This document shows, in pieces, positions 1 to 64,000 of a DNA stretch of 64,000 nt; position 1 is the stretch's first letter, and every line of letters starts with the position of its first letter. Under the pieces are notes generated by a model. That model was not told the origin of the DNA and searched no databases. It saw only the letters and a list, made by a program, of their open reading frames with translations. This DNA is from Dysidea avara (Eukaryota; Porifera; Demospongiae; Dictyoceratida; Dysideidae): positions 27,901,280-27,965,279 of the forward strand of contig NC_089272.1 of assembly GCF_963678975.1 (NCBI RefSeq). Direction: 5' to 3'. The translations under genes were made by a program, and so were the position numbers.

Positions 1-678
1 TACTTTTGCAACTAATTATAATGAAATGGATACAGCTACTGATGGTATGCTCTTACAAATATTTACAATGTGCTGTATGTAGCTACTATTGAGTGTTATA
101 CTGTATTCTGTGTGTTCTAATCTTATTGGGTATCCATTACCAAGCTGCAAATTTATAGCTACAGCAGAAGTCAAGAAGTGCCACTAGCTTGTGCATAAAT
201 AATTTGATGCTTCACTGTACAACACAGTGACTTAAAATCTATGAAGTCATTACTTGTAGTTGTAAAAAGTAAAAACAGTGTATGACTATAATATTGTAAT
301 TTTTATATTTGTGACCAGGCCTACGAAATGGGACATGTGCCCTATTTTCGCAGGTCAGTCACATTGTGATAAGACTCACATATGGTTCATCTAACAGACC
401 CACTACCATGTGAAACAACTACTGCCATAGCTTGTGTAGTAACCTTCATCCTAACACTGACTGTGTCTGTGATCATTACATTTATTGTGACATACATGAT
501 CGTTAAGAGGAAGTATGATAATATGCTACAAGAAACTACTGGTAAACATCCGCTATATGAAACAATACATCCACCCAGTCACACTACTAATGATATGGAG
601 TTACAACCAAATCCAGCCTATGGTACAAGTGATAAAGTGATCATGGATAATAATCCTGCTTATGAGAGTTATAAGTGA
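1..678 (+). CDS. 3-prime end of an Ig/Fn3-type single-pass receptor (paralogue A, partial)
   Basis: Two exons are visible: one entering from outside the window and ending at 44 (donor GTATGC at 45), and the last exon 374..678 with its stop. Both junctions are phase 1, as in the complete paralogue at 7841..17694. The first piece encodes the stalk end (NEMDTATDG). The last exon encodes a short lumenal stretch, one transmembrane helix (about TAIACVVTFILTLTVSVIIT), a basic stop-transfer (KRKYD) and a cytoplasmic tail with YETI and two NPAY motifs just before the end. NPxY motifs are known ligands of PTB-domain adaptors and endocytic machinery, so a signalling or internalising surface receptor is inferred. 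No kinase domain is present. The intron holds a shrunken TGTGACC-type MITE. Where the paralogue has an AATAAA signal, this copy has AATAAC. Confidence 0.82.
310..363. mobile_element. Internally deleted TGTGACC-type MITE in intron
   Basis: Both ends of the family survive (gtgaccaggcctacgaaatg and tattttcgcaggtcagtcac) with almost no interior. It ends about 10 nt before the acceptor of the last receptor exon. A matching remnant sits at the same place in the paralogue (17337..17377). Confidence 0.7.
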
Positions 679-3600
679 CTCATACAGTACATAACACATA
701 ATGTGTAACTGCATACACTTTGTCTACCTATAGAACTTTTGGTTTTAAAATTAATAACTTACCTTATAATTTTGTACTGATCTAGCTGCCTGTTGAAGAC
801 TGCAACATATTGTACTCTTTGGAAGATGGTATATTTTGCTGAGTTTAATGGTCACTGGCATGAAATGGCCTAGACAGCCAAACTGTCAAAAGACACAAGA
901 TCAACTGAAAATCCAGCATGTTGGAGGTCCAGCAGTAATGAACCATAGCAATCTTCTTTATAGTGCTAATGGTTTTGAGTGCCAATTTGCTGTGTGTATT
1001 TGATGTAAATCTTGCAGGATTGGGAAGGTAATGGCAATCTTATAGACTGTTCCTTTCCCCAAAGAATACCATCATAGTAAACTCATGCTTTAACTTCTTT
1101 ATAACTATGCACAGAGTTACTGTAGTTGTTTTAGTTAACCAGCCATCTACTGTTTGTATAGGATATTAACTCTTGGGCTTCAGCATTATAGACGTGTTTA
1201 ACAAAGAGATGTGGTCATAAAAATGTATCACATGCACAAATTGTAAACTAGAACTTATCAATCAAGCAATGATAAAAATGGGTGGACTAAAACCATTAGT
1301 AAACTCAGTCATGGTAAAATAAATTACTTTTCAGCCGTTAAAGTAAGGTTTTAGGAGGTAGTTCAAATTTTGCAGTCATAAACCACCTACACAGAAAAGT
1401 CACCTCATTATTCTTTTTCAGTAAATCCTGAGTATTGATAAAGTATGACTATACAAGGTTTGTATTTCGGGTAGTGATTACTGTACTTGATGCATGCAGT
1501 ACTGCAATGTGCAGAAGCACTTCAAAAACGTTTGCCCTACATTGATTTTCCTGATCTTTTCCCCCTATTGTACATAAGGCCAGGAAAACTTGATTAATTG
1601 TTTCTCATCCCCACCCGCATCCCTTTTTACCCCACCGCCTCTAATTTCATTATTGCTGTTATCAATCATGTGCACACGTATTTTGATGCTAAGAAGACCG
1701 GCTATAGCACAGCAAACGTCTCTTGCACCTCAGAATGGTGGTAAAATGTAAGTACAGTATTAGCTTGTAAAAGGCTTTAGCTATTCTTTATAGCAACAAA
1801 CAGCTTGATTTAGAGCATTGCTTTAACAATGAATAATGAAAAATTACCTCCCACCCTCATGGAATTCTGTGGATGAGAAACAAGTAATCAAGTTTGCCTG
1901 GCCTAAATCCAAATTGTATTATGCAAAAATGATGTAATAATTTTAGTACCACGCCTTCTCGTTTAACCCGTCTATAGGATGTAGTTATTCTGCTCATTCT
2001 GCTGATTCAAAATTGTTGATATAATTAGTTAGTTTTATAAGTAGCTAAACTTTAATTTTTCTTTTTGTCTTGCCAGTACTCCAGTTATTACATTTTTGAT
2101 AACTTGGTAACCCTGAGACTAGACTCCTGACTGCTTATAATTATATTGCACTCGTAATTGTCAAATTATGACATTATCATTATGTAGAAAAACTGTTACC
2201 ATATCTGGTAAGATTTACATACATAGTTTAAGATTATTCACTAGAGCATTTAGCGGTTGATATAAAATCTGCAAGATATAGTCACAGTGAAGAAATTAAA
2301 CTTGGTACAAGAAACATGGGTCAGTGGTTACAAACCCAGAAACTATAGGCTAGAATATCTTCACCTTGCACACAAACACCTATGCTAAGGCACCAGAGCT
2401 CCTTGGTAGATCTCATAGTTGGCTCACCTCTGGATATGCCAAATAGCTATATACTGCAAGTTACTGAGTACATATGGATGTATACAGTCTAGCTAATCCT
2501 GAATCAATAAGGGCTTGATATATTGTGTCTAACGAATGAGAATAAGTCAACTGAGGAATTACAAACATATTAAGCTACATTGCAGGAAAGCAAAAATGGT
2601 CCATAGACCAACACCTTATTGTATGAAAAAAATTGTATGTAAATTATGAATACCTACTCAATGTACAGCCATTTGTAATGTTACTCTTGTTTCAAAGGCT
2701 ATACATATATGGAGCTGTGATTTACAACTGCCACGGTGGGATACAATCTTAGCACTTTAGCACTTTAGATAATGATTTCATACGTTACTGTAGGTAAAAA
2801 TAAATGGGTTTTGTAATGATTAGTTTTGGCACTGCACATGGTTCACAAATTCTGAACTGAGTTAGAACTGAAACAGCTATCATAAATTATAACATTGCAT
2901 ACAAACTTTCTGCTGAGCACAAAAAGCTTTAACTAGGCTGTCGATGGGCTTCACTATTCAATGGCTTCTACTTCCATTGTCCCTTCCATTCCACCACCCT
3001 TAGACGCATTGGTAACTATCCTGTATAGTGTAGGAAACCCTCCTCTAAGGTAGAACTGTATATTAGTGATCATGGAGGTTTGCACTTTTTCACAAAAATT
3101 GACCAGAACCAAGCCTCACAATGCCTTCATGGTGTGCCATGGTAAAATATTCAAGTTTAGAAGTGCTATCATTGCAACCTGAAATTTAGGGGCTGCAGAA
3201 CGTAGCCTAAATTATGTGAAACAGATACAATGCCTATATATATAGCTATAGGGGCATCCATTGTGTCATACTATTATAGTTTGGTTCCTGATAACAAATT
3301 TTGAGAAACAGGTGTAGGGGATCATTACAACAAACAGTGTATTAACATCACCTGAAGTGCAAATTTAATCACTACTTTATGTATATATACATATATATGC
3401 TGGTTTATTGTCTACACTTATTTCTTTACTGTATTCATCATCAGTAAACTTCTGTAGCATGGAATTATGGGAAAGAATGATGCCGGACATATGACAGTTG
3501 TATTTGGGCCAGTACTTGTGTATATGTATACCATTCATGAGAAAATAAGAGAGTCAGATCCATTGAGATTTGAAAGTAATTTTAAAAAACTTTCAAGCGC

Positions 3601-6600
3601 TATTTAGACATAATGTAGTCAAATGTTAACAGATTGCACAACAATGCAAATTACTGTTTTGTTGTCATTATGTGGCTACTCTTTATAATAATGCATAATT
3701 ATGTACATGATAAGTTGTAACTCAATGCTGATTATCTCTTCGTTTCCCACCAATACGTAGTTTTTGCCATGCATTTTTTGACTTCCTGATAATATTTATT
3801 TTTAGATGAATAGAAACAGCTTTAATAACAACATACATTTTTATTGGATCAGTAACATATAAGCAAACTTTAGAAATAAAAAGTTCCTTATAAGGATCTA
3901 GTACAACAAGGCATTGATATATATTCTTATATATTCCTGCATCTACATCACGACAGTATTTTTTTGTAAAACCATCATACAATAATCTTTTGCGCTGAAT
4001 TTTTTTCTGATTGTCCCTGAATGGTGTAGCTACCCAGCAAACTTGTAAATAAACAGAGTGAATCGATTGTGATAAACTCTTACACATTTATTTCCCCTTT
4101 TTTGCAAATTTAATTACATCATACTTCTAAATAGATTATTCAATCACCATCCCATTTAGACCACTAGTGCATAATTATGTAGAGAAGTGCTGCTAAAAAT
4201 TTGGTGATGATAGCTGCAACTATACAAGAGTTATAAGGTTATAAAGCAAGGAGTGTAATTGTTTGGTTAAAGGAATGTGGGAAATGAAGGGTTATTGAAC
4301 ATGTATGTGAGACATTGAAACTGATAACATAAACATCATTCAATGCTGAATACCTACAGTAAGTAGAAGATGTATTGTTACACTGAATTGATGAATAGTA
4401 CCATGGTAATGTATTAAACAACACTTATTGATGATGTCAATAGTATGATATACTTGCAAAGTAATTACTTGTATAATCGCTATATAAACCACTAAAAAGT
4501 TATTCATCAGTTCTTTTTGCATGAATTAGTTGATTTACAGAAGTATCCAATAGCTGACAATTCGAGAAAAATTGTAACTACTTATTATAACTATTCAAAT
4601 AATATACTGAATGGTGAGCTGCTACGTGTATTGATGCAAATAGGTGTAAGTCTATTACATAGTTTCATGAGTAGCAGTAACACTATAACCTTATAATAGG
4701 TACTTAATGTAGTTACTGTATGTATGTACATAAGTAGATGTGATTTTTAATGAGGTACATAGCCAACGTACAGTATAGTGATGTTGTTGACAACAGTAAA
4801 TCGTGGGTCATAATACAATACTATTGTAGTTCATCCAATCAAAAATAGCCAAGCTTTGAAGAATATGGCCATCAAATTACAAAAAATTGTGATTCCAAAG
4901 GTTGTGATAATAATGACATTTTGTTGATATTACAAATTGCAACATTAAAAACCAATTGAACCCTCCATAGTTTATTATCGACATAACTGAACATTCTAAT
5001 AGATTTTATTACCTATCTACACACTCTATTAGGTCTTTTTTCATTCTAGTATTACCTTACTGAACACTCAAATATCTTATTGGCTAGATGATTTTATATT
5101 TTTTGCCTGCTGAACACTCTAATAGGTCTTATTACCTTTCTGTTAAGACCAGCTCTAATAATAGGTTTTTGATCAGATGCTTTTATAAACTAGCTAACTG
5201 CCTTATTAGCACACTACTTGTCAGAAGGTTCTTAGTTTACTAATTTGTTAAGCTGCTTTACTTTAGCTGTACCCAGTTATACCGATAGTAAAATGTCAGT
5301 AACTTTTAGTATATGGAACATAATTGTTTTACTAAGTTTTAAACTCTCAGTAAACATCAGTGAATGTGGGTTTACTGAAAAACTACTGGGGATATACCAC
5401 TCCAGTTAACTAAGAAACTTCAAGCAGTGGCATGCATTGAATGTTATGTTACTGTCTATTTTACCAGATGGATATATACTGTAATTAGTTTTTACAACTA
5501 AATAGTTTAATCTGAGCTACTGAAGGCTCTTCTGCTTTCTACATTTCTGGTTTGTCTGATAGTCATGACAATGTATCGTTTCTTATTCATGACAGTAGAT
5601 TGCAGCATTTGCAGGCCTGTTTCACTTGCTCGGTTAATTTTATCCATATAACTACACTGCATTTATGCCGATAACCACAAAAATGGTTTGCAATGCAATA
5701 GTTATGCTCCATGTACAGACTGATTTCTCAAGTCCTCCTTCAAGCATCTTACCCTGTATGCATGACAATCAATCACTTTTGTGATATTTCAAATATTGCA
5801 TTTGTTATCTGATATGTAAGAAAATTGTTACTGTTTAAATGTACTGGTAGCTATTCTAAGTCTGTTGTAACTACTTATGGCTAGAAAAATGATGTGTAAG
5901 ATGGAATGCTTCATTTATGGCTATCTTGAAAACCAAGCAACTAGCTACAGAAACTAAATGAGCATTATTTTGGAATAATAAGATAAGTATGCAAGAATAA
6001 TGGGAGAAACTTTTGTTGGGAAATTCTGGAAACAATAATAGGTAACATTTTGAGCATAATAGGCTCAGGCCTACAGATATGTGTGGGAAAGATCCCTTTT
6101 TACAAATCCAGTCACAACAAGGCATTATGCAATACTGTTAGTATACGTAATAACACCTACACGATTATTTGTTCTTTAGAGCTAGTAGCTCCTACTATAT
6201 GCATGCTTTGTAAACCTACAGTACCAAGCAGTAACTACAAAGGTAGTTTTAGACCTCATAATAACTACAGCATGTATCCACACTTTATGTGTGATGATTA
6301 CAACAGTTCTTGAGAACTATCACTGAGTTTTTATAATATACAACATTCACATATTACACAATTGTGAGAATCTTTCTCAATTCTCATTTAGTAATTTTAA
6401 GCCTAACGAAACCCACGTTCATAAAGGAACAAGCAAATAGTGCCAGAGTTTCTGTAGGTAGGATTGGATTTTTCCTTAACAGTAGAATTGTTGTAATCAG
6501 CATAATTATTGGCAAAATTGCAAGTAGTTTAGCTCTAAGGAGCAAATTTCAATCTTTCAATCTATGGTCACACTATGTCATTACTGCATGTATCATACAT

Positions 6601-6990
6601 ATCTGACAAAGTTATACTTGCATAAAATTCTTTACCACATATGCAAAGCATGTACTTGGTACTTGTCGTCACACAAAAGTGGGCTACATATCTACTCAGA
6701 GCCACGCTTACTATCCAGCTATCTTATGATTAAAATTGACTGTATCATGTAGCCATTTGATTTCCATCATATCTCTATACAAGTGTTAAAATGAGGGGAA
6801 ATTTAACAAGACTAGTGCTTGGTGTCTTACTACAATTAAAATATGTGTTCAGGAAGATTGTATTTGGGTGAAATGTATGTTTTTATTTCTTTAGCTGCGG
6901 CTTCACTACAGCTAAAGTACAAAGTAGGAATGAAATTACTTTTTTTTGTGCATGACCATTTCGACTAAAAAGTATTTCTTCCTCTTTTAG
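679..6990. other. Intergenic DNA between receptor paralogues
   Basis: No gene is recognised in this 6.3-kb AT-rich stretch. It holds a foldback element (1578..1903) and a cluster of diverged CTCTAATAGG-type motifs (about 4988..5165). Several open frames under 125 codons occur but show no family resemblance, conserved start context or splice logic. Confidence 0.6.
1578..1903. mobile_element. Foldback (inverted-repeat) element
   Basis: An arm at 1578..1610 (ggccaggaaaacttgattaa and on) is the near-exact reverse complement of 1871..1903 (ggatgagaaacaagtaatca and on). Arms of about 33 bp surround about 260 bp with no coding potential. The target duplication is not resolved. Confidence 0.6.
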
Positions 6991-6997
6991 GGGTAAA

Positions 6998-7327
6998 ATG
7001 TATGAAGTAAGACCTGTTGAGAGATCAAACTCTTTGTCCTTACTGTGGAGGCTTTTCTGTTGTGTACTGATACTTCTATATCAGATATTTAATAATTTAG
7101 TGGATAATGATTTTTTCACACAGTCACCAGGAATTACTCGAGGATATAATTTAAAAATTTACAAGTGCCATTCTTCTTGTTTGCTACAAAGTAACTTTTT
7201 TTCTCATTGTGTAGTGAATTCTTGGAACAGTTTATCACAGCATATTATTGAGGCATGCCCATTGAATGACTTCAAGTCAAAACTGGATATGCATTGGACT
7301 AATAATACATATCTTTTTCTATCATGA
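6998..7327 (+). pseudogene. 3-prime fragment of a non-LTR retrotransposon (LINE) reverse transcriptase ORF
   Basis: The frame encodes a C-terminal pattern typical of CR1/L2/jockey-like LINE proteins: a TRGYNLKIYK stretch, then FFSHCVVNSWNSLSQHI, then LNDFKSKLDMHW shortly before the stop. In these families this lies downstream of the reverse-transcriptase domain. No polymerase motif is present upstream, so this is a 5-prime-truncated dead copy, as LINE insertions commonly are. The clade assignment rests on motif memory only. It lies in the 5-prime flank of the complete receptor gene. Confidence 0.72.
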
Positions 7328-7840
7328 TTTGGTGTACAGTCTATTTTAGCCTCTTTGCCAAAAATTAAAATAAAATAAATAAGTACTGAATTTGTTATAC
7401 GAGGTTCCACTATTATATTATACATTTTGCTTACTAATATGTAAAACTGTTCTTATATCTGCCACAGCTGACTGAAGTTTAATCATATACATACAACACA
7501 GCTGCACAAAATATGCATACTCTCACTACACAGAGAGATAATAGGTAGATACTGTATAGTCAACAAATTAGTCATCATTACCTGATTAAACATGCAATAG
7601 CAACTGCACATAAACAGTTTAACTAGTCATAATGCAAGATTTATAGAACTGTTACATTTCAATGCAGCAGTAAATGCCAAGTATGATTTTAGTGCTGTAT
7701 TACTCATACTGTTTATACACGCATGGGAGAGAGATGTCATATATTTTGTTAAGACAATATACAACATAAGTACAGGGGTCTAGATTTATCATGTGGGTAT
7801 CATTACAATACATACAAAATCAATTACAGCTAATTTAAGA

Positions 7841-7898
7841 ATGTTCCAGTTCCTATTATACATACTGATCAGTACTAGTCACATAGTGACATCACAAG
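7841..7898 (+). CDS. Exon 1: start codon and signal peptide
   Basis: The ATG at 7841 opens a 58-nt exon encoding MFQFLLYILISTSHIVTSQ, a hydrophobic leader with a plausible cleavage region. The donor GTGAGT follows at 7899. It ends in phase 1, matching the next exon. Confidence 0.85.
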
Positions 7899-10800
7899 GT
7901 GAGTGTACAACTAATATTATGTGCATGTGATCAGTTGCTGTGTTGTGTTCTGTAGTGATAATACAGTCTCCTCAAGATGTGTCAGTGTGTGAAGGAGGAA
8001 CAGTAACTTTCACTTGTGTAGTGATGTTCCCTAGTGGATCAAACCCTGCTGGTGCATTTTGGATCACTAATGGTGTTGATGCTAGTAGAGAACCAGGCCA
8101 CACTGCAACTAATGATGATGATGGACGTTCTTCTCCTACTAATGTTACTAACACATTAATGGTGGCTAATGTGAACACCAGTAATAATGGATCAGATTAT
8201 GGTTGTATACAAGATCTTGATGTAATAAGTGATAGAGCACACCTGACTGTGTTTGGTGAGTTGTTCCTGTATGTATTCAGTAACACCTTTCTATCATTGT
8301 TACTGTGATATACAGTAGCCGCATATGTCTGCCTTATTCAATGACTATAATATCCATGATCAAAGCATTTATCAATAATTTACAGTAATACCTCTTAGTT
8401 TTGCAAAATATAATTAATATGTTGTTGCTATTTGTAATGTTATTAAACATATATCCTCCCTCTCTTATTCACACAAATTTCATTAGTTTAACATAATGAA
8501 AGAGTAGTTGTATTATTTTCAAATTTCACAAAATTTAATTGAACAATATTAGCATTTATTTTGCAGTGTAAAATTTTGGTATAAAAGGTGGACCTCATGT
8601 AATATGCACACAGCACAAAAAGAACACTTAATATAGATGCTTTACACACATACTGGGTTGTTTTATGTATTGAGAGCATTCACAACGTACGTACATATTT
8701 AAAACCACTTGGGAAATAGTGTTTTGTACATAGTAAAGTAAGTGCACCTATACTGTAACTAAGTACAGTTGGTATCTGTATTCAGTGCTCATTACACACC
8801 ATGAGAATAAATTAACCCCTTAAACTATGCATGACCAAGCCTGTCTATGGTGTATCAGTCCTGTAAAATTCACTGAAATATCTCTATCCACTGAAAAGCT
8901 ACACTTCAAAATTCTAACTATGTATGTGTGTATATAATCACATCTTAAACAACACTTCAGGAAACAATTCAGAATTTAACCACTACCAAATCTATTGCAC
9001 ATATCAAAGGGTTATGATCTATTTCAAATTTCTGCAAAATTTCAGTGCAGTTCAATGAAACTGACTCTTACAAAATCATTCAAGGAGTTAGTGAGTGAAA
9101 CTGGGTACAGTGGTCATCAGCGTTGAAACCGGGTCGGGTCATCCGGGTCATCCGGGTCACATTTTCTCCGGGTCATCCGGGTCTGACCCGGTTTACAATT
9201 TATCCGGGTCTGACCCGGATTGGATCACGTGAGAAACGAAATTGTTCGTTTGACGACGTGGAAACTTCTAAACGCTATCGCGTAGCTCTTTCGTGAGCCA
9301 CGCCCACTTATCGCAATACCAACATACGCTCAGCCACGCTCATTTGTTAGTAAGTGTAGTATGTAGCACGAAATTGAGGGTATCTATGGTGAGGGGTAGC
9401 TATTGTCAGTAGGTGAAGACCTTTTTTTTTTTTTTTTTTTTTTTGGTCTTCAACCTACAGCTAGGCTGAAGTTGCAATATTTACTCAACACAAATCGAAC
9501 GCTCAAAATGTAGGCTCGTTCGCTCGCTCGAGACTAGCCGAAACACGTCTCGGTTTTAATTAATCTGGGTCAATCCTGGTCACATCCGGGTCAAATCCGG
9601 GTCAGTGGGTCATCCGGGTCAGCAGTAGTGACCCGGTTTCAACGTTGGTGGTCATAATACTCTCTTTAAGATCAGCTAAATATGTTGCATCAATTCTTCA
9701 GGATTTCAAAAAGAAACGATCCAAATTGCACTGCATGCACTGTAGATACATGCAGATTTCTGAAGTGTTCTTGGGCCTGGATGGAGTTCTGGCCAACCTG
9801 ACAATATTGTAGCTGTATATGGCTGTACAGATGGATTAAGAACTATACTGTAAGTTTCCTTTCATTTAGCTAGTTTTGAGCCATAAAATGGCCAATAGCT
9901 CAACTTAATTTATCTCAATGTATTTCTCTTTCATTTTTCAGTCAATCTTTTGCCCTCACCACCACTCCATGACTACCATCTCTATTGGACTAGGATGCTC
10001 CAGAAGTTAAGGAATTGACATAAATCATGTGAAAATGTGGTACATATGTAGCTACTACGTAGCTTCAACCATTAGCAAGCTATGGCAGTCTGAATCTTTA
10101 AAACTAGTGTTTCTCAATACTTATAATACAGAAACAGTCACAGAATAAACAGTAAGTTGAAATTTTGAAGGGAGTGGTAGCATTACAAGAGTTACAAAAG
10201 AGTGAAGGGTGAGGGTGGGTAACACTCAAAATGGAGGGTCCATGACTTTTAAGCTCAGGCATGAAGTTAATGCTGGGTGACTGATATAAAAAGCTATAGA
10301 CCAACTTCTAGTGCACCATTGATTCTCATCAAGCCAGGTACCATTTGAGCAGAAAAGATCACTCTTAAAATCAGCCACATGCAATTTGAGTGGCTCAATT
10401 AAAAAAAATCAGTACCTACTAGTAGTGTTAGATTGATTTTGCCTGATGTGCGGTTTGGATAGTTTCTTGATTGATATAATTATTATAGCTTTGTCATACA
10501 TGGTAATAAATAGTCACCTGATTTAGCAGAATATATCATTTGGTATTTTTAGCTGATTTTGGATCATAGTATCGCTTTATATGGATGAACCATAAGCCAT
10601 GAAAAATTTTCAAGGTAATACGACTGACAGTATGTTTGAGATATGGCTTAAAATATTTGAAGCATCCAGAATTACATTCCCTGATTTAGGTGCATTTACC
10701 ATATACTGTAGTGTATCCTAATGTTTGTTATAGTTGTATTAATAGAAATATGTTTACATGTCAGAAATGTTTTGGTATCAATTGTTATAAACCTAAAAAA

Positions 10801-13800
10801 AACTTAAATCATAACCGAAATAGTCCTGTATTTTTATTGAAAATTACTATGGAATACTTCCATAATGCAAATATTTTGTTGCAAATATTCAAAGTTTCAT
10901 CACAGTAGTCAATTTTTGTTCACCAGTGATAATTCATTGATTTTGGAATGGAGCGACCATGTTTTATAAACATGTTATGTTTTAATGTTTGTAGACATCA
11001 ACATAGTTTCCAATAATTTAAAGCAATTTTCATGGAAAATTTCCTTGATACATAAGCTTCCACGTGTAACATTACTACTAACTTAGTTTTCATATTAATG
11101 TTGTATATGCTTTTGTTTCGAAGTATAAAACAAGCATATTCATGATAAAAGATACAAGTGATGCTATCAATATCTGTAGGATATCCAGAAAGATTTAATT
11201 CAGGATATCTGGATAGTAAAAGTGCTATCTGTTTCATCCCTAGTACCAAAATTCCCCATTACACTCACTACGTGTGCCAAATTTCAAAGCTCTTTGATGA
11301 TGTGTTTGTGTTTTATGGCTAATTGTGCAAAAAAAGAAAGCAGAACAAGAAGAGGAAAATTTGCCTAACATACTTAGATTTATAAGCACTGTAACCTAAT
11401 GTTATAAGCATTAAAAATATTTTATTGTTACAAGGACCAATTTCATCTTTCAAATGTTTCATCTACACTTGACCCTGAAGACTTCCCTGCCACACTCTAA
11501 AGGAACTGACAATGCAAGAGCTATTACAAATACCTGGTCTATATTTATTTAGAGTTTTGCTCAATATTGTAATGTGCAAGTTTTCTTCTTTCTCCACAAG
11601 TTCTTCTACTGTATATAATCCTGTAACTCTTGGATATAGTCACTTGTGCTCAGCTTCACTGTTTCATCTGTTGATGGCCTGTTCCTGTTTCTGTTAATGT
11701 AACTCTGGTCAATCCAGATATGTGACCCGGTCTGTGAAAAGGGTATTATAGCCTTTTCAATTGCATGTACTTTGAAACCTGTAACTTTACTTGTGAAAGT
11801 GATATCACCCAGAACTTTGGTCCCCTAATACCCCTAACATAGCACTATGGCTTGGTGTAATATGAAGGTGATCGGTTGAAAACACGAGGAGTTATGATTA
11901 GTCAAACTCGACAATTTAGAAAGGCTATAAGACCCCTTTTTGGAGACCAGGTCACATATTTATTATCTTGGGGCAGTGTTTACATGTTGCCTTAAAACAT
12001 CATCCACTCAATCAGAAAGATCAAGAACAGAAGGTGGCATTAATTCCCTATCACTGTCTCTGTTTCCAGTACAATTGAAAAATAGTTATTGGTGAAATGA
12101 TTCCAATGTGTATAATGCAAGAAGCCAGACACTCCTGCACAATAAATAAAATGATTTGTCTGCTGGAACATTTTGGCTGTCCACTAATAAACACAATGTA
12201 GTCTAAATAAAATACATAAAGCTGGAAGTTATTGAGCTATGCATTTTTCATAAAATGATTAAGTACCAACACAAGCACAATTAGTACAAATCAGCAAATA
12301 CTTGAAAAGCACTTTCAAGCACTTCAACAAGTACTTAAAGTGCTTATAAGCACAAGTGCTTGACTCATGTCTGGGTAAAAGTGTTTCATGTATATCTCTA
12401 CTTTTGCACCACATTTACAGGATAGGTACTGCAGAATATCCTTTGAAATAAGTATACACATGAGAAACATATTATAATTATTCTATGAGTGAAAATCCCA
12501 GAAATATATAATTTTGTAGCTTAATTCAATCAATACTTCCTTTGATCTCTTTCGCTTAAATTTTTATCATGCACTGGCAATCACAAAAGCCTCTTCCAGC
12601 TATGTAGATGTATGTACATATATACAGTAATGTTGTGTCTTTAGAGTTAACATTTTATTAGGTGTGCCATTCACTCCACCAAATATCACCTCAATTAAGC
12701 CATTAAGCAATAGGTCATTCACTGTTTACTGGACATCAAGAGATCCCACCAACTTTTATACAGTAATGTGGAGTAATTTGAATACCAATCAGGAGATCAG
12801 TGTAACAGGTATACACAGCACAACCAATTTCACAGTAACAGGATTGATTGGTGATGTAAACTATAATGTGAGTGTAGCTGCTGTGAACATGTGTGGAATA
12901 ATGACTAGTGATCCTGTTACTGTATATGGTGAGTATCATTGGTGCATATGTGTAACTATATACATAATAATACTATATGTGACCGGGCCTGCAAAAACCG
13001 GGCATGTGGGCACAAACTACACCCCTTCACACTACAGGTCATATCTCAGTACTGGAACAGAATATTTACATACTGTAAATGGAATCATAAAGCCAATTAA
13101 ATGATGATAAAGAGCTGAAAATTGTATTGCCATAGCGTAGCTTTATAAAACGTTATGAGTGATGGAAGTGTGAAAAAGTAGGCAAAAATCATGTGCCCAC
13201 ATGCCCTATTTTCGCAGGCCCAGTCACATATGCTGTTATTTTAAATAATAAGTATATATGTATATAGTTAACAGTGTTAGTGTTTGAAAGAAATCATATA
13301 ATTATGCATATAAAAAAATTACATTTCTAATCTTGACAAGAGCCTGAATGACAAAAAAAAAATTATTATGGATTATTTAACTTTATTGCTAGTACTTTCA
13401 TTGGTAATGCAATGTTGTAACTGACCCAACAAATAATGTTAAGCTCAATGTATACGTACATGTTTTATCTAGCATAAATAGTAGCATCTATTAGTTTCTA
13501 CTACAGTTCCTCCCCTTGTTATATACTGAACCAACATGCAGTGGATGTAGGCTCTGGTTACATCTCTAATAATTTATCTAAAGCTTTACTATTTAGATCC
13601 TCCAAACCCACCTGAGATTTCATATTGCATCTCCTACAGTGATGGACAGCCAGTACTGCAAGTGTCTGCCTTTGTAAGTGCGTATTATACTGTACAGCTA
13701 CGTACATACAGAAGATGTCAAAATTGTGATACAGGAGCAGATAAAGTAGCTGGCAAGGGAAGGGGCACAAACAAGCTAGTGGTTGGATTAAGCTAGATAA

Positions 13801-16800
13801 TCTTGTTAAAAAAACAGTTGCTGTATTTTTGAAGCAGCAAATAATCATCTCTTAGTAGTCATTCACTGTTGATTTTGCCATTGTGGCCTTTGCAGATGGT
13901 TGTGAACTCTTAAAAGTGTAAAAGGCTTACAATTACATAAACAACAGCAACACGATAATTATTTTTAGAGGTGCTTAGTATGCACAAATGTGTTGGGTGA
14001 CAAGTTCACAGCTAGTTTAATTTTGGTTCACTTTTAAATTTGTAATAAATACTAGTGAAATGTGCATATTTTCATAAGTTTTATAAACTGATGTTGGCCT
14101 GACATAAAGTTTAGTATTTTAATCAGAAGTGCTGGTTCCTCTGCAAGGTTGGGGGGGAGGAGGTATTTGCCCTAAATGCCCCATCCTGGATCTGCCATTG
14201 TGATGTGATGTTGGTATCTTATGTATTTTCACATGATGCTGAAGATGCAATATGTACATACTGTAGAGCGTGGTTGTTAGGCACATCTGCTTAATAAAAC
14301 TTCTCAAAAAAGTATTATTAAAATCTATCTGTTAGGCACATGCACCTAATAAACAAAATCTTGTAGTGACTGTTTATGGATTCACTCTCTTTGGGTGGCA
14401 TGATTTACGGTCACATGCATACACACCAATATTTGGAGTCCAGTTTTTCTGTACAAATCCTTTGTGTGAAACATGATGCAATAGAAGACCATTTTGCATG
14501 GTAAGCAATATAGCTAAATCCATGATATTTTGGCTGTGTACCATGCATAGCCACACCTTGTGTTGGAGCTTTGTGATTGTACACATGCACTTATCAACCA
14601 CAATGAGTACATAGAAGAAATGAGTATGCATTTAATAAATAATATGTACTATACTGTATATACATGCATCTAACAACCACACACTCTATGATAAATTGTA
14701 CTTGTGCATTGTATTGTTCATTGTTGTAATATAGACTATTGTGGATGTTCCAAGGATGTCATTAATGTTGCAGTTCTTAGCAAGTTACCAAATTGGTACT
14801 CCTACAGTAATGGATGCAACATGTAGTGGCATACAGAATAATATACAGTACAATTGTACTGCAGAATTTACTGTTGACATAATTCCTTCAGTTGAGATAA
14901 TACAATCAGTAAATGTTACACTCAGTGGTCCCTATGGTAGCAGTTCATCAGTTATGGTGATTGAGGAAAGTATGTGAGTATTAGTAATGATAAATAATTA
15001 TAGTATGCAGTATCAGTGTTGGATTGTACCATAATTATCTCCTTATAGAAGTTTCTGTGAGCAATATCATGAACCATGGTTTCATAATAGGGATTGGCTC
15101 CCATGTTTGTGCAATTATTCTAACAAAATGCATATCTAAAAACCACCTTGGAAAGCGTCCTTCAACTCAAAACAATGGTTCTTTGCATTGAGTAATGTGT
15201 CCACTAATGAAAAGATATCAGTATGTGTATTTGTGTAGGCATGAGGTTATCATGGTCCCAAAAATTGAGGGTTAAGCTTTTGACAAAAAAAAAATCTGCT
15301 ATTGTGCTCTTAAGATGCCCATTATTCCCAAAATTATGTTACCATCTATCAGGGTGGAGGAAATAGTTGATATGGGGGGGGGGGGGGGGGAGGGGGGGGG
15401 CTGGGCTGACTCATACTTATGGAAATGAGGATGAAGTACTACATTATCTCTTGTATGGCAAGGTGAGACCAAAAAAAAAGTCACAAACAGCTGACAATAG
15501 CTACCCACCTCACCAGCTATGTATTCATAACTGATAAATTACATAAAAATCCTTACATAGCTCGCTACACACTGTTCTAATACTGTGACTGCTTTATTAA
15601 AGTGACTGCTCTATTAGAATATCTCAATTTTTATCGCGGTTTTCAGCCCCACTCCAAGAATGATAATTTCGGAGTGGTATCATTCTGAGGGGGGACCAAG
15701 GGGGGGCTTCAGTCCCCTAGCCCCCCCTTCTTCCGCCTATGCCAGCTACCTACTTTAAAATGATTTGGGTAAATGTATTTGTACTAGTAGATAGATTGAT
15801 TGATTGTGGGTTGAGTAAAACATCATCATATCTTGCACAAAATGTAAGCTAACAGTCTAAAGTGGCAGCCATGGCTACATTGAAGTAACATACTTGATGT
15901 GGTTATTAGCATTACTGCATCCATTTCATGGCTATCACATTTGATTTTATAACACTTTTTAAAGACCTACATCTCTTACAACTTTGCTAACGTCCATGCT
16001 GCACTATAAGGAGCAATATACAATACATAACTTTTGTAGTAATAATGTAATTTTTTAAGAATTAACCGGTGCACTCATTGTAGCTAGTACACTTGTGTTT
16101 ACAGTTTTTGGAAGAACCTAATTCACTAGGTATGTACTTTACGAAAATACAGACGATCTCTTGTTACAGTATTCTAGTAAACAATTTGTTTGATACGTGT
16201 GCATCTTTCATTTAGAGTATATCATAATTGTTAAAATATTACTACATTTAATGAATTTTAGTACATGAACACTTTGTTTACATCTAGGTGTCAATGCTGT
16301 ATTGGCTGTCAGTGAAGAGGGGATAACTCAAAATTCAGTTATACTAGAGTGTGAACTGGCCTGCTTTTCTCCTGGACTGGTGTGTGTCCTCTCCAATATT
16401 GCTACAAAAAGTATGGGTGTTACATGTACACTACCAACCACTGTTACTAGTAATTTTACTGGGTCATTTACAAGTTACAATTATCCAACTCAACTAATAA
16501 CACTCACTAAACTAACAAGTGGTACAACATACAATTATTGTGTTGTTGGTATTAATGTGACAACCATGATGGAAGTTGGAGACCCAGTGTGTGGAAACTT
16601 TAGTACTGATGCTACTAATGAAATGGACACAGCTACTGATGGTATGCTCATGCAAATATTCACAATGTGCTTCATACAGCCACTGTTGAGTGATACATTT
16701 TGTTTGTTTTGTTTGTGTCCATTACCAAGCTGAAACTTTAAAGCTACAGTAGAAGTCAAATACCACTAGCTTATGCATATGTATAGTCACTGTAGCTTCA

Positions 16801-17694
16801 TACTTCACTAAACAATAGCTGCTATGACATCAGCACAGTGTTACATGTCATTGGGCTTGCGCCAATTAAACCAGCATTAATTCGAGCATAAAAAGCTAGC
16901 AAAAGCATCGAGCATTATAGGATGATTTTCAATATTAATTAAGTGTGCAATGCACACACCAAAAGTACTGAACACACTACACCTTAATAGCTACTGCATT
17001 TCATATCAAGAAAATATGCAACGCTATTATTTTTGCTGCTTCTTGGCTGATTATTCACACTTTATGGAATAAGATTGAGATACTCTAATAGAGCAGTCAC
17101 TTACTCTAATATAGTAGCCAGAAAAGGCTGATATACTTTAATAAAACAGTAAAACAGCCAAATTCCATAGCATAACTTTGATTTTAAAAACATAATTTTT
17201 GAACATGATAGGCTGGAATTTTGAACACTGCTCAAAAGCATATAACAGACTATTTTCAAAGCATAATTGGCTCAAGCCTACATGTCATACAATAGGTATA
17301 AATACTACACTATTAAATAATATATTTGTAACCAAGCCTATGAAATGGGGCAACCCTATTTTCACAGGCCAGTCACATTGCTGATAATTGAGACTCATGT
17401 ATGGTTCATCTACTAGACTCACCATCATGTGAAACACCTACTGCCATAGCTTGTGTAGTAACCTTCATCCTAACACTGACTGTATCTGTGATCATCACAT
17501 TTATTGTGACATACATGATGGCTAAGAGGAAGCATGATAAGATGTTACAAGAAACTACTGGTAAACATCCACTATATGAAACAGTACATCCACCCAGTCA
17601 CACTAACAATGTGAAGTTACAACCAAATCCAGCCTATGGTTCAAGTGATAAAGTTGTCATGAAAAGTAATCCTGCTTATGAGAGTTATAAGTGA
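7841..17694 (+). CDS. Complete seven-exon Ig/Fn3 single-pass receptor (paralogue B)
   Basis: Exons: 7841..7898, 7956..8255, 12662..12928, 13597..13673, 14735..14969, 16288..16641, 17393..17694. All introns are GT-AG, the phases agree at every junction (1,1,1,0,1,1), and the joined length is 1,593 nt: 530 codons plus stop. Order: signal peptide (1-20), Ig-like domain (about 21-119), Fn3 domain (about 120-208), a Cys-containing module over two exons (209-312), an Fn3-like membrane-proximal module (313-430), a TM helix (about 447-470), and a tail with YETV (492-495) and NPAY at 509-512 and 523-526. The role is inferred as a cell-surface adhesion or recognition receptor signalling through PTB/SH2-type adaptors; there is no kinase. 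The tail is nearly identical to paralogue A. Extra exons in the long second intron cannot be excluded, but none is needed for an open frame. Confidence 0.82.
7956..8255 (+). CDS. Exon 2: Ig-like domain
   Basis: A 300-nt, 1-1 symmetric exon. It shows the Ig landmarks: first Cys in TVTFTC, Trp in GAFWI, and second Cys in a SDYGC motif near the end, with a final AHLTVFG strand. Several NxS/T sequons are present. The acceptor is tctgtag and the donor GTGAGT. Confidence 0.87.
9118..9647. mobile_element. hAT-like non-autonomous element, 8-bp target duplication
   Basis: Ends are cagcgttgaaaccgggtc on the left and the reverse complement gacccggtttcaacgttg on the right. Flanking 8-bp duplications GTGGTCAT lie at 9110..9117 and 9648..9655. 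The subterminal regions are packed with CCGGGTC repeats. The middle holds a poly-T run (about 9421..9444) between gaagacc and ggtcttc. There is no ORF. Eight-base duplications and short inverted ends are typical of hAT elements. Confidence 0.85.
11721..11956. mobile_element. TGTGACC-type MITE, subfamily B
   Basis: Begins tgtgacccggtctgtgaaaa and ends with the inverse ...gagaccaggtcaca, flanked by TA on both sides. About 45 bp inside each end match the ends of the transposase-bearing element at 28522..31452 (ttatagcctttcc at the left, ggaaaggctataagaycc at the right). Length 236 bp, non-coding. Confidence 0.82.
12293..12362. repeat. Degenerate AAGTGCTT/AAGCACTT repeat cluster
   Basis: About seven copies of an AAGYRCTT-like octamer in both orientations within 70 bp. 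Possibly a decayed minisatellite. Confidence 0.5.
12662..12928 (+). CDS. Exon 3: fibronectin type III domain
   Basis: A 267-nt, 1-1 symmetric exon. It starts with a proline-rich PFTPPNITSIKPLSNRS strand, has a Trp in FTVYWTS, a YTVMWSN strand and an LIGDVNYNVSVAAVN strand, which is the usual Fn3 pattern. The donor is GTGAGT. Confidence 0.87.
12978..13228. mobile_element. TGTGACC-type MITE, subfamily A
   Basis: Begins tgtgaccgggcctgcaaaaa and ends cgcaggcccagtcaca, flanked by TA. Length 251 bp, non-coding. Nearly the same element occurs at 43858..44109. It lies in intron 3 and the upstream frame reads into it, which gives a false extension of exon 3. Confidence 0.87.
13597..13673 (+). CDS. 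Exon 4: first part of third extracellular module
   Basis: Acceptor tatttag and donor GTAAGTG. It encodes DPPNPPEISYCISYSDGQPV and five more residues. It takes the reading frame from phase 1 to phase 0, exactly what the next exon needs. It is supported by splice signals and frame rather than length. Confidence 0.75.
13732..14200. mobile_element. GGCGGATCC-family element (degenerate left end)
   Basis: The right end ...ctggatctgccattg and the interior match copies at 48300..48785 and 55060..55536. The left end caggagcagat is diverged. Candidate 5-bp duplication tgata/tgatg. Confidence 0.72.
14735..14969 (+). CDS. Exon 5: second part of third extracellular module
   Basis: Enters in phase 0 after ttgtaatatag and leaves in phase 1 at GTATGTGAGT. 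It encodes TIVDVPRMSLMLQFLASYQ onward with a Cys pair (DATCSG, QYNCTAEF) and an Ig/Fn3-like terminal strand. The fold is not recognised with certainty. An alternative donor 4 nt downstream would break the frame. Confidence 0.75.
14970..16287 (+). other. Intron 5 (1.3 kb)
   Basis: It contains a G-homopolymer tract (about 15374..15400), CTCTATTAGAG-type motifs near 15590..15630 and G-rich repeat debris to about 15740. No coding sequence seen. Confidence 0.65.
15374..15400 (+). repeat. Poly-G tract
   Basis: An almost uninterrupted G run broken by one A. Likely mobile-element tail material. It could form G-quadruplex structure, and its length is prone to sequencing error. Confidence 0.8.
16288..16641 (+). 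CDS. Exon 6: membrane-proximal Fn3-like module
   Basis: A 354-nt, 1-1 symmetric exon. It has four or more cysteines (LECELACF, LVCVL, VTCTL, YNYCVVG) and an Fn3-like LTSGTTYNYCVVGINVT strand, ending in the linker NEMDTATDG. It is the counterpart of 1..44 and of the relic at 50314..50430. Confidence 0.83.
17337..17377. mobile_element. Internally deleted TGTGACC-type MITE, shared intron position
   Basis: tgtaaccaagcctatgaaat joined to ccctattttcacaggccagtcaca, 15 nt before the last exon. It corresponds to 310..363 in paralogue A. Confidence 0.68.
17393..17694 (+). CDS. Exon 7: TM helix and NPAY cytoplasmic tail
   Basis: The acceptor ataattgag restores phase 1. It encodes a short juxtamembrane segment with one Cys pair, a roughly 24-residue hydrophobic helix, MAKRKHDK, YETV, and two NPAY motifs. 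The stop is at 17692..17694. Confidence 0.87.
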
Positions 17695-17760
17695 CTCATA
17701 CAGTACATAAACAAATAATGTATGACTGCAAACACTTTGGTTACCTTTGGTTTTAAAATT

Positions 17761-17766
17761 AATAAA
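17761..17766 (+). terminator. Polyadenylation signal of receptor B
   Basis: AATAAA 67 nt after the stop codon. Placement fits, though AATAAA is common in AT-rich DNA. Confidence 0.5.
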
Positions 17767-17874
17767 TATTTTCAGTCCTGCCTTTACAGACAATTTAGAT
17801 TGAATTGATTGAGTAAAGTAACAAAAATTTTGTACCAATTACTCTTGATACTAAGCAATGCACATTAGTTACAA

Positions 17875-18091
17875 GTAGAAGAAAAAATTAGGAATTTTAA
17901 GCTGATCATCAAAGAACAAAATAGCAGCAAAACAAGGGAACAGCTATAGTAGGGATTAGATGTCCACTAGTATATCTGCAGGTATAGGCAACCTCCCTTG
18001 TTTCACAACTTTTTAGCTGTTTCCTTGTTTTCCTGCTCTTTTGTTAATTTGATCCCTAATCCAGCTTAAAATTCTTAATTTTTTCTTCTAC
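17875..18091. mobile_element. Foldback element
   Basis: The left arm gtagaagaaaaaattaggaa and the following ttttaagctg are inverted at 18062..18091. Length 217 bp, non-coding. A diverged relative seems to lie between about 32103 and 32610. Confidence 0.65.
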
Positions 18092-20785
<2,694 letters not shown>

Positions 20786-23418
20786 CTAGTCAGACACTGC
20801 AATAAGTGGTTCTCGAAATTCTTTATAATTGTATGTCACATCTGGGATTTTATTGCTGACATTGTTTGCACTCATTTCAAATGATACTGTGTTACATTTT
20901 TTCCATATTCTCCACCTTTTGAAATGCGAACAGATGACATTCTTTAATTGCTGTACTGCATTACCACACAGTGTGGTTATACAAGTGTACATTATGAAGA
21001 ACATGAAATATACAAGTACTACCAAGATGAGGTACTGTGTTACTGTACTGTTGACATTGTTGGGATAGTTATACAGTGTAACAATATACACTATTAAGAG
21101 GTTTAATAAAACAGTATGCTCTAGTAAGTTGTTGAAATTACTCTTACATGGTTGTAGACTACCTTGCAAATAAAGTAAAATTCCTGTTACGATGATACCA
21201 CTCAAAATACTGATATGATTATCAAGGGCTGACAAACTAAAGAACACAGCTCTCAGTAGGAGTTGCAATCCAGTCCAGTAAAAGTATTTATCCTTATATG
21301 CTGCAAGATATGGATCAAGTAGTGGCTTGAACTTAGTAATAAAACTGAATCTTAGTAATGACCTTGTGAACAAAAGAGAGATGTTGAATAATAATAATGT
21401 TGAGAAAATGAACAGACAGACAATAAACAGTATAGTGAATTTCACTCCAAACAATTCAACACTTGTATCTACTGACCAGAATAACTGTGTGTGTCTACTG
21501 GGAAGATGAGTAATTTGAGTATAAAAGAACAAAACATGACACACCATTGATAAGATTTTAGTATAACTCAATAAGAAGAGTGTGGCAAGAACATGTAAAC
21601 CTCTTCGTGCTGTAAGTCTCTGTACTTTACTTGAGTAACGACTGCCCATGATCAGTGCTAATGCTATCATAATGAGGTAAAATGGAAATGCTAATTGTAA
21701 ACATGTTTTTGTGTAATTGGACATGTTGCTGTAGAAACAAGTTTCAACTCCTAGATCCAAATTGGAAATAGAAAATAACATACAAATAGGTGAATGACAG
21801 TTTGGCAACAATGTTGAATAATTTGTATTGACACTGTTCACGTAAAAAATGAATGTGTTAATAGTTCCATTAGTAACAGTGAGTTTCAATACAAACAACA
21901 TCATCACCAACACAATACCTGCTATTGCTATAGGTATTATGATAAACAAGAAGATGTTGGAACACTTTTTACACTGTGATGAACCAAACACAACACTGAG
22001 ACCTTGTTGACAATGTCCACATAACACACCAGATCTGTTAAACTGACACTGGATGTCAGGAGTGGACAGGTTGAGGTATGATGAGTAGGGTAAACAGTAG
22101 TCAAATGGACATTGAGAGGAGACATGATACCTGTGTGAGCCATTGACAGTATCAGCTGATATCCAACTGTTAGCAGGATGCAATATAGTGCCATCAACTA
22201 AGTTGCATGTAGTGACAGAAATAACATCGCAATTCAACACTGTATCACAATGACATCCTTGTAGATGACTCTGCAATGAGAATCCTACTGGACAAGGTAG
22301 TAGTTTAACATAGAATATTTCTGGTATTCCTTCAGCACTCAAGTACAGTTCACATTCAGTTTTATCAGACCACACAGTGTAGTTATACTGATTACAACCA
22401 GTATCTGTGTGCATTTGTGTCATTTCAACTGCTTTAGTAACCTTGCAACCATTTGGTGGTAAATGCGCAGTCTCAACAATTAACATCACTGATAATGACA
22501 ATCTTGGAACAATTAAATGAGTTATCAAAACTTGTCCAGGAATTGTCTGATCTAAATCATGTGAAGTACATTCATAATCAATTGAACTTGTACACTTGCA
22601 AATGCTTGAAGGAATGATTCCTATATCCTTCTTGTTGATGCCTATATTACTTATGTTCACAGTTTTATTAAAAATACTTTTAGCAGTAACGTATTTGTCT
22701 TCATAAATCCATTCACAGTTTGTAAAATATATATCATTTCTAATTAAATGTAGTGGAGCAGTGCATATGTTGTGCACTATTTCTAACCTAGTTGTTTTAT
22801 TCAAATAATCTGAAGTGTCAACAAACTGGAAGTAACACAGTGGCCTAGATATTTTACTGTGTGAAATTTCCCTTCCCAATGGAATATACACTATGTTATT
22901 AGTAGCTTTAATGATACTGTCATCAAATACAAAAATATATGAAATTTCTGCAGACCCAAAAACATATCTGGCATGGTTGTTTGAAATCTCAACATAATCA
23001 GCAATTGCCATAAATGACAGGTGTAGTTCTATAATGCTGTCATAGTAACTGTTGTTTACTATTACAGTGTTGCTACAATAGAACTCTCCATTGTTTAGTG
23101 ATATCAATCTTTCACCATGATGATGAGTATTAGAAGAGATAATAGTATTTTGAATATCTAAAACAACTGGGTGCAGCCACTGATATTCTGTTACATAGCT
23201 ATGATCTTTTATGATATTCATCACATGATTGTGGCTGAAATTGCAGTTTTCAGTTGTTATTAAAAATTTAGTTGATGCAACATTGTTGATAGTTACCATT
23301 GAAGTGATGTTCGTGTTTTGGTAAAACACACTGTTAGTAATATCCAATGAACTTTCTGTGCTTGAATAATAAAGTATATTAAATAGAGAAAGCTCTGCAT
23401 TATTTGCTGTAACATTAT
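20786..23418 (-). pseudogene. Multi-pass membrane protein copy 1, C-terminal part (split by transposon)
   Basis: Open from the insertion junction at 23418 down to the stop at 20786 (about 876 codons). Order: N-glycosylated ectodomain remainder, a Cys-rich neck (with LCGHCQQGLSVVFGSSQCKKC), TM1 right after it, then TM helices including FPFYLIMIALALIMG and a YWTGLQLLLRAVFFSLSAL segment, about eight in all, and a roughly 55-residue cytosolic tail. The helix-rich half with a K-D-K-Y-x-Y-W loop resembles the TRP-like multi-pass region that follows beta-helix ectodomains in some animal and protist surface proteins; this is a weak analogy. The N-terminal part lies at 37946..38833. Removing the insertion and one target duplication would rejoin the frame. 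Function unknown; sensor or receptor is a guess. Confidence 0.82.
23411..23418 (+). repeat. Left 8-bp target-site duplication
   Basis: AACATTAT directly abuts the element end GGGTGGTTC. An identical copy lies at 37946..37953. Confidence 0.93.
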
Positions 23419-24987
23419 GGGTGGTTCTATGTGTATCTTGTCCTTACAATACATCATCATTACATCATTGTGTAGTATATACTACAGTAGTAGGGAATAT
23501 GTAGTTAATAGTAACACTGGTAATATGGTAACATGGGTAGCACCAGTAACATGAGTAGTACTGGTATCATGGGTAGCACTGGTAACATGGGTAGCACTGG
23601 GTAGCACTGGTAGCATGAGTAGCACTGGTAACATGGGTAGCACTGGTAACATGGGTAGCACTGGTAACATGGGTAGCACTGGTAACATTGGTAGCACTGG
23701 TAGCATGGGTAGCACTGGTAACATGGGTAGCACTGGTAGCATGGGTAGCACTGGTAACATGGGTAGCACTGGTAGCATGGGTAGCACTGGTAACATGGGT
23801 AGCACTGGTAACATGGGTAGCACTGGTAGCATGGGTAGCATGGGTAACATGGGTAGGACTGGTAGCATTGGTATATAGCACTGGTAGCATGGGTAGCACT
23901 GGTAACATGGGTAGCACTGGTAGCATGGGTAGCACTGGTAACATGGGTAGCACTGGTAGCATGGGTAGCACTGGTAGCACTGGTAACATGGGTAGCACTG
24001 GTAGCAATGGTAACATTGGTAGCATGGGTAGCACTGGTAACATGGGTAGCACTGGTAGCATGGGTAGCATTGGTAACATGGGTAGCACTGGTAACATGGG
24101 TAGCACTGGTAGCATGGGTAGCACTGGTAACATGGTAATACTGGTAGCATGGGTAGCACTGGTAACATGGGTAGCACTGGTAGCATGGGTAGCACTGGCA
24201 ACATGGGTAGCACTGGTAGCATGGGTAGCATTGGTAACATGGGTAGCACTGGTAACATGGGTAGCATGGGTAGCACTGGTAACATGGGTAGCACTGGTAG
24301 CATGGGTAGCACTGGTAACATGGGTAGCACTGGTAGCATGGGTAGCACTGGTAGCACTGGTAACATGGGTAGCACTGGTAGCAATGGTAACATTGGTAGC
24401 ATGGGTAGCACTGGTAACATGGGTAGCACTGGTAGCATGGGTAGCATTGGTAACATGGGTAGCACTGGTAACATGGGTAGCATGGGTAGCACTGGTAACA
24501 TGGGTAGCACTGGTAGCATGGGTAGCACTGGTAACATGGTAATACTGGTAGCATGGGTAGCACTGGTAACATGGGTAGCACTGGTAGCATGGGTAGCACT
24601 GGCAACATGGGTAGCACTGGTAGCATGGGTAGCACTGGTAACATGGGTAGCACTGGTAACATGGGTAGCACTGGTAGCATGGGTAGCACTGGTAACATGG
24701 GTAGCATTGTTAGCATGGGTAGCACTGGTAACATGGGTAGCATGGGGTGCACTGGTAACAGGGGTAGCACTGGTAGCATGGGTAGCACTAGTAACATGGG
24801 TAGCACTGGTAGCGTGGGTAGCACTGGTAACATGGGTAGCACTGGTAGCATGGGTAGCACTGGTAACATGGGTAGCATAGGTTGCACTGGTAACATGGGT
24901 AGCACTGGTAACATGGGTAGCACTGGTAGCATGGGTAGCACTGGTAACATGGGTAGCACTGGTAGCATGGGTAGCACTGATAGCATG
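23419..24987 (+). repeat. Left terminal inverted repeat with 18-bp minisatellite
   Basis: About 90 bp of unique end sequence, then about 1.48 kb of units close to CATGGGTAGCACTGGTAA, alternating A/G at the last base so that 36-bp pairs are common. There are scattered CAATGG and ACATTGG variants and higher-order blocks (for example 24130..24320 resembles 24540..24700). Because 18 is divisible by 3, all frames stay open; the resulting ORFs are artefacts. Confidence 0.95.
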
Positions 24988-25019
24988 TACGCAGCAGTAC
25001 TGTAATTATCACACAGCAG

Positions 25020-25542
25020 TACTGGTACATTATCACTTGTAAAACAAGTTTAATTCAAGACTTTAGCCAGTGTTCACTTCATGGGTAGCACTGTTTGGAC
25101 ACACATGCCAATAGACACCACTTTCCCAGTCTCAGGTTATAGCTCATTGTAAAAGAAACGTTTTTAACAACTGTAGCAGAGAGAACTGTGTTACGCTATC
25201 GTGAACCGACTTTTACTTTAAGGCATTACTAATGTCCATTTGATCCCATTGGGGTTGAAATAGCTCAAATACATGAGAAGTTATAATCAGTCAAACTGAA
25301 GGGTATAAAGGTCCCTTCCTTGCAGATTCGATCACATATACACTTTATGTACTGTTATGGTATACCAAGAGTCCATAATCTAATACAGCATTTCTCCATC
25401 AACAAGAGTCCATTGAGCTAATTAGAAGTGCTGATTGTTACCATATGACCACATTTTATTTATATTCATTCCAAAGAAGCCTTGTATTAAAGGGAGTCAA
25501 AGAGCTTAAAGGGCTGCCAGGGCTGCTTGCCAGCTGGAGGGC
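25020..25542. other. Inner flank of left arm, no gene
   Basis: Unique AT-rich sequence with a stray array unit near 25083 and a right end of a TGTGACC subfamily-B MITE (about 25255..25338, ending ttcgatcaca before TA). Confidence 0.6.
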
Positions 25543-26557
25543 GGGCGTCTGGATTCAGTGGAATGGAATGGTGGACTGGAACGGTGGAATGGACTGGAAT
25601 GGTGGAATGGACTGGAATGGTGGAATGGAATGGTGGAATGGACTGGTGGAATTCCGGTAGACTATTCCGGTAGACTGGCCATGGACTCCGACGCTGCCGG
25701 GATTATACTCAGCACCATAGATATTATAGACTACGTAGGTATATACCAGTACGTATGGCAGAAGTCAGCGTGATGCCAATACAAAACTTATAATCTCCAA
25801 TCGATAAGCGACTGTGCGGAAAGGGTCTGGCCACGCGAGACCAGTACCCCAGAACATTGTTAACGCTCCCGCATAGCTACACTGAGTTTTGTAATGATTT
25901 GGACACAATTATAATTACACCTGTGCATTATAATCATACCTACACAGTACACAATATAATTATAATAATGCACGCTCAGCTACAACCAACGATAATTAAT
26001 AATACATGCGCTAAGAGTTTGAGAGATAAGTGCCACCTAATGGATTGGAGTCATAGATAATATAAGCACGTATTATCTATGCTGGGACTTTCGTACATCA
26101 GTTCAGTTGTAATGCATCACACAGTCGATTCAACAAATCAAATGTAATTGGCATTTCAGCTGCACGTGATCTAGCTAGCTCTTAATTAATTGATTATAAT
26201 TATTACAAGTCGACATCCGTATAGATATGTACAGTGGATAATGTAGAAAGTGACTAGCTATGTCGACGTCGGAGCACGATTCAGAAGATGATGAACAGAC
26301 GCTTGGTACGTGATTTAAACCATAATCTAAATAAGTTAGACACCGCGACCAAGCGATTTAGTAACCCTTCGCGCCCTCACTGTGCTCAGGACGCAGGGAC
26401 GCTACAGCTGTGTATAATCCAAGAAGCGTCGGAGTCCATGGTCAGTCTATCGGTATTCCATTGTTTGTTCCAGTCCAGTCCATTCCACCATTCCATTCCA
26501 GTCCAGTCCATTCCACCATTCCAGTCCACCATTCCATTCCACTGAATCCAGACGCCC
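25543..26557. mobile_element. Mutator-like non-autonomous element 1 (9-bp target duplication)
   Basis: Inverted ends gggcgtctggattcagtgga and its reverse complement, followed by GGAATGG-rich repeats and a further matching segment. Arms are about 190 bp (to about 25735 and from about 26365). The 9-bp duplication CTGGAGGGC lies at 25534..25542 and 26558..26566. The interior is CpG-richer than its surroundings and holds an exon-like ATG segment (26260..26305). Nine-base duplications and long inverted ends fit MULEs; no transposase is present. Confidence 0.82.
26260..26305 (+). other. Exon-like segment inside the Mutator-like element
   Basis: ATG followed by 15 codons in total, rich in acidic residues (MSTSEHDSEDDEQTL), ending at a good donor GTACGTG. 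It could be a captured first coding exon or chance. No partner exon is seen inside the element. Confidence 0.3.
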
Positions 26558-26929
26558 CTGGAGGGCAGCCATTCAAAGACATTGGAATGTAATAAGATGG
26601 TTTGGTGGTAACCATTGGTTAATTAATTGATAGTTTGGTAGTGACCACAGACCAAACCCCAGCAGACAGTGGGGTAATCTACTTGTATTGAAATGCAAAG
26701 TGCTCTTATTACAGTAGTATCATTGAGTACCATCATTTAACAGGTATATAGTGAGTAAGTGACTGCATTTATACATACATGTACTCTAATGGATGATTCG
26801 AAGTCACAGATTATCCAATTATGAACAGGGCTTGGCCCCAGCAGGTTCAGATAAACAAGGTCCCACTGTAGATAAAATGTGGTCATACAGGACAGAGTAG
26901 ACATCTCTTCTTTCATAGACTTTTGATGA

Positions 26930-28425
26930 ATACACATGTGATACACACACTTGATTTGTACATACATTAATGATACACACTTCATGTACTTACGAGGAGT
27001 ACCTTAGTGATACACATGTGATGTACTTATGATGTGAACCTTAATGATACACTTGTGATACACACTTCAAGTACTCACGATGTGTACCTTAGTGATACAC
27101 ATGTGATGTACTCATGAAGTGCACCTTAATGATACACTTGTGATACACACTTCAAGTACTCATGATGTGTACCTTAGTGGTACACATGTGATGTACTCAT
27201 GATGTGCACCTCAATGATGCGATTGTGATCACACAATTCATGATGTGTACCTTAATGATGTACTCATGATGTGTACCTTAGTGATACACTTGTGATACAC
27301 ACTTCAAGTACTCATGATGTGTACCTTAGTGATACACATGTGATGTACTCATGATGTGCACCTCAATGATACACTTGTGATACACACTTCAAGTACTCAT
27401 GATGTGTACCGTAGTGATACACATGTGATGTACTCATGCTGTGCACCTTAATGATACACTTGTGATATGCACTTTAAGTACTCATGATGTGTACCTTAGT
27501 GATACACATGTGATGTACTCATGATGTGCACCTTAATGATACACTTGTGATACACACTTCAAGTACTCATGATGTGTACCTTAGTGGTACACATGCGATG
27601 TACTCATGATGTGCACTTCAATGATGCACTTGTGATCACACAATTCATGATGTGTACCTTAATGATGTACTCATGATGTGTACCTTAGTGATGCACTTGT
27701 GATACACACTTCAAGTACTCATGATGTGTACCTTAGTGATACACATGTGATGTACTCATGATGTGCACCTTAATGATACACTTGTGATACACACTTCAAG
27801 TACTCATGATGTGTACCGTAGTGATACACATGTGATGTACTCATGCTGTGCACCTTAATGATACACTTGTGATACACACTTCAAGTAGTCATGATGTGTA
27901 CCTTAGTGATACACATGTGATGTACTCATGCTGTGCACCTTAATGATACACTTGTGATACACACTTCAAGTACTCATAATGTGCACCTTAGTGATACACA
28001 TGTGATGTACTCATGCTGTGCACCTTAATGATACACTTGTAATACACACTTCAAGTACTCATGATGTGCACCTTAATGATACACTTGTGATACACACTTC
28101 AAGTACTCATGATGTGTACCTTAGTGATACACATGTGATGTACTCATGCAGTGCACTTTAATGATACACTTGTGATACACACTTCAAGTACTCATGATGT
28201 GTACCTTAGTGATACACACATGATGTACTCATGATGTGCACCTCAATGATACACTTGTGACCACACAATTCATGATGTGTACCTTAATGATGTACTCATG
28301 ATGTGTACCTCAGTGATACACATGTGATGTACTCAAGCTGTGCACCTTAATGATACACTTGTGATGCACACTTTAAGTACTCATGATATGTACCTTAGAT
28401 GATACACATGTGATGTACTCATGAG
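26930..28425 (+). repeat. 85-bp-unit satellite array
   Basis: About 17 units. Each unit has two related halves, a 48-bp half beginning gatacacttgtgatacacac and a 37-bp half beginning gatacacatgtgatgtactc. Some units carry a variant half with tgatcacacaattcatgatg. Non-coding. Confidence 0.93.
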
Positions 28426-28766
28426 ATGTCTATGGTGCATTCATTGTAAGTTTTAGAAAACTACAATATTTGTAACTTTCCTTTTTTTGTCTACAACTTT
28501 GCATTCTGCTTTGCAAGTATATGTGACCAGATCTGTGATTAGGAGTCTTATAGCCTTTCCAATTGTGAACGCATCAAGTAAAAATGGAACCTTAGACATA
28601 CTTAAAAAAAAAAAACCTTTTACTTTAGACTCATGTTGTACAATGCATTGACTGTTCACATGCCAAAAATGGTAAGGATATGAGGTATAGAACCCATAGT
28701 TTTTCAGCCCATAACTGAAAGGACAAACACGTCATTAATTGATGACAATTGTATACGTACATACAG

Positions 28767-30347
28767 TTATAAAAATGAAAGCCAACGTTTGTTTGAAATA
28801 AAAGTAGTGTACATGTGTTTAAGATTTGCAAGTTTGGTTGCTGATATTTGTTTGGTACAATTTTTTTCCTTGTAGGTATCATTTTCAGTGCATAACACAT
28901 TTTCATCAATACTTCGATCACTTTGCAGGTGTATAGTAGAATTGGTATAGCTTCCAGTATAGCAGAGATTCCGTACTTTGCTGACAACCTTTCCAGTTGC
29001 TGAATTTTTTACAAACAGGAAGTCATAGAGGCTACGAATACCCAAAAATTTGGAGTATTTTGATAGCTTATTTCGCCAGTCTGACACAATACTACCATCA
29101 TCAACAATAACTTCGGCATAAGGAAGGATTACTTTTTGTAGCTCTTCTGTAGTAAATACATCACTTTTATTGTATGTTTTTGAAATTTTTGAAAACAACA
29201 AATCAGGAACAAATTTGGTGTGACCTGGAATCATGAATGATACATGAATAAAATCTAGTTTACCTTGCTGAATCATTTCCATAGCCCAAGCCATTGTAAA
29301 ACAGTTTTTATTAGTGCTAGAAGCATTATCCAAAAACAAATGTACCCGACGCACAAAATCTGGTAAACCAGCAAGGTAATGAGTGAGATAGGAAACTGTA
29401 TGGTCTGTATTCTTTGGACTAATTCTTTCATCAAACAAGTACACAGCAGCTTTATTGGTGGCATGATTGACAATGCCAAACACATCGTGGTTGAGTTTCT
29501 GAAAATAGTAGGTGCTACCAGGCTGAGGTGACTCACCCCAGTAAGGAACTAGCTTTCCCATTTGGTAGTCTGCACTTACAACAAGGTTAAATTTGTGCTT
29601 TAATGTTGCTAATTCCCTATCCTCAGTTTCTGTAAGGCAAGGCTTCTCAACAAACTCTAAAATTCTTTCCCACTCATCAGCGCACTGTACAGTGACTTTC
29701 TGATAGTAGTCGTGTGCTCCTTTGGCTTCTTCACGATGTATCTCTAGTGAATGTTTCATACCACTTAATTCATCTTCCAAGTGCTTCAGATCATCGGGCA
29801 AGGTATCAGAAGATTGTTTCTTACGATTTATGGTAGTCTGTTGTGAGGAAATCTTTGTCTTCATTTCTGCACAAGTATCACAATAGTCTTCTTGATGCAG
29901 ACAAACCGCATGTTTAGGTCGATGCTTCTTAAGCCAGTTATGGGATGAAGCATTGGAACACTCTCCTTTGCCAGCCTCATGTTGTGATCGGTTGAATTTT
30001 CCTACAACTGATCGTCTAGCACGTTCTTCATAGTTGGCAATACCAGTTTTAGGAGTTTGTATTGTAGAAAAATTTGGAAGAAAGTAAAATGTTGGACCAG
30101 TAGAGTCTGCACTACGGCCATTCGGCTGACTGTTAACATCAACAAATTCTAGAAAATCATTCATAACACATGTCTTGGTATAATTAGATACTTTTCCACT
30201 GTTTCCGTGTCTTGAATGGGGAGTTCTAACATCAACTGTGGCAGATGGATCAAGAAACCTCCACCATTTCTTAAAACTAACATCTAAACCTTCTGGCATC
30301 ACAACATACTCACCAAGATGTTCCTTTTCAACTTCACCTTTTGACAT
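28767..30347 (-). pseudogene. Transposase-like protein, main ORF (DUF7869-like)
   Basis: 526 codons. An N-terminal region (MPEGLDVSFKKWWRFLDP) is followed by a zinc-type C-H-C-C cluster (CLHQEDYCDTC, about residue 150), a coiled coil (about 165-205), and then a core that reads like an RNase-H fold: VVSADYQ (first Asp), VHLFLDNASSTNKN (second Asp), and PGHTKFVPDLLFSKISKTY (a third acidic position is possible). The GHTK..PD..F and LDN...NKN motifs match my recollection of the DUF7869 family found in invertebrate mobile elements; a transposase role is inferred from this and from the flanking inverted ends. The true start lies upstream, since an upstream frame (30344..30600) continues the protein after a 1-nt shift. 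Confidence 0.7.
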
Positions 30348-30603
30348 AAGTACTCTGTAATGGCTCCTTAAACTGTTTTCTCTTTATAACTCTTTGACGA
30401 GCAATCCTTTGCTTGGATATCCCAAAGGCGATTCTAACACATGCACAACAGAAAAGATAGTTCCCCATGGTGTCAAACATGTTCTCTCTTAACCAGTCAT
30501 TCTGGCGCTTCACATCCCGATAATGTGTACCAGGCTTTTTGGGGTTGGGATTAACCTTCTTCTTTTTCTTTAGTTCAGTGCCTTGATGAACTAACTGCTT
30601 AAA
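30344..30603 (-). pseudogene. Upstream coding segment of the transposase-like gene (frameshifted)
   Basis: Open frame from a plausible acceptor (tatatttaag) encoding a Lys-rich run, then THYRDVKRQNDWLRENMFDT and FCCACVRIAFGISKQRIARQ, stopping just as the main frame begins. The Cys-rich patch and the basic segment suit the DNA-binding N-terminus of the same protein. The two frames overlap, so one small indel separates them. Confidence 0.6.
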
Positions 30604-30755
30604 TATATGGCAGGTTATATAGAGCCGGTACCGGTTACACTGGTGCTGCAGCTAGTCATATTATTTAGTTTCTACGTTATAAACATCCGACTGAAGTGAA
30701 CAAGAGTGAAGAAGAAACCAAAGCTGAACCCTAGCCTACCCCTAACGCTAAGGAA

Positions 30756-31097
30756 CTACTTTTCGCATCCCCTAAAGTTGAATGCTCGGGGCAACCTACT
30801 AGTGCCGGCACAATAGCCGTTAGTGTTTGCAAACTGGTACCGGCTAAATATACACTTCGTAAATATATCCGCGTATTGGAGAAGAACAGGCTCACATTTT
30901 GAACAAACACTTTGCGTAGTAGTTCCCGCACTGTCATCAAGGCTGGTCCCGCTGGTGTCATTAGAACTACCTTCTGAAAACGAAGTTTCCAGGGACGGTG
31001 TATGGCAGTATGGATGCCTTGATGCTCCACCTAAGTAGCGCTCTTTTTGTTCCTTTCTTCTTTCCTTCCTTCTTGTTACTTTCAGCGTGGATTCCAC
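30756..31097 (-). CDS. Probable first exon of the transposase-like gene
   Basis: ATG at 31097. It encodes a basic start (MESTLKVTRRKERRKEQKER), a Ser/Thr-rich linker, and CSKCEPVLLQYADIFTKCIF. It lies inside the inverted ends and on the same strand as the main ORF. The splice donor is not resolved. Sequence like its 3-prime part recurs at 43590..43690, so it belongs to a repeated element. Confidence 0.45.
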   Translation of the reverse strand: MESTLKVTRRKERRKEQKERYLGGASRHPYCHTPSLETSFSEGSSNDTSGTSLDDSAGTTTQSVCSKCEPVLLQYADIFTKCIFSRYQFANTNGYCAGTSRLPRAFNFRGCEK

Positions 31098-31755
31098 ATG
31101 TCTTAAACGGCACGGAAATATGCAGTAATATTAATAAATATACCCAAAATATCCGTGTAGTACGCGAAAATATAATTATTTCTAAATTTTCCAAGTTCAA
31201 TTATCTCAAAAAGTATAAACGCGTCTAAGGTTCCGTTTTTACTTGATGCATTCACAATTGAATATACTTGGTAATCCATAACTTGACATGTAAGTATGGT
31301 ACCAGCCTGAAATTTGTTCACTTTACACTCCTAACATAGTAATATTCCTGGATGTAATTTTAAAACAATAAGTTAAACACATATCAGTTATAACTCATCA
31401 AAATTTGCAAAATTTGGAAAGGCTATAAGATCCCTTTTCGCTGATCCAGTCACGTATATCAAAAAATATGGAATAAATTCTGAAATCACTCAGTGGCCAG
31501 TGATCTGTACTTACCATTAAGGTGATCTGCCTAAAGGGGCCTAGATGTGTAAGTTCATATGAGTTAGAAATGCTACTAAGCCAATTGTATATTTGCACTT
31601 TTTATACGCAGCTGTATAGCTACAGTACAATGTCTCCAGTATTACACATGTTTCCAGGATTACTTTTACTTATACCCATATCACCATTGTTATCCGTATT
31701 ACCATTATGTATGGATTCACCAGCTATAATTCAATATGTAAAAGGTTAACAAATG

Positions 31756-31995
31756 TTCAAGTATACTGGAGGTCTGGCTGATGAAGCCACTATCTTTTAC
31801 AAACGTCTGGCTTCTCTTTTGTTCAATGAGTGGGGGGATAGTTACTCGGTTACTCTAGGCTGGCTCAGTTGCCGTCTTTCTTTGCTGCACTCTGCTATTG
31901 CCTGTATCCATGGTGCTTGATCATCATCTGGTCACTTTGACAGAACTCCACCTCCAATGGATCTGGTTAGAGTGGAATCACGCTTAAAGAACTGA
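31756..31995 (+). pseudogene. C-terminal fragment of a mobile-element protein with in-frame TGA
   Basis: 80 codons reading FKYTGGLADEATIFYKRLAS ... SCRLSLLHSAIACIHGA, one TGA, then SSSGHFDRTPPPMDLVRVES to a stop. The GG-E-FYKRLA and C-R-LSFSLLRSAI pattern is one I associate with C-terminal tails of invertebrate mobile-element polyproteins; I cannot name the class. Confidence 0.5.
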
Positions 31996-31999
31996 TTTC

Positions 32000-32765
32000 T
32001 GCATGAGCTTTCTGTTTTGTTTATTGTACTTGTGTATTTACCATTTTAAAAAGTATACTGCAGACATACTAGTAGACATTAATCTCTGATTCTATACTGA
32101 CTAAATTAGGGATTAAGCAACATCTGCTAGTAAATTAAATATGCAGGTATAGGAAATCTCACTACTTTTTACTTGTTTATGTACTTCTAAGGTTGGGCAA
32201 TGTTTCAATAAATCACCAACATCACCTAAGCAAGTTCTTGCAATACTATTATCACAAGACGCAAGTTTTCACCTTTGTAATATTATTACATAGGCAACAT
32301 TTATCATAATTTGCAATAATCATTGCATTTATTATCTATTTTGCATCTCTGATCTAGGCCTCACATTTGATATAGTTCATGCATATCATTGCTAACTATG
32401 CCAGTTTGTTACCTTGTTAGCAAAGAAATTGTGCTTTTAACCTAATTCTCAATGAAAAAAAGTAGTTTATATGGACTCTGGCTTGTCTCACTCTGTGGTT
32501 GTGTTTCAATTTTCACATGCAAATATTGCAATAATCACCTCATGTAATAATCGCATGTCACAAGTTCAATATTGCCCAACCTAGCCGAATTTTAATTTTT
32601 CCTTCTACTTGTACAGTAATGCTAAGAGTTCCAGTATTCCATAGAGTGGGTTATTTTTGAAGGGTTTATAATTTTGTATATAATTCAAATAAATGATTCT
32701 TAAATTTATGTCAAGACATTCTATTATACAAAATATTGAATTATATGGTTGTCAAATGTGCTTAG
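32000..32765. other. Non-coding filler inside the large element
   Basis: AT-rich. Possible diverged foldback relative of 17875..18091 (aattagggattaag near 32106, tttttccttctacttg near 32597). No coding sequence recognised. Confidence 0.45.
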
Positions 32766-32999
32766 TGTGGGCATGTACATACACAGCAGTATGTTGTTAA
32801 ATGGTGGTATCCCATAACTCTTCGTCAATATTTTAAACAAGTGTCAAAGAAACTTCTAGACCCAGACAAGCCTATATCTCAAGTAATAACACTAGCTTTG
32901 ATTCAGGATGCCAATGCGGTCTATCTGAAAACTGCTGCTCATTCCAACACAAATCATACAATCAGACTTACAGGAGTTCAACTGTCTAGATTTGCTTAA
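32766..32999 (+). other. Exon-like open segment, unknown
   Basis: After an acceptor-like tgtgcttag there are 77 sense codons and a stop (VVKWWYPITLRQYFKQVSKK, then PDKPISQVITLALIQDANAV, then TIRLTGVQLSRFA). Composition looks protein-like and lacks low-complexity bias. No family is recognised. It may be the last exon or a relic of a mobile-element gene. Confidence 0.35.
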
Positions 33000-33271
33000 A
33001 AGCATGGTGATAAGGAATGATTCATCATTTTACAAAACAATATTGTGTACAAGGAATCCCAGAAGTTCAGTCAGCACATAAAAGTACAAATATACTAGAG
33101 TTTTATTAATTGGAGCGGTGATTTCTAGAACCCGGTGATTGCTAGAAGCTGATAATTAGCTGTTTTTACTATAATTGGAAATTGGTTGTAATGGGCTGTG
33201 GCCAGCAGATTATTGGTCTATTTAGCAGCAGCAGCTGCAGTACCACCAGAAGGCTGGTGGCAAAGGCTCTG

Positions 33272-34349
33272 GGGCATCTGGATCAGTGGAATGGAATGGC
33301 GGAATGGACTGGAATGGAATGGTTGACTGGAATTGAATGGTGCAATGGAATAGTATTTAGGTAATTTCAATTACTAGTCACCTCTTTATAAAGACCACCT
33401 TCTAACAAAGACCACCTCTTTATAAACACTGTTTAACTTTTATGTTTAAATTGCTGCTATCTTGTTGTTTTAAAGTGTATCCTCATAGGATGGTCTTATT
33501 GATCAGTTGTGTGCTGCATGCCCTAGAAAAGTCAGAGTGATATCTGATTTGTAATACAGCCATGCAAAATCAGTTTGGCTGTACAAAACTGACATACCCA
33601 TCAAGCTAAAAATAACTGACAACTACAGGAGAATAATTTTTATAAATTATAGCCAGTTAGTTGCCGGTATTGACATTTATTTCTTGGCTTCACCAGATAT
33701 CATGGCCTCACCAGATATCATTATCTGGTGAGTACAAGAAATGAATGTCTATACCAGCAACTAACTGGCTATAATTTTTAAGAATTTGGTCCTTTATCAC
33801 TGACTAAGCACAGTGTTGCTGCATTTCTAAGTAATTACGTATACCTTTAACTATAATTTTCTAGTAATTTAGCTGCCTTTTTCTCCTCTATAATGACAAT
33901 TGGAAAAGGTACCAATTACAGGGAATTAATTAGGAATGCAGCAGACTACACAAGTCAATGATAAAAGACCAAGATTTTTTAGTTGCCAGTATAATTAACA
34001 TTCATTTCTTTGCTACACCAAATGTTAGCTCCATTAGTTGCATTGCTTTTAGTTTTGTGGATGTATCGTCTTTTTTTGTATATAGCCAAGCTGTTTCTGT
34101 ATGGGGTAGCTATTACTGTATTTATAATAAATCAGATATCACTCTGGCTTTTCTAGACACAACATGTGGCACACAATTCATTGATAAGACTGTCTTATAG
34201 GGATATATCACTCTACACAACAATAAAATGATCTTTGTAAACAGGTGGTCTTTATTAAGAGGTGACTACTGACTGAAATTACCTAAGTACCATTCCATTC
34301 CAGTCCACCATTTCATTCCACCATTCTATTCCACTGAATCCAGACACCC
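33272..34349. mobile_element. Mutator-like non-autonomous element 2 (9-bp target duplication)
   Basis: Ends gggcatctggatcagtggaa and, inverted, gggtgtctggattcagtgga, with GGAATGG repeats. Arms extend through a shared gtcacctcttwataaagacc segment (about 33380..33410 and 34240..34262). The duplication AAGGCTCTG lies at 33263..33271 and 34350..34358. Nested inside is a relative of the element at 41042..41520. It shares ends with 25543..26557. Confidence 0.82.
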
Positions 34350-34358
34350 AAGGCTCTG

Positions 34359-36287
34359 GTACTACTTAAGTTGATGTGTTGTAGAAACCACAAAGATAAA
34401 CAGTGATGGTTTAGGCTGCTCTTGTCTGACTACCAACTTTAAGTGTACAATATCAGCATTGGCTGGCTTTACTAGCACTACTTTTAGTGGAATATATACA
34501 CAAGTATAACTTGCAGAAACGTATCAGTTAACTATTAGTAAAACATGGTAAAAATAATTATATTGGATATAGGTTTTCCCAAAAAACAGTAGGAGTCATT
34601 ACAACATTAATATTATTCCTTGCCTTTATACCCTCCTCTATCACAGTGCCTGGACATGAGGTAGAATTCTGAAGGAAGCAAGCATCCAGTCAACATGATT
34701 GGGTGTGGGTTTGGTAGGTGTACAGGTGAAAGGGGTCTATTAAATTAGGCAAGTAATGGTAAACTGCCTAGCAGCAAGAAAGGAACATAATGCTTAGGTG
34801 CAAAACAGACTATTTTGGGATCTATATTTTATTTATGCCAAAATTAAACCAATTTAGAGGGCCACAGAAAGACAGTAATGAACTGTCTTTCCATCCAAGC
34901 ATTATGATCCTGTAACAATATTTCATGCTCCTATGAATGATTATTAACCAGGTATATAAACAGAGGGTGAAGGAGACAAGGGGAGAGGTACAAACAAGTT
35001 CAGATTCACCATCTAAAAGGAAGAGGAGAGAGCACTCTTGAGTTGTAGTTGAAATAACATTATGTGTGAACAGCACTCAGCATAGTCTTCATGGTTGAAA
35101 TATATTTTAGGTTGCTGTAAGACTTAAAAGCAGTTACAATGTTGCAACTCTGCCAGCAATACTTTATTGGAGTTGTTTAGTATGCAAGAAAGGTGTTGTT
35201 AACCAGTCACTCAAACTTGGGCATGAGATGTAGCCTATAATCACATTGTGAACCCATTTGTTACAAAGTGCTTAACTTATGATGATTAAGGTAGTAAAAA
35301 GGAGCACCAAAGATGTATCCTTACACAGAGCATAAAATATGCTATGGACCCAATGGTAGATTAAAGTGAGGTGGGGTATTTAACTAATGATACTGTTTCA
35401 AGATTTTAGTGTTGTGCTAAATGTCTTTTTAATAAAAGCATTTTGCTCCCATGATACACCAACTAAACATTCGCTACTGCATTGTGGATGGCTAAGTGTT
35501 GGCATACGTACAGCTGTATGTACTTAGTCTAAATCTCTATAATATTGAAATGCATGTGAACTATTATCTGTTGTTATGTGAGGCTCCATCCACATTACTG
35601 AATGTGTAGCCATTCTGTTTGTTGGCTTTTTCTTTCAAGTGTATAACTATTAGCACTTTACTCAAGAATTTTCAATCCCTTATAATTGCAGCCCAATGGT
35701 TTGTCAGTTACTTTACCAAGTGGAAGGTGACTTTTATTTATTTTTATTTTATGAACACTCCCACCAAGATTGCTCCACTTTTATAAAGATGGCAGTTGTA
35801 ATATTTTTTTTTTGTCCTAACTGCTTCTTTTAGCAGTCTATTTTTTACTGCAGCAGTAATTTGTATGCACTTAGATGAAAGCACAGACATGAGACTGCTG
35901 ATAAAAGCATGCCACACTAGTGCCTATCCACACTAGTGCTTATCATTACTATTGCAGTAATGATGTATTGCTATCACCCTCATGGTTGAATATCACAATA
36001 TCACTCTATCAATGTAGCCATGTGGTATTTGCTTTTCGTCTTAGCAAGATCCTGTGTTATTGGTACACTCATGTCTATTCAGGTAGAACTGCACTTTCAA
36101 ATATGTGATATGTTGGTATTGCCACTAAAGCAGTAAGATAATATACAACGAAATAACAATGTTTGAAAACATAACATTGCACAATTGTACGCACAAACAT
36201 ATAGAATGTAGTGGCAATTAGTCAGCTTCCTGCAACTGGGGAGGGGAGTTATAATGTGAACTACCGACCTCAGCATGAGTGAGTAGT
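34359..36287. other. Non-coding right interior of the large element
   Basis: AT-rich, no recognisable gene or repeat family apart from short homopolymers. Open frames here are under 90 codons without features. Confidence 0.55.
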
Positions 36288-36321
36288 GGGTAGCACTGGT
36301 AACATGGGCACTGGTAGCGTC
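36288..36321 (+). repeat. Stray array units in opposite orientation
   Basis: GGGTAGCACTGGTAACATGG followed by GCACTGGTAGCG. This is the left-arm orientation, although it lies just inside the right arm, which runs the other way. Confidence 0.8.
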
Positions 36322-36445
36322 GGTACATATTACTGCATTACAATACAATAATCATTGGTCATAATTCCTACTTAATAACACCTGTATTACCTATGTCAAC
36401 TTCACTCATGATACTGTGCATAGCATATCCAACTTACCTATGTGC

Positions 36446-37945
36446 TTTCCATGTTACCAGTGCTACCCATATTACCAGTGCTACCCATGATACCATTGCT
36501 ACCCATGTTACCGGTGCTATCCATGCTATCCATGTTACCAGTGCTACCCATGTTACCAGTACTACCCATGCTACCAGTGCTACCCATGTTACCGGTGCTA
36601 CCAGTGCTACCCATGTTACCAGTGCTACCCATGTTACCAGTGCTACCCATGTTACCATGCTACCCATATTACCAGTGCTACCCATGATACCATTGCTACC
36701 CATGTTACCGGTGCTATCCATGTTACCAGTGCTATCCATGTTACCGGTGCTATCCATGTTACCAGTGCTATCCATGTTACCAGTGCTACCCATGTTACCA
36801 GTACTACCCATGCTACCAGTGCTACCCATGTTACCAGTACTACCCATGCTACCAGTGCTACCCATATTACCAGTGCTACCCATGTTACCAGTGCTATCCA
36901 TGTTACCAGTGCTACCCATGTTACCAGTACTACCCATGCTACCAGTGCTACCCATGTTACCGGTGCTACCAGTGCTACCCATGTTACCAGTGCTACCCAT
37001 GTTACCAGTGCTACCCATGTTACCATGCTACCCATGTTACCAGTGCTACCCATGCTACCAGTGCTATCCATGTTACCAGTGCTACCCATGTTACCAGTGC
37101 TATCCATGTTACCAGTGCTACCCATGTTACCAGTACTACCCATGCTACCAGTGCTACCCATGTTACCGGTGCTACCAGTGCTACCCATGTTACCAGTGCT
37201 ACCCATGTTACCAGTGTTACCCATGTTACCAGTGCTATCAGTGCTTTCCATGTTACCAGTGCTACCCATGTTACCAGTGCTACCCATGTTACCAGTGCTA
37301 CCCGTGTTACCATGCTACCCATGTTACCAGTGCTACCCATGCTACCAGTGCTACCCATGTTACCAGTGCTACCCATGCTACCAGTGCTACCCATGTTACC
37401 AGTGCTACCAATGTTACCAGTGCTACCCATGTTACCAGTGCTACCAATGTTACCAGTGCTACCCATGTTACCAGTGCTACCCATGTTACCAGTGCTACCC
37501 ATGTTACCAGTGCTACCCGTGTTACCAGTGCTACCCATGTTACCAGTGCTACCCATGCTACCAGTGCTACCCATGTTACCAGTGCTACCCATGTTACCAG
37601 TGCTATCAGTGCTTTCCATGTTACCAGTGCTACCCATGTTACCAGTGCTACCAATGTTACCAGTGCTACCCATGTTACCATGCTACCCATGTTACCATGC
37701 TACCCATGTTACCATGCTACCCATGTTACCAGTGCTACCCATGCTACCAGTGCTACCCATGTTACCAGTGCTACCCATGCTACCAGTGCTACCCATGTTA
37801 CCAGTGCTACCCATGTTACCAGTGTTACCCATATTACCAGTGTTACTATTAACTACACTTTCCTACTACTGTGGTATATACTAAACAATCACACAATGAT
37901 GTAATGATGATGTATTGTAAGGACAAGATACACATAGAACCACCC
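36446..37945 (-). repeat. Right terminal inverted repeat with 18-bp minisatellite
   Basis: The same unit as the left arm in reverse complement (CATGTTACCAGTGCTACC), about 1.4 kb, then about 95 bp of unique end sequence to 37945. Variants TACTACCC and TGCTATCC are private to this arm and form local blocks, so the arms have diverged as arrays while the terminal 55 bp stayed identical. Confidence 0.95.
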
Positions 37946-37953
37946 AACATTAT
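37946..37953 (+). repeat. Right 8-bp target-site duplication
   Basis: AACATTAT immediately after the element end CCACCC. Identical to 23411..23418. Confidence 0.93.
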
Positions 37954-38833
37954 ACACTTTACTGTTGATAAAAACTATATTAGATGATTTAGCATTGCCA
38001 AGTGAATGTGAAGTGTGATAATAATAATATAGTACACATGTATTGCACAAATCCATCAGTACAGTTTTGTTAATAGTTATCAAAACTTTAATTTTGTTTT
38101 GCAGATCAATGTAGAACACATTATGAATACTTTTGATGAAGCAAAATGTTTGTTTGTAAGTAAAGTTTTGTATGTACATGTTGCTATCTACCATATTATA
38201 ACTACCATGATGGTAATAAATTATCACCAATCCATTGGTGACAGCTATAGGATTAAAGTGCAATTGTAAATTTACCATGGTAACAACAACATTATTCAAC
38301 TCAGACCTCATCATTGTGTTAATAATAACTAATCCATCAATTCCAATATCAACAATCATTGACACATTCGTAACAATTGCTGATATACAGTAGTGAATGT
38401 TTAGTGCTGCATCACGATAAAGAATGGAACTATTATCATATATTTTATTAAGATGAATTTTATTTGCAATTAGCACAGGGTAGTAATTTTTACCGCACTC
38501 AACTATTTCTATATTTTCTACAACAATCTTAGTGACATTTATTATGGCTATACCAACTGATGAGTTGGAACATTTGAATATGCTGTGGTTTTTCCAATTA
38601 TTGAAATATTTCTCACATTATTTAAAAGAAAATCTTCTTTAATCTCATAGCGCCATGGCAAGAATATCAGCTGGGTATTAGAAGTGAAACACATTTCACT
38701 ATTTCTAAGACATTGTGATAAGGTGATAGTGTTACTGTTGTTGGTAGAGTGATGATCATCAGGTGTGATGTAGAGTGTACGAGATGTTGCTTGTAGAGAT
38801 AGTGATGTTAATGTTGCCACTAGCAGGTGTATA
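37946..38833 (-). pseudogene. Multi-pass membrane protein copy 1, N-terminal part
   Basis: It begins at a splice acceptor (tttctacag, first exon base 38833, phase 2, the same as copy 2). It encodes the end of a hydrophobic leader (HLLVATLTSLSLQATS), then TLYITPDDHHSTNNSNTITL shared with copy 2, then the start of an Asn-glycosylated repetitive ectodomain of short beta-strand-like I/V-N-V-T runs, as in right-handed beta-helix proteins. A net 2-nt gain relative to copy 2 near 38589..38594 shifts the frame (stop at about 38548); the frame resumes to the transposon junction at 37946. The initiator exon upstream was not found. Confidence 0.78.
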
Positions 38834-38940
38834 CTGTAGAAATCAACAAGTACAAATGCATATCAAAAGACATGGTAGAATACTAAGAGTATCATGTTTC
38901 CATAAACCTGGTGAGTCACACTAGTGTTTCATTAATATTA

Positions 38941-39174
38941 CAGTGGAACCTCAGTTATCCAAACCCCTTGGAACCAGGGGTGTTCCATAAGTCCATATCT
39001 CCAAAACTATATATAAATAACCTTAATTTAGCATAAAGAACATTTTTTAAAGTTTCAGTATTATCAACTACCCTAATAGAACATCACTACTCTTAACTAA
39101 TAGAGTAGTCATTTCTGTAGTTTGGTTAACTGAGAATCCGGATAAGTGGGGTCCGAATAACTGAGGTTCCACTG
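38941..39174. mobile_element. TA-flanked MITE (pogo/Tc1-mariner-like ends)
   Basis: Ends cagtggaacctcagttatcc and, inverted, cagtggaacctcagttattc, with TA on both sides. Length 234 bp, no ORF. Its centre carries two CTAATAGAR-type motifs. It lies just upstream of multi-pass copy 1, probably in its first intron. Confidence 0.83.
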
Positions 39175-39639
39175 TAATACCATACCTGTTTCCCTGCCAA
39201 TACAAAAGTCCCTATTATGGCAGTGAAATTTAAATCCCTAACTTCACTGATATCATTGAAAAGTTGTAATTGTAATTTCATTGGCTAGAATTTGTGTGAG
39301 ATTACTATTGCTGTTACATAGCAATGATTAGTATGATGTGACTCAAAATTCTTATTTAATAAACATAGTCTTCATCAGAATTGGTAGTATCCTTGATAGT
39401 TGTCTAGACACCATTAATAGGGAAATATTTTGTGTGATATGCTATTTGCACATTGGTAACCACACTCTAACAACTGTTGCTTGGCAACCAAAGAACAGTT
39501 ATGGTATTAACATGGAATAGCATGGGTAGTAGTAAAATTTGGAATAAATGTCTCTTTTGTTGCATTGAATTTCCATTTTCAATGCAACAAGAGTAAATAA
39601 GATGAATGATGCAATGTGACTGCCCTCCACCATAGTCTG

Positions 39640-39959
39640 CAGGGGTGTACGGAGGGGTTTTCCAGGGGTTTCAGGAAACCCCTTTGGATTTTATACATTG
39701 CCTGGAACATTAAGAATTCAAACTTTAGGTTTCCAAAATCTGGAATTTGTCACGGAACAGGACACATTTAAAACTTTTATTTAGTTAAATAACAGTTTCT
39801 CACATGATAGCAACACATAGCTATAGACTTGTTCTGAATTAAGTGTTTGGTGAAAAGATCATACCCTAATGGAGCAGTCAGGCAATATAAACTACTCTAA
39901 TATAACAGTCACTTAGCTGTAGTGGAAACCCCTTTTCAAAATTCCTGTGTATGCCCCTG
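39640..39959. mobile_element. CAGGGG-ended MITE
   Basis: The left end caggggtgtacggaggggtt and the inverted right end caggggcatacacaggaatt share CAGGGGYRTAC and an AGGGGTTTCC segment. Non-coding, with two CTAATRGAGCAGTCA motifs inside. The duplication is unclear. Confidence 0.6.
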
Positions 39960-40180
39960 TTCTGCATATCATATTTGAGTCACATCATTACTGAACCAGC
40001 ATTTAAAATTTGTCTTCCTTCTTCTTGAGTTTTACAGTATCCAGAGATGCCAACCTCTCAACAATTTTAGGAGTGAGACCTCAACACTAGCAGCAATGTG
40101 GACTAGACTCAAGTGCAGCTCCAGGATTTTTGGTAGTGTAGACCAAAAGAAAAAACGAAGGTCACTGCATGCTCAAAGTA

Positions 40181-40518
40181 CAGTGGCGGATGCAGGATGG
40201 GGCATTTGGGGCAAATGCCCCCCCCCCCCCCCCCCCCCTTTTAGAATTGCATACAAGATCGAGATACTCTAATAGAGCAGTCAATTACTCTAATAAAGCA
40301 GTCACAATGTTCGTGAGGCAGTGTAGCTTACCTATGAAGCTATAAATAGGATTTTATTTTACATAACAGACGTGATATAGTTGGTAAGGATAACTAGCTA
40401 TTATTGTCGTGACCTTTTTTTTTTTTGGTCTTCAACTGGTTTTCAGCAAGTTTTTTTGGTCTTCAACTGTTTTTCAGAAAGGTGCCCCCCCTCTTTCCAA
40501 ACTCTGGATTCGCCCCTG
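40181..40518. mobile_element. GGCGGATCC-family element with exchanged interior
   Basis: Ends cagtggcggatgcaggatgg and ...ctggattcgcccctg, with 5-bp duplication AAGTA (40176..40180, 40519..40523). The interior differs from the other copies: a C run (40219..40238), a paired CTCTAATAGAGCAGTCA motif and a poly-T/GGTCTTCAAC block. Confidence 0.78.
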
Positions 40519-40745
40519 AAGTACATAAATAAGCACAGGGCTGTCCAATGTTAAGCACAGGGCTAATTATGAAGCAGATCAGGCATGAGAAATCTGTGAG
40601 AATTAAGATGAAAGAGTGAGAAATAGAGGGTTAGGCATGAGAGCGTGAGATTACTAGCCAAAGAGTGAGACTCATGCCTAATGCGTGAGAGTTGGCATGT
40701 CTGAGTATCATCTTTGTTTTGCATGTGCGTATGCACATACACATG

Positions 40746-40872
40746 CACACACACACACACACACACATACACACACACACAAAGCAAAAGCAAGCCTTTG
40801 AATACTGTGAGTCAGCACAGGAAAATTCTACTGGGGCTGGACACACACACACACATACATATGTACGCACGC

Positions 40873-40934
<62 letters not shown>

Positions 40935-40963
40935 ACACACACACACATACATACACACACACC
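40746..40963 (+). repeat. (CA)n microsatellites
   Basis: Two CA tracts (about 40746..40782 and 40841..40963) with CATA and CG variants, separated by about 58 bp of unique sequence. Confidence 0.95.
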
Positions 40964-41041
40964 ATAACACAATGCAAACAGATTATCCAATTGCCTGAAA
41001 TACGTACTACTAAAAAGAAGCCAAATTTACCCAAATGTAAA

Positions 41042-41520
41042 ATTTGATACATATCCCCATTCAAAAACAGCTTGGCTGTACAAAAAGGCGTATCCATGAA
41101 AGTAAAAGTAACTGGTGATTTAAAGAGCTGATTGATATCTTCCAAGAATGAATGGTAATCCGAATATGCTTTGCAATCTTGCATTGGTCCTTTATCATTG
41201 AATTATGCAGTCTTGTTGCATTCTTAATCAGTTCATTTTAACTCTAATTTTTTTGCCACCTTATTCATTCAATACTTTGCACAGAGAAAAAGGAAGTCAA
41301 ATTACCAGCTAATTAGAGTTCATTAGGAATGCAGCAAGACTGCACAAGTCAATGATAAAGGATCAACCCAAGATTGTAAAACAGTCATAATCACCATTCA
41401 TGATCATTCTTGGCCATACCAGGTATCAGGTCTTATAGTCACCAATTACTTTACTTTGTGCCCTTTTTGTACAGCCAAGTTGTTTTGCATACGGATTTTA
41501 CTCATTTTTGAAAGTATCAG
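41042..41520. mobile_element. Inverted-repeat element with AACAGCTTGGCTGTACAAAA arms
   Basis: The left arm aacagcttggctgtacaaaa is inverted at 41463..41485. Outer parts (ccattcaaaaa, tttttgaaag) also pair. The interior has a tgcacaagtcaatgataaag block shared with the element nested at about 33550..34110. Confidence 0.65.
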
Positions 41521-42475
41521 ATAATGCCAAAGAGATACAATATAATAAATTTATTATGATGTTGTGACATGTGAACAGAGTACCAGTCAGACTTCATTAC
41601 TTGTGTAATTACAGTTCAATGAATTTATCTCATGAATTTAATTGGATAGGTCACTCCAATTAGTAATTATTCTTTGGTCCACTGCTTGCATTTGTTATAA
41701 GACGGTTAAATTTCAGAAATACATGGCAAAATTCCAACATTGGCAGCCAGATTATACTGTAGCAATACATACTGCATTGGGTTACAGCAAATATGCTAAA
41801 ATCTAACAATTCAGCACCATGATTAGTGTTTTACTAAAAAATCTGTAGAATATGCACAGTGTGGATGGTAAAAAACCTATTAAACTAATCGAGTAGTCAC
41901 TCCATTGTTACTGAATCTGCATCAAACGATTAATTTCATGAGCCAAGGGACATAATTATCAGTTGGAGTTACCACACATGAAACTCATAGATATTTTAAA
42001 CAATTAAATTAAGGCATACATTACTTTGCACACTGCAGCTGGCAGGAGATACAGTATCATTGCTTGGATAGTGGACACTTCATTGCTACAGCTAGGGTGT
42101 TCCACCTACAGCCTGTCAGTAACGTCATGGAAATATAGTTGTTGACATCATTATTTGCTATGAGCATTTAGCACCTCAAGGTAACCTCACCATAAATTAT
42201 AGATTACACAGTCATATCGTATCTTCTGTTGAATTTTACAAACATTTGGGATCACTCACTCTGCATAAACACAGTCATTCAATCTATTACTTATAAATCT
42301 AAACAGACACTAGCTTTGTTGAGAGAAAGAGCTACGTACTGTACCTGATAATGATAAAAGTACATTAGAGAAATACAAGGACATGCTGTTTGATGTGTTA
42401 AAAGGATTGTATGATTCCAGTGTTATAGAATGTTAAATTCCTTACAATTGAATCAATTTAGTTTACAATGGCGGA

Positions 42476-42940
42476 TCCAGGATGGAGCATTTGGGGCAAA
42501 TGCCTCCCCCACTTACCTTGTGGAGGTGTTAGCCATGCTTCTTCATAAAATAGCTACTAAACCTTATGTCAGCTTTGTCAGGCCATTGTCAACTCATGAA
42601 AATATGCAAATTTTACAACAAATTTACCTGAAATCAAAACGAATGAAAGTCAAACAAACTGTAAAATTGGCAACAGCACCTTCGTCAATATTAAGTGCCT
42701 CTAAAATAATTATCGTGTTACTGTTGTTTAAGACATTTAGAGCCTTTTAAACGGCTTTTATGACTTCACAACCATTTGAAAAGGCCAAAATGGCAAAATT
42801 CAACAGTGAAGCACTACTATGAGGTAATTATTTGCCGCTTCAAAAATGCAGCACTGAACTAGAGAATGTAGCTCTCCCCAACCACCTACAACTTACCCTA
42901 TTTGTGCCCCTCCCCTTGCCAGCTTCTGGACCCGCCCCTG
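42476..42940. mobile_element. GGCGGATCC-family element
   Basis: Left end caatggcggatccaggatgg, right end ...cttctggacccgcccctg. Perfect 5-bp duplication GTTTA at 42471..42475 and 42941..42945. Length 465 bp, non-coding. Confidence 0.83.
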
Positions 42941-43379
42941 GTTTAATCACGGTCTATATCATCTTAAACTCAGGACACCTATCTACCACCTGAATATAAT
43001 TATTTCAGAATTTCACTCTGAAGCATTGCAATGCTAAGCATTGGAAACTTATAGAAGTCTTTACCATGCCATATTGTTGAATGTACTTACAGTAAGTAGA
43101 ATCCTTCAAGCTAGCATTATGGAACTTCATAGTTAGCCTTGTATAATATTATCTGTGTATCACTATTACGGTTAAATAATAATTTTTAAAAAATGAACTT
43201 TTGACTACTAATATGTAGCTGTGGACGAAACAGTATAAGTTTTGTTACTTGTGGTAGTTACATGTAGCTTATGTTTAGTAGCTTGTGAGTATATTCCTTT
43301 TAATATTAGTGGTAACTAGCTAGTAACTAATATAAATTTGCTTTGTATGATACATTAAAATAAGGCAGTGGATGCAGAA

Positions 43380-43700
43380 CCGAAAGTTGGTTCAATAAGC
43401 CAGTACCGGCTATTAAAACAGACAGTAAACTTAGACAAAAAGGTCACTAAACAAAAAAAACAACACAAAACTCAGTCGGAGATCGAACCCTTTGCGTAGA
43501 CAAGCATGCTAACCACTATGCTACTGCTGCTAACTACCTACATTTCTATCTTATAAATGTTACTCAAGTAGTAGTCTCGGTATATAATAAGAAGATTGTA
43601 ACCTAAAGGTGAAGAAGAAACCAAAGCTGAACCCAACCCTAACAGTAGTACATTCCCTAAAGTCAAATGCTCGGGACAACTACTAGACACAAAAATAAAA
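43380..43700 (-). mobile_element. Repeat remnant resembling the 5-prime region of the transposase-bearing element
   Basis: The segments gaagaagaaaccaaagctga, tcaaatgctcggg and cagtaccggct recur in the same order as at 30620..30815. A tRNA-like segment is embedded in it. Confidence 0.55.
43470..43530 (-). repeat. tRNA-like segment (SINE head or tRNA pseudogene)
   Basis: On the - strand: an A-box-like TAGCATAGTGGTTAGCATGC, then a B-box GGGTTCGATCTCC 13 nt later. The spacing is too short for a complete anticodon arm and variable loop, and no acceptor stem pairs, so it is not a functional tRNA. Confidence 0.6.
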
Positions 43701-43857
43701 ACATTTCGGTTCAGTAACTACTTCCTAAAATAACACACCATAATATACCACTTTGACAACTGAGATCAAAGGAAACCACCGGGTTATATATCACATATTT
43801 CTCTGACCACAGGACGATATCTAGATATTTCCCTGTGGTTAGGGCTATATCATTATA

Positions 43858-44109
43858 TGTGACCGGGCCTGCAAAAATAGGGCATGTGGACACAAACTAC
43901 ATGCTGTCATAAAACAGGTTATATCTCAGTATTGCAATCGAATATCTGCATTCTGTAAGTTGCTTTATAAAGCCAATTAATTGAGTAATAAGTACTGAAA
44001 ATGTCATGGCTATAGCTTAATGGTATCAAAAGTTATGAGTCATGAAAGCTTGAACAAATTTGGCAAATTTTATGTGCCCACATGCCCTATATTCGCAGGC
44101 CCGGTCACA
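43858..44109. mobile_element. TGTGACC-type MITE, subfamily A
   Basis: 252 bp, begins tgtgaccgggcctgcaaaaa and ends cgcaggcccggtcaca, flanked by TA. Close to 12978..13228. It is inserted into an older hairpin (ggttagggctat / atagccctgacc). Confidence 0.88.
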
Positions 44110-44635
44110 TATAGCCCTGACCACAACTGCCTTTGATGCTGAGGTAGTTACAAAGCATCAGTTCCTTTTGATTATTTATATAGAGCTGCTTAAAGTTTTG
44201 CATTGTGGGTTTGAATTAGAGTTGCTTAAGGTTTTGCATTGTGGGTTTGAGTTAAACATGTTGGTTTAATTAGGGACATTGTTGTGAAGCAAAAAGAATT
44301 GAGTGAGTCAGCATTGCATAGCTCAGTTACTAAGCATCACTAAATAATCATATTTGCAATGTGGGGATTGTTTTTCTACAGAGTACATTTCAACTGCATG
44401 AAAAGATGCCTCAAACATTCACAGCCTATATGTCTAAGTGTTTATTTTAGCACCTTTGGTTATTTTATTCATCCACAAAGTGGTTATTTGGTTTAAAATG
44501 GTATCACTACAACCAGTGAAACCCAAAATCATTTCTTTTTTGCCCACAATTTAAACCCACAATCGATGTTTGCAAACCTCTGTATAAAAGTAATGTGGTG
44601 AATGCAGGTTTGTCTTCCTTCACCTATTAGGTGAG

Positions 44636-45022
44636 CATACCAGAGTTGGTATATATTACTTATACCATGGTCACTTGGAATTTGCCTGATATATATGCCC
44701 GTGCCCTCGGGCTTAGGCATATTTATCAGGCAAATTCCTCATGGCCATGGTATAACCAAGAGTACATAATATTTATATGGGAGAGAGTGTCTAACTTGAA
44801 TGCATTCACCAAACACCCTGGGTAAAGTAACAGCTCTGCCTTTTGTGAGAACAAAGGCTTTGCCCTCATCAACATAAATCAACACCAATCAAGAGTTCTC
44901 TATTTTCAGTGAAGCTGGTGATTTGATGAAAGGTGAACTTTGGTGAACTTTACCCAGGGTTTTTGTACAGGCAATACTGAGAGTTAGATACTCTCCCCAT
45001 ATAAATATTATGTACTCTTTGT
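44636..45022. mobile_element. Two adjacent hairpin elements
   Basis: The first (about 44667..44745) pairs accatggtcacttggaattt with its inverse around a short loop. The second (about 44760..45022) pairs gtacataatatttatatggg and accctgggtaaagt with inverse copies at 44935..45022. No coding content. Confidence 0.6.
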
Positions 45023-45543
45023 ATAACTATTAAATAATGTATTTGACTGCTTAAAATTAATACAACTAATATATTTTTAATAAAGGGAAAGCCAGCAGCA
45101 AATGTAACACTGCAGTATATCGGATGATTTGGTGACACTAGTTGCTTTTGTAGCAGCTGGCTCATCATGTTGAATACATAATTATTGATTATAACAATGA
45201 GAGAGAAACCATCATGTTGATGATTACAGTGTACCTGACTATGTTTATATGGTGAGTCCATGAATACACACAGCTGCAACAACAGACGGGTAAACCCCAT
45301 GAGCGGGTGTGGCAAGGAATAACAATGAAAATATAACAATAAACACAAAACATAACATGATGTGATGATGACAACAATCAAGATTCCTATGACCATTAAT
45401 TATGTCAGCATCCTAGACATGACCTCCTGACCACTCTGGACAATTTCTTGCCATAATATATATAGAGGAGAAGATAGATATATACTGCAGTGGCCATGTA
45501 AAAAAATCCTCCTGCAGCTCAATTTAGTCATGTTAATTGCTCA

Positions 45544-45928
45544 CAGAGCCACCCAGAGAAATTAAGGGACCCAGGGCAAAGAGTTAAAGTGGGGCCCCAG
45601 AGGCAAGGAGGTTTCCACTCTGAATCACAACTTCACCCAAGTTGTAAGTTGAAGACCAAAAAAAAAAAAAAAAGAAAGGTCATGACCTACTAACAATATA
45701 GCTATCCCTCACCAACCATATCTCTTTATCTATAACCTTGCTACACTGCTCCTCTGAAGAATACTGTGACTGCTCTATTAGAGTATTTAGATCTGACTGC
45801 TCTATTAGAGTATATCGATCTTTTAAACAGGTATTCAAGGGACCCTTCATGGGGCCTCCTGGGGCCCCTTTCAGGTTGAGGCCCGGAGAAAAATTTCCCA
45901 GTTCCCCCCCTCCCTGTGGGAGGCCCTG
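45544..45928. mobile_element. hAT-like MITE, 8-bp target duplication
   Basis: Left end cagagccacccagagaaatt, right end (inverted) cagggcctcccacaggg. The duplication ATTGCTCA lies at 45536..45543 and 45929..45936. Length 385 bp. The interior carries gttgaagacc plus a poly-A run and two tandem CTCTATTAGAG motifs. Confidence 0.83.
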
Positions 45929-45936
45929 ATTGCTCA

Positions 45937-48299
45937 CACAAAGTTAATACAGTTAAGTAGTGGCTGAACACTCTTAATTAATCATGTAAAAATAACCACA
46001 GTAGTGATACCGCATATTTATTGGGGTGTGCATGTTTTACTTTCTTGGCCATACAACACACTTACTGTGACCTAATATGGCAAAACAGTACCACTGATGT
46101 TCATACAGAATAGATTTTGAGATACATGACTTTAAGCAGCATAGCCAGGAGGGACAAAATGTATGATCTCAAAGTGTTCAGTGAATGCAGCCATTCCCAG
46201 CCAATAATAGTGTTAAACTACTTCAGTCCATAGCAATCTTAGCTATAAACATAATTTCAACTAACTTTTTTGTGGTGGTATTTGGAACCAAGCATGGGCA
46301 CGGTGTTGAGTAGATAATTGGTATCATGACAGAAAATTACAAGCAGGTCATATGGAGTCTCTAGCCTAAATTTAAAGGTAGGGTATAGTAAAAGTAAAAT
46401 GCATTTGAACAAGAGTGTCTATGTCTATAGCCTATAGTGTTTCTGATGTCATTTACTGAGGAGCATTAATTGGATGACCAGAAGACCTTATTAATAAATG
46501 ATGTACGTAGTTGCATGGGTATAGCTATATGAGTGCTCCTGATGATTAAATAGCCACAGAAGGGGCCTCTTCTGTAGCTAAAATGTACCATAAAACTTGT
46601 TCTATAATCTTCTCTTTTACTTTAGCAGCTGAAGTGGCTTTACAAGCAACTGTAAAGTAACAACTGGTTCTCTCCTCCTTTATAATAGCATTCCAGAACT
46701 TACAGTATAGGAATCGGTTTTCAACCACTTTTTCCATTTCATAATGCCGAGCATCCTCCTAAACTTAAACATGTTGACTTGGGATTACTATCCAACTGAA
46801 AGATGAGCTGGAGCAAAAAATCAAAAATAACCCTACCTTTGGTGAGAGCTGTGCATGGTTTTTTCACTCCTTGAACATTCTGTGTACAAGCCGCTTAATA
46901 TCAATTTGATATTATCATAAGTATGTACTTATAATTGATTCCTCTTGTTAAGATCAGAGTCGTCTGATTATGTGAGGCTATGACTGTAATTCTTCATATT
47001 ATATGGATGATTTCTCTAGTGCAGATGTATGTGCTTATACAATTTACTTTGTATATTGTTGAAGAAGTTCGTTAAGTCCTGAACTCAAGAAAGGTGCTTT
47101 TGTTTAGAGAATACTTTCCCCACAGTCTATCTGTTGTAGTTCCTTTATACATGTATACACTACATGGATCAGGTCAACACTTTTGCATGGATTTTTCTAC
47201 ATTCAGCATTTTATTGCCGTGATTCTCACCCTTTGCATTTAGATTTCATGTCAGTCCTTAGTTGGAAAATGATTGTATACAATAACACTAGTGCTTCCAT
47301 GCTTCCCATTCTCTATAATATAGCTAAAGCCTAGGTTTAGAGAAAAACACATTACCAAGGAAATTACTGTGACAGTTATCCTATAGAATCTACATTAACC
47401 TCCTGAGCACTATGTACATTGATTGCTAGCATACACACAGCTAGCAAGGAGCAGACTGCAGCCTGTAGGGAATTAGTTAGACTATCAGACAAGAAACTAG
47501 ATCACTTCAGTATTGCAATATATACCACTAACAAACAGAGGGATGCTCCAGTAAAACAACTGCAAGCCAGACAACAAGAAGTGCCACATTGGACTTTATG
47601 AAGTTGTCCTTATAACTACTGCACTTCTGGATGAGTAATTAAGGACCACAGCCTGGGAAATCCACTGCCAAGTAAAAATTGCTCCCATTGGCTCTACTGT
47701 ATACAGTGAAACCTTTATAGCTATTTAATGGACACATTGGGGCCAACAATTATTTTTATTGTTATTCCTTTTCAGAGGCATACAATTGTATTGATAAAGG
47801 ACTCTATGGGGTCTCAGAAACTGTCCTTTATAAGGAGGCTAAATGTACAGTGTCCTTTAAAATAATTTAAATAATTTAAAAACATTCAGCATAGCTAGAT
47901 GTTTGAAAAAGTTGATAGAAATAGCTGTAACATTGTAGTGTGCAAAAACATATTCTTTATGTTGCAGTAAAGAGAACAAAAGAAAATACCAGCCTAAGTC
48001 TCATTCATATACTGTATGAGCCAAAAGAAACAAACAGCCAAGATTAAAGAGAAGGTCAAAAATTTCACAGCAGGGAAGGTATGAAGTTGTTGGAATGATG
48101 TAGTGACTTCCTTACACTGTGAATAGATTGACAATATTATCTTCTCTTGGCAGCCAACATTGATTTCTAATAACCTTTTGATTATAGCTTTTTGAAGACT
48201 TCACCCCATTTCACCTTAGCTACCTTCACAGTAAAAAAAACAACTGTGTTTTGCATATTGTAAGGACTCATTGCTATTATACTATTAGTGCACATAATA
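45937..48299. other. Intergenic, no gene recognised
   Basis: AT-rich. A possible decayed CAGTGAAACC-ended MITE begins near 47708. Small open frames (for example around 46546 and 47419) lack features. Confidence 0.55.
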
Positions 48300-48785
48300 C
48301 AGGGGTAGATCCAGGAGTTGGAAAGGGGAGGGGCACAAACAACTAGGCTAAGTTGTAACTGGTTTTGGGAGAGCCAGATTCTCTAGTTCAGTGCTACATT
48401 TTTGGAGCAGCAAATAATCACCTCTTGGTAGTGTCTCACTGTTGATTTTTGCCATTTTTACCTTTTCAGATGGTTGTGAAGTCTTAAAAGCTCTTTAAAA
48501 GGCTCTGAATGTCTTAAACAACTGCAACACGATAATTATTTTAGAGGCGCTTAGTACTATGAAGGTGCTGGGTGACAATTTTACAGCTAGTTTGAGCTTG
48601 GTTCGCTTTGGTTTCAGGTGAATTTGTAATAAATGCTAGTAAAATGTGTGTATTTTCATGAGTTTCTTGGCCTGACAAAGTTTAGTAGCTATTTTAATCA
48701 GAAGTATGACTGGCCCCTCCACAAGGTGAGGAATGGAGGGAAGGGGGGCATTTGCCCCAAATGTCCCATCCTGGATCCGCCATCA
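48300..48785. mobile_element. GGCGGATCC-family element
   Basis: Full-length interior like 55060..55536, in the same orientation. Left end caggggtagatccaggagtt, right end ...catcctggatccgccat. The duplication has eroded. Confidence 0.75.
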
Positions 48786-50313
48786 TATTACTGTATGCAC
48801 CTTGTATATTGATTTATTTGCAAATATCATTATGTACAAACTAACACACTGTATACAAATATACTCACCTGGACATTGTGAACATGTTAATAGCACTATC
48901 TTCAGTTCTTACTCCACTTGTCATTTGCTATACATGTGTAAATTCAATCATATCGTAACTACGGTATCAGTATTTCTCTCTGGTAGAGTTAGCTAATAAA
49001 TTTATATTTACTAGTACTGTATGTTTACCATAAACTACTACATTTAGATGTGTCAGTATTTTAAGTAAATATAGGGCAAAATAGTTTCAAGAGGTACAGA
49101 ATTACGTACATATGTGTAGACCCTGAAACAGATACAAACCTTTAACCACATAGCTAAGTTCAACTATATATGCTCACACATAGAAGTAATGAAGTCCTTT
49201 GACTTGCTAACATGGCCAAACCTACCCAGTTGACCTGCACTGGGACACCTGTGCGGTACTTGTCAGTTAGCAAAGGTAGGGCTAACCCAAAGGAAGCTGT
49301 ACTGTGATACCCAGATGAAGATGTGGGTACCCAAAGTACCACCTGAACTTTCAACCTTTTATAAGACATGGATATTTGGCAGTTAGTCACACAGTCACAC
49401 TCTACAAACACCCAAAAGCACCTCATACGCTATAATAATACAAGCTAGTAGTCGACCGCTTTAGACCAGCCAATTATGCACTTTCTGCTATGCTGCAGTG
49501 TTCATAAATATTAAAGTATGGCCATAACTATGCTCAGTGTATATAGATATGTAGTAACATTATGCTTAACATTTTAAAGTTTTGAGTGTAAATTGCTTTC
49601 AAAGGCAGGGTGGCACTATATGTACTAGGTTATAAAATTTGCAAACTGGTTTGTGCATGCAAATTGAACAAATTGGTGGAAGGTACTTGGTTAATAACTA
49701 TCCTTGCATGTCAAGAGAATAAGTTTTCTGAAGAACCAAATTATTCTACTGTATTTAGCTATCATGCTATCATTATGCTTGATGCTTTAGGTACCTAGCA
49801 TCCCTATCAACCACTTATTTACACTCTATATAGTAGGATTGATAGCTTTAAAATGTACATGAAACTTTTTCAGTGAAGTTATTGCAATCAGTCATTGCAG
49901 TGTCAAAATTGATGCATATATTCAGTGCAACCTTATTAATACAGCCGTCATTAAATCTATTTAGAAAGTAAGTAAATTATAACTCTGTTTAAAAAACTTA
50001 CTTGACATTGATGTTGGCTTATTGAAGAGGAATCACTATCTACATCCACATGTGCAATGTTTACATACTTTCTTGAGTAAACAAGTCCCTTGAACTATGT
50101 TATTTAATGATAACATGTTAAATGCTCACTATAACTGATAACATAACTACGTATATGGCAGCTTACAATAGTCCAATAGACTAACAGCATGATAAGTATT
50201 GATTGCAATATCAATAGTATATTTTTATAAACCATATGTTGTACATAATCTGGTCCACCATCCACTACCACCAGAGCACCCACTACCTCCTCACTTTTAC
50301 CACCAATAATATA
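48786..50313. other. Intergenic, no gene recognised
   Basis: No repeat family or coding signal is identified. Confidence 0.5.
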
Positions 50314-50430
50314 AATGGGTAACTAATATAACCTTCAACTCAACCAATAACACTCACTAACTTGACAAGAGGTACTGTATGACATGCCATTATCATTGTA
50401 TCCAGTGTAGTGTTATTATGGTACAGCCAT
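50314..50430 (+). pseudogene. Relic of receptor membrane-proximal exon
   Basis: A stretch with caactcaaccaataacactc, actaacttgacaagaggtac aligns to exon 6 of receptor B (about 16468..16545). Stops and indels break the frame. It marks a third receptor copy. Confidence 0.7.
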
Positions 50431-51689
50431 TGCTACTGTTGTGAAGTTCATCCATACTGATCAGTATGGGTGAACTAAAGATACTTGCACTGCACAGTAA
50501 GTACATGTGTATACAAAACAGTATACCTACAATATAAATTAAACCATTGAATTGTTCCTGGGTATACAGCAGATCTGGGTCTTCCAGCTTAACTAGACTA
50601 TAAATCTTCATAAACAATCAAGATACTCTAATAGAGCAGTAACTCTGCAGTTACCATGAGCTAAATTTGAGTATACTCAACAAGATATTTAAAATCAGCA
50701 TTATCACTGATCTTTTTGTTACAACCCATTTAGACCCATTCAGACATACCTCATTTGTACATCTAGATGTATACAGAAGAACTTTTTACCTTCACCACAT
50801 GTATCTTAATTTACCTGCAACTTGGCCTGCTCAATGCTCACACTATTGTAGACTGCAACAAACCATCTATATTGGATTAAAAATAAGCCAAGTGTCAATA
50901 CCTAGGATCTATAACTACTGTGATATAACTGGCATTTAAGACAACAGAACAGGTCAGGGCAATGGATAGGCATTAGTCAAATATGCTCAAAATGTGGTCC
51001 AAAATGCTTTCAGGGATTTCCCAAAATTTTCTCTTATTACATGTATGCTCTTCAGTGTTCCCACTACATATGCACTCCTAAGTTAGCAACATCGCTTAAA
51101 TTACCTTGGAACATTTTAATCAGAGAATGCTCTATTAGAGTATTTCACTACAAAGTGACTGTTCTATTAGAGAGTATCAATCTAAGGAGTTATGTGTACA
51201 ATGCATTTGAGTGCTCTATTGCAGTTTTCAGTTTCCACTGACTGCTCTATTAGAGAGTATCAATCTATTTTCAAATTCAATGGTTTGAAATATCTACCTA
51301 ATATGCTATCATTATGCTGGCATAGCACTCCAGCCTATTATGCTTTTTATCATGCTGGCATATTTGATGTAGTCTTAGCAATGGAAAGAGTGGAGGAGAA
51401 TGTTTGGAATGAAAGTTACATACGAATTGAAGTCTATTAGTTTTACAGTGCTATACATAATACCATGTAAATGGTCTGAAAACAAGTCAGATTTTAGAAA
51501 CTCTGATATAGTACAGAGTTTAGCACATAGCATGTTGTCACAAATTAAATTAATAGCTACTGTATGTGTGTGATTTTTAAGAGGCATAAAATAGTTGTTC
51601 TATATAAGTCTAACAACAGTACAGTGTATGTCATGATATACAATTGAAATGATAATTACAAATTAAACATGTTTTCAAATAAGTATTGT

Positions 51690-52160
51690 AGAAACAAGTT
51701 TGCATTCTTAAATCAAAATTGAAAATTAATTGAATAATTTGTATTGACAATGTTCACATAAAAGATCAATGTGTTAATAGTTCCATTGGTAACAGTGAGA
51801 CAACATAACCACCAACACAATACCTGCTATTGCTATATATAGGTATTATGATAAACAAGTAGATGTTGGAACACTTTTTACACTGTGATGAACCAAGCAC
51901 AACACTGAGACCTTGTTGACAATGTCCACATAACACACCAGACATGTTAAACTGACACTGCATGTCAGGAGTGGACAGGTTGAGGTATGAAGTAGGGTAA
52001 ACAGTAGTCATGTGGACATTGAGAGGAAACATGGCACCTGTGTGAGCTATTGACAATATCAGATGATATCCAACTGTTAGCAGGATGTAATAATGTTAGT
52101 CTCATCAGGTAACATGTAGTGACAGAAATAACATCAAAATAGTATTCTTTATGAAACACT
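51690..52160 (-). pseudogene. Relic of multi-pass gene: Cys-rich neck and TM1
   Basis: Encodes recognisable YLNLSTPDMQCQFNMSGVLC, GHCQQGLSVVLGSSQCKKC and the start of TM1, then a frameshifted TGTTAATAGTTCC segment as in the intact genes. Lesions include a 4-nt gain in TM1 (tatatatagg), a roughly 20-nt loss after it and losses upstream. The distal TMs are missing. Confidence 0.82.
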
Positions 52161-52235
52161 TATAATAATAAAAAATGTCCTTATTCTACATGATAATGTA
52201 GGCTTGAGTGTGCCAACATACACTGTAGTTCATAT

Positions 52236-52445
52236 TGTGACTGAACCTGCTAGAACAGGGCATGTAGACACAAACTACACCCTATCTCACATCAGATAAT
52301 ATCTCAGTATAAAAATGAAATACCTGAATTCTGCAACTTGGAAAATAAGTCAATCAAGTGTTGAATAAGGTCTCAGATTTGATTGCACACAGCATGTTGA
52401 CATAAAAGTTATACAGAAGTCATAAATTTTGAAATGGTATGTAAA
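52236..52445. mobile_element. Decayed TGTGACC-type MITE, subfamily A
   Basis: tgtgactgaacctgctagaa, cagggcatgtagacacaaac and tacaccct match the left half of 12978..13228. The right end is lost. Confidence 0.6.
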
Positions 52446-54385
52446 TTTTATGCAAGGACAGATTTAGGGGTTCTTGGGGTGTCCCCCTCCAAAATTTTAT
52501 TATGTGAAAGCTAGGAAGCTTCTAGAAGTTGCAGTACAGATGCAGTTGTATCTTATATGTATACATGGGCAATGAAAAGAAGAAAGAGCAAGGGAAATGG
52601 CTAGTGCATTCTAAGAAGTACTCAGAAGGGTTCAAAAGTATACTTTGGGTGGGAGACTTAACCTAAAAGCTGCTAAATATCGAAATATTCTAATAGAACA
52701 GTCAACTACTCTAATAGAACATCCATCATGATGTTTTTAATTAAAGAAGTTACCAGTGTGTCTTCTTGATTGGCCTTTTTTTTCTTGATTGACCTGGCCT
52801 GTGTAGTGTGTACTGCTATATCACCATTGTTCTAAACATCCTGCCATATACTAATCACTTAAAATTCCTTTTTATGTACTGAATCATATAACATTTCTAT
52901 AATAAACTAGTTGTAGATACAAACTTGATGCTTTTATTGACATGTTTCCTCTTGCAAGTAAAACAGTATTCATACTGAATTTCTTAAAGTTAACAAGGCT
53001 GTAATGTCTGAGAGCTGTTTTATCTGCTTTATCAGTTAGGCAGCACCCTAACTTCCTTGCTGCGTTTATCTGAATCTCACTAATAAAAATAAATATCACA
53101 TGCAGCTCTGGAGTATGTACTCCTAACCCCTTTGGAGTTCAACTTTATATGCTCAAATGATACTGCAGCATTTGCACTGTCAGTGTGCCCAGGGGTTAAA
53201 ATAGAGTTAATTGTAGTGAAAACCTAGTTGTAGATGTAAGTAACTTTGGACTCTAGTTGTAAAATATGGTGATAGGGCCATAATTGTAAAAAGTCAGATT
53301 AAAATAGCATCAGAACAGTCTGTGCCCATGGCTATAATAATATGAAATTGAAGATGTTTGTGTATGCATCTTAAATCTCTACATATGTTACTAAATAAAT
53401 TAATGACCTTAAGATCCAACTCTGTGCATTTAAAAATTCTTTTTGGTCCACCATTTAAACTTAAAATTCAATTACTGTTTATTCTCTTTGACAATCCACT
53501 ATTATGCATTGCCTTATAATCCATTAACACTTAGTGTGGTTCTGTTTTTCAACTAAAATTGCTTGCAACTGAACTCATACATCTTGTACCCACAATTACA
53601 ATACAATAATTATTTGGTTAAAAATAGCTTCCATGCAGAGTGATACTAGCCATTTTTCAAAAATATCCAGATGATCATGCCCCCTAGACACCCTAGCTAA
53701 AAAATTGTACATGTGTACTCTACACACTGGTGAGTCTACTTGCCTTCTCTTCAATTTTAATGTTTGGACATTATAATTTCAGCCATGAGACTGTACAGCA
53801 CACTATACTATACCTTAATACTTTAGTGTTATGTAAAAAATTTAGTCATCTCATATATTGATGAATTTAGCACATACAAAATTCAATAATTTTACTAATT
53901 TGTGAGTTGATGTATTTGTTCCCAGTGTTAGAACTAATTAATGAAAACAGTCTTTGGTGTACAGGGGCATGGCTATATGGAACAGCTACCTAAAGCACTG
54001 TACATTCCTGAAAGACTTTTTTTTTTGTTGTGCTCTCAGGGAATAGCTGAAAAACAACCTTTTTGGGTGATGCCATTCTCCCTGAATAAATAACATTTTA
54101 AAATCTCAGTCTCAGATCTATAAAAGATCTCATCCTCTCAAAGCATAGTACATAGTATGCAAACGTATCTTTATTAACATTTTCCTTAAATTACACTCTT
54201 GTTCTCACTAAAACTCTATTGAGCAAGTTTCCTATTACATGCACTGTAGCTCTGCTTTATTCCCAAGTTTATATTTGTGCGGCCAAACTATGATGTTTTG
54301 GTGTTGTTGCTGCAAGCCCATAAGTTCATGTTTTGAAGGGGGTTTCCGGAACCCCTAAATTAAGATTCCACAATTAAGACACTAC
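52446..54385. other. Non-coding DNA between relics
   Basis: A paired CTCTAATAGAACAGTCA motif near 52688..52725; otherwise nothing recognised. Confidence 0.5.
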
Positions 54386-54524
54386 TATTGAGCATCAATT
54401 GCTAAAATGCTGCATTGTATGAGCTTGTGAGCTCATCCAGCCACATTAGTAATGATATGGAGTTGTACAAAACTCCAGCACATGCTACAAGTGACAAAGC
54501 GATCATCTGTTTAATGTAAGAGAT
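54386..54524 (+). pseudogene. Relic of receptor cytoplasmic-tail exon
   Basis: Reads ALYELVSSSHISNDMELYKT then PAHATSDKAII and a stop, aligned to the intact tail LYETIHPPSHTTNDMELQPN and PAYGTSDKVIM. Both NPAY motifs are lost and the TM part is absent. Confidence 0.75.
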
Positions 54525-54613
54525 ACCAGTGACTTATTGTGTAGCCATGCACATGAAATGTACTGTATTTTTGACTGCGTCTGTCTGACTGCATCTTACT
54601 GTATGTTTGTTAG

Positions 54614-55027
54614 AAGGATGTATCCCATCAACTAAGTTACATGTTGTGACAGAAATAACATCACAATCCAACACTGTTACAATGACATCCTCGTAGATGG
54701 TTCTGCAAGGAAAACCCTACTGGACAAGGTAGTAGTTCAACAAACAATATTTCTGGTATTTCTTCAGTGCTCAAGTACAGTTCACATTCAGTTTTATCAG
54801 ACCACACAGTGTAGTTATACTGATTACAACCAGTAGTTGTGTGTGTTTGTGTCATCTCAGTTGCTCTAGTGGTTATACAACCATTTGCTGGTATATCTAC
54901 AGTTTCAACTGCCAGTGTAACTGATGACAACAGTCGAGGTACAGATATGACAACTGATAAGGTTTCATCATGAAATAATTGATCTAATTCATGTGAAGTG
55001 CATTCATAATCACACTTACTAATCCAA
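54614..55027 (-). pseudogene. Relic of multi-pass gene: membrane-distal ectodomain segment
   Basis: Open for about 120 codons: DYECTSHELDQL, PRLLSSVTLAVETVDIPANG, GCNQYNYTVWSDKTECELYL and LLPCPVGFSLQNHLRGCHC all match the intact copies. It overlaps the piece at 51690..52160 by about 70 bp of homologous sequence, so these are separate remnants rather than one gene split by insertion. It runs into an element at 55060. Confidence 0.82.
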
Positions 55028-55059
55028 CAAGTGAATGTATTACAATATAATACTCTCAA

Positions 55060-55536
55060 CAGCGCGGATCCAGGAGCTGGCTAGGGGAGGGGCACAAACA
55101 GGCTATGTATTAGGTGGTTGGGGAGAGCCAGATTCTCTTGTTAGTTGCAGCATTTTTGAAGCAGCAAATAATCACCTCTTAGTTGTGTCTCACTGTTGAT
55201 TTTTGCCATTTTGGCCTTTGCAGATGGTTGTGAAGTCTTAAGAGCTGTGTAAAAGGCTCTGAATGTCTTAAATATCAGCAACACGATAATTATTTTTAGA
55301 GGCGCTTAGTACGCACGGAGGTGTTAGGTAACAATTTCATGGCTAGTTTGGCTTTGGTTAACTTTGGTTTCAGGTGAATCAGTAATTGTGCTAATAAAGT
55401 GTGCATATTTTCATGTGCTTTATAAACTGATCTTGGCCTGACATAAAGTTTAGTATTTTAATCAGAAGTATGGCTGACTCTTCCATAAGGGGAGGGGAGC
55501 ATTTGCCCCAAATGCCCCATACTGGATCCGCCATTG
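55060..55536. mobile_element. GGCGGATCC-family element
   Basis: Left end cagcgcggatccaggagctg, right end ...ctggatccgccattg. Perfect 5-bp duplication CTCAA (55055..55059, 55537..55541). Length 477 bp. Confidence 0.85.
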
Positions 55537-56206
55537 CTCAATAGCACCTTGACATATTATAGAATTAGTGCTATTTTATAATGCATAGTTACATCTAGTT
55601 TTATAGCATATAATAAGATCAACTTTATCAATACAAGAACAAAATTTGCAACCATATATAGGTGCCCATTAGGTGGATCTGAGGAGGGAGGTACAGAAGG
55701 AAGGAGGGAAGGGGTGTACCCTTTAATCCTTCTCTATCTCCTTGCTATGCACATACATTACATGGCAATGATGGCTCCAGGAATTGTAAGTACTGATACA
55801 TAGGTTTACAAATTTCCTATTGAATGACACACTTAAATCTAGGGGGTCTAGGACATGCTCCCCAAGGGAAATTAAAATTAGGAAATTATGTATTCTCATA
55901 GTGAATCTGGTAACAGTTTTTCACCAAAATCTGTAAAGCTGACATTTTAAATGTACAGTATAGGAAATTGAAGATATGTGCAGTTTATGCTTGCTTCTGC
56001 TGGTACAGTGTCAGCAGACTAAAGAGATGAGGTGGGGCTAATTGAAGTTTGAAGCATACAACAGACATACATGTGGATGCCCTTTTGGAGGTTTGCGGGT
56101 AAGCCTCCAGGAAAACTTCAGGTCTTAGGCACTCTGAAATATGATTTTATGCTATTTTTTTACTGTGTTGGTATACAGGTAAACAGTAACTTTAAACAAG
56201 TGCAAA
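55537..56206. other. Intergenic repeat debris
   Basis: Purine- and G-rich pieces reminiscent of old hAT-type elements (gggggtctaggacatgctcc); no gene. Confidence 0.45.
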
Positions 56207-56450
56207 ATATGACTAAGCCTGCTAAAACAGGGCACGCGGATATATAAAATTTTCTTTAATCAGCCACAACCTTTTGTGTTATCATACTGTAGCTGTATGC
56301 ATTTTTTAGCTCTTATTAAGCGCTTTATAATACAGTTTGCAGAATGCAATTCTATTCCATTGCTAAGATACAGTATGACCTGTGGTATGACAGGGTGTAG
56401 TTTATACCCGAATTTCCTATACCATAGGCCCAGTCCTGTAATGTGACTGT
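56207..56450. mobile_element. Decayed TGTGACC-type MITE
   Basis: tatgactaagcctgctaaaa with cagggca at the left, and gggtgtagtttatacccg with aggcccagtcctgtaatgtg at the right. It is followed at once by two CTATTAGGG/CTATTAGAG motifs. Confidence 0.6.
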
Positions 56451-58870
56451 TCTATTAGGGTGTTGACTGCTCTATTAGAGTATTTCAATTGTAATTCCTT
56501 TATTTTAATTGCCTGAATATACTTGATCAGTTTCTAGAAACCTCAGAGACCCCTGGATTCGTTCTTACATGGTATGCACTTTGCATGTAGATTAACTGTA
56601 CACTATTTGTATGGCAAAAGAGTTTGTCAGTATCAAGACACTCTAATAGAGCAGTCACTACTCTTATAAAGCATTTAATTGACTTACATTCTATTGTGTT
56701 TTAATATACCTCAATTAACTAACTGAGCACACTTGGCCATCAAACAGATTCTGTCTCAGAAAACTATTCCCAGGTTATGTTTAAAGCAGAGCATAATAGC
56801 TGTCAAAAATGTCTTCAGATTTAAGCCTAGAAGATGAAATATCTCACAATTTATTCTAATGAGTCTTAGAATCTTAAGAATTCAGCTATACCAAACTCAA
56901 TTATGATAAAGAATAGATTATGTATAGCCAATATAACTGCACTGATTTGTCTTCTAATGAAACAAACACTGTTTATCCTTACATTTGCCCCCTTAGGTCT
57001 CCTGTGCCCCCAACAGTGTCTCCTATATTTACCTATGACCACAAGTCTTCCTATATACTCACAAGCATTATGGCTCAATATTGCCACTTTCACTCAGACC
57101 TAGCCAGTACAAGGTCTACTGTAGGTTGACAGCTGAATAGGTTCACACAAAGCAGCACAAACTGCTTACCCAATAATTGTATGATAACAAAAATCTGGCT
57201 TGTCTACTACTAATAGAACTTTGTTCCATAGCAGTCAGTGCAATATATAAGGTTGGTGAACAACTTTCTGATGCAAAGTTCACTGTGTGAACCAACACTT
57301 ATCTCTTCATTTTCCAAGTATTGATTGTGCAACATTTACACTACTTCACATATTGCTTTATATCTCGTTCATACATTTAGCTATCATCATGAAATTTTCT
57401 GCACTACTTCTCTACACTCCAGTGATCAGTTGAGAGCATGGGTGTGATCAGCAAATAATCTAATTAGGATTGTAGTGCATTTAAAAATTAAATATTTTCA
57501 ATAATTTTTACTACATACAATGACTGCTCTATTAGGAATCTTTGACATTTCAGTGGATAGCCACAACATTCAGCTACCTGTAGAAAAAGTGGAATAGAAA
57601 AGCATATTCTTTGATGTTTTTATAACTAGAATAAGGTTGTTCACTACTGCATGAAAGAATAGGAATACAAATAGCCATTATATTGCCTGAAGGTATAAAT
57701 AAGGTCCTTTTAAGGAAATTTCTATTTCTAACCTGTGCTTAGAGGTTACTAACCAAATAAAAACCAGTAGTTTAAAGAAAGAACTTTCCATCTACTCAGG
57801 AAAAAAGATTACTAGGAAGTACAAAAAATGTATGGAAAAAGGTGCTGGGAAACCAAGGGTTATACTCTAATAGAACAGCCAGTCAATATGAATCTAATAG
57901 GACTTTGATGCCAATACAATATGACTAATGGTGCTGTACAGGGGCCTAACTGATATAATTATATACTGAACTACTAATCAGTGCACAGACTTCAACCCAT
58001 ATCATGTGGTTTGCAACAAAAAAACAAAATTTAATGGAAATTTGTATTCTGTGTTGCAAGAAATAGTAAAACCGCTGTATCATGAACCACAGTAGTGGTT
58101 CATAATAGAGATCGCCTATGTTTTTCCAAAATCCTAATAGAATACTCCACCCTAGAAACTTTTTCCAACCTCAAAAGAAGCCTTAGAAGTTAATTTAGAA
58201 GAAGGTTAGGTCCACTAGCAAAAATGAAGTCAAAAGGACTTGATAAAAGTGTTTTCTTAAAGAACTGAAATTTGCCATTTTGAGCCATTTTGTTCATCTT
58301 ATTATTATTATTATTTTTTCTCACTGTGCTAGAGCAAAATATGAGTACTTGTTTGGGAATAAAAACTACATAACTTTCCTTGCTATGTCTTTCTTCATGA
58401 CCATGACCTATTTTTAAATGCAGATTGCAATGTTAACATCCACTTTCATGCAAATTTGGTTCTTTTAGGTTCACTTTGCCAGTGATCTTCTGACTTAGTC
58501 TTTGCAAGAGTAACCAACATAGTAATATGTGTTGTTAAGTATACAATTTGTTCACATTAACATGTTCATTTGGAAACCTTATCATTACCTACATCTTCTC
58601 GTGATCACCTAACTGAAGCCATAAGACTGCTACCCTACAGCATCCTATATGTTGCTAATACGTAGTTAGAAGTATCAAAGCTGTGTAGTACAAAGTATAT
58701 GCATTCAGTAGTAACTAAGGAAACAACACACTGGTGTTTGATAACACTGGTAGTATCAGCTAACAACTAATGTACATGTAAATATTGACTGACTTGAAAC
58801 TGAATAATATCAAGCACAACCAGCACCTCTAATTATCATGTCAGTATCCATATTTACAAAATGTAAACTA
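56451..58870. other. Intergenic, no gene recognised
   Basis: Contains CTCTAATAGAG-type motifs near 56480, 56645, 57525 and 57868. Open frames near 56866..57129 overlap on both strands and lack features. Confidence 0.5.
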
Positions 58871-59201
58871 ACTAGCGTAAAAATAATTTTAAAAACTTAG
58901 GAATAGAGATTGCTGAAAAAGTAAAGAAACAAGAGTCAAACAAGCCATCATGTTAAACACACAGAGATCTCTATTTGGACTCAAATAAACATTTATACAG
59001 AAGCATTCTCAGTTCTCCCGTATCTGTCCCTAATTTATGGAGAAACTAGTGTTTTTTTTTCTTAGTTTCTACCATATCCATTGAGTCCAAATAGAGATCT
59101 TTGTGTGTTTAACATGCTGGCTTGTTTGGCTCTTGTTTCTTTACTTTTGTCAGCGATCTCTACTCCCATATTTTAGTTTTTAAAATTATTTTTACACTAG
59201 T
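58871..59201. mobile_element. Foldback element with about 140-bp arms
   Basis: The arm from 58871 (actagcgtaaaaataatttt and on through gtaaagaaacaagagtcaaa and gagatctctatttggactca) is repeated in inverse up to 59201. A small central loop surrounds 59030. Confidence 0.8.
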
Positions 59202-59647
59202 CATTACACACCCTTAAATGTAATAAAATTATTTACATGTATGCATAACAAAAACAATTTCAATACATAAAGTATCATATGGCTTCTCTTATTAATGTAA
59301 GAATATTGTTCTGGTAACAGTAAGGAACTATTATACCATAATAGGTAATAAACTACAGCATGCATCTTTGTGACCAGTTAACATGCAAGAAGCCATGCCA
59401 CACTGTATGCATTTTAATCTCCCAATTTTTCAAGAAATAATGGATCCAGTGTACTGTATAAAACTACCAAATACTGTACACTCTACATGAAACCATTTAA
59501 TATACAATAAAAGTATCACATCTCAAATTAAGTATATAATTCAATTTATGTGTCAGGTTAATGCAATAACTATAATAATGTCTACACACAGTAGCACAAA
59601 ATTTTCTGTGTGTACATCATAAATCGATGAACTGTATATAGTTAAAT

Positions 59648-62600
59648 TTAGTCAGTCACTGCAATGAGCGGCTCTCGAAAATCTTTATAGTTGAATGTCA
59701 CATCTGGGATTTGATTGTCTGTCATTTCAAATGTTCTACTTTTCTTCCATATTCTCCATCTTATGAAATGAGAATGGACGACATCCTTTAATTGCTGTGC
59801 TGCATTACTATACAGTGTAGTTATACAAGTGTACATTATGAAGAACATGAAATATACAAGTACTACCAAGATGAGGTACTGTGTTGCTGTACTGTTGACA
59901 TTGTTGGGGTAGTTGTACAGTGTAATTACATATGCTAATAAGAGGTTCAGTAGAATAAATGACTCTAGTAAGTTGTTGAGTCTGCTCTTAAAGGGCCATA
60001 ATACACCTTGTACACAAAGCAATATTGCTGTAAATATGATTCCACTTAAAAGGCTAACTTTAGTGTCAAGAGCTGACAAACTGAAAAATAAAGCCCTTAT
60101 TAATAATTGCAATCCAGTCCAGTAAAAGTATTTGTCCTTATATGAACTAAGATATGGATCAAGTAAAGGTTTAAAAGTGTTAACAAATTTAAACCTTAAT
60201 AATTGTCTTGTGAATAATAGGAGGATATTGAATGACATCAACAACAAAAAGATGAGTATACAGATCACAAAGAGCGTAGTAAATCTACCACCAAACAATT
60301 CAACACTTGTATCTATTGACCAGAATAATTGTGTGTGTCTACTGGGAAGATGAGTAATTTGAGTATAAAAGAACAAGACATGACACACCATTGATAAGAT
60401 TTTAGCATAACTCAATAAGAAGAGTGTGGCAAGAACATGTAAACCTCTTCGCGCTGTAAGTCTTTGTACTTTACTTGAGTAACGACTGCCCATGATCAGT
60501 GCTAATGCTATCATAATGAGATATAATGGAAATGCTAATTGTAAACATGTTTTTGAATAGTCGCTCATGTTATTGTAGAAACAAGTTTCAATACCTAAAT
60601 CCAAATTGAAAATAAAAAGTAATACACAAATAGGTGAATGACAGTTTGGTAGCAAAGTTGAATTATTTGTATTGACAATGTTCACGTAAAAGATGAATGT
60701 GTTAATAGTTCCATTAGTAACAGTGAGTTTCAACACAAATAACATCATCACCAACACAATACCTGCTATTGCTATAGGTATCATGATAAACAAGTAGATG
60801 TTGGAACATTTTTTACACTGTGATGAACCAAACACAGCACTGAGACCTTGTTGACAATGTCCACATAACACACCAGACCTGTTAAACTGACACTGCATGT
60901 CAGGAGTGGACAGGTTGAGGTATGATGAGTAGGGTAAACAGTAGTCAAATGGACATTGAGAGGAGACATGGTAGCTGTGTGAGGAATTGTGCGAGCCATT
61001 GATGGTATCAGCTGATATCCAACTGTTAGCAGGACGTAATATAGTCCCATCAACTAAGTTACATGTAGTGACAGAAATAACATCACAATCCAACACTGTA
61101 TCACAATGACATCCTTGTAGACGACTCTGTAATGAAAATCCTACTGGACAAGGAAGTAATTTAACATAGAATATTTCTGGTATTCCTTCAGCACTCAAAT
61201 ATAGTTCACATTCAGTTTTATTAGACCACACAGTGTATTTATACTGATTACAACTGATGGTCATGTGTGTCTGTGCCATCTCAGTTGCTCTAGTGATTAT
61301 GCAACCATTTGTTGGTAAATGTGCAGTCTCAACCATTAACATTACAGATTTTTTTGGTGATGATAATAGCCTTGGTACAATTAAATTAATTGTCAAATCT
61401 TGACCAGGTATTGTTTGACCTAGTTCATGTGAGGAACATTCATATGTAGTTGAATCTGTACATTTACAAATACTTGAAGGAATGATTCCTATATCCTCTT
61501 TGTTAATGTGTACATTTGTCATATTTATGGCTTTTGCAAAAACTTCATTAGGGGTAACTGACTTGTAGTTATTTTTTCTGTCATACACCCATTCACACTC
61601 GGTAAAATAAATTTCAAGGTCAATTAACTGTGTAGGAGCAGTGTATAAATTATTTACTATGTCTATTCGTGTTGATTTACCCAACGAATTAGAAAATTCT
61701 AAGAATTGAAAATAACATAATGGATTTCCTTGGTGGTTGTATGCAATTTCCTTTCCAAGTGGCCAGTACACTATATTCTCTGTTGCTTTGAAAATGCACT
61801 GAGTAAATAGTACAGTATATGAAAATTTCATAGAAATATAAGATATCTGGCATGGTTGTTAGAAATATCTAAATAGTCTGTAATTACAAAGGTTGATAAA
61901 TGAAGTTCTATAATATTTTCATAGTAACTGTTATTAACAATTTTGCACTTGCTGCAATAGATCTCACCATTGTTTAATGATATTAAACTTTTACCATTAC
62001 TATGAGTATTTGAAGAAATAGTGGTATCATGAATATTTATTATAATAGGATGATGCCACAGTACTGCTATCTCACCAGTATAATCTTTTATAATGCTCAT
62101 TGCTTGATTGTGATTAAATGTAGAATTTTTAATTGATATAATAAAATCATTTCTTGTGAAAGAATTGGTAATATTGATCATCGAATTAATGTTAGTATTT
62201 TTGTAAAACATACTGTTCATTATTGTAAGAGAATCTTTATTGTCTGATGTATGAAGAATTGACAGCATGGAAAAGCCATTAATATCCCTGGCAGCATTAT
62301 TGTGCATTTGGCAGCTCATTAAATTCACTTCAACTGCATTATGATTAGTCTCACTACAATAATACAATGCACGTACATTACACAAATCTTTGAAAACTGT
62401 TTGGTCAACTCTTACCAAAATCTTATATTCATTGCGTTGAAATGAAATGTAAAGCACATTTTGAATTTCTTTGCTGTTACAAGCTGTTTGCTTGTAAGTA
62501 ATATTTCGTATGTATAAAACATTCATTATTGCTTGCATGTAGTAGAAGACAACTAGGCCATCATTGGTAGAATTATGTGATTGTGAGGATGTCATCACAG

Positions 62601-63136
62601 TGATAAGTATGTTACTTAATGTAGATTCCATCATAGCATTAATAACATGTATTCCATCAGTACCACTACTGACAATTATTGAAACATTTGTAACACTGAC
62701 AGCCACACAGTAGTGCATATGTACTGCTGCATTTCGATGAAGCACTTTGGTATCGACATAAGTAGGGACATTAAAAGCATCCAATTTATCAATATAATTT
62801 TTTCTACATCCAACAACTTTCATATTATGCACAGCTATTTTAGTGACATTTATGACAGCTATACCAACTGATAAATTTGCACAATTGATTGTGCTGTGAT
62901 TTCCAATAACTGTGATATTATTTAGGTTTTGTATGACAAAATCTTCCTTAAGATTATGAACTCCCCACCAAAAGAACAGTTGGGTATTAGAAGTGAAACA
63001 CATTTCACTATTTCTAACACACTGTGATAAGGTGATAGTGTTACTGTTGTTGGTAGAGTGATGATCATCAGGTGTGATGTAGAGTGTATGAGATGTTACT
63101 TGTAAAACTAGTAAGGTTGCCACTAGTAAGAAATAA
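59648..63136 (-). CDS. Multi-pass membrane protein copy 2 (one frameshift)
   Basis: About 1,160 codons in one long exon after an acceptor (gtgtttcgcag; first base 63136, phase 2). Order: hydrophobic leader (YFLLVATLLVLQVTS), TLYITPDDHHSTNNSNTITL, a long ectodomain of I/V-rich strands with many N-x-S/T sites (beta-helix-like, to about residue 450), further Cys-containing domains (CTDSTTYECSSHELGQ; GCNQYKYTVWSNKTECELYL), a Cys-rich neck (about 725-780), about eight TM helices (about 782-1100) and a short tail ending FREPLIAVTD. Relative to copy 1 there is a net 1-nt loss near 61830..61850, which splits the frame into 63147..61828 and 61831..59648. This is either a mutation or a consensus error in an AT-rich stretch. 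No transposon lies at the position where copy 1 is interrupted. Function is not known; a surface receptor or channel-like protein is inferred. Confidence 0.85.
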
Positions 63137-63654
63137 CTGCGAAACACACCACAAATGTTTAACCTACAAAGGAATTATGCATTCTAAGCACTCTTGTATA
63201 GACGTACAGTGGTTGCATACTCAGTTATAGCCATTGTCATTCTACATAGGATGCTAGCATTAAATATATATATATATATTCAAAAGCTGTAGTACAAGTT
63301 GCTGTTGACCTTCAATGTTTGTCACTGTAAAGCTCTAGTAACTATAACAATATACTATAGTATGCAGATGTATTGCATCTACATGGAGCAAATATGCATA
63401 TACATTGTACATTAATATCTATCCAAGGCTACATAAATTGTCTATATTAATATACTTAATGTGTACCTGATCATTGTTAACAAAGCAGCAATTGTATAGT
63501 ATCTCAAATATATCTGCTGCATTCTATACAGTCATAAAACTAAATACTGTATTGTTCTTGTTACGTATTAATTTTATTTAATTTTACTGAATACACATAC
63601 AGAACAATACACTTGACAACTTTAAATTGTCTGTTTTAAGTGTTGTAATGTATA
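63137..63654. other. 5-prime flank / first intron of copy 2
   Basis: Should contain the initiator exon of copy 2 or lie within its intron; I could not identify it. A short TA repeat lies at about 63264..63280. Confidence 0.45.
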
Positions 63655-63990
63655 ATCTAAACCAAAACAGCCTAGCTGTAAAAAAAGAGTGCGGCCCCCA
63701 AAAAGGCCAGGATGAAAAAAGATGTGAAATCCAAGGTGGCGGCCAAGAAATGGCTGTGATGGTACGTTAATGACAAAAATATTTATTACGACAATTCAAG
63801 TGAATTTGCATTGCCTCCTCCACTAGGATTTGGCACCAAATTCACCTGAATTGTCATAACTAAAATTTTTGCTATTAACCTACTATCACAGCCATTCCTT
63901 GGCCGCCACCTTGGATTTCACATCTTTTTTCATCCTGGCCTTTTTAGTGGCCGCACTCCTTTTTTACAGCTTGGCTGTTTTGGTTTAGAT
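63655..63990. mobile_element. Near-perfect palindromic foldback element
   Basis: Begins atctaaaccaaaacagcc and ends with its inverse ggctgttttggtttagat. Arms of about 140 bp match almost throughout (gagtgcggcc, gatgtgaaatccaaggtggc, ggccaagaaatggctgtgat). The loop is short and holds another small inverted pair (acaattcaagtgaattt / aaattcacctgaattgt). Non-coding. Confidence 0.85.
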
Positions 63991-64000
63991 ATCACTTCCT

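Follow-up and report, generated by a model that had tools for sequence, protein, structure and literature searches.

Structure of the locus

The window, i.e. the whole 64-kb stretch of DNA that was analysed, carries at positions 23419-37945 an element of 14,527 bp, whose parts and immediate surroundings are listed below (TIR, terminal inverted repeat; ORF, open reading frame).

20786..23418, minus strand: 3' portion of the host gene split by the element
23411..23418: left target-site duplication AACATTAT, 8 bp
23419..23510, plus strand: left tip, 'L' type
23511..24987, plus strand: left array of GGTARCAYK 9/18-bp units
24990..25542: body, common to other copies
25543..26557: nested 1,015-bp element with GGAATGG-repeat TIRs and a 9-bp duplication, CTGGAGGGC
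26558..28560: body; at 26963-28429 it contains a second, internal tandem array (periods of 85 and 407 bp; length differs between copies)
28561-28564 and 31256-31259: AATT, 4-bp duplication of the next element
28565..31255, minus strand: nested 2.7-kb transposon with a DUF7869 ORF at 28767-30383 and the TIR GTGAACGCATCAAGTAAAA... (ends and duplication read by eye)
31260..36430: body without recognised coding sequence, with a degenerate array remnant (31617-31765) and an older GGAATGG-type element (33272-34349)
36449..37846, minus strand: right array of GGTARCAYK 9/18-bp units, inverted
37852..37945, minus strand: right tip, 'R' type
37946..37953: right target-site duplication AACATTAT, 8 bp
37954..38617, minus strand: 5' portion of the host open frame split by the element

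Insertion of the window copy has interrupted an open frame of the host. When its flanks are joined with one duplication retained, a stop-to-stop frame of 1,098 aa is obtained, which is colinear with a paralogue close by (identity of 76% across 734 aligned positions and of 47% across 369).

The conserved tip at each end starts with GGGTGGTTCTATGTGTA..., the tip motifs of the element ends being GGGTGGTTC and GGGTCTGTC. As the initial annotation had it, perfect 8-bp duplications (AACATTAT on both sides) flank two inverted arms, and the left and right tips are identical over their outermost 55 bp, a statement that holds to the base. Its figure of about 80 copies of an 18-bp unit per arm agrees with the TRF counts of 84.6 copies on the left (23526-24987) and 81.0 on the right (36449-37846), the latter inverted with respect to the former. 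The basic array unit is the 9-mer GGTARCAYK, of which the 18-bp unit is a dimer, and these 9-mers read inward behind both tips. Long TIRs, made mostly of tandem repeats whose copy number is variable and differs between the ends of one copy, together with an 8-bp target-site duplication, characterise the foldback group, and all are present here.

As for the interior, most of it is a body common, whole or in part, to the 11 other copies compared (C3_36.0 without its right half, C1_28.5 read for its left half only). In the window copy this body measures about 7.7 kb when the two most distinct nested elements are left out. Of the 12 copies compared, the window copy alone has the 1,015-bp element in full, and the DUF7869 transposon is missing from the matching site in copy C4_13.1. 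Because of the common body, the earlier description of the interior as a pile of other elements is rejected as a complete account: the interior consists mainly of the family's own, apparently non-coding sequence, with a few elements nested in it.

Copies of the element and its relatives

A genome search allowing up to 3 mismatches gave 62 occurrences of the 22-mer GGGTGGTTCTATGTGTATCTTG and a single one of a reversed-pattern control, which excludes chance. In the 550.8-Mb genome, matching 8-bp target duplications border all of the 15 main-family copies for which the two ends were seen (11/11 in a first set, three more, and C1_28.5, which counts if its left tip is taken one base shorter); each duplication is a different sequence and the flanks also differ. 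Uninterrupted arm arrays range from 506 to 2,298 bp, i.e. more than fourfold, this range leaving out the right arm of C1_28.5 and the left arm of C2_5.5, where a second tip breaks the array after 280 bp. The further copies looked for, which share the tips and the 8-bp duplications and whose arrays vary in length, thus refute the notion of a tip without a second copy and back the initial annotation's reading of the element as a transposon. Long near-identical arrays are hard to assemble, but an assembly artefact or a segmental duplication can hardly be entertained in view of the fifteen copies, each with flanks and a matching duplication of its own, and of shared 40-mers, which are more frequent between same-side arms of different copies (mean 0.24 for left-left and 0.34 for right-right) than between the two arms of one copy (0.18).

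Body divergence is 1.0-1.9% pairwise among nine copies, i.e. about 0.5-1% per copy, while the body of C4_13.1 differs by 4.3-4.6% from those nine. A comparison of 35 tips, each 55 bp long, gave 13 mismatches (0.7%); the left tip of C1_28.5, shorter by one base, was excluded. Within the main family, tips therefore mutate about as fast as the body, which rules out a special conservation of tips at this level and contradicts the earlier claim that they had stayed undiverged while the arrays diverged; tip conservation is visible only between families. The main family is recently mobile.

Concerning a sister family, nine tip pairs were examined, of which six have perfect 8-bp duplications, one a duplication with one mismatch, one a duplication offset by a base, and one none. 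A 2.6-kb relative also follows the tip-array plan, with CATATTTT on both sides, and one related locus has an array of only about 12 units. The bodies of the main family and its relatives are barely alignable between families.

Known counterparts and candidate transposases

Drosophila FB and sea-urchin TU elements have long inverted repeats that consist of short tandem repeats, TU with 8-bp duplications. Although a transposon of this kind had been thought undescribed, foldback elements with tandem-repeat ends have been published, among them Tm1, Tetris and Galileo. In Tm1, a Mutator/Foldback family of root-knot nematodes (Meloidogyne), most of each TIR consists of 13-15-bp tandem repeats, in variable number and differing between ends, inside short tips; the cited parts of its description also give duplications of 8-10 bp, mostly non-autonomous copies, a nested element, and a copy whose two ends carry the same tip motif (PMC3169594). 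By the same account, Tm1 differs in its unit length (9 bp here), in its asymmetric 7-bp tips, in duplications usually of 9 bp instead of 8 bp, in possessing an element with a putative transposase, and in the lack of a duplication around the same-motif copy, whereas the like-tipped copies described below have one (PMC3169594). Tetris and DAIBAM of Drosophila, as outlined in the cited sections, likewise combine a flanking domain, an outer domain of variable-number tandem repeats and a middle without apparent coding capacity, their transposase not having been found, but their units are of about 220 bp, few per arm, with a flanking domain of up to 866 bp (PMC4079207). Galileo, of the P superfamily, has long, internally repetitive TIRs with independent expansion at each end and recombinant TIRs, and differs in its 7-bp duplications, its known P-type transposase and, in one group of D. 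mojavensis copies, repeats of about 210 bp, according to the passages cited (PMC3573991); another study adds extra transposase-binding sites in its repeats (PMC3688188). Rehavkus also has a minisatellite within the element near an end, but the cited excerpt places it before the 3' TIR and gives 9-bp duplications, where the present element has 8 bp, and a MULE-like transposase with a PHD finger (PMC6446971). A coral MITE paper was set aside as not comparable.

Taken together, the window probably holds (probability of roughly 0.8) one copy of a foldback-type, apparently non-autonomous family of cut-and-paste DNA transposons, moved in trans. We infer movement in trans because the search turned up no tip-linked transposase. 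Across 11 full copies and one copy read by half, no ORF of at least 120 aa belonging to the family's own body was seen, low-complexity frames being left out: those present are the DUF7869 ORF, its pieces or overlapping frames, or are tied to copy-specific inserts. Ten selected body ORFs gave no Pfam match over the cut-off, and no transposase was recognisable in any copy read, although a spliced one may be hidden in the body. In the proposed mechanism, a transposase made elsewhere would bind the tip, and perhaps also the 9-mers as accessory sites, pair the two ends, cut, and insert the element with an 8-bp stagger. Unequal exchange or slippage would lengthen or shorten the arrays, inter-arm exchange or gene conversion would replace the tips, and elements so altered would still move; that they could is shown by the intact duplications of copies with altered ends.

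MULE target-site duplications measure 8-11 bp, and hAT elements have ends beginning with YA and 8-bp duplications. The element's 8-bp duplication falls in the MULE range; its length also fits hAT, but the ends begin with GGG and not YA. The combination of 5'-GG ends and 8-bp duplications fits Merlin or Mutator-like enzymes best.

A Mutator-like transposase, as in Tm1, is the first, still tentative, candidate. Tm1 has the same end architecture, 8-10-bp duplications and, in the cited part of its description, a Mutator/Phantom-type transposase (PMC3169594); the element ends are G-rich and the host genome contains many MULE genes (410 candidates). However, none of the 150 candidates that were scored is enclosed, by eye, by a pair of tips; the one closest to a listed tip is at 63 kb (from an unpaired partial second-family tip on C9) and the next at about 101 kb, and the duplications are of 8 and not 9 bp.

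A Merlin-type (IS1595) transposase is possible but less likely. Terminal 5'-GG, 8-9-bp duplications and, in several families, internal tandem repeats are attributed to Merlin in the section cited (PMC8101967), and nearly all element ends begin with GGG next to 8-bp duplications, one second-family tip reading GTGTC being the exception to the terminal 5'-GG. One of the 21 genome matches to DDE_Tnp_IS1595 sits inside a 53.9-kb copy, yet it contains two stops, and the stretch around it matches, at 99% identity, a stretch of another contig that shows no GGGTGG within the 3.7 kb read. It thus looks like part of another nested element and was rejected as proof of the mover; by eye, none of the others among the 21 matches lies near a listed tip.

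That the DUF7869 protein is the element's own transposase, making the element autonomous now or formerly, is very improbable. Its ORF is present not only in the window copy but also within or next to the tips of 15 further copies (94-98% aa identity over the best stretch; two of them with only one end seen), and open frames of 699 and 709 aa are kept in two copies. It is, however, bracketed by its own inverted repeats of about 35 bp, 2.7-2.8 kb apart, and the four insertions read by eye all show 4-bp duplications (AATT in the window; AAAT, ATTT and AGAT in three insertions outside the main family), an enzyme leaving 4 bp being unlikely to leave 8. In addition, C4_13.1 represents an empty site, and another stretch, with 95% identity, is found at C8:33.63 with no listed tip nearby. 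Since the ORF belongs to a nested transposon with its own ends (GTGA...) and 4-bp duplications, it is probably not the mover, and it was rejected as the owner of the element ends. No relative of this ORF was confirmed in viral contigs, a comparison with solved structures gave four weak matches (best E 0.43), and a literature search found no paper naming DUF7869.

Array unit and replacement of ends

Eight main-family copies have an R-type tip at both ends (R/R), and they keep 8-bp duplications. In the six R/R copies tested, the R-type tip precedes an L-type array on the left: from 350 bp inward, L-only 36-mers outnumber R-only ones in 6/6 (from 316 v 21 to 188 v 98), array positions 200-350 are mixed, and array positions 115-200 contain no R-only 36-mer in any of the six. 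A finer split of the arm thus discards an R-like outer array; the R-like signal is confined to the tip, so the exchanged piece is short. In the L/R control C4_13.1, R-only 36-mers exceed L-only ones in the inner left arm (77 v 30). Alternatively, R/R would be ancestral and the L tip derived, against which stands the L/R state of C4_13.1, the most diverged copy. Tips duplicated in register inside arrays were found in C2_5.5 and at C6:23.49, and at C8:24.36 the tip and array of one family abut those of another.

The arrays had been said to expand freely. Their lengths do vary, yet the GGTA-YA core and the 9-bp period of the 9-mer are kept across families, as seen in ten arrays, of which two belong to the window copy and eight come from six further loci; this conservation may in part be due to arrays of common origin turning over slowly. 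It may well be, at nearly even odds, that the arrays are functionless, i.e. neutral minisatellites that happen to sit behind the tips; their more than fourfold length range, fast turnover and the related locus with so few units agree with this. Their inward orientation on both sides, and the retention of period and core where the bodies have become so dissimilar, speak against neutrality, as do the Galileo TIR repeats, which contain binding sites of the Galileo transposase domain in the cited part of that study (PMC3688188).

A more doubtful proposal is that a transposase binds the 9-mer at its many repeats and that recombination between arrays, which both arms and related families have in common, enables non-autonomous elements to exchange, duplicate or stack their tips. 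Such replaceable ends would explain the R tips before L-type arrays, the in-register tip duplications and the abutting ends of two families.

Foldback architecture is common in this genome, with at least two families of 14-kb-class elements, the copies of the first being only 1-2% apart. Sister families with similar tips but drifted arrays allow one to ask which parts of the ends are constrained, which bears on why foldback ends keep evolving, and the role of the arrays would become directly testable if an autonomous partner were found. If the ends are indeed replaceable, this would be a modular strategy by which a long non-coding element stays matched to a changing transposase.

The window element and the interrupted host gene

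The boundaries proposed in the initial annotation proved exact: the main element, a foldback-type transposon, occupies window positions 23419–37945 (14,527 bp), with a copy of AACATTAT on each flank. Its two ends match perfectly over the first 55 bp, as inverted copies, and tandem arrays follow in which TRF counted 84.6 copies (left arm) and 81.0 copies (right arm) of an 18-bp unit. Split at GGTA, the arrays resolve into 9-bp repeats, GGTARCAYK, and pairs of these, in most cases GGTAGCACT plus GGTAACATG, make up the 18-bp unit.

When the flanks are rejoined with one duplication, a single stop-to-stop frame of 1,098 aa results. It aligns colinearly, through the junction, with a paralogue at 59648–63174 that is itself split over two overlapping frames; identity is 76% in one aligned part (734 positions) and 47% in the other (369 positions). 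The main element has therefore interrupted a host open frame. A large host gene of membrane-protein-like type has adjacent paralogues at 59648–63174 and 20786–38862, and the insertion splits one of the two.

The earlier view that transposons with such ends had not been described fails, since Tm1, Tetris and Galileo, beside which FB and TU elements may be placed, were already in print. The Tm1 terminal inverted repeats (TIRs) consist mostly of 13–15-bp tandem repeats in variable number (PMC3169594), and Tetris (PMC4079207) and Galileo (PMC3573991) are further elements with such ends. No published description of the main family was found in the open-access literature, which is weak evidence of absence; the family itself is apparently new, and its tandem-repeat TIR architecture is already known.

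The main family and its arrays

A tip search of the 550.8-Mb host genome gave further copies, with at least 44 matches (40 of 84 candidates scored); a 22-mer tip pattern occurred at 62 genome places with up to 3 mismatches, vs. 1 for the control. Twelve copies were compared, 11 of them complete and one (C1_28.5) by its left half. The 8-bp duplications are perfect in all 11 complete copies, each with a different sequence, as they are in three extra pairs seen in short fetches (C3:38.56, C3:34.97 and C2:31.31-31.36). C1_28.5 has TCTTTTTT on both flanks, provided that its left tip is counted one base shorter; under that reading, 8-bp duplications flank every one of the 15 copies for which both ends were seen. 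Six further main-family tips are unpaired (C3:38.205, C2:7.66, C7:17.35, C15:11.23, C11:19.51 and C7:8.03). The complete copies measure 6.8–17.8 kb, and one pair extends over 53.9 kb. Bodies diverge by 1.0–1.9% between nine copies and by 4.3–4.6% against copy C4_13.1, and this low divergence indicates that the family spread recently.

Arm arrays range from 506 to 2,298 bp, excluding the right arm of C1_28.5 and the left arm of copy C2_5.5, whose array is broken at 280 bp by another tip lying within it. When ten arrays, of which two lie in the window and eight come from six other loci, were divided into 9-mers, the mean frequencies at GGTA, used only to pick the starting rotation, were 0.90, 0.93, 0.96 and 0.96; position 6 of the 9-mer is C or T at 0.98 and position 7 is A at 0.86, while positions 5, 8 and 9 drift. 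Same-side arms of different copies share 0.24 (left) and 0.34 (right) of their 40-mers, vs. lower values for opposite arms, either within one copy (0.18) or between copies (0.165).

Body, nested transposons and related families

Regions 24990–25542, 26558–28560 and 31260–36430 align between copies, with some losses specific to single copies; C3_36.0, for instance, is without most of the right body. With 40 of 287 candidates scored, a 1.9-kb segment from the right body was located in at least 17 genome places, three of which hold it in part, at 91–100% identity. Among the copies compared, inserts at 25543–26557 and about 30608–30854 were seen only in the window. Body features are as follows.

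Features within the body of the window copy
25543–26557: 1-kb nested element, GGAATGG-repeat ends, 9-bp duplication CTGGAGGGC
26963–28429: second, internal tandem array with 85-bp and 407-bp periods; length differs by copy, relatives in sister families
28565–31255: inverted-repeat-bracketed transposon carrying an ORF at 28767–30383
31617–31765: degenerate array remnant
33272–34349: older relative of the 1-kb element, 9-bp duplication AAGGCTCTG, part of the shared body

Both 1-kb elements have tips like GGGCGTCTGGATTCAGTGG, GGAATGG-type tandem repeats inside their TIRs and 9-bp duplications; they form a second foldback-like family nested within the main one.

The ORF at 28767–30383, present in the window copy and 15 others, matches DUF7869 (E 3e-20), a Pfam domain of unknown function. 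It was considered as owner of the main-element ends and probably is not, because it has its own inverted repeats, 4-bp duplications (in all four insertions inspected by eye) and an empty site in C4_13.1 at the insertion position. The same kind of inverted repeat (37–39 bp, 2.7–2.8 kb apart) brackets three distant paralogues elsewhere. The protein is likely a transposase; DUF7869 was not named in any paper found in the open-access literature. Transposons of this type (2.7–2.8 kb, about 35-bp TIRs, GTGA... at most ends) lie at 28565–31255 and at C2:31547894, C13:11741988 and C4:31811911. No other shared ORF of at least 120 aa was seen in the compared copies, low-complexity frames excluded, and none of ten ORFs chosen from 65 gave a Pfam match over cut-off (best, GWT1, 19.5 bits vs. 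29.6).

Sequences with 2–5 mismatches to the first 40 bp of the main-family tip lie at C8:24.36 (outer tip; resemblance stops after about 36 bp), at both ends of C1:45.49, and at C8:4.16 and C11:3.42; by eye, C8:4.59 appears to match C8:4.16. The C1:45.49 element is 2.6 kb long, with CATATTTT on each flank and an array at each end. A second large family, with tip GGGTCTGTCTATGTGTATCATG, gave 27 matches; its sequence was read as a full tip and array at one end of C6:23.49 and an internal stretch of another copy. In nine pairs with ends read, the 8-bp duplications were perfect in six, with one mismatch in one, offset by one base in one (consistent with a one-base insertion) and unmatched in one, which spans 58.9 kb and may be mispaired; the other eight span 13.8–34.3 kb. 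At C8:24359267-24360713 (768–2213 of fetched locus L052), a tip with a GGTATCACT array adjoins another family's tip with a GGTAATATG array, the 9-mer register being kept. A 31-bp minisatellite, TTGTAGCTGAACTCTCTACAGGGTGACT, is found at several loci (C4:31805000-31818500, fetched as L050 and L051; L046, L056 and L060), at C4 as a pair of arrays in inverted orientation, separated by about 12.6 kb; this may be a third type of element whose arms are minisatellites.

Changed ends and mechanism

By eye, seven of the 15 copies whose ends were both seen carry the window's left (L) and right (R) tip types, and eight carry R at both ends. Left arms of six of the eight R/R copies and of six L/R controls were compared by 36-mers. 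In 6 of 6 R/R copies, the left tip region (60–125) is R-only and, from 350 bp inward, L-only 36-mers outnumber R-only ones, the stretch between being mixed or uninformative. The inner left arm is L-like in five of the six controls, the exception being C4_13.1 (30 L-only, 77 R-only). An R-only tip before an L-rich inner array thus means that the left tip was exchanged for another at or close to the tip–array junction, or that the L tip is the derived form; C4_13.1, the most diverged copy, is itself L/R, which favours replacement. Second tips lie inside the arrays of C2_5.5 and C6:23.49.

Beside the established structure, duplications, copy number, interrupted frame and changed ends, a mechanism may be proposed. 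A transposase supplied in trans would move the main element by cut-and-paste, with the tip as its putative recognition site. Galileo, in which additional THAP-domain binding sites are reported within the repeats (PMC3688188), suggests by analogy that the arrays may serve as accessory binding sites. The GG ends and 8-bp duplications match features of Merlin (PMC8101967) and also fit Tm1-type Mutator elements (PMC3169594); no link of a Merlin or Mutator-type transposase to the tips was found among the matches scored. Tips would be replaced through exchange between arms, and the changed ends are the most interesting feature of the main family.
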